A DNA stretch of 64,000 bases from Hymenolepis diminuta (lineage: Eukaryota > Platyhelminthes > Cestoda > Cyclophyllidea > Hymenolepididae). The notes under the pieces were generated by a model. The model worked only from the letters and a program-made list of their open reading frames with translations, made no database searches and was not told where the DNA came from. The stretch is from the NCBI GenBank assembly GCA_900708905.1, contig CAADRB010000009.1, forward strand, positions 62,001 through 126,000. Reading direction: 5' to 3'. Below are positions 1 through 64,000 of the stretch, in pieces. Every line of letters starts with the position of its first letter. Positions within the stretch are counted from its first letter, which is position 1. Position numbers and translations under genes: made by a program.

Positions 1-508
1 TTTTTTATTTGACCCTTATTTCCAAGATAAAAATATCATGGATATCAAATCGTGTAATATAATTAGTAAAATTATGTTTTAAGGATAGTACTTGTAGTTT
101 CGATTTTACTCTATCGTGGAAATTCAGTCATTGGTCATTTTACAGCCGCTTATTTCCTGTTAAAGCCAATTCACTAGTCTACACTCCATATATATATATA
201 TATATCCGACTGAGCCTATGGAAGAAGTGGGCTGCACGCATGATATTAGCGGATTGTATGTGTATCGTATTGTGGTGAAATGTTATAATTTACAGTTTAA
301 CTGACTTCAAACATTGAAGGCATTGTGAATAGATGGTTCTTCGATAGGACAAACTCTAGAAAACCTGCTTCCCTCAGTCATTTCTGGTGAAGAACACCGT
401 AAATTTGCTCTAATTAGAGCGCAGACTAAAAATAATGGATGATTGTGGAGTTCTCATTCTGAAGCCGGTCGATGTAGGGCTTAAATTCTGGTTGCAATAA
501 TTTAAGTT
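1..508. other. Intron or upstream sequence of the first gene
   Basis: No reading frame with protein-like composition was found. It contains a (TA)n run at about 189-204 and ends in a pyrimidine-rich stretch and AG at 530, the acceptor of the first exon seen. It is most simply the end of an intron. Confidence 0.4.
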
Positions 509-530
509 TTGTTATTTTCTTTATCGACAG

Positions 531-3500
531 AGTTGGTTCAACGTTTCCACTCCACTCTCCCAGTTTACCAAATGGATGATTGTCCAGCATGCAAGGAGGC
601 AGCAGCCATCAAGGACCCCACCCCGCAGTTTGTTAATAGGAACAGACGACCGATTGACGCATCCGCAACACACGTGGTCATCTCCACATTCTCCAAAATT
701 CCCCTTGAACTCTTCGGAGGTATTGAGGATGATGAATTCTTCAATAGTCTCCATGACGTATTGACTAGGCAATTCAGTCCNNNNNNNNNNNNNNNNNNNN
801 NNNNNNNNNNNNNNNNNNNNNNNNNNNNNNNNNNNNNNNNNNNNNNNNNNNNNNNNNNNNNNNNNNNNNNNNNNNNNNNNNNNNNNNNNNNNNNNNNNNN
901 NNNNNNNNNNNNNNNNNNNNNNNNNNNNNNNNNNNNNNNNNNNNNNNNNNNNNNNNNNNNNNNNNNNNNNNNNNNNNNNNNNNNNNNNNNNNNNNNNNNN
1001 NNNNNNNNNNNNNNNNNNNNNNNNNNNNNNNNNNNNNNNNNNNNNNNNNNNNNNNNNNNNNNNNNNNNNNNNNNNNNNNNNNNNNNNNNNNNNNNNNNNN
1101 NNNNNNNNNNNNNNNNNNNNNNNNNNNNNNNNNNNNNNNNNNNNNNNNNNNNGCAATCGTTACGAAATCAAGAAGTACAAAATTATCATCTAAACTTATT
1201 CTTGTGTTCTCATCACATCAGCTTTCTTTATGAATTCATTTACTTCTTAATTTGGCATATTTTCCCCATTGTCTACGAAAAATGAAAAATATTCTCAAAT
1301 TAGATTACTTCAATTCACCAACAGCAATTAAATCATCCTCATTCGTATCCAAAAGCTTAGACACTCTTATTATAGATCTAGCTTTGTGCTTGTCATTTTC
1401 AGTAACGTAGTCATCACTTTACTAAGTTCTGAAAATTTGATTAGTCCACTACTCGATGAAAAGGATGTCCAGTCCGATAAAATACACCGTTTTACCATCA
1501 ACTTCAAATCTTTCATCACCGGGTGAACTTTGGCTGAAGTGAGGTTATATCCAGGGGATCTCATCACTGTTTCTTATGCTGATATCGAATGTCTGTTTCA
1601 ATTGTGCTACTTCCTCGGAGGTCGACCGGTTAGCCTATTTGAAAATAAAATCAGTACCATAAGGAATTATTATTATTATTTCTAGTTGTATACGTACCGT
1701 TATGATCTGATATGCGTAATAAGAGCGATGCATTGAGATCTTTAAGTAGAATGAAAAGAAACCGTCGCTTGCCAAAATTGTCATTTGATCAATGTTCTTA
1801 CAACATATTTGGCAAGAGTAAACAAATTATTTTTTGAAGATTAATTACTCTGCAGAACTAGAGATTAGTAGATTGTGGATTGTAGATTATGACTAATGAC
1901 TAACAACAGCAACCAAACCTCCTCAATCAAAATACCAATTGTTGAGAACAATGGTAGATATTCAAGAACGAAAAAGAACAACAGAGATTAAGGAGCCAGA
2001 GGAAAGTTTGTGAATCAAGCGTTTACACTAAAGGTATTTAAACTGGCGTGTAAATAGCACTGACAAATAAGTCGAGTCAGAGCCAAGTCAAAACCGTTAA
2101 TCGATTTTTTTTCTTGTGCGAATTGGGTACTAGGAGCGAGAGGCGATGAAGTATAGTGATTACCCTCCATCTATTCGTTAATTGATAAAACATGCATTTC
2201 ATGGAAAAGAATAGCATTTTTGATAGTTTTGAGCACTTTTATCCTGCACAATTTCGTTGATTGCATGCATGAATCTCTTAAAAATCGGACATTTCTTATT
2301 CAAGTTTCCTCAGTGTACATGTTGAGACTTTGTTGCTGGCGGCATCAGAAGATATTTTGGTTAGTACTCACATAATTAAAGTGGCACATGAATTGTTAAT
2401 TGGGATGTCCGCGGTAGTAGGCTGTTAACCAAAAGCCTGGGGTGGCAATATGCCTACGAACCCCTATGTATCTTAATCATAGTGACCGAATGCACCTATT
2501 TTGAAAGATTCAAGAATGGGCTTATTTAAAAGGCCTGTTTGCCTTACTTTTAATAGACAGTTCATAAGCAGATGGGAGAGTCTGAGTCAGAATACGAGAA
2601 AAAGAAGGCAAATAATGACTATCTATTCAGAAGACCGCCGTAAGTATAAAGTGTTACACCTCAAATTCCTTAGTGATTACCTTCGTTTGACCAATTTTTT
2701 CTAGTGATCGGACATGATGTTGCTGTTTAACTGAATTAGCAGTAATTTCCTGTTTAATCACTGGTGCTGCTCAGATTGTTTCTAGTATTTCGAGATATCG
2801 GAAAGAATGTATGCTTAAATGAATATACCATGGCAGTTCGATAAAATACCAATCGACCAGAAATGATCATCTCTTACAGTTTATTTGATTAACTGAAGGA
2901 AAAAGATGAGAATATCACGATGAGAGTATTTGACATTTTGATGTTCTTCACTGCCATATAAGCAAACAGACAAACCGTGAATATTTTATCTTAGCCAATC
3001 AAAAAGGAAATGCATTCTAATTCCACTCACTTTTAATGTGATTCAATTGACGAGAGGCAGTAATTTGATTCCAAATCGGAGACTTAGATGATTTAGCATG
3101 ATCTCTTTCATTAAACACCTCATAACAAAAAAATGTTCTACAAAGCTGAACACCGTTGAGAAGTATTTAAGATAAAAATAGCTATTGAGTTTTTAAATGC
3201 ATTATATTATTGATGCGTGGATTAAACAACGTATAAGATTCCACGGTATACTTCAAAGCTCAAATTCGAGCGAAAGCGTCATTCATTATTACTTTTTGTT
3301 ACTAACATAATTAGTAGACATGGTAACCATCGCCTTTAAGGTCAAACGTGAGGAGTGAGTTGTTGAATTTGACAAGTGAAAAATCCAGTTGGATTTTAAA
3401 TTGGGAGCAAATAAAGCATGTCTTAATTTTAAATTATTGAGGGAGTTCAAATTTAATTCAAAATTTCTAATGGAAAGTTAGTAGTAAATCCCATTGGCAA

Positions 3501-6500
3501 TTGGATAGAAATCATGGTTCAAAAATATGATTTATTCAATTTAAATATTAAATTCCGTTAATTTTGCTATAGAAATCTATTTGCATATAAATTGCATTAA
3601 ATAATATTGTAGTACCTTGAGGTCAGCATTCCTAATTTGAGGTGTTCTTGTTCAAAATTCCGGGAGATTTTTTATTATGCCAAAGATCAGATTTTAAGAC
3701 GTTAAATAAATGAATAAAATGAACATCACGAAATCCATTTAGTTGAAATTAAGACCCTGATGTGTCACTCATTACGCTTTTGGCCGTCTCCTGATTTGAG
3801 AAGAATTTCATATCCTCTCTTAAGTCTGGGCCAAAGAGTATGTCCTGGAAACTACCCTTTGTTTATGATTCTGTTAAAACTAAGTAAAACGGATCTCCTT
3901 GTGTATCTTTATTGAGTTACTCCCAGCTTTCTTACTTTGGGTATCGTGGGGTGGTGGGATGTGCAGCCAATCGGGTTTTAGAACTGGTAGCCTGATAGTA
4001 GCATCATCCTAGAAGCAGTAGAAGGCAATAATCTTGTGTCGTGACAATTCCTTTTGTTATTACTCGTTTGCAAATCAAAAAACAAATCTTAATTAAAGGA
4101 AATTTATTTAAGTAAGGAAAATAGTAAAACTGTCCATTGGGTGGCTAGGCCACCAAATCGAATAGGCCACTCATAAGTACATTACTCATGTACCGATTTA
4201 TCGACCATTGAACTTCTGCGTTCAGGCTTGGATATGTAAGACCATTGATAAAGAGAGATAGCCGTAGGTGAATTTATATAATATTATCATCCCCCCTGTT
4301 TGTCATCTGAATCTAATTTCTTCAGCCAACTTTATGTAATTGTTTAGTATAATCTTTTTAAATGAGGTAGTGCTCTCAACTCGTAACTCAAATTTTCTTA
4401 GATTAAGCAAATAAATAAAGGACGTAGGCGCTAGATCTCTAGCCAGAAACTTTGACCAATTTCTGATTTCATCCCCTTTTGTGCTTTCACAAATATTTAG
4501 CTCAAATAAATTAATTTTTGGTTCATATTGAGATAGGATTTACCGTTATGGGATGCTGTCATATCTTATAACTGAAAGAAACTTTATCACCTACGTTCGC
4601 TAAACTAGTAACCGCCGTTATTCCAGCAATCCATTCAGGCTCTTCTTCTTAAGTTTATCATTTATGTACAAATTTTATTATGTGACGGATTGACTACCTG
4701 ATTAGCCAGTAAAATAGCAGGGAAGATATTTCATTCCTAGGTACCAGAGTGGGATATAGTAATTGATAAATCTGGTACTTGAGAAACTAAATTTGTTTAC
4801 GGAATTTAGTGAATTCTATTAAGAGCATTAGAAAATAATCGTTATTGCCTTGTATCAGATTTTTTAACTGACACTAATGAATGCCAAAATTTAGCGATTT
4901 GCAAATCAACATGATAAAAGCTAAGGCTTTAAGCAGTATCAGGATAATTACGATCTCTAAAACGCGCTGTCAATTTAATAACTTATACAAACTGATAATC
5001 CATCTTTCTGATTATCGATTTGTATAAATTTTCCATTAACTGTAGATCCATCAGAGCTTATTTGGATGACTTATCAGTGCGTCAAACCTGACTACATATT
5101 GGAGTCAGAATTGAAATAAGATTCAAATTTGTTTTCTATGATCGGGAGGAATTAATCGAAATTTTAACGTCATTTCCAGATTTCTCATGTGAAATATGGT
5201 CAGGTTTCCTAGTTCTTGTCAAAGTTCTTAATTTCATTTCCCCTTTCATTTGACACATTGATCACCCTTTCTTTGGTACTATGATGTTTTAGGGAGCCCG
5301 GTCTAAATGAGCATTTATCACCGGCGATCCTATAGATAAGGACGTACAGAACGAAAGGACATAAAGATCTATAAAAGTATGGAAAAGGGAAAGAGATACC
5401 AAGAAGTATTGAAAGGTGCAAAGGTGAAGTAGAGCTACTATCTTGCCACTATGACCATTTCCGTCTAAAGCAGAATGAGAGTATGCCATGTTTGAGCATG
5501 TCTATAGCTCTAGCTTCTCACTTTGCGATTCTGCGAGTGTCCTTACTGACTGGGGAGATTGCTAGCTTAACTTACTCCCAATTCCTCAGTAATAGCATTT
5601 AAATGCTATCAGAGTAAATGGTGGCTTTATAAAAATTGCAGATAAATATATGATTAGGAAAAAATGTTACCTCGTGAATTATTTTCACTTTGCATGTGAT
5701 CAGCTTCGCGTTGTTTCAACCGGTTTTTCAAGTCTATAGACCATAATACTTTTAAATGTTAATTCCTCCTAGACCCATCAAAGCGCGAATGTGAGGACTT
5801 ATCTGAACAGAAGACAGACTACGTATCAGAATCGGCGTTAATGGAAAATCTGAAGGATGGCCTGGTTCTTCATCGATTGTGGATCGGTCTAGACGTTTTT
5901 GAAACCGATGGGAATTGCAAGACAATTTCGTCTACGAAACCGCTTACTGAAGGAACTGTTTTTTCACTGTGTGGATGTCTTCGGGGACAAGCTGGTGTAA
6001 GTTCATAGAAAAAATTTTCTATATTTTGGTCAATTAATCAATCATGCTATTCGATGAAATTTAGTAAGAGTGACTCGTGTCAATGGAATGAATTACATAA
6101 ACCTATGAAGAGGTTTCAGGGACTCTTTGTCCTTCAAAAGTTTGACCTTTTTGGCTTTGAGTCATTCGCAACGCCGTCTTTTTTCGACCTCGATTTCTGA
6201 TCTCGAAATAATCGAGAATATATATTTGGGCGATTCATTTTAAAATCTAAATGTGATTTTGGTCTCTTTGTTGGTTCAGAATAATTTTTAAAGCTAAAGT
6301 TGCCGGTATCTTACTTATCCATCTTAATTAGCACGTAAAAATGGCAAGAAAAAGGTTTATGTTTTCATTAGTTATGATAAGAAAAGCAGACTTTTCAATA
6401 GGAAAAATGGGGTACCGTTGGCGTGTCGGTCAGTTTGTATGTTTGCATATTAAAAGATTAGGAGTTTAACCATTATCAGCACACATTCAATCCAAAGGGA

Positions 6501-7051
6501 TGACCAACCTTACTAATTAAACAACTGGTCGATAGAGGGATATTACAATACACCTTCCCGTCTGAGGCTCTAGAATCCTACTCCTCTGTCCTTGATGAGT
6601 ATTTCAAAACACTTCTCTCTCACAGACCGGAGACTTTTATTTTAATCCTACCTTGGGACTTTATATATACACTAATTTTATGAATGAGCAGACACAAATT
6701 CTTCAATTTTGAAGAGTGTGATGTAGTACTAATTGTGAGCAAATAAAATCTATTTAAATAATTATTTATAACTTTAAGTTGTTTGTTGGCAAACCTATAT
6801 CAACTGATGATGTCAACGGAGAGTCAAAATCTCCATTTGGAAGTGCAAGCACCCAATCTCTGAAGGGTTCCGTGGTCTTTGTGCGGACGGGCAATTTCTT
6901 TGTTCGCGGTTATGTTCATCTGCTGCCTCTGCCCTTCAGGGATGTTAACGATCGGTTCATGGGTCTAGAATTCAAACTTCCTCCAACTCATCTCTTCTTT
7001 GGACCTATTCAGGAGACTCCGCATTCGTTCCTCTTCCATGTACGTGACTAG
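531..7051 (+). CDS. Unidentified multi-exon gene, 3' part
   Basis: I do not recognise this protein. Supported exons are 531 to the gap at 781, 1403-1522, 2305-2359, 2557-2639, 5773-5996 and 6779-7051 (stop TGA). The joins 1403-1522/2305-2359/2557-2639 and 5773-5996/6779-7051 are in phase and have good acceptors and GT donors (gtgaac, gttagt, gtaagt, gtaagt). The exon 2557-2639 ends in phase 2 but 5773 needs phase 1, so at least one exon between them was missed. Visible traits: a CPACKE motif in the first exon, a charged stretch (SESEYEKKK) in the fourth, and a hydrophobic, proline-containing C-terminus (GYVHLLPLPFRDVND) ending in FHVRD. No transmembrane segment or catalytic motif stands out. 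The 5' end lies outside the window and one exon runs into the gap. A decayed duplicate of exon 5773 seems to lie at about 5046-5115. Confidence 0.6.
781..1152. other. Assembly gap (372 N)
   Basis: A run of N interrupts an exon of the first gene. The exon's donor lies within or after the gap, so that part of the protein is unknown. Confidence 1.
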
Positions 7052-7192
7052 ACAGGGCTGTGAAAAGACAACCTTATTTTCTTGATTACCTTTGCCTATG
7101 TTACGATTATTGGCTGTGAATTTATTATCTTTTTGTTTCGAATTCGTTTATTATTGCTTACCTTTCCTCAAATCACTTATCATTTTCTCTTA

Positions 7193-7198
7193 AATAAA
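7193..7198 (+). terminator. Poly(A) signal AATAAA
   Basis: Canonical AATAAA about 140 nt downstream of the stop codon of the first gene, in an AT-rich stretch. It fits the 3' end of that transcript. Confidence 0.55.
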
Positions 7199-10100
7199 GT
7201 CCAGATACCTGCTTCTTGTTGTGTTTATTGTTTCAAAGAAAAATTTTTGTTTAAATTAATCCTGTTAGACGTCATCGGAATTGTTGGCTGAACCCGCCTT
7301 TTTCTATCAGAGGCTAGAGGCTAGGTTGTCATTAGTTCTCTAAATAAATTTGGCGTTTTCGTTAAATAGCACGTGTAAATCAACAGGCAACGATCCGAAA
7401 CGATAAAATACTGGCTCTCTCTAGAAAAAGGAATTCGCCCAGTCTAATACGTCTTAACGTCGCGTCAGAAGATCTGTTTTCCGCCGCTGATATAGATGTC
7501 CACAATACCTAACTGCCAAACGATTGTTAAAAGTGGCCTAAGTACAATACCAACACCAGGATTGCTCAAATTAGAAGCACACGGAAAGGTATAATTTCGG
7601 TGCTATTCTGAATCTTTTTAATATTCCAGCAAATAATAATACTAATTTGAATTATATTTATTAGATAAAAAATGCATGTATTAGATTTGAGGGAGAAGAT
7701 AGACAATTTCGCTCAGCAGCGTTGGAGGTTTTCACTTTTTTCTACTCAGCTCAGATTGAAGAAAATGTACTTTTATGGATTCGCTGCATTCTGATATTTT
7801 TTATGTCTACCCGTCTGCATTCCTCAAAAATTGAGTGCACATCACATCAAAAATCCCTCGAGAGACTAGCATCGTATGAAATGTAAAAATTGGGGATGAC
7901 ATTTTGATATTTGACGATTTATGTCCCCCTGTTTTTTATAGTACTTCAAGTATCCAGGAATTGACCGATAGAAGTCTTTAACATTCGCTATGCTTGTAGA
8001 AAGTAACGAACAAAGTCTACAAATATTTGCATACAGTTAGCAACGTCGCATTTGGCTTTTTATGCAAGAATTTTCTTGAGTTTGATTTCACAGTTTAAGA
8101 AATGGAAGTCGACTTTTATCCATTGTTTGATGAGAATAACAGTCCTACTCGGCGTTTGTATCAACGAATGGTTCCAAAGTTCAGTATGCACTATCAACCT
8201 GTTTTTTTGCGAGGGCGGTTCAAGTGATAAAATCGGGCATGATTCTTAAAATTGTGACACATTTGGTTGTAGTGATCACGTGTATGAATCATTCATCAGA
8301 TCATGTTATCAAATCTTTACAATGTCATCCAGTGAATATATTGACAAAAATAGCTGGGATTGCTATTTGATTTTTTTATCGTTTCTAAGATGTCATACAT
8401 CATCGCACAACGGATAATGGGCGATATTTTTTGTTAAACGAAAATTTTAGAAACTAATACAGCTCTAAGAAATCAACACTTGGTTATAAGATGGCTCTAC
8501 TGCAAAATGGGCTGCCCACAGTATAAAGCTGCAAAGTAGTAGACCGAGATAGTCGTAAATCGTCAGCCCCAAGCTACCCAAAATAAGAATATGGAGAAGT
8601 TCATGAATACATCTGATGGTTAGAAAATGAATAGAGATCGTATTTTGAGGGAATCAAGCGATCGAATTCTATTATTTGAAGTGTTAGGACGCGACGCAGC
8701 AAAGTACACTCAATAAGCAAAATGTGGGCAACCTAATGAATGCAGAAATCAAACGAGATATGATTCTTTTGATGCGTTGACTTCATTCTCCACTTCTACC
8801 AGATTCACCTTCATATCTTACTGAACTATCCTACTGTTCCTCATTTTCCCATTGTTTGTGACAAACATCATTTGTTTGTCACAAAAAATAAAAATAACCG
8901 GAAGATTATCAAAAATCAGAACCAAAGTATCCCATAAATCAGGTTTCAGGTTTAAATAAATAATATAAGTTTAAGAAATGCGGAAATGAAACTACTTTCA
9001 ATTATCCAAGGGAAGGTTGCGTTAGGATTATTGAGAGAACCCGGTTCAATCCGAAAATTGACTTGCTTGTTCAGCAATCTCCTTCAAAATTGGTCTTTAT
9101 GACAGTTTTTGAGGGCTACAACATTAATACAGCCTGTTCATTTACCTCTGTATAAAAATACGTAATAGTTTACGGAGCTCCGCTAACTTAAATTTTGTAG
9201 TTATTTCACCTCTGCTTTATTAAAGCTGTAAGCTGTTGAATATCATGTAAGACCATTTGCCTTCTTAATCAGTGGAAGAAAAAACTGAAGAGTCAATACT
9301 GACCTGTCTTGATTGAAAACTGCCAACAAGTGCATAAACATCGTAGACAAGCATTTACTACAATCCAGGGAACGAATCATGGGATTTGAATTCTCGTACG
9401 TGAGCTACACAATTAATCAATATGGTACAACCCGAATTCAAGATATCAATGAACCTTACTCTACTTGACTCTGTGCTATCTTGAAGTTGCTTTCGGAATC
9501 TTTTTGATCCCCTGCCCTTCATACTTTGTTGGACTTCCCGTTAACCGATTTCAGCTGATCCCCACAATTGGAAAGCTGTTACATTTCTTCCATTACTCCG
9601 GGTGATAATAATAATTTCTCAATTGTGTAATAACCCTAAAGTAAAGTAAAAAGTTAAAAATTAGTTGCTATGACTGAACAAGTTCTCTATTCAGTATTAA
9701 TATTCCTTCAAATTTCTTTTTAATTATACCTCCCATGTGGGAAATAGGTAGATTAAACGAGTTTTGACATTTCTTAGAAGAATCCTAAGCTTTCACTCCG
9801 CTAGTAGTCTATTTGTAGTCGAGTGTAAAAGCTGTGCTTTTTAAAATGTTATCAATAAAATGATAATATGAAACAAGTGCCGACTGAAGAATTTGAAAAA
9901 CCGAGGGCTTCATTATTTAATTATATTTTATTGATCAGGAATCGTGTTGTGTAACAGCGGCAAGCTTTCATTCCTAAAGAAAAAAGTACGGAAAACAGTA
10001 AATGATTTTTCGAGACATAATCATGGGAATTCTGTTCAGGGTTCTATTTCCCGTAGGTAATATTTTTGCTTTATTACATGTCATAGAGCTAACAAGTAAA

Positions 10101-11865
10101 AGTCCACAGAATGACCGTAACAAGTACCTAAAAGTGCAAACACTCGCTTGTAGGTCGTTCTATAAAATCAAAGTATATATTTTTATGTTTTTTTTTAATG
10201 TTGAGAATAGTTTATAATTTTAATTCAATATCAAAAAATAATGGTGCGTACGTGTTTCCAGTTTTCTGTACTTCTGCGAATGAATATTTGTTTTATTAGG
10301 TACTCAGCGTTAACATTTACAAATTCGCCAGTGTTTATCTCGAAAAGGGGTATATAAAATTGAGATTCATTAGTAGCCAAGAATTAACATTTTTTAATAG
10401 TTACACCCCACGAATGCCTTTTTCATTATAAAACATAATTTTTCGAATTCGAATCACCACTCTTATCTCAAATACAGAAATTAGCCAGTAGTAACTGATA
10501 AGACACTTGATATATACGGATAGTGGACACACCGATTTCGATTATTGAGAAGTGAGAAAGAGAATCAAGAACTTCGTTATGCATTCTCCAACAGTTGCAG
10601 CATGCCACCTTTTCATTCATCACTCTGAAAGATATTGAACCAATTTTGATCTCGTGAAAAACTCTACAAACAGGATTAACACTTTTTAGTGCAGATCCGC
10701 TCATCCGTGACATTCGATCAGGGCCTGCCAGATGTCATTTTACCGAATGCACACCCTGTTCTTGCAATTTCGATATCAGCCAACCCGTGTGCAGGAGCAG
10801 CAACGACCAGGTTCAACTCTGTTTTCTTTGACGAAAAGTGAATTTCCTTAATTAAGAAAGCACGTGGAAAGCTATTTAAAATATTAAACTGCCAAAATAG
10901 TAAAATTAAACGTAATCTGAAATTGACCTCAAAACGATTAATAAACTAGAAACAAATATCCCCACCCAAGACAAGATGTGAAATTTTATCTGATAGTCGT
11001 CCAGATAAACAAAATTTGCCATATCCTGAAGGACACCTATGAGTACCGAATCTTCAGACTGCACTTTCTTATACTTCTAGCGACAAGAAGAATCTGCCTA
11101 GCGGGTTTTCTTCGTGTAGTTTAAAAGAAATTAACTAAAAGAAATAAATAGCAAAATGGAAGTTGTATTACTGACATAAATTTACAATTAAGGAAGAATA
11201 GAGAAATAGCCACCACCGGTGAGACCTTCATCATATACGTCACATTATTGGCGCTGTATAATCAAAATAAGATCAAGAATAAAATAGATCACAGAAAAAT
11301 ATTACACGGCAATTCGAATTGTTTGGGAGGTTCTTTTCCGCACCTATTCGGTTTTGTCGGAGTTTTCCTCTTTAGCTAAAATAAGAACAAAATATATGAA
11401 AATTGAAATTAAAAGGCATTTAGGCACGACTAGTGAAAAAAATAATGGGCAGTGCACACGTCAGATATGCGTAGCCAAAAGGAAAATCTTATCATCTTGA
11501 CAACTCGTGATCAAATGTTGGAACCCACTACACAATCTACGCATGCTGATGCCCGCAGAAATGTACTGAAATTGAATTAAGTGGTAGCGACCCACATACG
11601 CAGACGACATGTCGCAATCACTAAGCAATCAAGTACCGACACCAATTACTTCATTTCATTGAAACTAACCGCTACCTCCACCCAGAACATTGGAAAAAAA
11701 TATTTCGAAATGAGCGAAATTGGAGCGAAGTAGTCATTTTCTTATCCTTCAATCTAATCTTCATGTTATCATTCCTCATCACTTATTAATTTACTTATAA
11801 TTAATTCACTTTAACCTATCTTGCTATCCGTCATGATCCGCTGAAATGAATATAAATAGTATTGA
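7199..11865. other. Intergenic region between the first gene and the sugar transporter
   Basis: The two neighbouring genes converge here. Most of the sequence is AT-rich with stops in all frames. The one exception is a less AT-rich patch at about 10690-10860, listed separately. Short open frames at 8052-8249, 10002-10217 and 10468-10713 have no recognisable similarity, and I treat them as chance. Confidence 0.5.
10690..10860. other. Coding-like patch of uncertain strand
   Basis: This patch is clearly less AT-rich than its surroundings and open in several frames. On the plus strand after an acceptor-like tttttag (10689), one frame is cysteine-rich (RCHFTECTPCSCNF, then QPVCRSSND), vaguely like a Kazal domain, but its only donor (gttcaa) is weak. 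On the minus strand a frame reads LVVAAPAHGLADIEIART and GCAFG, framed by an acceptor-like ttaag and a donor-like gtaaaa. I cannot choose between them. It may be a lone exon or a fragment of a mobile or decayed gene. Confidence 0.3.
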
Positions 11866-14800
11866 CTAACGATCAGAATTAGCGCTGGGAGTGGATCGAG
11901 AGAATGAGGTAGAAGAAAGATTGACTTCTTCAACACCGCCAGTCCTTCTGATAAATTCATCTTGGACTTCGCGCGGAGTCAAACCCTTCGTCTCGGGAAG
12001 GTAGAAATAGAGGAGAGCAACAAAGATCGCCAACAATCCAATGAAGGGCATAAAGGAGTAGTCGTTCAGATATTCCTGGAAGAAAAAAGGACAGACCAAA
12101 GTAAGAATTTGATAATTTTCAACTAAATTACCGCGAAAGATTACCAATATTATTGAAAACAAACAACTTGATAATGTTGTAAATCAGTAAGGGTGACAAA
12201 TTTTTACTGAGTATTTCAATATACCTTCATTATTACTTCACGTGGTAAAAACTGAACAATTTAAAAATCTAGGAAAGTGTAAAAAAACAATAACTATAAG
12301 AGTCTAAAATTGGAAGATAAGTTCGCGTTTTAATTTAAGTGTTGATGGGTTAGAAAAAGAGTTTGGAAGTTGGTCATTTTCCCTCGAGACGCAAAATAAA
12401 TACCAAACACCACTGTCTACAGTTTTACATTGACATTAATGAAAAACTTTTATCGGAAACACATCTCTTTCTCAAAATAGCGTTACCATTGATATTTAGT
12501 TAATTGACCTACATCACCGTAAAGCATTGATGAATACACAGAGTCCCAAAGAGGACGTCTTAGCTAAATCACATCTTAGCATAATTTGTGGCTTATAACT
12601 GTTTGAGTAGACAAATGAAGTAAACCTGACAATAGAGGAAGTTAATTACAGTCACACCGCCCAGTTGTCAGAGTCTGAGAGACTGGATACCACCATTATA
12701 GCACTAAAGAATGGTGTAACAAGATGGAAAAATCAACACCTCGCACTAAGCTAGTCTTCTGATTTATCCAAATTGTGAAATATTCATAATATGAATTTAT
12801 CAAAACTGTCATTAATGGCAAAAATTTTTAATTCTCATCTAAAACAGCTTCACGTACTATTAAATACGAGTTTATTCTTTGAAAACATCCACCTGACGGT
12901 CGTAAATTATTTATACAATGAATAACGCTTGATGTCGGGACAAGCAAGTATCAAATATCTTTACTAAACCGATAATGTAGTGGTCAAAGCACACTTCTGT
13001 CAAATCGGAAGTTAAGGATTTGGTCCTCGACTGTGCCCATCCAAGGAACAACATTTCTGGTTAAGAGAGGGGGTGGCAAAATGTAAGTTTCTCATCAGAA
13101 AGACTGCAGGAGGACTTTTTACACCAAAAACAAGTGTTGAAAATCAAAGTCCTAAATAGATTCAGAAATGTAATCATCATACGAAACACAGCACTAAATA
13201 ACTATTGGAAATCATTCATCAATAGTTCCCATTTGGATGAGAATTTGTAATAACCATGGCACTAATCCGCCGTTGCTTATCGATTTAATCAGGTTCTCTA
13301 CCGCCTTCACTTCGTTCTCTGTATGATTCATTGCCCGACTTTTAACTTTTTACCGATATCCCCCATATCGACCCCATTCACACTGAACTTCGCTCTGCCG
13401 CTGAGCCATTTTCGGCCTTCTCTATCTTCTTTTCACCTTATGATAGTGAAGGCTGTAAAGTTGGAGAGATCAATAGCTTAACAAATTTTTCCAACCCTAT
13501 TTTAATGGTTCATAAGCTATGGTCTCTACCAAAGTTTGATGTAAATTTAAATCTGAACTTACCAAAAGCGGTGGGTAGCCAAGACTAATGACAATCTGAC
13601 CAATCCAGTTGACAATAACAGTGATAACAACCGCAGGATCACGAGTCTCTTGAATGAACATCTCGGCAACAAGGAACCAGGGAATGGAACCTACATCAGA
13701 AGCATAAGTTTCAATCAACCGAATTCAAAACCAGAAGAGAAAGTAAATCACCAGTTTAACTCACCTGTTCCAATAGCAAAACCACCAACAAATACGTAAA
13801 TGAAGGTTATAGCAAGAAAGACAAGCCCAGAAGCCTTGGTTCGAAGCGTCAGGGATATTGTAATGATGATAGCGCTGATCAACATGACTCCGAGACCTCC
13901 AATAAAAAGAATTCGCCGTCCAACTCGCTCAATAAGAAAGATAGAGACAATTGTGATCAATACCATCATTGAACCGACTCCGAGAGTGGCGTAAACAGCT
14001 TCTGATTCAAGTCCGATTGTTACAAACAGTGAAGTTGAGTAAAAGAGAGCCTAATAAAAAGAAATTGCTGTGAATTTTCATAATTTTGGAGTTATTGGTG
14101 TTAACTTGCCCAAGGCATTATTAAAAATGAGTTTACAGAAGAGGAACAACTAAATTAATTCGATTTTCACAGAACAATTCTTGGAAATGTTTTCTCAAAA
14201 GCAAGAAAACAATAAAACACTCAATAGATGTTCTGAGTAGCATGATTTGTAACAATTTCAATAAATACATATCTCTTATATCTAAAAAGCTTCAAAACAT
14301 AATAGACAGAGAGGGGTGGCACAAAACTTCAAATACATTCTCGGACCCGGGAAAAATAAGACCAAGTTCGAAATACTTCCAAAGATATCACTAAGACTTA
14401 AAATGCAAAACAAACGCAGCAAACAGATATCTTAATAAATATCTGCGAAAAATTGAAAGGAGTTCATTTAATTGTACTAATAAGAATGAACCCAGCATTT
14501 TGCTTATTATTATCCTCCTTCAAATACAAGTTTTGACTGGTATGCATAAATCTCCTCAATCAGTATGATTGATACTAAATTTGAACACAATTTTCTTTGA
14601 AGATAAGTTATTTTTTCCCTATAACCCACATTCTACTTACTCTCCAAAATTTTTTTATTTTAACCAGTTTATATTAATAAATATATGGATTGATGCATCT
14701 CTAACATTACCACCATGTCACAGATACACAGAATGATAATAATTAACCACAACGCACACAATACTCACAGCATTAATTCCAGAGAACTGTTGAGCCAAAT

Positions 14801-15751
14801 GAGCAACCACAGCCACAAACAAAGCCATCCTCAAGGCCCTATTCCGGAAGAGGTCCTTAAACGAAAATTTCTATAAAAAAGAAAATAAGGAAAGGGAGTA
14901 ATTTACATGCAATTCTCCATCCTTATGTCCCTCCTGTTCAGCCAGCAAGTTTTCAATTTCAGCATCAATGACTTCAGAATTCGAACCACGGAACCATCGA
15001 AGGGCTGATTTAGCACCTTCCAAATTTTGACTGTTGAGCAGAATATATGGAGGGCTATCAGGACATAACCAAAGGCAAAGGAGTAGAACAACAGATGGAA
15101 TGATTGTAAGGCCGAGGAGGTAAGGCCAGAGTGTTGCAGTACCCATCACTTCCCGTAGACCAAAAATCTGTGAGAGGAGGATTGCAAAGACAACCGCGAG
15201 TTGATGCATTATTCCTGACATTCCACGGATTCTAACTGGAGCAATTTCAGCTAAGTAGACGGGTGCGATACCCGTAAAAGCACCACAAGCGAAACCAACA
15301 AGAACTCGACCGATTATTACCATCTCGTAACTGACCGCTACTTGACAGGCCATCATCAGGAGGGAGCCCACAACCATTGGAATGTTGAAGATGAAAAGCG
15401 ATAACTTTCTATATAATAATAATTCGAAGTGTGAAAAACTGCACCTTACCGGCCCATTTTATTTGAAACAGAACCACCAAATAAAGCACCGAAAATTCCC
15501 CCTATAGGAAAACCAGCAACAATGAGGCTACTCATTGCATTTACATATTGTATGGTAGGGGGATTACTAGTCCTCTCTTCACAAACACTGCTGATAAAGG
15601 CTTTGATGAGCTAAATATGAAAAGCACAATAAAATGTCAGAATGGATTTTACAGGTGAGGGACTGTTGATGACTCCAGTTTGAAAGCCAAATTGAAATGA
15701 AGATCCGAAAATAATTACGGCTGTCGCAAAAACGTAGCGATAGTTTAACAT
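11866..15751 (-). CDS. Facilitative hexose transporter, SLC2A/GLUT family
   Basis: Membrane protein that moves glucose or a related sugar down its gradient. Seven exons: 15653-15751, 15450-15610, 14907-15408, 14769-14870, 13765-14050, 13563-13690, 11866-12075. They sum to 1488 nt, 495 aa plus TAG, the usual GLUT length. Family signatures: FGFQTGVIN (21-29), NKMGRK (83-88), IGRVLVGFACG in exon 3, QQFSGINA (281-288), ERVGRR (329-334), IPWF after 385, and PETKG (453-457) before a short serine-rich cytosolic tail. The hydrophobic pattern fits 12 membrane segments. The TM7 QLS motif of class I GLUTs is HLA here (278-280), and the PESPR signature is PDSPP. The start is the first Met of the exon encoding TM1. 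An acceptor-like attccag ends one base before the ATG, so a 5'UTR intron or trans-splicing is possible. The first three introns are only 42, 41 and 36 nt. It resembles flatworm glucose transporters in layout, but I cannot assign a paralogue. Confidence 0.93.
12970..13110 (+). repeat. tRNA-like SINE candidate in a transporter intron
   Basis: The 5' part (about 12970-13040) resembles a degenerate tRNA: an A-box-like TAGTGG region and an anticodon-arm-like CTTCT...GGAAG pairing. A GGGGTGGCA signature follows at about 13070. The head closely resembles the one at 25031-25110, and GGGGTGGCA recurs at 2439, 14313 and 41082. No intact tRNA can be folded. Confidence 0.4.
14300..14345 (+). repeat. Fragment carrying the GGGGTGGCA signature
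   Basis: Short similarity (gagaggggtggcac) to the 3' part of the SINE candidate at 12970-13110. It lies in intron 4 of the transporter gene, antisense to it. Another such fragment is at 2439-2447. Confidence 0.3.
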
Positions 15752-16867
15752 TCTGGAATTTGTAAAAATATGCATTGGTAATACGAACACTCCAAATTAA
15801 GAAAAAATACATATAAAGATGTAATGAGAATATCGAAGAAAAGCGTGAAAAAGTAAATACACAAAATTTGTTAATAAAAGTTAGGTATCATAAAGTGCCC
15901 ATAAAACAGCTTTTAATTGAAATTGCTCATTTTTTATAGTCACCTGATATTACACCACTTGATAATAGCACGTGATTCTGAGTATCAATAAATATGAAAT
16001 TAATAAATATGTAGATGATAATAATGTTAGTACTAAATAAAGTCTGCCCTCTTGAATAATAAGTCATTCGTTATATGCGCCATAGAGTTGACTAATCAAA
16101 GTCAAGGACATTCAAGGGCAAATAAAACTGCGATCGTTAAAGGAATAAATTTATATCCAATCAAAAACTTATTATTTTATTTCTCTGATTAAATAATATT
16201 ATAAGAATATAATGATTTTACATTTATCTTTATTTTTATTTTTTTCTGCTTTGTCTTATTTCATTCGCATCTTCATCAAAATTTCTTTAGTTAACTATTT
16301 ACGGATTTCAGAGTAAAAAAATACTGCAGGAGACCAGTGAACATCTTAAATAACGAAGTTTATGAATGCGATCAGAAGGGACAATAATGCCCTTTAAATT
16401 ATATAATATTAATTGGAATAATTGAATTGTTTCCTCTGATTTATTCAACAAGGACCCGGTTTTGTTGAATGAAAAATAATTTATCCCTGATCAACTAATT
16501 AGCAAATTTGATTATGGATGATACTTGCAGTAGCTACTTTTATGTACTAACTTCTGACGGATAAACTCATCAGGACTTCTCAATCTCGATAATATAATAT
16601 AGTACTTTGTATACTGTGAAATAATTTAACAGAATTTTGGTTTACAATGTCATGGATTATCAGAATTTGACCTTATGGTAATGATCACAACAAAAATGCG
16701 TTTGAGATTTGTTTACTAGGATTATTAAACTGAATAGTACTTTATGTACCTGAAGTCCATTGATACTGTTGCACAAGTATGTTAGACTATTAATATCATT
16801 TTATTTAAATATTAGTACATTGCAATACCCTAACTATAATATATGTTAAAAAGTACGTAAAATTTTT

Positions 16868-17185
16868 AGCCATGTTGACAAAGATGGTAGTTGCTATATG
16901 CGGCAGATGTCTATCAGCACTTGACGATTAGAAATGATTGGCTGGCTATGAGACCTCCACTATAGCGTCCGCAGGCGGTCCCGCTGTGTGTTTATGTGTT
17001 TGCACATAGATGCCTAAATGGGTGTCTATCATCACGCCGAGACACTGACGACGAAACACGACTGACGTTTATCAAGGAAATATATTGTATATAAACCTAT
17101 TTTACTCATTAATGAATTGAGTGTGGCTTGCTTTCCACCTTCGAACTGATCTGGCGACATTGGTGACTGGACTTATCTCAAGTAC
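16868..17185 (+). repeat. Dispersed LTR-like repeat, copy 1
   Basis: Contains the blocks GCAGATGTCTATCA, CGATTAGAAATGA, GCGGTCCCGCT, TTTGCACATAGATGCCTAAA, GGGTGTCTATCATCACG, TATATAAACCTA and GGCGACATTGGTGACT. The same blocks recur in order, inverted, at about 33240-33575 and partly at about 47945-48115. TATATAAA could be a promoter. The end GCGACA followed by TTGGTGACTGG is reminiscent of an LTR terminus next to a primer-binding site. That reading is inference, since no target-site duplication was established. Confidence 0.6.
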
Positions 17186-17225
17186 GTGGCCTCCTTAGAC
17201 CCAATGTTATTACATTTTTATTTAT

Positions 17226-17268
17226 AGAAGAAATATTGGGAGCAGGGTAAATAATTTTCATTTCTTCT
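17226..17268. repeat. Small palindromic element, copy 1
   Basis: About 43 bp starting AGAAGAAAT and ending ATTTCTTCT, so it can form a 9-bp stem with an AT-rich loop. A similar element of about 44 bp with the same arms and partly the same loop is at 50339-50382. Both are preceded by similar sequence (TTTATAG and AATTATAG). Confidence 0.5.
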
Positions 17269-17598
17269 AACAGTAGCGTAAGATGAGGGTCAGTATTTTC
17301 AGCAACAAGTATTTTCTTGCCATTTATCCAAGAAGTGCCTAATTTGGATCGGGACAACATAGGAAGAATAATTCAATTCACTTATGTGGCTAGTGCAGTT
17401 CGAGCGGGCCCAAGAAGACATCTCTATTATATATATAAATGTTTATTCATAGAACATCAGTCATATCCATTTTTTGATGTCTCCGCGTGGAGAGAGGTAG
17501 TAATGTTTGCCTGTGTACAAACCTGGATCGCATGTATAAGACGCCGTTAACGCTTTTTCAGATTTGGATCGTCAAGTGTAAAGCAGTGTAGCGGCAGA

Positions 17599-17715
17599 TG
17601 GCTAACAGTAAAGGCAAGAAAAAGAACACCAAGGATTGCGTTGACCAGATTGTATTGAACAAAGCTCAGTACAGAGTCTCAAGGGAAAATAGGGAATTGG
17701 AGGAGAAGGATTGAG
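17599..17715 (+). CDS. Small ORF in a less AT-rich block, possible retroelement remnant
   Basis: An ATG opens a 38-codon frame beginning MANSKGKKKNTKD and ending in an acidic, coiled-coil-like RENRELEEKD before TGA. The frame reopens after the stop with another acidic stretch (ATEDASDELE). It lies about 0.4 kb downstream of an LTR-like repeat, where a gag-type frame would start, and it is followed by a TG-rich microsatellite (about 17748-17780). No domain is recognised. It could be a decayed retroelement or chance. Confidence 0.25.
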
Positions 17716-18839
17716 CAACGGAAGATGCGTCTGACGAGCTAGAGTTCCCTCTGTGTGTGTGTGGTTTGTGTGTGTCTGATGGAGGCTATTTATAATCAAC
17801 ACTGGGTGAGGACACGCATGAGGATATAATTGTATGCGAGCTTTAATTGGTCGGGACGATTTTAAGAAAAGGAAGGGCCAGTGCAGACAAGACTGGCTAA
17901 CAGCAGGGCTAACCATGCGGTGTCTGCTACTATCGTCCGAGGTATGCTTACCGTTTCCGATCGATGAGAAATAGGCCAGCTGAGGACACACGATGTTTGT
18001 CTATGGAGTGCTTGGGTCAGGAAAGGTTGAAAGTTTACAGACGCTACTATAAAGACAAGATAATCAAATTTGGCGATGATTAGAGATGATGTAAGATAAA
18101 TATTTCGGAGAAGAAAGGATTCATCCTTCAGCAGCACCACTCTATCTAACAATAGTAAAATAGACATTATTTACCAAACTTTATTTCCTGTTATCAAATA
18201 ATTTAAATCATTCCATTAAATCAACCTTGATATTACAAATTTTGAACTTCGTGAATCAGCAAGGCGAATATTGTTTGCATTGGAATCCGTAGACTTCCTT
18301 TGTAATTCTGAAACAGATTATTTACATAAATTAATAATTTTTCATTTCTCAAATATCGTTAACGCATTATACCGGCCTTCTTCAATTTTTTAACTTCACT
18401 TGTTAATGTAATTTACCGTTATAAATGATTATATGAAAGTCCCTTTTTAGTGGTCTGTGAAATTCCTCCTTCTCAGATATTCCCCAAGCTATGAATAAAG
18501 TGTTTTATTCATGCTTGTTAATGGGTTTATTAATATCTCCATTTATTTTCAACCTTACGCTGTTGGCGGTCCAATCGGAACAAGAATAGAGTTCTCTGAA
18601 AAGATTAGATAAATCTCAAAGAGAGCAATATTTTAACTCATAATAATGGGACAATAAGCAGAGGAGTAATATAAATCACAGTAAGGGCAATATTTAATGT
18701 CCAATATTGGGAATAGGGGGAGTCGGCATACATTTTACTGATTCAGCATTTTAAATTTAGATTTCATTATTTGGATTCTTGATTAGAAATGTTTAACTGG
18801 CGACAGGACTTCGACTACAGTATCAAAAACGGTTTTAAT

Positions 18840-19010
18840 ACATTAATAAATGCCAGTCATCACACCGAGATATTGACGACGAGACATAAATGAGGTCTAA
18901 GGAAGAAATGTTTTGTGTATAAATCCAATTTGTTTATCTATAAAATGGTGTGGCTAAAAGTCCACCTTCATACTGAGTTTGCAACATTAGTGACCTGACT
19001 TTTTCTATCT
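18840..19010 (+). repeat. Dispersed LTR-like repeat, copy 2 (partial)
   Basis: Aligns with the 3' half of the copy at 16868-17185: TCATCACACCGAGATATTGA, GTGTATAAATCCAA, GTGTGGCTAAAAGTCCACC and CAACATTAGTGACCTGAC correspond to blocks there in the same order and orientation. It includes the segment after the putative LTR end, so it is more likely a separate insertion than the 3' LTR of the same element. Confidence 0.5.
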
Positions 19011-20089
19011 ACCCAACCGATATAGAGAGGATTTATATAATTTCAATACAATCCCTTAGTCTCAATTTTGCGAATATGCTATTTAATCGTTCTTATGATA
19101 CAAGTAAGATCCTACGGGAATCCTCAATTTTGACTGTTCTCACTTACGAGTTATTCTTCACGATTAAAAATAACTATACTCACTGTTAATGAAGTTCACG
19201 TCAAATGAGTATGGTTTCAACAAACTCTTTTCCATTTCGTAGCTTTCTATAACTCTTTTGGCAGCCAGATTAATTTAACCCGGCATTTGCTAACCACACT
19301 TTCCCATCATGATGCACATAAAATTTATTATCCGAATCAATTTACTTTATTTATTTTATTTACCTATTTTACTTTATTTTATTACTGATACAAACCAGAA
19401 ACTTCAAATATTTATATGCAAGACTCGCCGAGTGTAACCAGGAGGATTTATTCACAATCAGCAGTTAGCATCTAGTATCTGACTAGCGTCGACATACTCA
19501 ATATTAATGCATCCAGATTAAATAAAAAATATAAAACGCCGAGTACTTGTATTAAAACTGTATAAATAGGAGGCATTTAAGGAAATAAATCCACTTAAAA
19601 TTGGAATTAAATGTTTCTTGTATGAAAAGAAGCATAAGAGGCCAATTTTATTATTTCTCCAGATTGGAGTGGATAGGATCCCCTAGCAAAAGCTTCAGCA
19701 TATTTTTTTCATCAAACGTAGGAACATTTATAAAAATATTAAAAACTTTGAGGACTCATTGCCCAGTTTTACTAAATTAAGTATTTTACTTGTTTATTAA
19801 TATTATAACTAGCTTCTTTCCCTTTAACATTAAAGCGTGTTATTTGCTTGCTAGATGTTGCCCTGAAAATTTTAAATTATTTAATATTCGCGTCAACCTT
19901 ACGTCTCAACATAAATACCCTTATTCCAAATTAGTCCATAGAGAAGATAACGAATGGATGACCAAAATCTTGATTTTTAGCGAATATCTGTATTTTGTTT
20001 GTTAATTTAAGCAATATTGCAAGTCATGGATACTAGCTGCTAAATTTAAATAAGCACTTAACGGTCCATAACGATAAAACGTCGTCGAG

Positions 20090-20295
20090 AGCCTCTCACA
20101 ACATGTACCTGGGTATGAGTCCGTTGTATACACACACAGATGCCAATCATAATATGGCGATTTGGATGATTAGACGGCTGAAATCTCATGGAAAAATGTT
20201 TGCTTATACAATTACTATTTAAATAAAAGTTTGGAGTGACTTTATTAGTCGCCTCAGAATGGTTCTCGCGACATAAATGACTTCGAAGTGGCCTC
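20090..20295 (+). repeat. Dispersed LTR-like repeat, highly degenerate copy
   Basis: The stretch TTGGAGTGACTTTATTAGTCG and TCTCGCGACATAAATGACTT resembles the 3' end of copy 1 (GGCGACATTGGTGACT). The upstream ACACACAGATGCC is a weaker match. This is the least certain family member. Confidence 0.3.
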
Positions 20296-20936
20296 AATCT
20301 ACGTCACAATAGAACAATAACAGAATACTGCAATACTGCGAAATACCTCTTGATAGTTGCAATAATTTCATCATGCGTAAATGGTAGATAATTAATAAAA
20401 GTATACATATCAAATTTAATGGGATACCATTAGGCAAGATGAAATTGGATAGTACATATGAATAACAAATTACAAAACTGTAGATGTTAAAAAATAAAAT
20501 AGAAAATTAGTAAATATAACAGTGATTTACGTTTAGCATTTGTAAAAAATATTGAGTAGACTATGATTAATTTGCTGTTAATTATTTCAAAACGTAGCCA
20601 TTTGTAACAATTTTGTACAAAAAAAATATGCATAACATAATAGAAAGTGTTAAAATAAGCAAGAAATTGATGTTTTATATCAGTTTATTTTGCTAATGGA
20701 ACTAAATATTAATAAGACAAAGAGGTTAAATATACTTGTTTCTGATATTGTTTTACCTAAATATACCTTTTAACATTAGCAAAGATTAATAAATATATTT
20801 TGAAAGATAGCTTAAAAAGGAGATTTTTTATTAATACTTCTCTTTTGAGATATTAGTTTTGGTAAAGTCTCGACCGTTTTAGTGTGCTTGTTTTAATACG
20901 TCCGTGCCCGCACTTTGTGTGTCGCCGTGTTTGATC

Positions 20937-21401
20937 ATGAAGTTTAATAAGGCTGTGACTTCTTCAAGCCGTAAACAACGAAAAAGGCATTTCAATGCCC
21001 CATCTCACATTAGGCGTCGTCTTATGAGCGCGCCCTTGTCAAAGGAGCTTCGTAATAAATATAAGGTGCGTAGTATGCCTGTTCGACGAGGAGATGAGGT
21101 GCAGATTGTGCGTGGTGAGCGAAAAGACAACAATTCTGCCAAAGTGATTAAAGTGTACAGGAAGAAATTTGTCATTCACGTCGAACGCGTTCAATGCAAA
21201 AAGAGCAACGGTATCTATGTTCCCATTGGCATTCATCCGTCCAACGTATGTTAAGTTCTCATTAATTTATCTTTTATTCAGGTTGTTATTACCAAGCTCA
21301 AGCTTGATAACGATCGACGTGATCTCCTGGCACGTAAGGCTGCCAACAAACTTGCCACGATGGACAAAAACAAGTACACCGAAGAAGTTATTGAATCATA
21401 A
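20937..21401 (+). CDS. RPL26: Ribosomal protein L26 (uL24)
   Basis: Protein of the large (60S) cytosolic ribosomal subunit. Two exons, 20937-21245 and 21282-21401, give 142 aa, close to the usual 140-145 aa. The N-terminus [19 protein letters not shown] is the classic eukaryotic L26 start, followed by the KOW region ([15 protein letters not shown], then GKV-like [11 protein letters not shown]). After the intron comes [20 protein letters not shown]. The Met at 20937 is chosen because it begins the conserved MKFN; the frame extends upstream only through non-ATG codons. The intron is 36 nt (gtatgt...ttcag). AATAAA begins nine bases after the stop, so the 3'UTR is very short. Confidence 0.97.
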
Positions 21402-21409
21402 TTGGTGTA

Positions 21410-21415
21410 AATAAA
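21410..21415 (+). terminator. Poly(A) signal of RPL26
   Basis: AATAAA immediately downstream of the RPL26 stop (TAA at 21399-21401), as is common in compact ribosomal-protein genes. Confidence 0.75.
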
Positions 21416-23231
21416 GGTTTGACTTATAAGGAATATTTGCATTTTCTAGCGTTTTATTGATTGTTTGGCTGGGTACGGTACTGCCATGTCAATTACTTTA
21501 GTGCAAGATAGATATTTCTTACTAGTCTTGCGTGTTTTATGTTACCCTCCCTTGTCTTCTGGTGGCCAATTCCTTCTCGCTGAACGGGGGACTTTATGCG
21601 TCGTTGCTGAGGCCGACCCTGTCTAGTTCTATCGGTGACAGTTTGTTTTTGTGGTTTTCTTGTGTGTTGCCTGTCCTCCGCCTCTACTAACACTCGCTAC
21701 CTATAACAGTGCAAAGGAATGTAGTCTCCGTCATTCCTTGCGTGGTCTCTCTGATTGCCTAGAATTTTGCTACTACTTAATTACGAGTAGTGTAAACCGC
21801 GGAAATGTTTTTGCGTGCGGATGTAATCTTTAGCGGTTTTGAGTTCTTTAGGTGTTTAAATTATTCGTAAGCCTGTGAACGGTCTGTTTGGTGTTTTAAC
21901 GATTGGGTCTTTCTGGAGCTTTTAGATCAGGCTTGAGGTCAGCATTTTGCGAGAAATGTTCCTTATGGCAAAGAAATTTTCTCAATCCTCTTAGGCTCTG
22001 AAACTTGATCGCGGTTCAAGTCCTCCTTCCTAGATAGGGGCGGTGGACTTGTAACGAGTAAGCCAGCAATGTGATCAAGTGGGGAAGCAAAGCTCGAAAT
22101 GCAGGTCTTGGATAGTTGGAGGGTTGGGTCCATACTCAGTGCGGAGTGAAGGGTAGAAAATTTGAAGATCGGTGAGAAAATAGGGATGAAAGGTAAAGTA
22201 GATGAGGAATACGGTTACTGCGAAGACAAGAGTGACTTTTCAGCATTGTTTGAAGTTTACTGGAAATGGCACTTATAAGGGTTTACGCTCATGATTTCAT
22301 CAGCAATCCCAGTCGACTATATTGTTCAACCACCTAATTATGCTTTTATCTTGAATGAGTACTGGCCACAGAAGAGGAGCCAATCAGCGTCCAAAGTGAC
22401 GCAGATACTATGGGGAAGCCCAAATAAGTGGCCAGCGGCACGCGAGCTGAAGTATCCGTGCTTTTTAGGTTTAGGCACTTATACTTCATTACACTGCATA
22501 CATTTTTTACAACGAATTCCTGCTTTACTCGGGCCACTTACGGTACTTTGGTTAATAACAACTAAGTGTTTGAAATTCTCCTAGTATTCTAGTGTAAGTG
22601 TATGTATTTAGTGGAAAGTGAGTTCTACTTAGGATCTAGGATTTGTGATCAGTAAATCTAGCTTATCCACACTATCGATTCGAAACAGTCTGCGCACCGG
22701 TGACGGCGATTAGTGCGAAGTCAGTAGTCACAGACGCGACGCGAATTAGGGCACATTCAGAGAGTGATATGGCCGATCACATTGGTTGTTTCTGACAAAC
22801 AAAGCAGTTTGTAGAATTTCAATTTTTATACCTAGGGAGGCTCCGTGTTGTTGTCTCTTTCCCAAATGGGCTTGACATTAAGAATTTAGCAAAATGGAAA
22901 TGTTTAGGATACGAACAGCGCTACATGTATATTCCATTGGCTTTTGAATTAGCTTCCATAGTAAATGTATTATCGATAAACAAACAGTAGGCAGTTAAAA
23001 GAAGTAGAACAACAAGCATTTCATTGCAAACATCTTTTCAAATTTGTAAGGTCTGAGGCGAGACACGTTTGGAATAAGGGGTACACAGTTTGCAGGTAAT
23101 GGGAAGTAGTAATTTTTTGTATTTTAAGGGGAGAAAAAGAGGTAGGGGGTAGAGAGTAAGCGCTAGACAACAACAGGACTAGCAACAACAAATCACGAAG
23201 AGGATTAGAGAAGATGGAAAGACGACCCTTT
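21416..23231. other. Intergenic region downstream of RPL26 and LTA4H copy A
   Basis: RPL26 and LTA4H copy A converge here. The sequence is less AT-rich than most of the window. Open frames at 21493-21693 (minus, very basic), 22291-22584 (plus) and 22346-22537 (minus) overlap each other and match no family I know. Around 22014 there is a GGTTCAAGTCC box like a Pol III B box, within an inverted repeat CAAGTCC...GGACTTG, but no tRNA fold could be built. The proximal part should contain the 3'UTR of LTA4H copy A, but I found no AATAAA on that strand. Confidence 0.4.
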
Positions 23232-26200
23232 CTACTGCGATTGGGCAGATTCAATGTCCTTTTCGACTAGTTTTGCAGTTGTCGGATGCATATAAGGTCT
23301 GTTTGCCTTAAAATTGTTTATCGCCTGCGCTCTAATACTCGGCCATCCCATTAGTGCCCTGTATAACGGTCGGGTAAACTTTAAACGTCCCTGGCTATTG
23401 AGGAACTCCAGTGCTCCATCTAAACCAGGTAGATATTGCGAGTCGATTACGATCTGTGACCACCTAAAACAATAACTCAGTACGTAAAAGTGACCAATAG
23501 TGTGATAGAAATTATAAGTTACAAACCTAAAGCGGATTTCAGTATTTTGTGTTTGAGATAGTGCCAGCATAGTATTGAGAACATTAAGATTATCATGCGG
23601 AAGTGGGACATATTTGAGTAGTTGTTGCCATAACAATTGACGTTGGAGGGGAATCATTGATTCATACTTTGACCGCAGATAGGCCGCACATTCAGTATCA
23701 TTAATCAGAGACGTGCTTCTAATCTTCTCTGTTATTTCATCAACCACGTTTGATAGCACCCGATTTGTCCTACAATGAAAAGACGGATAATTGGATTACC
23801 TAGAAAGCTTGAGGGAAGAACCTAAATAGAGTAGTTACTTACGGTGGAACCCAGGGAATGGGACCAGCAGAGAATAGCCATGTGTCCCAGTCAACCTCAT
23901 CCAAAACCTGTTTACCCAAATGTAGGGACAAAAACTGTTTCCATTCATCCGTAGTGATAGATTTTTCCCGATAATTGTCGATATACGCCCTTAGCCATTT
24001 TAAAATAGCTTCTACAAGATAATACAATGAATGTGAGTGGATCATATAAGCATTTAAATTAACCGTAGACGGAAAGGAATAACTGACTTGCCTTTGCCAT
24101 ACGTTTTCTCTAAGTAATAGAGGAACAGTGAACCTTTTTGATAAGGCACAATGGAGAAAGAGTCATCCGTGTGTATCCCCTTTAAACAGGGGATCAATTT
24201 GGCAAAAGGATGATTTGCCTTAAATTCATTTTGGAGCTAACGAGAAAAAATAGACATATCTCAGTGTGCCACTTACATAAATAGATAAGTCATAAGTAGC
24301 TAAATAGAGAGAAAAAACTAACACAAGCTTGTAAGACCTCGTAACCCAGTTCAATAAAGAGTTCACGGTGGTCAGTTCCATAGAGCTCCTCCAGAATGAG
24401 ACCTTCCACATAGACGGTGTGTCCTTCGTTGAGCCAGAAATGTTCCCAGGTGGCATTGGTTACCAAATTACCCGTCCATGAATGAGCTATTTCGTGAGCA
24501 ATGGTGGAAAGCAGAGACCCATCTCCTGCCTAAAATATAATAGAAATAATTGGTAGTAGCTAACATCCGTTTACTTTCTTATATATACATACATATACTT
24601 TTTCTGATTTAGCTACCGTGAATAATGTTGTCGATAAAACAGGAATGCTCACACAAAGCAAGAAACAAATATACTTCTAAGTAAGGGTATAACTGGAAAA
24701 TAAACAGAGCAGAGACACAACACAGTAGAATAAACCTAATTTGCTTGTCTCGCTTAATGTGTGCGGCCAGATATATGCTATAAGGCAGTACCTAACGTAT
24801 AAATAATTTAGATAGTATAGATAGTTTATAGATAATGCGAAATACATGGAGTTAGTATTATGACATAAGTGTAGTATTCAGACCTCAAAGTTAGCATTTT
24901 TCTTGTCATGCTTTCGTTCGGATATATTTAATTAGAAAATATTTATTTAATTTAACCTCTCTCCCCATGCATGTATGTGCCTAGATTAACCTCAACTGAA
25001 CTAGCCAACATGGTGGCACTTACGATGTCTCTAAGTGCGCCGGTGGCGCAGTGGCCAACGCACACATCTGCCAAGTCAGAGAAAAAAGATCAGTGCTCAT
25101 CAGTGCATATACAGTGATGTGGTTAATTCTTATCAACATAAGGGATGGTAGAGTGGCTTCAGGATACATGACTTACCCAAATTAGGTGCTGTCAACATCT
25201 CCTTTAGTGGGCTGGGGAATACCTATCGACGCACATTCAGTAAATGAATGACTAATACCTCCATCAATAGTTACCAAGCTCACTAAACCAACACTCTAAA
25301 TTGCAAGTTTACAGTCATGAGTTTTAAAATCAAGTGAAGAAAAATGCTAGCAGCAAACTTACAAGAATGGTGGGAGTAACAAAAGTTAACTGAGGGTTCT
25401 CCATTCCTCCGTAAGGGAAGCTTGGAGGTAGGACAAGGATATCATAACATCCCCAGGAGTAGGGACCACATATTTTTACTGCAGCATCCAACATTCGATC
25501 GACCACGTTGAATTCACGTGCAGCTCGGGGTAGCACGCTCGGTTCAGCGTATACTCGAGAATTCAGTCCAATGGGTCTAAAAAATAAGCAAGCAAAGAAA
25601 TGAGATTATTATATGCAAACCTGATAAGCGTACACTTTAAAAAATAGCTTATTATAACCCCTTTAAGTTAAGAGACATGTTGTGGCTTTATGACGCATCC
25701 ATCGTAAGACATTTCCTTCCAAATGTGGTTTTCGATTTCATTATCATTGTTTGAACTCGATAGAAACCGACAAAGAAACGTTAAAGACGCAATTATTGTT
25801 CTGCCTCGGAAGGAGAAATTCCAACGGGTTGTGTTCAGTTCGTCCATTATCCTTATCAATGTGCAGGCGCATGTCACTCTTGACAGCTAATCGAGACAAA
25901 AACCTGTTATCGGTTCTCTTTTGATTTCCAAACATCAATGATGTGAAGACAACTTGTCTTGGAGTAACTGAACTTCTGTCTTATCTCTCCCCCTAGTTCT
26001 GAGCGAACATTAGTTTAGCAATATCCAGTGAACACCTAGATCCTAGCGATTGAAACTAGACCTACCACTTACAATATGACAAAAAACCTCATATGAAATT
26101 AACAATGAAAATGAGGAGTAATGTAGGAAATAGATGAATTAGTTTTGTTAAATTGGTTGCGTAGGCGACTTATCACCGGGGGAAATTTTGCAATACAACT

Positions 26201-29200
26201 CTGGTTAATAAAAACAATCTATTGGCACGGGTCCGAAACCATCAGCATGACTTCAGTGCGCAAAATAAAAATTCCTGCTCATCGGGGGAAAATTGAAAAA
26301 AAACTATAAAATTATACAAATAATATTATTTCCCAATATTAACTTGTGATAAAACAGCTAGCATGATGCGCAACCTGAAGATTTCAAGCCTCCATAATTA
26401 CCTAATGATAGTGATAGTTCTACAAGCCCGGTATTTTCACCAGCATATTGAAATATGGACGCAAAGTAACAGAACATCACACTACACATTAGGTATAAAC
26501 ATATATCAACTCTTGGCAAACGCAGTAAGTTTACGCTCTACTGCTAATCAGTGAACGCGATAAACATAATCAGTCAAGAACTAAGATTATAATATCACAT
26601 CTAGGTTTTCATGCTCACTCCATCCGGAACAGTAAGCCATCACCTCATTGCAGCAGTAGATACTAATTACTACCTGTAAGTGAGAGAAGCAAGACTCTAA
26701 ACTATAAACTAAAATGAATGTGCAGGGAGGAAGGTTTGATTTCCTCTACGCAGTCACGAAAGTCAGTGAAGCGCAATAAAAGGAGTAGATATTGACATCT
26801 AAGGGGTGAGACAAAAAACACCGCTAGAATACGTGAAACAGTTAAGAGGGGGTGCTGGAAATCACTCGAAAAATGTGTGCTCCCAGTCACAAGTACCTCT
26901 ACTAATTCAGGGAAGCAAGTTCGAGACCCTAAAATAAATAGAATGTTCAATGGGTTGCTGTTGTTCTATAAAGGGTATCAAAATAGCAGTTTTTTAAATC
27001 GGAGAATTCAGAACATATATATACATGTATCTCTCCCTCTCTTTAAAACGATATTAACATTGAGAAGTGTGTACGTACAATCTTAGCAGATAAGATTGTG
27101 CGTATGATGAGGTCAGTCCTTTGTTGTCTTAACCATCAGGTGCTTTTTTTCTCCAATGCTTCAGTCATGTATCGTTCTTATTTTCGTGGCCGTAAATAAT
27201 CGGGATCTCCATTTAGTATTACAATGATCTCATCCTCTTTCCTCATTCAAAATTAGGTCACAGTCATTCATGACCTAATAGAGGAGGTAAGCTTCCATTT
27301 ATTAATTTTTTATACGTTGTCCCACCATTTCGGGAGAAGAAATGTAAGTATTCAATAATGCACCTATACAGCACATCAATAGGATCTGAAAACATGTAAT
27401 TTTTTGGAGGTTCAATCAAATTTAAGTCCACTCCAAGGCGAACGTGACAGGTTCTCATCAAGTCATTTTTCTAATACATGATCGTGATGTGTTTCCTGTT
27501 GGTCATTGCGGCTGAGGATCAATAATGCCATTGGTGGTGCAAAAGGAAAACTTTCATTTCTGTAAAAATTCGGATACACTTAACAGCATAAGGCTTTACT
27601 GCAATCGGTTGAATTCCCATGAGGTGGAAATTTCCACTTTTAAAGATGGGGATAGGTGTGAAAGTCTAGTCAAACCAAAAACCTGCTGATGTTGATTACT
27701 TTGCCTTAGTCATGTCTTTATATTAACTTTCTAGTTCTCCTCAGTAACTAATGGCTCAAAAGAAGCTTTGGATTAACAGAACTAAGGTGATGTATGAGAA
27801 ATTCTACAAACTAACATGGAAATCACGTAAAGCTACTGAAATGACCACCCAGCACTTGCCAAAGCCCTCTTTGAAGTAACCTAGAAGGATGTTACATTTC
27901 TTCAGCATAGATTTGAGATAGACTTGACAGCTAATACTAATAAGCCCAACGAGACCATTGATAATAAGAGATACACACGCAAAAGTAAGCATTAGGACAC
28001 AGGATGTTTTAAAAAAACTATCAAACATCACAAAAACCCACTTACGAGTCATTCAGCTCACCACAGGCCAAAGCAATGAGATAGGAGGGGACTCGGACAT
28101 TCTGGAAGAAATAGTGGGCGCCCCAATTCTCCTGCACTTCAGAGGACGTCGAATTCGACTTTGTGGCACTCATCAACACTTGGAGATTAGCTGGTGCAAG
28201 TATCTACAAATACAACATACAAACTTGTGTTAGTTAATAGACTAAAGTAGACCAACAGTGAAAAAGCATCAAGAGAGTTCGGAATACTTCACTATTGTTT
28301 GGCAATTTCAGATACTTGGTCAGAAACAAAAGAATGCCATCTAAACGACCATTAAAATGTTAAAACATCTTAGCTTATGGCATTTGATTTTCGATGTTAT
28401 GTAAAGGGATAAATTTATCAGGGTGACATGACCAGTAACTCAATTCAACATCGCGACATGAACTTACCATAGGGAGCTATACATTGAAATTTGAACTTTG
28501 GAACGTGATGTAGAATTTATAATATTAAATGTGGATAATTTATTGCATGTAGAATACAAATGATGCCCTGAGCTTATCCCCCTCGTCTACTCAGTTTTCC
28601 AAACTTTCAACACTTATCGGGTCCTTTCACTATTGCCCGTGTTTCGATGCTTTCGCGTAATTAAAATTTTCAAACTAAAAACTATGTAGTAAATAGAAGA
28701 AGAGTTAAATAAAATAAAAGACCACTGAGAGGAGTGAGAGAAGCAAGAATGGAAAATACATAGGGTCTAACTAAACATCATTCACTTTCAATACAACGGA
28801 GATCCTAACAAATAGCCAAATTCAAGAAAAAATACCTTGACTAGATTAACAGAAACCAAACATTGACCTTCCACCACACTCCCTCCTAAATCGACAGTAA
28901 AGACGTAAATGAGAGCCCTATTTCCTGAATGAAGGTATTCTTCTATACCTATAAAAGATGGAAAGTACGGCAGTAGCCAGAAAACAAATAGAAGAGTCAT
29001 AAGGAAATTGCCAATAATACCTCCAGGAGTTAATAACACAGAGGTAGTGCTCATTAACTAATCAAAAGGAAGAAATAGCAGGCAATTCACTAAGAAAAAT
29101 CAAGCATTTAAATGCTTGAATGAAAGCCATTTTAAAAACATAATAGGTATCCAGATTCATCCCTTTTGGAAAGGCCATAACAGTAATTAGCTAATGATGG

Positions 29201-31861
29201 ACAAAATCGTATAAAGGTGTATGGACACAGCGCAGAAAGAGTACTCTGGTTAATTTATATGATCAAGAAAACTCAATTCCCTAAACTCGTGTGTATCATA
29301 CATAAAAAACAGTCCACGTTTAAAATACATAGGATTTGTGTGGAGCAAAGTGATTTCCTGCCGCATCAAAGGACACGAGTTCGAAACCCATAGACATATA
29401 CCTAATGACAATTTGATCACACCAAATGAGAGCTTCCAAATAAAAAAATATTTGGGATGTTTTTCGTCTTTGAAATACTTAGGTACAAATAGAAATTTTG
29501 CTTTTGTGATATAAATAATTAAAGTAAAACAGAGAAACCGGCACTAAATTATTAATTTTATGAAGACCATATGAGAAAAATCAACCTTTCTAAATGAGCA
29601 AATAGAAACCAATTAGCGATTTCATCTAATTTATTCTCAAATTGAAGTTTACAATAAAAGGAACATATGCTTGAAAATGTATTTATCAAATCTGAATTCC
29701 AGATAATATTGTTATTAGAGGAAAATAGAGGTATCACATTATGCAAAGAAATCGGGTGAAAGAGAAAACAAATAAACAAATTAACTTGATCTTTTCCTTA
29801 ACAAATCTTGAATACGAACGCGATCACCGATAATAGAAATAAAATTGTCAACATTTTGTCCAATCAGATAGATAGATTACTGAAATCCAAACCAGTTAAG
29901 CAAACTTAGAGTATACAAACAGTGAAATCAAGAGCCATAAGTAAAATACATTCAATTGAATCCCTATCAAAAAATGCACGAATTGGACAGCACATAATTA
30001 CGCTACGTGAAAGGAATTCTAAGATTAAAATTAACAAGAATTATTCACCGATAAGACAACAATAAATTGATCTCCCACATCAAATAACATAGGCTCGAAA
30101 TCCATTAGAGTAAACAGTCTGACTGTAATGATGAATCACTACAAATCAAGGAAAACCCGGAACGTTATCCAAACTTACTTGGCTGATAAAGTTAAGAGAA
30201 AAACGGTACCTAGAGCACGAACATAGATATGTAATAAAATGCTTACTGATTTGGTTCAAATCTAGCAAATGAGGTGCCAGAAAAATTTCAAAGAATTCAG
30301 CTAATACAAAATTAAGTGAAAATTCATGGTTCTAGTCAACCTAAAACTCTAAATTGTTAAGCACTGGAATCCGATCCTCTACCAGAAATACATTCAACAA
30401 ATTACATCTTAATGAGTAGCAATACAATGTTATTAGAATGAAAAACGTTACTGACAGAAATATCTTAAAAAATAGTTATTGAACAAAGATCGACATCAGC
30501 CATCTTTATAGAAAAAGCTGAAAAGTTACCTTAGGTCAAAACCCAAGTCTTAATTACCCGATTCATATCTTTGGCACGAGCATCAAAATGAGCGATAAGA
30601 TCAGCAAAGTGAACGACAATTCAGGCCTAAGGCACGAAACATTAACTAATGCTTTAAGAGTGAGGGATAAAAGAAAAAATGCAGGAAACAAATAATGAAA
30701 TAGTAATGACCAATTTGAAGCAGCTGAAGTGACGGCCGAAACAAAAGTGAAAACTGACCTTGGCAGTGTAAGTGAATTTAACTTTCGGTGTGTCTTGGCA
30801 TGGAAATAGGCTACGCGCATGAATAGCTTGGCATTGAGTAAACAAGAAGGGACTTCGTTTGTCCGCAGTCATTTGGGCTTCCAACCACTGGAGGGCTGAG
30901 GCCTGGGGAGTTGTAGAGTACTCAATCACCACAGCGAATCTACAAGAAGGAAAAGAGGATATCAAAGAAGGAAAATTCCTTAACCAAATAATCTTCCACA
31001 AGCGTACTTGGAAGCCTGCTTGCCAACTTTAATGCATAGGACACTCCCAAGGGCTGGATAGCTGCCCGGATGGATTTCAAAGTCGACCGGAGCATCATTT
31101 AATGTTACACGGGAGACGTTGATATCCTTTATATCAAGTTTCTAGCAAAGCAGCCAAAACAAGAAACTTTTCAGCACAAAATCTCCATACATGATATGCG
31201 TAAAACAAGCAGACATCAGTGAGAGTAATACATCATGTAAATGGGCAAATTCTTACCAGCGGTTCCTGTTTTTCAGTGCTTGTATCAATTTGTTCAATCA
31301 TGATTTTAACATTACCACTAACAGTTTTGGTGTCGAAATCGATTTTCAAATCGAAATCGACATGTTGAATTACGTGGAGATTGGGGTTTGCTTCAGAAGA
31401 TGGATCATGGATTGCAGCATTACTTACGATAGCAACTTCCTGAAATATTAAGACAGAATTGTAGTCAGATAAAAGCTTTCGTATTATGGCATAAACCCGG
31501 TCGGCAAGCACATTATTTTTTTATAAGCAGACGAAAAATATGTCGAGGACATCTAAAGCTAGAATTGAGCAATAAAAAGGCAGACAAAGCATTTAGTGTT
31601 AACATAAGCTGCACCATGATAAATTAAATAAATTTAACGTAAATTAAAACGAGTACAGCTTAAGCCGATCTGTACACTGAAAACGATAGTTATAAATCAT
31701 GTGATGTGGATAAAACATTTTATTTATGAATTAATATCAAACACAATAATATTGCACATAATTTACAGAATAAATTTTATCGCATACAATATGAAGGAAA
31801 AATACTTTTGAAAATTTATTTCACAATTTCTTGAACTCACCGAGGAGTGTGAAAAAGCCAT
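23232..31861 (-). CDS. LTA4H: Leukotriene A4 hydrolase / M1 aminopeptidase, copy A
   Basis: Zinc metallopeptidase of family M1. Vertebrate relatives hydrolyse LTA4 to LTB4 and cleave small peptides in the cytosol. Eleven exons: 31841-31861, 31257-31439, 31008-31141, 30759-30939, 28046-28203, 25363-25576, 24323-24529, 24092-24236, 23843-24011, 23527-23769, 23232-23463. They total 1887 nt, 628 aa plus TAG (human enzyme about 611). Key residues: Q148/Q150 in [10 protein letters not shown], exopeptidase motif GGMEN (282-286), zinc site HEIAH (309-313) with E332 in LNEGH, D390, catalytic Y398 in VPYQKG, and R578/K580 in GRLKF. Relative to human LTA4H, the Tyr378 position is Phe (393). The C-terminal helical domain is complete. 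The start is a 7-codon exon (MAFSHSS) with a matching exon in copy B. Intron 8 has a GC donor. No signal peptide is seen. All catalytic parts are present, so it is probably an active aminopeptidase; whether it makes LTB4 cannot be told. Confidence 0.93.
25031..25260 (+). repeat. tRNA-like SINE candidate in an LTA4H copy A intron
   Basis: The start has a good Pol III A box (GGTGGCGCAGTGG). It continues CCAACGCACACATCTGCC, which aligns with the same region at 12970 (TAGTGGTCAAAGCACACTTC). No proper acceptor stem or T arm can be built, so it is a tRNA-derived repeat head and not a tRNA gene. Confidence 0.45.
26745..26830. repeat. Short interspersed repeat, copy 1
   Basis: Shares CCTCTACGCAGTCACGAAAG and a following AT-rich part with sequences at about 40970 (CCTCTGCGCAATCACGAAAG) and 41500 (ATCCAATCACGAAAGCCAAC). 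A GGGGTGAGA stretch at its end parallels GGGGTGGCA elsewhere. It lies in intron 5 of LTA4H copy A. Confidence 0.4.
28836..29054 (-). CDS. Exon-like hydrophobic ORF inside an LTA4H copy A intron
   Basis: An ATG at 29054 opens 73 codons up to a possible donor (AAG/gtattt). The peptide has a strong membrane segment ([16 protein letters not shown]) and ends [12 protein letters not shown]. Base composition is more balanced than in the surrounding intron. No domain is recognised. T-rich intron DNA often encodes hydrophobic chance ORFs on this strand, so confidence is low. Confidence 0.2.
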
Positions 31862-33239
31862 TACTTAAACAATTGATAGATAAAGACGCTCAGCTAAATA
31901 CCCAAAACCGCAACTCAACGATTGGATTATAGGAAATAGTGTAAGTACTCAGTAAACCTAGTCCCATAGGTAAAAACAAAATTTAAATATTCCTGCAATT
32001 TGATAGATAATAACTTATCATGATGTAAAATATTTAAAATAATATAATAATATGTTTTGTTTAATTTTTATAACGGAAGTGAATTAAAGTTAAAATTCTG
32101 AAATGATTTTCTTATATAAATTCTTTTTGACATACAGTATAATGTTAATATTTCTAACACTTTTATCAATTGATGATAGTTTCAGGATACTTGTTAATTT
32201 TGGTCCATCACAATCAACTGAAAATTCTGTTTTGAAAAAATTATAGTAAAATGACCAGTCACATAACTATTCACCAACTTCGACATTGGCATTTTTCAAA
32301 TGACGAAACCATTATTTTATTGTTATGTTATACTATCATCACTTTTGCGGTCTATTATCCAACATTTTATAATACATCTAGGTTTTGAACTCGGATTGCT
32401 TCAAGATTGGTGGATGTTAATTCAAAATTAATTTTAATCTAGAACGTTTATGGTATTTTTAAGTAGGGCTTATGCAAAACAATAGGAAATTGATGATTTT
32501 AACAATGAGATGTGTCAACTTGGCCGACTTATAGAGGACGCAGGTGTAATAAAGTTGGAAATTCGGAGCGCACAAAAGAGGGAGTATATTTTCGCATGCC
32601 TCATACTGGTAAAAAAGTCAAAATTCAAATACTACTTTATAATTAAATCAAAATACAGATACCAATTTTAGAATCGTAGATGAATATTTTCTGCATTATT
32701 TTTAACTTATGGATATGAAAAATCTTTAAATTGAAAGTGATTCAAATCTATTCATGAAATTCCTTTATTACACCTAGGGCAAGGCGAGAAAGCAGGATTG
32801 GTGTCTACTGTTATTTGCCCAGTTGTATTTTTTCAAATAAGGTATATATTAAATGCTTACATGAATTTATTTTATTATTGTAGTAGTGATCTGATATTGA
32901 TGTGAATTATTTCCGTGTTTTCTCTCTACACTTCTCAAAACTATATTTTATCGTTTACAGTCTCAGCTAAACTCTCATCAATTGTCCTTACTGTTGTCAT
33001 ATTTATTTATCCAGTGTGCGTTCGTCTGGGAAAATATCCCGCTTCCTCATCGGTAGAGACAGCTGTAAGTTCTCATATTTCCTCCTTCCATACCGAAGCC
33101 TGTTCAATCCATTTTCCTTGTTCTTTACCCACTGGAGTTAAGTTAAACGCTGCTGGCCTTTCCTTTCACTAGTGCGTGTCTAAGTGTCTTAGATTTATCC
33201 CCGTACTTCATGATATTTCTATCTGTTATAATATTGAGA

Positions 33240-33575
33240 TCTATCGGGGCCACATTAATCGAATAGATGGAATGAGTCAAGTCGCTCATATCGTCAGATC
33301 AGTTCTGAGGTGGCAGACTAGCCACCCCAATTTATTGATAAGTAAATTAGGTTTATATGCAAAATACTTCTTCGTTGGACGTCAGTCATGTCTTGTTGTC
33401 GGAGTCTCTGCGTGATGATAGACACCCGTTTAGGTATCTATGTGCAAACACAGAGCGGGACCACCTGTGAACATTATCACCAGTCATTCATTTCTAATCG
33501 TAGGGTGTTGATAGACATCTGCTGCCTATGGCATTACCCATTTCTAAATCCTAGACACATAGATAAAAAAGGGTA
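33240..33575 (-). repeat. Dispersed LTR-like repeat, copy 3
   Basis: The reverse complement matches copy 1 (16868-17185) over nearly its whole length: GCAGATGTCTATCA, CGATTAGAAATGA, GGTCCCGCT, TTTGCACATAGATACCTAAA, GGGTGTCTATCATCACG and TATATAAACCTAA or their close variants appear in order. Several of these blocks are identical or differ by one base, so this insertion is fairly recent compared with copy 2. Confidence 0.6.
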
Positions 33576-34948
33576 ATGTCAAATCTAGATTTACAAAATC
33601 CAAAAAATAATTCCCGGGTTATATGGAAACGGAAATGTCGCTTTTCATAATGGTATTTCCACAGAACTTACATTATCTCTCAGCATTTCTCTAATAACTA
33701 CCATGGATGTTGAAAGCATTCAAATGAGCATATAAAGTTGCTGTTACATGCAAGAAAATAATATTTTTCACAAAATAATTCTTATATGTAAGATTCTTTA
33801 TTTTCCATCTTTTAATTCTCTTTTATTCGAACGAATTCATTTACATTACGGTTGTAAATAGCGCATAACATAAATCACGAGATCGTGCGTCTTGTATTGA
33901 CAAAGTGTTTCGAGTCGTGTTTGTAACTAGAGCAATGTCTTAGGGAATCTAAGAGTCGGTTACGGTATCCTATAGAGAAAAGCAGATTACAATACCTGTC
34001 CCGTAGAAGAAAGCGATATTTCCCCAAACAATTAATTTTCGTCAGATTTCTTATTTTCACCTTCTGAATCCCCTTTTCTTTTAATTCTCTCTTATTCGAA
34101 CAAGTTTCTTTAAATGATTTACATAAAGCTCATACAAAGCAAAATGATCTGTTACAAATTAGTATGGGATTGCATGTTACCTAATGGATTGTCGAGTCTG
34201 GCTGAGCTATCATCCTTTTAACTTATTACGATCTAAACCACAAACTAAAACAGAGAAAAATGAGTTCGTTGATTGTAGAGGTTTATTAAACCTAGAGAGA
34301 AAGCTCTGTGATTTGATAGGGCGGGGTGATGTGTGCTGTCCTACAGAAGGTTTTTTATGCTTTTGGATTTAAAATGAACAAGTTGGTTTAGACGTCGGCA
34401 AATACTCGACTGGTTAGGATGTATTGCCTCAGAGAGGAAACAACTTTGATGTAACCTTATCAAGTTTAGGTCACTCGATCGCTGGTCATGAATGATACAT
34501 CGAGTGTCAGGTGACGAACTGCATCGTAAATTCGGGCTGACTCATTGTAGGAAATATAGGAGAAATTTCATGAAAGAATTCATGATATTTAGATGGGGAA
34601 AGATGTGATGAACGTAGTCACTACAGCCCTAAAATACGGAACCCGCGCTTTATTTTAATATTGTTTGTTTGGTTGATTTGAATTTATAACTAGAACAATT
34701 ACTTAAGAAATACAAGTATCAGCTACCTACTAGAAGAAAAGGCCATAATAATTGTCTAATATTATACTTTGGAAAGTATGAGGAATACAAATCCCATACT
34801 TTAAACCCAAGTTTTTTCCAATTGCAGTAAAGTATTTACCATAAATTTCAGGTACGAGTAGGATTACATATTTTACGATAGACTTCATCCCCAATAAGAC
34901 CAAATTTGTTACTCATTGAGTCAGAAGTATTTACAAGTCACATCAGCT

Positions 34949-34954
34949 TTTATT
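34949..34954 (-). terminator. Possible poly(A) signal of LTA4H copy B
   Basis: AATAAA on the minus strand, about 80 nt beyond the stop codon of copy B (35033-35035). Confidence 0.5.
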
Positions 34955-35032
34955 TAAGAAGAGGAAAAAAATAGAGAGAATTGCACAGCGAGAGCATTAA
35001 AAATTATTTGGAAAGACAAGAGCGATGGCCAC

Positions 35033-38000
35033 CTATTGCGCCTGTCCTGATTCAATGTCCTTTTCCACCTGTTTTGCGGTTGTCGGATGCATATAAGGTC
35101 TATTCGCCTTAAAGTTGTTTATTGCTTGCGCCCTAATACCCGGCCATGCCACTAAGGCTCTATATATCGGTCGTGTATACTCCAATCGTCCCTGACTATT
35201 GAGAAATTCTAATGCCCCATCCAAACCGGGAAGATATTGAGAATAGATTACAATCAAGGCCCATCTAGAAAATATGAAACATGCGTTGCTTATTCTACTT
35301 ATAGTAGAGGGAATTAAAATTATTTTTACCAACCTGTAGCGAATCTCAGCATTCTGCGTATTTGACATTGATAGTACGGTCTTGAGAACATTAAGATTAT
35401 CGTGCGGAAGCGGGACACACTTGAGCAAACGTTGCCATAGCAACTGTTGCTGAAGCGGAATCATTGATTCATATTGTAATCTAATATAAACTGCGGAGTC
35501 ATTATCGTTGAGCAAAGACGTGTTTATGATCTTTTCTGCTACTTGATCTACAACTTTGGATAGGACACGATTTGTTCTCAAGGAAAAAAAGATAGACAAT
35601 TAGATGCACATTTCAGTAGATTTAAAAAAGAGAGAATTAACGTAGATACTTACGGAGGTACCCAGGGAATAGGACCGGCGGAAAATAGCCATGCATCCCA
35701 GTCAATTTCATCCAGCAACTGTTTGCCCAAATGTTGAGCTAAAAACCACTTCCATTCCTCTGTAGTAATGGACTTTTCTCGGTAATGGTCAATGTACGCT
35801 CTCAACCATGTCAGAATGGCTTCTAGAAAAAAAAACAGAGAAGAGCATTGTGAATAATGAATAGATCATATAGACGCTGAAATTCAAACTACCTAAAAAG
35901 ACCTACCTTTACCATACTTGCACTCCAGATAATAGAGGAAAAGTGAACCCTTTTGATAAGGGACTGTTGAGAATGAGTCATCCGTATGAACTCCTTTCAG
36001 ACAGGGGATCAATTTAGTTAATGGATGACCTTGGTTGAATTCCTTTTCCAGCTAAAAAAAGGATAGAGACACACCTCACGTTACTACTTATTTAGCCAAA
36101 TCACTTAAAATAATTAGAGAGAGGAGAGACTTACACAAGCTTGTAGGACTTCGTAGCCCAATTCAATAAAGAGTTCACGGTATTCGGTCCCATAGAGCTT
36201 CTCTAGAATGAGACCTTCCAAATAGACAGTGTGGCCCTCGTTGAGCCAGAAGTGTTCCCAAGTTGCATTAGTTACCAAATTGCCTATCCATGAATGAGCA
36301 ATTTGATGAGCGATAACTGAAGTTAGAGATCCATCTCCTGCCTGTAAGTATAGCATAAGAGATTAAAAGTAAATCAGATAGATGTGTATGTTATTTCTGA
36401 TTTGTTTCTAGGGGTTGTACCTCGACAAACGCAATGAAGTGGCGAAAATTGATACACAGAACTAAATCCGTATGCTGATAGATATAAGTGAAAATCAAAT
36501 AAAGCTGAATGGTTGAAGTAAATGATTAACTCTTCAAATTACAGTATTAACAGTATTAAGCCAAAAATCGTTAACTTGGGATAACTAAGACCCCATTCGG
36601 AACCGCTTAACAAGCAGCTCCGATGTACTCAAAGTTAGAAGTCGGAAGGGAGAATGAATACGCCGATTTGATAGATACAACAGTGCGATTGTGGCTTAAT
36701 AAGACCGTCTATAATGACTATCTGATCGGAAAAGGAATATGGGCCAAAATCTGCATCGCAGACAGGGCACAAAAAGCTAAAAAGAGGAAACGCTTACCAA
36801 TTCCACAGACGGCCGCAGATATGATGATAATTTCAGATATTATGAAAATAAGATTATTTCCATGTATAATTGAGAAATACAAGTTGTTAAGAGAGCAAAC
36901 CAATCCAATCAACCCTATTATTTATTGGTCATCAATATAAAAAAACCGTACCCAGTGTAAGAAGGTATATGACCTTATAAAGTGCTAGCTCTACATTTCA
37001 AAACTCGAACATTAACAAAACAAGAACTTCTTTTTTCCCAAATCGGATATTCGTAGATAAGTCTTGAATAATTAGACAAAAGAAATACAGTTTATTATAG
37101 AGTCGTAAAAGTTGCGCTAGATAAACGTAATGTGAATCACTGACCGTTTATGCCAGCATTTGAAGCCCAATACGTATAGGGAGATAAAATGCTCAATGTT
37201 ATCCCCATAAAATGCCGGTCTCCACAAAAAATAACGACTACATCTAAGGTACACCCATGAGGTGCACTTAAACAAAAAATATTGCCAAAAATTAAACACC
37301 ATGCGAGAGATAAGAGCTATATATCATCAATATGCGAAATTCTTTTAAACAAATTTAACATTTCTTTTTCTACTCATACCAATTTAATGTCCGACTTGAT
37401 TGATAAGTCATAAGCCCGTTGATCACTCATCTTAAGCAAAGAACTAGACTCATGATCGTAGGCGCGCAATGTATATGAATTCTTCTATCAAAGCTTAAAT
37501 GTTTGAAATTTTAGGCTAAATACCAATTTATCTGCTCTGTCATTTTACACATCTTTTTACACTCATCGGTACTATTAAATTCTACGTTCCGTCTGCCTGT
37601 ATTATTAATCTCCTAGGCGGTTAAAGTACTTATTTCTAAGCACGAAGAATTCGTTATTCTTACAGTAGTAAAGATTGTGGTTTCTCCAATAGACAGCTCC
37701 CCAGGTATTCAAAAACTTTGGATTTAACGGAAAGCTTGAAATTTAGTTATTAGAATAAGATAAATACTAAGCGTAGATCTTGTTAGTAATGATAATTAAC
37801 AAACAATAAGGATGAGACAATACTGCCCCTGAATTACAGCATTCCCCAATGGATTTTGGATCCACCCTGATTTAAAGAGCACAAAGATAAATTATCGATT
37901 TTAAATGGGTGGAACAACATTAAATGTAAGCCCTGAAATTTACACCNNNNNNNNNNNNNNNNNNNNNNNNNNNNNNNNNNNNNNNNNNNNNNNNNNNNNN

Positions 38001-41000
38001 NNNNNNNNNNNNNNNNNNNNNNNNNNNNNNNNNNNNNNNNNNNNNNNNNNNNNNNNNNNNNNNNNNNNNNNNNNNNNNNNNNNNNNNNNNNNNNNNNNNN
38101 NNNNNNNNNNNNNNNNNNNNNNNNNNNNNNNNNNNNNNNNNNNNNNNNNNNNNNNNNNNNNNNNNNNNNNNNNNNNNNNNNNNNNNNNNNNNNNNNNNNN
38201 NNNNNNNNNNNNNNNNNNNNNNNNNNNNNNNNNNNNNNNNNNNNNNNNNNNNNNNNNNNNNNNNNNNNNNNNNNNNNNNNNNNNNNNNNNNNNNNNNNNN
38301 NNNNNNNNNNNNNNNNNNNNNNNNNNNNNNNNNNNNNNNNNNNNNNNNNNNNNNNNNNNNNNNNNNNNNNNNNNNNNNNNNNNNNNNNNNNNNNNNNNNN
38401 NNNNNNNNNNNNNNNNNNNNNNNNNNNNNNNNNNNNNNNNNNNNNNNNNNNNNNNNNNNNNNNNNNNNNNNNNNNNNNNNNNNNNNNNNNNNNNNNNNNN
38501 NNNNNNNNNNNNNNNNNNNNNNNNNNNNNNNNNNNNNNNNNNNNNNNNNNNNNNNNNNNNNNNNNNNNNNNNNNNNNNNNNNNNNNNNNTCACACTCTGA
38601 AATCCTTCTTCATTCATATTGCTCAATACATTTGTCAGATAATAAGATCATTAAATTTGTTAGTCTAAGGGTATACTAACTAAAAGAAAACTTTACTTTA
38701 TTTCACAGTGGGTCCGTTTTAAGATGGACGATTTTAACAATTTCATTTGGCATAAAAAACATGGTATAACCAGTCCTTGGAATTTACATATACCATATGT
38801 ACGTAAACCATATGATTAAGGATGAGACTTTCAACCGAAAAATAGAGATTCCCGAAAGCCTAAGAATTAAGAAGGACATTCCTAGCATATTACGAGGCCC
38901 ATTTAGCAAAAACTCTAAATTACGCATGCTGATGCCTTTGTTAAAACAACAGAATTAAAAACATTTACTAAATCTTATGTCTTGTTATGAAATGACTAAA
39001 AATTAATACTATTATTCAAATAAATGTAACAGTATTTGACACTGCAATACATCAAAGGAAAGAGCATTGAAGGTAGACTTACAAGAAGAGTAGGAGTGAC
39101 AAAAGTCAACTGTGGATTCTCCATACCACTGTAGGGAAAACTGGGAGGGAGAACGAGAATATCATAGCAGCCCCAAGAGTAAGGACCACAGATTTTGATC
39201 GCAGCATTCAACATTCGATCAACCGCAGAGAATTCTTTTGCAGCTCTAAGTAACAAACTCGGCTCTGCATACACTCGTGATTTCTGTCCAATGGGTCTGA
39301 AAGAGCAAACAAGCAGAGGAACGAAATTATAACGTACACCCCTATCCCGTCGTATGACATAAGTTCAAAACTCATCGATGCGCATCAGGCGATCGGAATG
39401 ACCAGTTGTAATCATTATAAGTCCCCAAGAGGGATGACTAAATACAAGCCAAACTACTAGATCAGGAATTCCTTCTCACGATATAAATATTTTACGACAC
39501 TTTCTTCAAGAGACTTAATAATTATGATATAACGGCGCCGTTAAAGTTATATTTAAGAACCGAAAATAGAAACTTAGCTTGTATCAGCCAGCTGTCCTAA
39601 AACAATTTAATGGACCTCCGGATGCTGCTGTGTGAGAATATACTGAAAATGATTTACGAGATATGCAACGAAATAAAGATGCATATAGCCCGTTGCCAGG
39701 TATAAAGGTGATGAGAGACAAAATCAATGACCTGAATGGAGCTGACGAACTCCGTGAATAAATATTGATCCTCAAAAAACGGGCTTCTTTCAAGCTCATA
39801 TCTGAAAATGAAGTCCCGTCATTGTTACATTACTGGCTAACAAGGCATCCGCACAATCTAAGTATCCCAGCTATACTTAAACTGTCCTCCGTTTTCTTCC
39901 TCTCGGTCTGGACGGATCACTGTAATCAAGACACCAATAAGCATTAAGGACCATTTCTCAAGGAGATTTAACAAGCACTCTAGTCACGAGGAATATGTAC
40001 ATTAGTATCATTACTGCTATAGATGAAAATAGAACTCAAACTTAACTGCAAAATCCTTAGATGTATGTATAATCAATATTCGGTAGAATAGATATGGGGT
40101 TCCTTAAGCCGCACAGTTTTTCCCACATATTCATGAATTATTCGGGAAGATCATTCAAATTATATGAAATATTGTCAGTGAATTTTCAGTCCCCATCTTT
40201 ATGCAGGAAGCAACAATGCTGTGATGTATTGCCAACTGAACTGTAAAATTCCGTTTAGTCATGATCAAGTCACGTAATTTGCATGCAGATGACGAAAGGC
40301 TAATGTAGAAGCCTCCCGTAACTTAAGGTTAATATAAAATTCAAGTCTCATGCATTTTAAACACCAGATTCTTGGATAAAATATTCAATAAAGATACCTC
40401 TTAAAGCAGTAATATATGCGAAGACTGTAGCCGTTTTATCTCAAGAGAAAAATTCTAGTGGCAATTATTATTAAATGACACTAATATATAAAAAATCAGA
40501 CAACAGGGGTGCGGTAGAAGGACAGAATCTACAAAATACGGAAATCGATCTTAAAGAATCAGCAATAAGTTTAAAGAGATTGGTACTGCCTTACTTCAAT
40601 CCTAATTCATTTTAACTGTGAAAAAAATGGTCTACACAGCTATTTTTGAATCAGGTTTAATAATTTAGGCCCTCATTAGGAAATTAAATCGGTTTGTATA
40701 AAAATATAGGTAGAGGATTGACTGCCTATCTGGTTGGCCAGAAATATAACATTGAGAAGATTGCGTTCCCAGAAGTTCAGCAATCGATAATTCAATGAGG
40801 GATGAAACCTTTTAACTAGAGAACGTAATTAAAAGCTAACTTTGCACTGATTCGTATTCATTCAATAAACACCGATTCACTTAGCGCAACATATACTAAT
40901 TACAATGTGCGATAGAGAGATGCAAAACGATTTAAAATCTAGGTAAATTGCAGTTACTTAGGTTCCTCTGCGCAATCACGAAAGACCAGCACCACAAAAT

Positions 41001-44000
41001 GATAATAAGTACTAGGACAGCGCCAGCTGCAAATCACAGCTTATATCAACATGCAGCTCTGCAATAATAAAAAGGTAGATAGGGGTGGCATCACTGTCCA
41101 ATCTTTTACATTTGCAAAAATACAAACGAATGCAAACCTTTACTCTTGAAAACCGAAAGTAATGCTATTTTATCCAACCAAATAGAATGCTCTAAACTAT
41201 TTCAGGCCAGGGGGATTATAAAGACGGACATATGCGGGATGTGCTGAAATCTTAGTTCCACGACTGAAATCTTCAAATTTCACCCATCCATTCTTTCTCT
41301 CAGTAAATTTTAACCCATGCATCTCATGTCCAAAATCGCGACAGCAACGTTCAACTCAGATATCACATATTCAGAACTCGTTAATGAACGGAAGACTAAC
41401 TACTGTTCAGTGGAGTCTCTAGATCATAGGGGCAGCAGAACGGGGTTTGGAATCACTGATTTGACAGCAAATAAAGCACCAATAGGAGACTAAACTTCAT
41501 CTATCCAATCACGAAAGCCAACAATGTGAAATAAAATAAAAAGGAACGGGTAACCAAAGACTAAAAATATGTGAGAGAAAAGGTACATTCAAAATTATTT
41601 ATACACACATCTGATACTATATATGCGAAAGAAACGTGACTAAAGCCTAGGGGGATAGTATCTAAATTGCAAGAAATTTTATTAGACAAAGGTTACAGTA
41701 CGTCCATGGGCCTAGTCACGTATACGATTGATGATGACACAACTAAATGACAACTCACCCAGGTTAATAGTTACCCACTGGTGGCTGATTATTACTGTTG
41801 TGCAATATTTCATCAAAGAGAACATTTGGAAAGAGGAGCGATACTCTTGTCCAATAAGTGCGGAAAGTCTAATGAAAAGTAGAATCGGAAATTTACGATG
41901 TCCTAAGTCGAATTTATAAAATTCACTGAATGTTATTCGTCCCTTCGGCATTAGATTTTTCTGTTACCACTCCTATATGCTTGTGTCTGGGAGTGAAGCA
42001 TCCGTACTGCCATATTTCTGACAAACAAGAGTCTATCGATGAATGTTGTGTCTTAGTGCCTCCAAACTAGCCCATAAGTAGTTCAGAACTCAGTAACAAG
42101 ATTCCAATACAGAAGTCCTTACTCTTAAATATTGTCAAGTCGTCAATGACAACAATATGAACATTATATTTTAGTAAAAAACATTTGTATATAACAATAA
42201 CATGTGTAAAACTTTTGATTAAGATCGCATAAGATTAGAGAATAAAGCCAGGTCGTCAAAAGAGTCTTACTTCATTTGACTTATGAAATTATTAAGTTAT
42301 CCACATCTTAAAATTTCTAGATTTGATCCTGCGTTCCTAAATGAAAGTTCAATTCCACGATATTCAGAACTTATTGACAATTTATAAAATTGAGTGGTAG
42401 GTCATGACGCTTCGATCCATTTGCCTCTTCTTATTTGCAAAATAGACGGGGGTAGCATCTTAAAGCCCCTCTAATGAGAAATTTATATTTCGCCATCTCT
42501 TTTAACCATTTTTAATCTGGACGGACAATTTCTAAGTAACCATAGATTGGCATTATAATCATAATCTCTGACTTCTACATTAACCACTACGCTACCAGAA
42601 AGTAATTTAATTACCTTTATTCGCTTCCACTCTGCATAAATATGTAGGTTTCACAGCTAATCGAATGGATAATATCAATTCCGACTAGATCGGTATATTA
42701 AAGGACAAACAGGAGTGCAATTAGCCCAGAAGTATCCAGCGAAACTGCATTATAAGTGCAAACATTGCTGACAACGTCATAAAAGATTAATTAAAAAAAC
42801 TATTTCATAAAAGCCCGATTTTAATTAAAAGGAAGTTCACTTACGTGTCATTAAGTTCGCCACAGGCGAGAGCAATAAGATAGGACGGTATTCGAACATT
42901 CTGGAAAAAATAATGTTCACTCCAATTTTCCAACACATCAGAAGACTTTGAATTTGACTTTGTGGCACCCATCAACACTTGAAGATTCGATGGAGCAAGT
43001 ATCTACAAATGCAAGTTAAGAGTTAAAACTAACAGAATACCGAGACATTGAGAGACCTAAAAAGCTCAGCATAATCACTTTGCGATAAGTTATTCAGTCA
43101 CAAGAAAAAAGTCCTAGTTATAAACGACAAAGAATACGATGACACTCAGATACACGGACACAGGGTCATATCAGTAAGAACAACAAGAAGTTAGTAACGA
43201 CTAACCAGGTGTATCATAAATACGCTAAGAAATAGATGACTGTATGCAAAAGAAATCGATCTCCTTAGCTATAACAATGAAAGACCCATTGATCTTTCGA
43301 TGATGCCTGTCCCCAATCAACTGCAAGATGGAACATTAATAACATTCAAAGCAGTGAAGTAATACAGACGCAAATTTCCTATACCATTGGGATGTTGTCA
43401 AATAACTGCCTAAACTCGAGAGAATTCAACCCCCTAAAGAGTAATAAAGAAGGGTAACAGTCCTTTAAAAATGTCACAATGTAAAAAATACATAGAATAA
43501 AATAATAACAAAAATTAATCTACCCAGCAAAAATTTGATACCATATCTATGTTATTTGGACTCTCAGTATCGGACCTTATAATGAAGTCATCTTGAGGCA
43601 ACTCAATTGTCATCAATGGTGCCTAGTTTGTCTATCCAATAAGTTGTAACTTGTCATAGAATAATAAAATGTGATCTAAATGAGACTTGTTTTCTCTGAG
43701 GTCTTCTGGAGTTTTGCACATAATTCCTGATATGTTACAATATAATTAACCACGTGTAGTATACACCAGATCACAGTTATACGGTGGTTATACATAACTT
43801 GTTAGTTTTATACCAATAACCGAGTTTTAATTTATGTCCAAAAACAAGGGTTCGATATCGGATGAAAAATATTCGGCGATTGGGATGATTATTCAGATAA
43901 TCAAATATGATCAATTAGCCTACCTTCTCCAAAAAGACTACAGGCAGAAAACATGTCTGTAGACATGGTAATAGACATTGAGAATACCTAAATGTGAAAT

Positions 44001-46589
44001 TCCTTAATTACATTCTTCCCTTTTTAATTTAAAGCGTTGATGCCAGATGTCTCTGTCGAATAGATTGGCAATTCAAAGAAGGCCAAACAGATACAAAATA
44101 TAGCAAATAGTAGAATCCAGAACTCTCAAAGCAAGACGATTTTTTGTTATTTAATTGTAAAATAGAGTGGCTTTTGGAAAGACAGCAAACTTCTACATTC
44201 TACATTTACATCAAATGGATGATTACAAAAAGCTAATAAAAACAAGGTCTTTTGCCCCAAGACTGATATCCAATGCAGTTGTCCCCCAATCGTAGTTAAA
44301 AGCCTATTTACGAATAAAGTGAACAGCAATAAATAGCTCAAACCAAGATTTTGAAGATAGAGACATCTATCACTTCTCCCTTCATTAAATGTAAATTCAA
44401 AAGCTTTTCATCATTGAAACGAACATATATTTACCGTTTTCTTTTAATTAGACTGATCAAGTAAATTAAGTGAACTTGTCGAGCGGATAAAAAGTGAGAA
44501 CAGCCAACAGCGAAAGCATAGATACAAAGCCAGGTCAGAAAGGATGCATAATACAAATTTTTTACGTCTAATTTATATTTCTTAATATAAATTAACTGAG
44601 TTATTTAGGTTTAAGATAATTCTACCTTGCTAAACATGCAGAAAGTTAGAAAACTGGTACTCAGATTACGGATAGGTATTTTTAATGCAAAGACGTTAAC
44701 AGCGTGCGGTTAAGTAGTCGCCATACAATCAACTCACCGTCTCAAGCAGCCGCCTAAATTCAAGAGTGCATTAATACTGTGTGTGAAGGATATTCAATCG
44801 CCATACACTGACTTACTCAAAGGAATTAATTTCTTGAAAGTGCATGGAACTAAAGCGAATTTCGCACTATCGATCACTCTATTGTACTGAAATAATTAGC
44901 CACTTTTGAGTATTCGAACAGAAAGATTTCAAATTAAAAAATCAACTGAACTGAACTCACCACACGAATTTCAAATTTCGATTTCTTAAATTTTACCGGC
45001 CATAAAATATTGAACACTAGAATCTATACATCTCATGACTCAATTCACATCTTTGGCAGGAATCTTGTGGAAATTAAAGACCCCAGTAATCAAAGCCTCA
45101 GGGACACGAAACATAATTACAACTTTAGGCAGAAAGATAATAGTGAATGAGAGTCGAACAATTCAGGTTACAGTCATGACAGAATATTGGGTAGTTTAAC
45201 AAGACGAAAACTGAAACAAAGCTTCTAAAGAAAAAATTTTTAAAGATATCAATATCCTTTCCATCAACGAAACATAAATACAAGTATTTTGTAATCCCCA
45301 ATTCAATTCTTTCTGATTAGACCTCTAATAAGCTAACTGAACACTTAACAAATGACTCTAACAATCAAGAGACAGGAAATGTAATAACAATCTTGGACAG
45401 GTGATAAAATAAAATGAATAGAAAGGTTAAATCAAATCAAGTGAACTAGACATGAAAAATTTATGTGGAAAGTTTAAATCAGAAGGAAAACCTAACCTTG
45501 GCAGTATATGTGAATTTAACCTTCGGTGTGTCTTGGCAGGGAAATAAACTTCGCGCATGAATAGCTTCACACTGAGTGAAAAGGAAGGGATTGCGTTTAT
45601 CTGCCGTCATTTGAGCGTCTAACCACTGGAGAGCTGATGCCTGGGGAGTTGTAGAATACTCAATTACCACTGCAAATCTAGAAGAATAAAGGGGAAATAA
45701 GAACAAATACCCCACTATCTGGCATATAAGACATTAACATACCTGGAGGTGTGCTCGCCAACTTTGACACACATAACGTTCCCAAGAGTCGGATAGTTAC
45801 CCGAATTTATTTGATATTCAACTGGATTGTCATTGATTGTCACACGGGATATATTGATATCTTTTACATCGAGTTTCTAATTAAACACAAAAACGCCAAA
45901 AAAATTTAGCATAATCTGCATATACGACATGTTTGTGGGCAAATGCACTAATGTTACCAGTGTATCTCTACTTTCGGCACTTGTATCAATCGGCTCTATC
46001 AGAAGTTTGACAGTACCACTAACGGTCTTACTGTCGAAATCGATTTTCAGATCAAAATCAACATGTTGGGTATTGTGAAGATCAGGATTTGATTCTGATG
46101 ATGGATCATCAGTAGAGTTACTAATATTCTCAGCTCCCTAAAAAGTTATGATCACAAATGAGTAAACTGAGTAAAACATTCGTACTGGTCATAAACCGAC
46201 CCATAAATAACACAATCCTGTTTACAAAATGATACATTATTAAAATTCATGATTTAGAAAGCATCTGAAATCAAAATCGCATATTATACGCAATAAAGAA
46301 CTCGACATGCGAAGCAAAATCAACCTTTTTGATGAAATTATCTTAAGCAAGCAACAAATAAACAGAAGAAGCGGGTTAATACACTGCAAGCTATTAGTTA
46401 TACAAAAGTGTAATGTGCATCAATTGTTACTGAAAATTTTGGATTTATTAATTAATATTGATTAGAAGAATACTACATACAATTCAAAAATTAAAATCAT
46501 AAAAGTCAAATATAAATTAAACAATATACTTAATTACATAAACATATTCTGTCATTTTTTTGGCTTACCGATAAATCCGGAGTAGCCAT
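35033..46589 (-). CDS. LTA4H-like M1 paralogue, copy B, predicted peptidase-dead
   Basis: Tandem duplicate of copy A. Eleven exons: 46569-46589, 45958-46137, 45743-45876, 45497-45677, 42845-43002, 39083-39296, 36135-36341, 35907-36051, 35654-35822, 35334-35576, 35033-35264. They total 1884 nt, 627 aa plus TAG. Every exon has the same phase as in copy A; only exon 2 differs in length, by one codon. In the zinc-site exon 61 of 69 residues equal copy A. The gene is intact, but active-site residues differ. HEIAH is HQIAH (308-312, Glu to Gln), GGMEN is SGMEN (281-285), the Gln matching human Q136 is Glu149, and the Lys matching human K565 is Glu579. Zinc ligands H308, H312 and E331, and Tyr397, remain. 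In M1 enzymes the HEXXH glutamate is the general base of peptide hydrolysis, so peptidase activity should be lost. A non-catalytic or epoxide-only role is inference. An assembly gap lies in intron 6. Confidence 0.92.
36798..36914 (-). CDS. Exon-like hydrophobic segment inside LTA4H copy B intron 6
   Basis: A 39-codon segment with an acceptor-like aataatag and a good donor (gtaagc). The peptide includes [13 protein letters not shown] and [12 protein letters not shown], suggesting two membrane helices. Another segment at 37145-37237 (acceptor atgtag, donor gtcagt; peptide includes [17 protein letters not shown]) joins to it in phase. Together they could be exons of a small nested membrane-protein gene on the same strand. 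Alternative frames of 37145-37237 are open too, so this is weak. Confidence 0.25.
37947..38589. other. Assembly gap (643 N)
   Basis: A run of N within intron 6 of LTA4H copy B. All copy B exons lie outside it. Confidence 1.
40970..41110. repeat. Short interspersed repeats, copies 2 and 3
   Basis: CCTCTGCGCAATCACGAAAG at about 40970 is followed about 100 nt later by GATAGGGGTGGCATCA (41078-41093), the same two landmarks as at 26745-26830 and 12970-13110. A further degenerate copy of the first landmark is at about 41500-41520. All lie in intron 5 of LTA4H copy B. Confidence 0.4.
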
Positions 46590-47944
46590 TACTATATTAA
46601 ATGATGATAGATGAGTTCAGTTAAATAGATAGTCGCAACCTGTTGATTGGGTTATCCGAAAAAGTGCAAATTCTGAGTAAACTGAGCCACAAATGTTAAA
46701 ACAAACAAAAAATTTGGCTTCATTTTATGAAATCTCAGTCATTTACCCATGTGAAATATTTTAAAATAAATTGATGTTTTGTGCTAATCATCTAACAAGA
46801 ATATATTCCAAGTGGTGCGTCGGTTATTCATCCAGAAAATGAATTATCACACCGTTGGAAATTGAAATCTTCGTATGCGTATTATTTTATTTTAGATTTT
46901 ACTAAATTTATAGATTATATTACCCATGTTTTTCTGTGTTTTGTATTCTTCGTTAATTATTAACTGGGCAACTGAATTGGGGATTTTTGAAGAAAAAAAA
47001 TACTTCGTCTCTACGTATGTGCAGGTACTGATGTTGAATAGTTTCAGTTTTTCAAACAATTATTTGGCTATTTTAAATTTATTAATAAATTATACTCTGC
47101 CTTAAGAATGGCCAACACCTGATAGTGAAAACTTGCCAAAATGTCACCCTGATAAGCTCTACCGAACTTCATTACAGAAATAGAAGACAGAGATGGTGAG
47201 GAGATATTTATACTAGGAAAGCATAGAGGGAGAATGAGACATATTTGGAGTTAACGATAATTATAACGGGTTCAATTAGCAGATTATAACTCCATATGAG
47301 ACCATTATTAACGAAGAAAATCAATAAAAATCTTAAAATCAGAGGGATAAAACAGTGCTGTTATTTCACGATTGATTTTCGCTATCCATATTTATGCTGG
47401 CATATTTCCAAAAGGTTTATCGATACTTAAATTGAATTCCATAGTGAATTCTAACCCCCATTTTGAGTATTAGAAAAACATTATGGAGTCTTTGTGATGC
47501 TAATCGGAACTCCTCTTTGCTCGTTTTAACGTGTCAGTCATAGAGGTGCACTGATAAATATCGAATGCGAGACACTCAACCTTATTTCCGTATGAGTAGA
47601 TCACTTCTGATTAATATGGTTAAATAACTAATTTCTTATCTGTTTTTACTTTAGAAAAAAACTGAGCAAAGTCGCGAAAATTCACATTACTCAAGGCTAT
47701 ATATAATAAAATTATGTGGACGGAGGCCACATAAAAGGATCAATACGGAGGTGGTCGGGAAGCCACTACACTTTATTAATTTTAGAATTTGATGCAAAAA
47801 TTCTATCTACTTTTTTAAAATTTGGTTGCGGTTATGTTGCTATAAAAGGTAAAACCTGCGTATTTTTTAAAATTATCCTATCAGATTCATGTTGATTCAT
47901 ATATTAATAATATTTATTCATTGTTATTTATTATTGTAACTACG

Positions 47945-48115
47945 TTGAAAGAGATCTATCGAAGTCACATCGATTGAATAGAAGGAATAGATGAAATAAG
48001 TCAACTCACTCATGTCGTCAGCTCAGTTCGGAGGTGGTAGGCAAGCCACCCCACTTTATTAATAAGTAAGTTATGTTTATATACAAAAAATTCCTTCGTT
48101 GGACGTCGTTGTAGT
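47945..48115 (-). repeat. Dispersed LTR-like repeat, copy 4 (partial)
   Basis: The reverse complement carries ACGTCCAACGAAGGAA, TATATAAACATAACTTACTT, GGGGTGGCTTGCC and CTGACGACATGAGTGAGTTG, matching copy 3 and, more distantly, copy 1. A second, shorter fragment in the same orientation lies about 200 nt away at 47715-47790 (GTGTAGTGGCTTCCCGACCACC on the reverse strand). Confidence 0.55.
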
Positions 48116-48184
48116 GGTTCCCAATTCCATACAGTAAAGGGAATGGATGCGCAACTTCTTGATCGTATCAAGTGAAATCTGATT

Positions 48185-48472
48185 TCAAATCAGTGCTGTA
48201 CATTTTGCGGATTTAAGGAAGAACCGAGTGTAATCGGAGTGATTTTCTTCTAATATTGCGAAAATATCACCTAAGAAGTTATATTTTTGAACGACATTTT
48301 TTTCCAACTGACTCAAGTATGTCATTATTACAAGACTTTTCATCAATACTTTAAAGTTTGAATCATCTGAAAGTATCGTCCACAGTATTGCCAAAATCAA
48401 TATGCGTATTTGTGCTAGTAATGCTGTTGTTGATCTAGTTGTATATAATTTCGGCCGCGAAGGTGAGATCAT
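48185..48472 (-). CDS. Unrecognised ORF, possible decayed gene
   Basis: A 95-codon frame rich in Leu and Ile with some amphipathic character (YLSQLEKNVVQKYNFLGDI). A second protein-like stretch (IAMETLNDLTFAAEIIYN) lies immediately upstream in another frame and ends at a stop, as would be seen after a frameshift. No family is recognised. It could equally be chance in AT-rich DNA. Confidence 0.2.
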   Translation of the reverse strand: MISPSRPKLYTTRSTTALLAQIRILILAILWTILSDDSNFKVLMKSLVIMTYLSQLEKNVVQKYNFLGDIFAILEENHSDYTRFFLKSAKCTALI

Positions 48473-50338
48473 TCAATGTTTCCATTGCTATATTTTCAAT
48501 CATGACCGCATTTCAAGCATATTACTTTGAACTTGCATTAATTAGGACTCCTGTCTTGAAAACTTTATAAAAATTTTCCTCTATTTAGTTAAGAAAAGTT
48601 ATCTGAGATAACTGTTGAAAACTGTCATCATATTTTACATTCCTCGCCCTCGCTGCCAACTTCTTGTGCTTCAATGATTAGACTCTGGTTGGCCATATTT
48701 GATAGCTATTGCGCACTAATTGAAGAAGGTGGAGAATTCGTATTAATTTACCGCCTTTAACTCTCCAAAATGTTTTTTAAGGATAATAAACTTTTTATTT
48801 ACAACAATAATAAAAATCGCCGTCCTCATTTTTTATCGATTCAGGTCGATTTCTTTATTACCATTCAAATCTTTAAGGCAATCTTCATAGAATCCTGACA
48901 TCAATAAAACAGTAGAAACGGCTACCATTGCAATCGTGTCTTATATAATTTTGCGAAGCAAGTCACTAAGTAAGTGAGGAATATGGGGCAGCTTACATCA
49001 ATGTAGCAATAAAAATGGCCATTTCTACACACTATCACGGAACTTGTGATTTTCAACAGTTTGAACACATTATCACCTGAATTATTTAGCAGTCTGGAGG
49101 TAGTATTTTGCGCCTCACGTAGAACCGGTGTTCTTAGGGAGGACCTATTGAATTAAACATGCAGATTCTTGAGAAGAGGAGATTTACGGCTGGATTAATT
49201 GACCTAACTGATCCGTACCACTGCTGTTTGTGAAATTCTGATTCCTTTTGTGGTCATACTGAGGCTTCTCCTGGACATACATCGCTCTCGACAGTCTACA
49301 TATATCTCGGTTGAACTGGCCCATATTAGCTTTGCTCAAAAAATGAGGTTTCATTGACACGTAGCCGTGGAAAGTTAAGAGGGAATTTCCAAAGACTTTC
49401 GGATTAATCAATGTTTTGAACAAAATCTGCATTGAATATGCAGCATGGAATGACGCCGGTTGTGAATATATTTATTATTTATTACTAACCGAGATGTTTT
49501 TATAGATTTCAAAGTTTTTTTAGCGATGAATCTGATACCAAATTTGCGAAATCTATTGAACAATTGCTATACTGAGTCCTTAATTTTTTCCAAAATTAAT
49601 AAATCTTATTACAATACACTGAAAAATTTGAATCAACGAAACCCATATTTCTCAATTAACCACGTTTGAAGATCTGAATTCTGAATAAATTTGCAATTTT
49701 CTTGCCGAACTATGGCAATACTCCATTTAATATTGCTGAAAGTGCAATATGTACTTTATGCTAATAATATACAAGTATTACTCAGTGTAATTTCATTCAA
49801 AGCGTATTATTTTGCATATAGTTTAATGAAACTTCACATGCGAATAATAGAATTGTATTACTTTATATCTGTTTGCGAATTATTCTAGAAAAGGAAAGAT
49901 TCGCAGAAATGAACCCGAATTTGTGTCTCAAAATTAATGGGGACGTAATAACTATTCTCAGAACTATTATAGAAGCTTTAACTCTTTTTGGGGCCGCTTT
50001 AATTTAAAAGTAGAAAATATAAAACTTTCCTGCTCTTCATTTGGAATGCTTCGTATAATCTCATTCAAATTATTACTATTATCGGAAATATATACTGTTA
50101 TAACGTAACAAAATAGAAGTTCCAATAGCAATCTCGTAGAGCAAACCAATTTAGAAAATTCAGTAATATAGCAAACTGACACAGAAGCCAATAACTCACT
50201 GCTGAACACGGCACATTATGGTAAACACGTTTGAACTAACGAAACTCAATCTCAATCGATATCGGCATAAGCAAATAGGCACAATTACAAAATGTTTTTA
50301 TCAGTGGGAAATTAAGAAGGAAATTATATTTTAATTAT

Positions 50339-50382
50339 AGAAGAAATATTTAGAGTGGAGGAAAATAATTATTATTTCTTCT
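50339..50382. repeat. Small palindromic element, copy 2
   Basis: AGAAGAAATA...TATTTCTTCT forms a perfect 10-bp stem. It is the partner of the element at 17226-17268, sharing both arms and part of the loop (AAATAATT). Confidence 0.5.
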
Positions 50383-50916
50383 AGAGTTTTTGAAAGTGAA
50401 TGGCGCCAGATGTATGTAATTATATTTAGTCCGTATCCCAGATTCTCGTATTAAATAGATGATGCGAAATAGAGATTAAGAAATAAAATAATTGCTTAAA
50501 AAGGATTCAAAGCACATCACGTATAATTAAGTCGATGGCTAAATCTAATTTAACTTTTGTCAGGATGTTTGGATGGACTCTTTCAAACCGTAATATATAT
50601 ATATTTGTATATATGAATATATATTCCTATATTCTTTTAGGAAAAATGAAATATTCCTATTTTTAAGTGTTTTAGTTTGTTTTAATGCTTATGCCATGAT
50701 TGGCCGTTACATTTAGTATTTATAACAGGTTTCTTGCTATGAAGTAGGTTGTTTTGTAATGCTGGTCGGTCCGTGTAGTGCGTTGACATTGTTTTGGGCG
50801 TTGCTTTATTTCGGTTCTCACTACTTTCACATTTTAATGCTATTAGGTCATTTATGTGTTTTCTCCCTGATTCGATACAGTCGTTTGTAACTTGCCTTTC
50901 TTTTTATCTCCTTTAG

Positions 50917-51853
50917 TCCATCGTGGACTCCTCAGCCCAGCAATGCCAGCATCGGTGGCATTCTCAGCAATAATCCCCCGGGATCAGTTGAGCAAATGCA
51001 GCCAACCCCAATTAATCTCGTCAATGTTATGCAAAGTTATGTCACACCTGCCAGTGCTCATACAAACAATCGAACGCCCTACACTCCAAATACTCCTGGT
51101 ACTCCTTTCATTGATCGTGATGGAATCATTCCACAACCGCAGTTACAGTAAGTTTAGCTCATTTTGCATGGTTTGTGTCGTGCAATTAATATTTTTTTTC
51201 GCCATTAGGAACATTGTGTGCACGGTAAATCTCGGGATAAAATTGGATCTTGTCAAGATAGCTCGAAGTGCTCGTAATGCCGAGTATAATCCAAAGCGTT
51301 TTGCCGCTGTCATTATGAGAATTCGAGAGCCTCGGACGACAGCTCTCATTTTCTCTTCCGGAAAAATGGTATGTACCGGGGCCAAAAGTGAAGAGCAAGC
51401 ACGTCAAGCTGCTAGGAAATATGCACGAATTATTCAAAAACTTGGATTCAACGCTAGTTTCAAGGGGTTTACAATCCAGAACATGGTTGGTTCTTGTGAT
51501 GTGCGTTTTCACATTCGCTTAGAAGGTCTAAATGCTGCTCAGAAGTTGTTCACGACGTAAGTTTTCTTCTGCCGTAATCACTCAAGTTTTCACGCTATTT
51601 AGTTCGTTTTTTGTTGTTTAGTTATGAACCAGAATTGTTTCCTGGTCTAGTTTATCGAATGCAAAAGCCCAAAATTGTCCTTTTGATCTTCGTATCGGGA
51701 AAAATTGTGCTGACTGGTGCCAAGGTTCGGGAACAGATTTATCAGGCTTTCAATAACATCTTTCCCATCTTGAAGAATTTTATGAAATTAGATACGGAGA
51801 AACAGCAACAGCAGTCACAGCATCATCAGTTAGCACCGACCCTCACAAATTGA
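50917..51853 (+). CDS. TBP: TATA-box-binding protein, lacking first exon
   Basis: Core promoter recognition factor used by all three nuclear RNA polymerases. Exons 50917-51147, 51209-51556 and 51622-51853 (stop TGA) give at least 269 aa. The first is the Pro/Thr/Asn-rich N-terminal region ([14 protein letters not shown]). The second and third encode the conserved saddle: [69 protein letters not shown] and [16 protein letters not shown]. The first exon shown begins in phase 1 after an acceptor (cctttag) without an in-frame ATG ahead of it, so the initiator exon is upstream and was not found. Unusually, the protein continues about 20 residues beyond the normal end of the fold (after PILKNF), with a QQQQSQHHQ stretch. 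The core is true TBP and not a divergent TBP-related factor, judging by its near-complete match to animal TBP motifs. Confidence 0.95.
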
Positions 51854-53476
51854 GTAGCCTTTCATTCCTCCTCAGTCCCTCTGCCCTTGTGTATACAACT
51901 CTCACTCTCAGAAGATGACTGTCACCGCCATAACTTTCCAAGATTGTTTTTCTCTTTTTCTACTGCGCTTATTTACATATCTTGCTATGAATTAGAATAT
52001 ATATACGGTATTTTGTAAAATCTCTTATTTATCATGTTCATGTTTTAGTTGAAGGTAGTCGGGTTGTATGAATGATAGTGTGGTATACTCTTCTAATGAT
52101 TTGATGGTGTGCACCGATGGTACAACTGTTAGAAGTCCATTTATGTGGAGAGATTGAAATGACCATCTACAATGAAGCGAGTTTCCAACTTAGAGGTGTT
52201 CTTTCTATTCAGAACGGGCGTGGCCTCAAGAACCACCGGGCGCCTTACCTCTCCCATTCAGTGGGGATCCTTTTTGCACTAAATTACTATTGGAAAAAAA
52301 GTGTACCTGGGCTTCCTTCTCTGCTGTGCTTATTTCCATCTCTTTCGGAACTCGTATTAGTTTTTATTTATTTTTAACATGTAGTTCATTGCTTATCCGA
52401 TTATTTGCATGCCGGTCTTGTTTGACTATGCAAGTTTGGGGCTCAGTGTCTTAATCATACAAGACGCCCTTCGTGGCTCATTATGTTACTGTTCTGTCAA
52501 GAATGACAAATGCGGTAGTGTTCTTGAACATTTAATGACATGGTTTCAAAACGAACTTGTAACTATCTTGTACTGGTTTAGGAAGTAATTTTAGGGGAGT
52601 GTTATGTGGTTATTTGACATAAACGTAGCGTTTAGGTGCTGTTTTTAGTCATATAAGCATAAAAAACTATGTAGGATGTGGTATTCGAGCTATCAATGTT
52701 GTGTTACACGATAAACTCCCTTTGGGGTGCGGTATCGTCAAGTGTACGGCTATAATTGACAACAGAAAACTGAACTAGTACAAACGTGTCCTCTCTGGGG
52801 TCCTCCAGGGTTTATTACGTAGCTACTTAAGGTACAATAGAAATTTGAGCAATAGTTCACACCTTCATTCAGTTACTTCTCTTGCCCAATCATACGTGGA
52901 CATCAGACTCGTAACCTCCGGTATGGCTGACGTGCATGTGGACTGGTACGGAAATGGCGAACAAGAGTTAAAAAAGATTACATAGAATAGAACTCTGTAA
53001 TTGGCGTATTATAAAATAAGGTATTTGCAATTACGTTGGATACGTTGATGGTGGCGTAATCTAGGTCTTGATAAACTGAGCAATGATCTGATAGTTGTAA
53101 TTAGCTAAATATGGTACTTTTAGTGGGTTTATGCATCTAACTATCTTTGTTTTTTAATCATTTCAGTCATTGGATACGTACCTGTGACGTAATAACATCA
53201 GATTTAGCTGACGAACACGTTTCTTATGGCTAAAGGTTACAAATGAGGGATGCATAAGGGTTAAATTCTGTCAATTTCAATTTACCTTATCCTCATCATT
53301 GATTTGGACTTTTTAAATATGTATGAAGCTAGTCTAATTGTGCAACAATGTTCAAAATCTGCAGTAGGTAGGTTGAGTTAATTAATGAATGGGCGCTAAC
53401 GTTTATATTCTTTTACAAAAAATGGAACTGTTAATAAAACGCGCGTGTATGTGCGTGTAAAACAAGAGAAATCACA
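51854..53476. other. Convergent 3' ends of TBP and the DHHC gene
   Basis: 1.6 kb between the TBP stop and the palmitoyltransferase stop, probably largely 3'UTR at both ends. One open frame (52117-52377, plus) has no recognisable feature. No clear AATAAA was found directly behind either stop. Confidence 0.45.
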
Positions 53477-56400
53477 TCAAACAACAAATGGATATTCTTT
53501 ATCAACTGCTCCACGTTTTCTAAAAAGCTCCCGTTCCGTTACATAGTAATGTGGGCAGAAGAATTCCACAATATTGCTCCAACAGCCCTTATTAAAAGGG
53601 TTCTTAAAGCCCGTTTTCGCATTTCCAAAGTACTCGTATCGCCTCCAATTTGCAAGTTCATTCGTAGTCAAGTTGAAAACAGCATTCATAATCTAAAAAC
53701 AGATTAGAAAAAGGTTAACAAAAGTAATTAAACAAATATGTTCTACTTCAGTAATCCTATTCTTAACCTACGTTTAATTGTCGCTTTAATTCACCTAACT
53801 CCCTCTGTCTTTTATCTTTATTTATCGATTTTCGCATGTTATCTAGCACAAGCATTTTTAGTTTTAATCCACTATTTAGTCACTTTTTAATTTACTTGTA
53901 ACAAGGCATCTGTCTCCTTTCCATTCTCTCCTAATATCAATATTCTGCTCCTGTCTTTTTCCTACCTTATGCTGGTGAAGTTCTTAAAAGCTTAATTAGA
54001 TTTCTAGGTGTCAAGTTTGTGGTTTATAAGCTGGAACTTTCTTACCGTCATGATGAAGGCGTTTAGAGCGAATGCACATCCAATGGAGAGAAGAAATAGG
54101 GTTGAAATTTCCCAGAAACTTGTTGACGGAGAATAATACCAGTACTTAATAATTAACCATCCAATCCAAATGCTCACTACTGATACGGATATGCTGGTGA
54201 AAAGAAACCACACTCTACAAAGAATGCAGACATAAATCGAAGTATATAAGATTTATAAAAAAGGCTGAAAATTACGCAATTTTGAGCTTATTAGCTATGG
54301 AACTGACGTCTCGTCTGTGCTCTCCTAATACAAGTATTTGTGAAAAATTCACCGATAATTGTCTATCGTATTTTAGCAAAATTCTTAAAATCTTGGAGAG
54401 CAATAGCCTAGAAAGGCTTCTATCTCCTTCTTTAGTGACAGAATCCAAAATGAAATTGCTAATTTGTTGATCGCCTTTGTCTGGTACAATTTTTGTGACC
54501 TGGTTTAGAGTCTTTAAAACTGAATTGCATCGATAAGAGCCTTAGTTGGCTATGGAAGAACCTGAGATTAAGCAAATCCAATAGTGTATACCCCATCTCA
54601 AGAAGTATATAAACCATCCATTCGCTTAGGGGATTAACTTTTTTGGCTCAGCTACACAACATCTCCGTTTCATTTCAAGTAGATCCTCATTTTTCTCGAC
54701 AACTTTAACCCTGTCTTCCCTCCATTTTGTTGCAGGATGAAGACCGTAATAAGTTTGAAGAGTGACAGTTTAGAGAGACTTTCAAAAGTTAGACTATTGT
54801 AAGCTACTTCCCACATCTTTGTTCACTGGAAAATAAACCCAATAAATGGAACATTGTATTTAGAGTGGCAGAGGACGATTATTACCAGGAATTTTATTAA
54901 AGTGAATTTCAACTATAATGTAACTCGCTTGCAGTTATGAAGCTATTTTTTATTGTCAAATTCCTAGTACTAAATTCACTAAATTAACGTGACTAATTTC
55001 ACTTTTAGGCATCACAGGATTTGATATAATTTTACAGACGGTATGCGTGTCAATAATGGATTGTCAGTCTAACAAGAACCAAACTAATTAGTTCCAGAAG
55101 ATCTGAGAACAAGGCATCATCCAATTTTTGATTGACGTTCCATGCAGGAGAAAACGACTTCATTTATCCAAGTAAAAATTTTAGTCAATTAATTATAATG
55201 TCTCTCCGGTCGCCTCCTTGCTGTTCTACCTATTAGAGTACCTTGATTTATATAAACGAATACGAAGCTAAAGGACAATATAGCTTCTTCACCGTTATAA
55301 CACTCAGTTACTGGAAGCAATCAAAAGATGAATATGTTTATTCGAATGACAAACAAATACATTTACCATGGCCTTAAAAAGTTTCAAAAGTCATTTTCAG
55401 AAATATTACTCACACACTGATTTTTTTAATATCGCTTATTTTTCTATCTGATTGTCAAATCAATTAAAAGTAAACACAAAAAATAATTACATATTTACCG
55501 ATTATCCTGACCAACACAGTTATCTGTAACAGGACAATGGTGATCCATCACACGAACACATCGATTACATAAACTGCAATGTTTCGCCCGAATAGGCTTA
55601 ACACAGCCACATGTATGACACAGACTATTTAAACGTCGCTTGAGTACACGAATTGAACGTCTCAGCGCTTTCACTTCCAAAGGCAGTATTTCCTTCTGAG
55701 ACTCTCCTGCTATGGAGTCAATAGAAAGTAGAGAGGTACGATTCCGAAGCCTTCGACATTCACCGAACAACTACACATTGAACTGCAGTTTTAGTTATAC
55801 GATCAATCAAGATAGGTACCAGATATTGAGTTCAGGCTTACTTCATGCATTTCTTCCTCATATTCAACTGTGTTTGTTGGAAGATAGCCGGGATTCTTGC
55901 AAACCTCAACAAAGAAACTGGTCCAAAGAAATAGGTTTAAGCAAATGAAAACTGTCGTCTCATTGTAAGTTAAAGCCACCGAACTTGATGAAATCTGGAA
56001 AATAAGCGACCAGAAAGGGCTTATTATGAAATGATAAACGTGAAATTCTTGATTGCAATATAACTTGGTGAACAAAGCTAAACTGTGTTTCATTCCGCAA
56101 TAAAGGTCAAAGTTAAAAGCCGCGGATGCGAAATCCATATCCAACTATTTGAATGATCAAATTTACTGATGACTGAGAGAATGTCAGAAACTCATGCATG
56201 CTTACATTACCAATAACTCGGAAGAAAACTCATACAACCGAGAGGGTTTGGATTGAAACGGTGGGAACAGCCATTATCTAACTTAAGAAGTATCAACACC
56301 TTTTTCAAGAAAACTTAAACAGATGTTATAGCCAACGTATAAAATTGGAGCTGTCTTAACAAATAAAAAATTGTCTGACCTAAACAAATATTGCATATTT

Positions 56401-57762
56401 CTTTTTAAAAATACATAGATGTCAAAAATATAGAAACTGACCCGAAAAAATAAGTATGGGTAAAGCCAACCAAAGGATATGGCAATCATCCAGAAAAACA
56501 TCGCTCTTCGTCGACCAGGATAACCGCATATTGGATACCTTTATGATAAATAAATGGTGCTACTTAATAAAATCAGTAGACGAAATATTTAAAGGGGTCT
56601 GCGTAGGCATTACTGGAATTAATTTTTTTGTAAGAAGCAGAAACATGGGTGAATGGTGCATGTGCATTAAAAAGGTCACATTTTCGGTATGAAGTTGTCT
56701 GAAGTAAATAGTATGCAGACAAAAACTTACGACAATAGGGAAAACAAGCCTGGTTTGGTTGAATAGGTGACGTCTTTTCCTGCTTCATATAGTTCATATT
56801 GAAGCATTGATGCCAACTCAAAGTGACCAAGGTTACCAGCAACAAGCTCCGGAGTTTGGCCATCTTTATTGAGCAATGTAACATCGTATTCTCTTTTCGT
56901 TAAAACCGTGGCCAAACTGCCAAAATCGGATATTTTAAAATAAATGAAAGATGGATTCAATGCGGCTTTTAAAATAGTTGAAGCCGAGACCATATTAGAG
57001 TTTGCACAAGCAATGTGCAAAGGAGAATTTCTCTTCGAGTTCTGATATTCAATTGCGTTTGGACAAAAGCGAAGTAACAGACTGCACATATTCGGACCAC
57101 CTATGACAGTAAATTTTTATCAATATTCACAGTTATAAAATTAAGATTCAATTTTTATTTTACTAACCACGTTGAGCAGCATAGTGAAGAGGTAAGGAAC
57201 CATCAGAATCAGGAATATCTAACTTCGATCCACATAATATTAACATCGTGACCAATGAAGCATTGCTTGACTTGCAAGCTGTGGAATATTAAGTATTTTT
57301 TTAAAGTTAAATTAGAGTTAATCTTCCATTTGAATTATTAATGTGACCAACCAAGGTGAATTGGTGTTAAATTTATCTTGCTTTTCTCGTTAATATCTTT
57401 GCATCTATACAATAGTGTTGCAGCGGCCTCAAAACTCCCTGACTGACATGCGGAGAAAAACGGAGTTTGCCCAACAGCGTTAGGTAAATTTAAACTGGAA
57501 TTTAAAATATCTAGATAGGCGACAACTTTAAATGCATTTCCGAGGGCAGCATGATGCAATAATGTATCTTTAAATGCATCAGTTATGTTTAATAAATCGG
57601 GACTATTCTCTAAAATTTTCTTCAGCTTTTTAAGTTTTCTAAAAATAATAAATTTTCACAAACAAACCCTGATTGTGCGTCTTTAAATATGGGATTTAAA
57701 TATAAATCATTGTGGTTTCCACATTCACCTGCTAACTTATTTTTATCAAGAGATAGATACAT
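53477..57762 (-). CDS. Ankyrin-repeat DHHC palmitoyltransferase (ZDHHC17/HIP14 type)
   Basis: Golgi or vesicle membrane enzyme that S-palmitoylates proteins. Nine exons: 57668-57762, 57352-57638, 57168-57278, 56731-57100, 56442-56538, 55842-56144, 55499-55770, 54046-54214, 53477-53692. They total 1920 nt, 639 aa plus TGA (human ZDHHC17 632). The N-terminal part has ankyrin repeats ([59 protein letters not shown]). Membrane segments follow, then the zinc-finger-like CRD (C472, C475, H485, C486, C489, C492) with DHHC at 497-500. The C-terminus has a TTNE motif (577-580, the TTxE motif), then [15 protein letters not shown]. The usual CPWVxNCVG is CPVTDNCVG here, losing a highly conserved Trp. 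Exon 1 begins at the first ATG before the ankyrins; intron 1 is only 29 nt. The C472 finger has an extra Cys at 477. The ankyrin-DHHC-TTxE layout makes the family assignment strong. Confidence 0.92.
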
Positions 57763-58564
57763 TATCTGTTTCTGCGGAATTCACTCAAGGTCACTCAAAG
57801 TCTAAAACTAAAATAATTTATTGAACCTGAATTTTATTTAATATTTTTCATTTATATTATTGATTATAAAATTTCACTCTTATTATTTTGACTACATGTA
57901 AAATAAACTGGACTTCCTAAAGCGACTCTGCAATTGCTAACCCAATGAAATAGAGGCATGTTTATACCATACTGCTCTATTATGAACTTTTCAAAAGAAC
58001 AATTTTCTCGATCAGATTAATGGCTATTTCTCTCAAATACACTCATTCGAAAACATCTTCACTCATGATTTAAGGTAGAATTGATAACTTGGTTATTAGG
58101 TTTCGACATTTTAATTCTAAGAGAATCAAACTTGCCACGTTGGTAATTAATGGCATTAGATCTGGAGTGAGGTTAGCTTTGTGGAAAACGTAACACTCAT
58201 CTACATACGTTACTTCTCTCATCTAGCTACTTCCGACTCTGATAACAACACTTACTACCATATAAATTACCTAAAATCTTATGCCACGTTTTTCTCAACA
58301 TATCTAAATACAACCTCGGCACCGATAACAAATACGCAACCCTTGAAGCATAGCCCATAGCCGGACGCAGATTCACTAACTTTAATACTCCACCCTAACC
58401 CCGACAAACGAAAAGATCATATATAACATTCCACAGAAGACTTTATTTAACATGTATGCAATCCACAATTTACGTGTAAAATAATTCACACACGATACCT
58501 AATTACCAACGAAATGGTGAATAAGCTGCAAGCAGAAATATTCGTAAATTTCTCTTTCCTCCTC
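57763..58564. other. Spacer between the DHHC gene and MARS1
   Basis: About 0.8 kb separating two minus-strand genes. It must hold the promoter of the DHHC gene and the 3'UTR of the synthetase. AT-rich; a poly(A) signal for the synthetase is at 58442-58447. Nothing else stands out. Confidence 0.5.
58442..58447 (-). terminator. Poly(A) signal of MARS1
   Basis: AATAAA on the minus strand, about 120 nt after the stop codon at 58565-58567. Confidence 0.6.
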
Positions 58565-61500
58565 CTATGAGGACTCTCCATCGTACATCTTCTGCAAGCG
58601 CTGTACATCAGCTGTTTCAATCTTCTTGAAGAGGGGTTTAGGCTAAAATGGAATCGAAAAACACATTAAACTGAAATATTCAGTGTTAAGAGGTGAGATA
58701 ATGGAAATTGTTTTTTAGCACAAATCTTTGGCAGAAGAGTAAAACATTTGAGCCTCTGGTGAGAAACTCGTTTTCTGCCACTTACCTTTTGAAACGCGTT
58801 ACCTCATACCACTGACTTGGTAGACGTACATGCTGACCACTAAGCCGCCAGAGGAAAGGTGAAAAAGACTTACCTGACCAATTACATGACCCTCAGGTAA
58901 GAGACAGGGTAAGTTGCCACCGTTGGCGATGATTGGGGCAAGGGTTTGACGCTCTGGAGGTAGTTGACATTGAGAGAAGATCTCATCAGAGAATACCGGC
59001 ATGAAGGGACGCAGAAGAATACCCAAGAGAGCTGCGATGTTGCAACTCACACCACTCACTACTCCTGCTCGTTCACTAAATTAGTAAAAACAGGGATAAT
59101 GATTTGGTCTATTACGTGCTGTATATACCAACCATCGCACAATGAACTACTTAGATGAGGTCCTGAGTTCGAGTGCACAATCTGTTGAATTTGTTTACCA
59201 TTTTTAAAAAGATTAGATAGTTTTCAACCGTCCCAGTTTACCGAAAATTACGTTAGATCAAAACTTGTTAGGTTCCAAAACCACCTGAAATGCAGCTTAA
59301 CAAATCTGAAACGGTATACGATAAAGAGAGGGCTCCGAGGGTGTCGTTCAGTGAGTTGTGCTTGTGGCTGCCAAACAGCAAAATATGGGATTGGAAGGAG
59401 ATAATAAAATGCTATAGAAAAGACATAAAGGCCAAGAGCCTAATTTCAAAGAATTAAGCTAAGTCATCACCATTCTGACCTATCGCAATCTTCACCACAA
59501 AACAAGATAGAAAAGCAAGTTAGTGTAGAGAAAGTATGACAATCAAAGTGTAGGTAGAGTCAATAAGTGAGAAAAGAATGTAAAACTCAGATAATCAGAT
59601 AAATTCTCAGAGGCAGTGCAAGGATACAACAAACATGAAGTGGTAAAATCTGTCCAGAGAACTTCGTGGTTATTCAGGGCTTGTATCATTACAGCTGACT
59701 CAAGATGCACACTAGGACACCGTACTGAATAACAAACACCCCGTTCAGCATAAAACGTTTGTACGTACCGTTAACCTTAAATCAAGTCACAACTACTCAT
59801 TTAAGGCTACTATCAAAATCCAGACAAAAGGTAAAATAACCGTTGAGTATAACATATAACCTTTGTATTAAAAGTATAGATTTTTAAATAAGCATGGTGG
59901 AAGTCATGAGAGAAACTAAAGTCCCAGTAGTGCACCGTTTCATCTTTAGCGTGTTTGCATACACGTATAAATTCTTACTCCCTCAGCGTGGTCTAGAAAA
60001 TATCGGCTTCAGTCCTATAAAATGCACAAATATATATGCACATATTGTGCAAATTCCTCGTTAACCTTCTATTCAACTCACCCATATTAATCATATATTC
60101 AGAAGTACGTCTACACAGAAACAAAGTGTGAAAAGTTCAAAGTTTGATAGAGCATTCTTATCGCTCACAAATTTGGCCTTATTATTCATTCGTAATTCAT
60201 TCCTTACTTACCTATGCAACGTTCTATTCGCGCGGTCGTAAATACTAAGCGTCTCTAGTGGCCAAATGATGACTTCATTCTCTTCCCTTGAAAAACGTGG
60301 TAGCGGTAGGTAAATTCATAAAGACAGTACCACCAGTATTAGTGTCACATTCATTTTTTTGACTTTCTGCTCCATCTCTCGCTTCTTTATAATGCTACAA
60401 TAAGAGTTTAGCAGAGATAAAAAATGCAATGCAAAATTTCAAGTTAATAAAAACACTAAATGCGATAACTTGTCGAATCCTACACTTCACTAGAAGATGG
60501 TGAAGAACCTTTGGCAAAATACTACCGTAATTAAAAGGTATGTATAGACAAACTACGGTAAAGAAACTCACTGAAAAATTTTATGAAAGACAGGAGTCAA
60601 TTAAGACCTTTAATAAGCAATTTAAACAGTCGCTAAAAAAGACGAATACTTAACAATGGCTGAAAAATTAATATAGTCTCTAACTTTAGCTAAGCAATAA
60701 ACAAGAGTCAAAAGCAAACCATTATCCGCTTAAAAATATCTCCCTTCTACCTTAAAGTAAAGTTATTGATTTATGTATCCGCTCATTTGAGCATTAATAG
60801 CAGTAATAAGAACAGTACAATTAAAAGGTAATAAAGGTAAAAGACTGACATAGTGTCAGGAGACTTGTAGAGAACCCAGGGTTTTTGTGCCTGCAAATAT
60901 CCATTGCCAAGTCGAGAGATGCTCAAGACTGAACGAATTCCTTCTCTGAGGCGACAGCTCTCCATGTGGTCAATGTACTCAGCCAAAATGCCATTCACTC
61001 GGGCCAAGAGAGTTACATCATCCGGTTGCAGGTGTTTCATGCTCGGCACTATGGACTTGAAGAATTTGGTCACAAACATCAGAGGTCTGGAGAAAGATAA
61101 AAGAAAATGTTGCTTGTGTTATGTGGAAGTAATGTAAGCTAGCACAATCCTATTATCTTGGCTATTAGAAAAGAAAAATACTGCTAGTATATATCACCGA
61201 AGGACTTTTTAACTCTAAAGACGGTAGTTACGCCACCACCCAATCCTTCAATTTAGGTCAATTAAGGTATACGCTTTCTTGTCCTCTTAGACGAACTAGA
61301 ACAAAATATATATAATTAAAAAAATACGAATTAACGGAAATCTTCCTTCTTACCAAATAGATGAAGTGATAAGAAATAGGACATCTACATATTCAAGATG
61401 TACGAATGGCCAATCGAATCCAGAAGAACTCAATACTCTGACCTACAAGTTACTTATACATCTAATATTAACTGAAATACTATATTTAAGAGTAGCGGGC

Positions 61501-63512
61501 CTTCTTTGGAACACTGTCTAACACCTCTTTTAACAGTAAATCTTTCATTCGAGTCTCTGATGTGACCTTTCAAGATATTAAGAACAGCTGTAACTAGTGG
61601 TCAGAGTTTGCATCAGCCTCTCTGGATGCTCATGAGTCAAGAAACGTGACGTTGCCTTCTCTTGCAGAAGGGTAGAAGTCTAGGGCAGCACCACTACCAG
61701 TTCTTGGATGGTATCAAGCGTGTAGTCTTTTATCGGACTTCCGAAAGGAATTAACAATATAAAGCTGTTTTTCCAAAAAAGCTTAATAGGTATAGTTCAT
61801 TTCTGGTAATCTCCAAGGCATCTGTGAGGCGTCCTACTAAATTTGCATAACTATTGTGAGCATCAGGACCGATGTGAGGGTTAAAAGCACGCATGATGAC
61901 GACACTTCATCAAGTTGTCTATAGAAAATCTCGAGGACACGAGAGTTAGTGGGAATTGATGTTTCGGCCAACACATATGTCTCAAAAGTAGGTCGTTCAT
62001 TCCACAAAAGAAAGATTTCATCATCATCAAATTAGAACGCCATACATATGTATCATCTTGAATCGTAAATAGATCATTTATTATAGCTGTGTCAAGACAT
62101 CATTGCAGTCTTGCAAGAAGAAATAAATGTGTCGAAGTGGCAGGACTAAACATTCAATTAAGTTAACTGGGTAATAAAGCTCGAATATAGCAGGCATAAA
62201 TTCTCCCGGGGATCAAATTGCAAAGATGGAGTTTTGAGAGAGTTGGATATAACATAACGAATTATACCCCTTACGGGAATCTCAATGGTTTTAGATTTCA
62301 AATAAAGTATGGCACTTGATGCTCTGACTTCACATCTACTCCTGCTGAACCCCTCTCGGTTGTGCTGCTTCCCCTATCAACACGTTTAGATGCTTCCCCA
62401 TGATTAAAAGCCATAAATTGTTTTACTGCTCCGTGTGAAATGCCATTGTTAATTACAGCTTACCTATTAATAAAATTGCCCAAATTGTTAAGCAGTTCAG
62501 TGTTGTTCTTTAGTGCAAAGTCTTCCCATGAGAAAGTGCTATCCTACAATACAGGAAAAAGAGATTGTCAAGATATCTTAATCGGAAAAAAGTGAAAGGA
62601 AAACAACATTACCTGAGTTTCAGGGCGGATATAGCACAGGTAGAAACGCCAGATATTCGATTCAATACCACTATCCTTAGCATTATTACCAAAAACTCCA
62701 ACGCCCTTACTCTTGGAGAACTTCTTTCCCTCATAATTCAAGTAATCTAAATTCAAAAGAGCAATGAACACAATGCTTCTAACAAGCGACCTATAGAAGA
62801 CAGGAGGCGAAAACTAACCGGTAGCAATGATGTGTTTCACCAGCGTGAACTTCTTGTTGGTACCCAGAAGACAAGCAGGGAAAATGCAGGCGTGGAAGGG
62901 TACATTGTCCTTAGCCATGAATTGAAAGTACTCGACGGGAGCTAAGTCTTCAGAAGGTTGCCACCACTGACGCCAATCCTTGGTGAAATTGGCGGTGATT
63001 GACATGTAGCCCATTGGGGCATCAAACCACACGTAGAAGACCTACTCAGAATGTTGCAAAAAAGAAGCTATACAGAGATATGGTAAAAGAGATAGGACGG
63101 CTGATGATGCAACTCGGTAATGTTTTTACTTTATTCGCCATGACATTCTTAAATAGTCCAGCAGTGTGAGTATCGATTTCTCAATAAATATTCAACTGAC
63201 TCACCTCTGACTACGCACATACATTAAATTTCTTATTCATTTATTTAATAGTACACGAACTGTTTATCTATGCGACATCTCTGTGCGGTTATGATTCCTT
63301 AGATTAATTTCAAATCTACTCTTTGAGAAACGTACCTTGTCTTTGAAGTTGGTAAGAGGAACTGGAACACCCCATTTGAGATCGCGAGTGATACAGCGTT
63401 TCTTGAAACCATCACGTAACCAAGTACGACCGATTGATTGAGCAATTTGAGTCCATTTGCAGTCTTTACTCTCTGTACTCTTCTTGAAGAAAGTTCTCAC
63501 CTTCTCCTCAAG
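58565..63512 (-). CDS. MARS1: Cytosolic methionyl-tRNA synthetase, C-terminal part
   Basis: Class I synthetase that charges tRNA(Met). Exons 63336-63512, 62819-63041, 62613-62746, 62464-62543, 60850-61086, 58874-59075 and 58565-58642 give the last 376 aa; the 5' exons lie beyond the window. Visible parts: end of the connective-peptide region ([14 protein letters not shown]), [36 protein letters not shown], the KMSKS loop as [44 protein letters not shown] and the anticodon-binding helical domain ([29 protein letters not shown]). The C-terminus follows the human cytosolic enzyme to PKPLFKKIE and stops 20 residues later, without the C-terminal WHEP domain that vertebrate cytosolic MetRS carries. 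All exon phases agree. The donor of exon 60850-61086 (gtcagt) was chosen to keep phase. Whether an N-terminal GST-like domain exists cannot be seen. Confidence 0.93.
61560..62425 (-). pseudogene. Decayed gene copy inside a MARS1 intron
   Basis: The 1.4-kb intron 61087-62463 contains consecutive protein-like stretches on the minus strand that switch frame and hit stops. In order they include [94 protein letters not shown] and [19 protein letters not shown]. Their length, order and balanced composition argue for an old, probably intronless (processed) copy of a single gene. I do not recognise the parent, and no poly(A) tail or target duplication was identified. Confidence 0.5.
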
Positions 63513-64000
63513 CTAAATAACAACAGAATGAGTGGAATTAAAAAACCTATTAGCTAAAAAAGGCGCCTGACCTGTATATCGTATTCATGTACAACGTTAA
63601 CCTACACAATCAAGCTGAAGATAGTAGCGACTACTTTTCAGCATCTTTCCTTTAATTTTCTACTCCATTTGGAATTTAATTAACCCTGACACACTCTCTC
63701 AGGCATTGTCGGATATTGGTTAATAATCAGCGATTAAACAAATTTACTGAAACACAATATCACGATTATGCTCGCTTAACAGGAATATCTTGACTTTTAA
63801 CGTGGGTACTGGGGAATAGCTGTTTAGCCACCTCAGGATCTTAGTCAGAAGCTAAATACTTTAGATAACATAATCAGTACCAGAATATGGTAATCGAAAG
63901 CCACAAATCAAAGGGGGAACTTCACTATCTAGGAATTCAGGGTGAATGCGATGTTCGGATATGATTTTCAACAAATACTCATATATTTTACGAAAAAATT
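63513..64000. other. Upstream intron of MARS1
   Basis: No open frame with splice signals continuing the synthetase is seen here, so this is most likely intron sequence. The next exon lies beyond the window. Confidence 0.5.

Follow-up and report, generated by a model that had tools for sequence, protein, structure and literature searches.

A tandem LTA4H paralogue in Hymenolepis diminuta with an intact gene and Gln in place of the catalytic Glu of HEXXH

Two LTA4H genes lie in tandem in the window, the whole 64,000-nucleotide stretch of Hymenolepis diminuta DNA analysed here, and one of them, copy B, combines an undamaged gene with the loss of the catalytic Glu of its HEXXH motif. Copy B runs from 46589 to 35033 on the minus strand in 11 exons (spliced model). 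From its sequence, we consider it probably a retained zinc-binding pseudo-aminopeptidase, a hymenolepidid tandem duplicate perhaps serving as a peptide binder or as a regulator of the neighbouring copy A.

The coding sequence of copy B comprises 1884 nt with the stop codon (627 codons) and has no internal stops. Exon 1 (46569..46589) provides the start codon, encodes MATPDLS, and is followed by a GTAAGC donor. The N-terminus, MATPDLSG, is similar to MTRPHLSG of the Anoplocephala protein P0002. Exons 2 (45958..46137, bounded by AG and GT), 3 (45743..45876), 4 (45497..45677), 5 (42845..43002) and 6 (39083..39296) follow on the same strand, and then exons 7 (36135..36341), 8 (35907..36051), 9 (35654..35822), 10 (35334..35576) and 11 with the stop codon (35033..35264). 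All ten introns are GT...AG, and all exon phases match those of copy A; the full frame, the splice sites and the limits of the gene given by the first-pass annotation were exact. Intron 9, which precedes exon 10, ends in GAG and is the exception among the 20 introns of the two copies, the remaining 19 having TAG or CAG there. A run of 643 N (37947..38589) falls within intron 6, between exons 6 and 7, with no coding part lost. The product scored above the Pfam cut-offs for Peptidase_M1_N (90.0 bits), Peptidase_M1 (133.7 bits) and Leuk-A4-hydro_C (87.8 bits), the same three domains as in human LTA4H.

Copy A (23232..31861, minus strand, 11 exons, spliced model) is also intact, bears HEIAH and GGMEN, and its spliced product is identical, letter for letter, to P0001, a public H. 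diminuta protein. The copy A exon at 24236-24092 is followed by a GC-AG intron. When the entire 170.6 Mb genome was searched with copy A, 20 of the 22 matches were exons of copies A and B; the other two were weak and on other contigs, and no third LTA4H copy was found in this genome. Further M1-family genes were noted on contigs C57, C8 and C3. A 123-base stretch upstream of both copies, 85% alike, was considered as a shared promoter element and rejected because it is a dispersed repeat with 40 scored places, including itself. Rfam assigned this repeat to no family at the gathering score, and the one sub-threshold match was judged to be chance.

Several replacements in copy B lie in or near the active site (human numbering). 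Within HQIAH (36308-36294, exon 7), residue 296 changed from Glu to Gln by one base, GAA in copy A to CAA (36305-36303), as had been noticed earlier. In exon 6, GGA became AGT at 39130, two base changes that replace Gly268 with Ser, so that the motif reads SGMEN. Residue 565 is Glu (GAG, 35182-35180, exon 11) instead of Lys, and residue 136 is Glu (GAA, 45568-45566, exon 4) instead of Gln, each by one base change. We also observed T302I (ACG to ATA, 36287-36285), two base changes that the first-pass annotation had not listed. The zinc ligands His295, His299 and Glu318 (36239-36237, counted from mapped codon positions) are all present in exon 7, as previously claimed, and Glu271, Asp375 and Tyr383 (the latter two in exon 8), Arg563 (exon 11) and the second Gly of GGMEN are retained. 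Copy B lacks the Glu expected of an active HEXXH aminopeptidase, the G-G-M-E-N exopeptidase motif, and the Lys of the Arg563/Lys565 carboxylate site expected of an LTA4 hydrolase. Human Tyr378 corresponds to Phe in copy B (exon 8), in copy A, in all seven other cestode proteins aligned, and in 106 of the 120 homologues.

These homologues, the best-listed of 7997 matches plus human LTA4H, are the closest relatives and do not represent the family at large. Glu296 was present in all 120, and copy B was the sole departure. Among the 54 columns invariant in the 120 homologues, copy B departed at one, the catalytic Glu, and copy A at none; at the 76 columns conserved in at least 99%, the departures numbered three and one, respectively. 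Thr302 was found in 118 of the 120. The change at 136 was correctly identified by the first-pass annotation, but it is no signature of copy B, as Glu stands there in 10 of the 119 homologues with a residue at that position, including the HE-bearing protein P0003 of Rodentolepis nana. Four of the 19 strictly polarised replacements unique to copy B fell within a list of 25 residues that we take to form the human pocket (the pocket accounts for 24 of the 373 usable columns; hypergeometric P = 0.027, a modest enrichment). For copy A, this was one of 23, and the contrast between the copies is not significant (Fisher p = 0.16). At 20 conserved sites, 19 from the same presumed pocket list and Thr302, which was added after being noticed, copy B departed at six, the most of 122 rows, with one (Thr374) common to copy A. 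The protein P0114 departed at four, and every other row, copy A included, at no more than two. The change of the catalytic site in copy B exceeds chance expectation.

As described in the accessible text of PMC5648829, human E296Q is an inactive mutant, shown with PGP bound. The human HQISH sequence is found in PDB chains 3b7s and 6enb. According to the available part of a review (PMC8780674), Glu296 and Tyr383 are specifically needed for the peptidase reaction. In the complex of human E296Q with Arg-Ser-Arg, the N-terminal Arg is directed at Gln136, as far as the accessible text of PMC9177663 describes it. Copy B would have originated by tandem duplication of LTA4H in the hymenolepidid lineage and become a pseudo-aminopeptidase; its general base Glu296 is replaced by Gln, and Gly268, Thr302 and Lys565 are replaced as well. 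The protein is predicted to keep the LTA4H fold and its zinc and to be unable to cleave peptides, the last because human E296Q is reported to be inactive and was crystallised with uncleaved peptides, and it may have been kept by selection for binding something. Glu136 would occupy the spot faced by the N-terminal Arg of the peptide trapped in the human complex, and Glu565 would take away part of the C-terminal carboxylate clamp. This placement suggests, as the most likely role, the binding of peptides of more than three residues with a basic N-terminus, or else the regulation of copy A. More tentatively, copy B may be a natural, selectively maintained substrate trap whose pocket (Glu136, Ser268, Ile302, Glu565) has been retuned to hold particular peptides of the worm or the host instead of cutting them, or to govern copy A.

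The most serious alternative, which we find rather unlikely, is that copy B was functional for a long time and lost constraint recently, so that its pocket changes are early decay. The duplication is older than the split from R. nana and younger than that from Anoplocephala. Copy B is 78.8% identical to copy A and 79.1% to P0003, the R. nana orthologue of copy A, in which only exon 4 is B-like. The pairwise dN/dS between the copies over 627 aligned codons was 0.085 (NG86), 0.086 (YN00) and 0.125 (ML), which is low; this value averages both branches over the whole length and is not fitted to the branch of copy B. Because of this averaging, and with dS near saturation, it would not reveal a loss of constraint that occurred recently. 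Relative to tapeworm outgroups, copy B evolved no faster than copy A. The branch lengths from their common node were 0.135 (B) and 0.121 (A). When a single outgroup was used, unique changes were slightly more numerous in copy B (54 v 46, p = 0.48), which would fit decay; this excess was absent with two outgroups (28 v 30) or three (19 v 23). Adding R. nana gave 19 A-unique v 43 B-unique changes (p = 0.003), a contrast set aside as biased because R. nana is sister to copy A and shares its stem. The GAG acceptor and the three departures against one at the 76 conserved columns also favour decay, whereas all 11 exons are free of stops and frameshifts and keep their GT/AG borders. A random substitution in copy B would create a stop in about 4.7% of cases. 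With an estimated ~900-1300 neutral substitutions on its branch (half of dS x 1881 sites), neutral evolution should have left ~40-60 stops, and none was observed; by this estimate, neutrality over more than ~5-7% of the branch would probably leave a stop. Moreover, if the B-like stretch of R. nana reflects gene conversion, Glu136 predates the split of H. diminuta and R. nana. Judged from these substitution patterns, protein-level constraint on copy B appears similar to that on copy A. The earlier proposal of a retained non-peptidase paralogue agrees with the intact gene, the low dN/dS, the lack of acceleration and the loss of an invariant Glu; selection for a new role is what we infer from them.

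Decay would also be consistent with the protein searches. No B-like protein was among the best 120 matches to a nearly full-length query (public proteins of ~338-1076 residues), to exons 5-9 (298 residues; proteins of ~164-521 residues) or, as a fused model, to a joined B+A query (~690-2196 residues), and copy A was present in the public listings where no B-like protein appeared. The nearly full-length and B+A searches scored the ~8000 candidates that had most words in common with the query, and the three together cover nearly full-length and fused B-like proteins and medium fragments that include exons 5-9. A published H. diminuta annotation drew on RNA-seq, according to the accessible text of PMC6890685. 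In the open-licence literature, as distinct from subscription journals, LTA4H was not found together with pseudoenzyme, the one paper naming both LTA4H and Hymenolepis deals with vesicles from a different flatworm, and, of the two papers naming both leukotriene A-4 hydrolase and tapeworm, the accessible parts of one gave no account of such a copy. Among the 15 papers listed out of 348 in a broader search, no title was on this subject.

The first-pass annotation had also suggested a natural single-function epoxide hydrolase. Such an enzyme would have no peptidase activity and would make LTB4 or a related diol, a reading that we regard as improbable. Asp375, Glu271, Arg563 and the zinc ligands are retained, and the available part of the review (PMC8780674) makes Glu296 specific for the peptidase reaction and Asp375 for the epoxide reaction. 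In the accessible text of a simulation paper, K565A reduces but does not abolish LTA4 activity (PMC3405069). In copy B, however, Lys565 is charge-reversed and not neutralised, and Gly268 is changed as well. Only one lipoxygenase-like match was found in the genome, and it carries Arg in place of the conserved His of solved lipoxygenases, which makes an endogenous source of LTA4 doubtful; this search worked on single exons, found no match in any of 14 control genomes and so had no positive control. Any LTA4 activity of copy A itself is putative.

Still less credible is that copy B remains a hydrolase, weak or altered, in which the zinc-bound water or some other group stands in for Glu296. The zinc ligands, Tyr383 and the new acid at 136 in the pocket would allow it, but Glu296 is invariant in the 120 aligned homologues, and the equivalent human mutant is called inactive in the accessible text of PMC5648829. 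Sequencing or assembly errors, suggested by the single base changes of E296Q, Q136E and K565E and by the nearby N run, are very improbable, given that G268S and T302I need two changes each, that the coding frame holding all five differs from copy A at 272 third positions, and that errors would hardly cluster at catalytic sites.

The retained pseudo-aminopeptidase that we favour shares the zinc ligands, Glu271, Asp375, Tyr383 and Arg563 with human LTA4H of the M1 family and differs from it at residues 296 (Gln), 268 (Ser), 136 (Glu), 565 (Glu), 302 (Ile) and 378 (Phe). The laboratory mutant E296Q (PDB 3b7s, 3b7t, 6enb) has the same Glu to Gln change in the same place, HQ-x-x-H; copy B is natural and genomic, and adds four more pocket or near-pocket changes. 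Copy A and P0003, in contrast, retain HEIAH, GGMEN and Lys565, and P0003 has Glu136 like copy B. A catalytically dead paralogue regulates its active partner in the trypanosomatid deoxyhypusine synthase/prozyme pair, as far as the accessible text describes it; copy B likewise stands beside the active-type copy A, but contact between them is only hypothetical. Copy B also marks a gap, an intact gene for which no B-like protein was among the best 120 listed in each public search. If our reading is correct, it would represent a natural equivalent of a classic laboratory mutant, from an enzyme family in which mutagenesis has separated the two activities, and it makes testable the idea that a tapeworm may keep the scaffold of an M1 peptidase purely for binding.

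The window, from the rat tapeworm Hymenolepis diminuta, carried a tandem pair of LTA4H genes on the minus strand, with copy B upstream (46589-35033; 11 exons, 627 residues) and copy A downstream (31861-23232; 11 exons, 628 residues). The exon phases were common to both copies, and the protein spliced from copy A matched P0001, a public H. diminuta protein, at every residue. The HQIAH, SGMEN, Glu136 and Glu565 features ascribed to copy B in the first-pass annotation were real and exact, coordinates included. All copy B introns were GT...AG, and one contained a 643-base N run (37947-38589). Copy A had one GC-AG intron (donor GCAAGT) after the exon at 24236-24092; the copy B equivalent was GT-AG. 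The copy A query gave 22 matches in the 170.6 Mb assembly, 20 within the two copies and two weak ones elsewhere; further M1-family genes lay on other contigs. Neighbouring reading frames were named by Pfam as a sugar transporter (14874-15455, minus), ribosomal protein L26 (20883-21251, plus), TATA-binding protein (50871-51557, plus), an ankyrin match below cut-off (56730-57116, minus) and a methionyl-tRNA synthetase anticodon domain (60786-61118, minus). We also observed a dispersed repeat of ~123 bases at 47985-48107 and 33261-33383, in each case ~1.4 kb upstream of an LTA4H gene. It had 40 scored places, itself included, out of 1230 candidates, the other places being 89-92% similar to it, and it matched no Rfam family at gathering score.

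In the numbering of human LTA4H without the first Met, copy B kept the zinc ligands His295, His299 and Glu318, as well as Glu271, Asp375, Tyr383, Arg563 and Gln134. The replacements were E296Q, G268S, Q136E, K565E and T302I. We compared both copies with human LTA4H and P0002-P0120 (119 of the best 120 listed among 7997 hits; P0001, identical to copy A, was omitted), restricting the comparison to alignment columns in which 90 or more sequences had a residue. Copy B departed at one of the 54 columns invariant in this set, E296, and copy A at none. Among these best-listed homologues, Gly268 occurred in 118 of the 119 that cover this site, Thr302 in 118 of 120 and Lys565 in 112 of 119 (Arg in six, Asn in one). 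Glu136 was commoner, recurring in 10 of 119, R. nana and several molluscs included. Thus, three members of the proposed four-residue signature held as rare changes, T302I joins them, and Glu136 is recurrent. After copy B, the most departures at conserved pocket sites were in P0114 from Aphomia sociella (G268T, V292I, R563V, K565N), which may be a further altered paralogue or else reflect a gene model in error.

Copies A and B shared 78.8% protein identity, with pairwise dN/dS of 0.085-0.125 and dS of 0.96-1.39; none of six successive blocks (up to 105 codons) exceeded an NG86 dN/dS of 0.127. The copy B branch (0.135) was hardly longer than that of copy A (0.121) in the flatworm tree. Unique changes in B and A were in balance, at 54 vs 46 with Anoplocephala as outgroup, 28 vs 30 with Echinococcus added, and 19 vs 23 with Mesocestoides added too. 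Together, these numbers say that copy B was constrained over most of its history and leave E296Q undated. A list of 25 pocket residues took in 4 of the 19 B-unique changes (P = 0.027; five with T302I, which joined the list afterwards) and 1 of the 23 A-unique changes, a direct A vs B contrast that was not significant (p = 0.16).

The main rival, recent loss of constraint in copy B, is possible though doubtful. It keeps that place because the acceptor of the intron before copy B exon 10 reads GAG, against TAG or CAG in the other 19 of the 20 introns of the two copies, and because no B-like protein was among the best 120 public matches listed for the near full-length, exons 5-9 or joined B+A query, though copy A is in the public sets. 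A published H. diminuta annotation is described as drawing on RNA-seq (PMC6890685); we do not equate the 719-scaffold assembly of that source with the 203-contig assembly used here.

The tree comprised copies A and B with 12 chosen flatworm proteins (seven cestode, five trematode; 610 columns, gappy ones dropped). Copy B grouped with copy A plus R. nana, Anoplocephala falling outside (support 98/99; R. nana with copy A, 100/100), in a data set where some public models have faulty stretches and the R. nana protein is mosaic. The duplication therefore followed the Anoplocephala split and preceded that of H. diminuta and R. nana. Outside exon 4, the R. nana protein P0003 had the A residue at 81 A/B-differing sites, the B residue at 18 and neither at 23. 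Within exon 4, it had the B residue at 3/3, including Glu136 and a neighbouring Asn; at these two sites alone did it carry the B residue against the A residue of Anoplocephala. The pattern would be accounted for by gene conversion from a B copy or by a mosaic assembly, and either would mean that copy B is or was present in R. nana; less likely, though possible, is that the two sites changed independently.

That copy B acts as an epoxide hydrolase on LTA4 is very improbable, since the charge at 565 is reversed and LTA4 has no clear supply, although the host could still provide it. An exon-by-exon search, run without a positive control and liable to miss a divergent lipoxygenase, found a sole lipoxygenase-like (PF00305) match in the H. 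diminuta genome, L009:4680-5096 (G000:C56, about 3009179-3009595). In two alignments the conserved H-x4-H pair, which holds the iron in lipoxygenases, reads H-x4-R in this match, with Arg for the second His. The locus may thus encode a degenerate lipoxygenase or one that does not oxygenate.

For the human enzyme, Glu296 is reported to serve the peptidase reaction specifically (PMC8780674), and E296Q is reported as the inactive mutant, seen with Pro-Gly-Pro bound (PMC5648829). The N-terminal Arg of Arg-Ser-Arg faces Gln136 in an E296Q complex (PMC9177663). Arg563 and Lys565 are reported to align the substrate carboxylate, and K565A in simulations to upset the binding of tripeptides more than that of LTA4 (PMC3405069). 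The copy B product would thus fold and bind zinc without cleavage; Glu136 might favour a basic N-terminus of a bound peptide, and Glu565 might disfavour the C-terminal carboxylate of a tripeptide. Judged from its sequence, copy B is best read as a paralogue kept under constraint as a pseudo-aminopeptidase.
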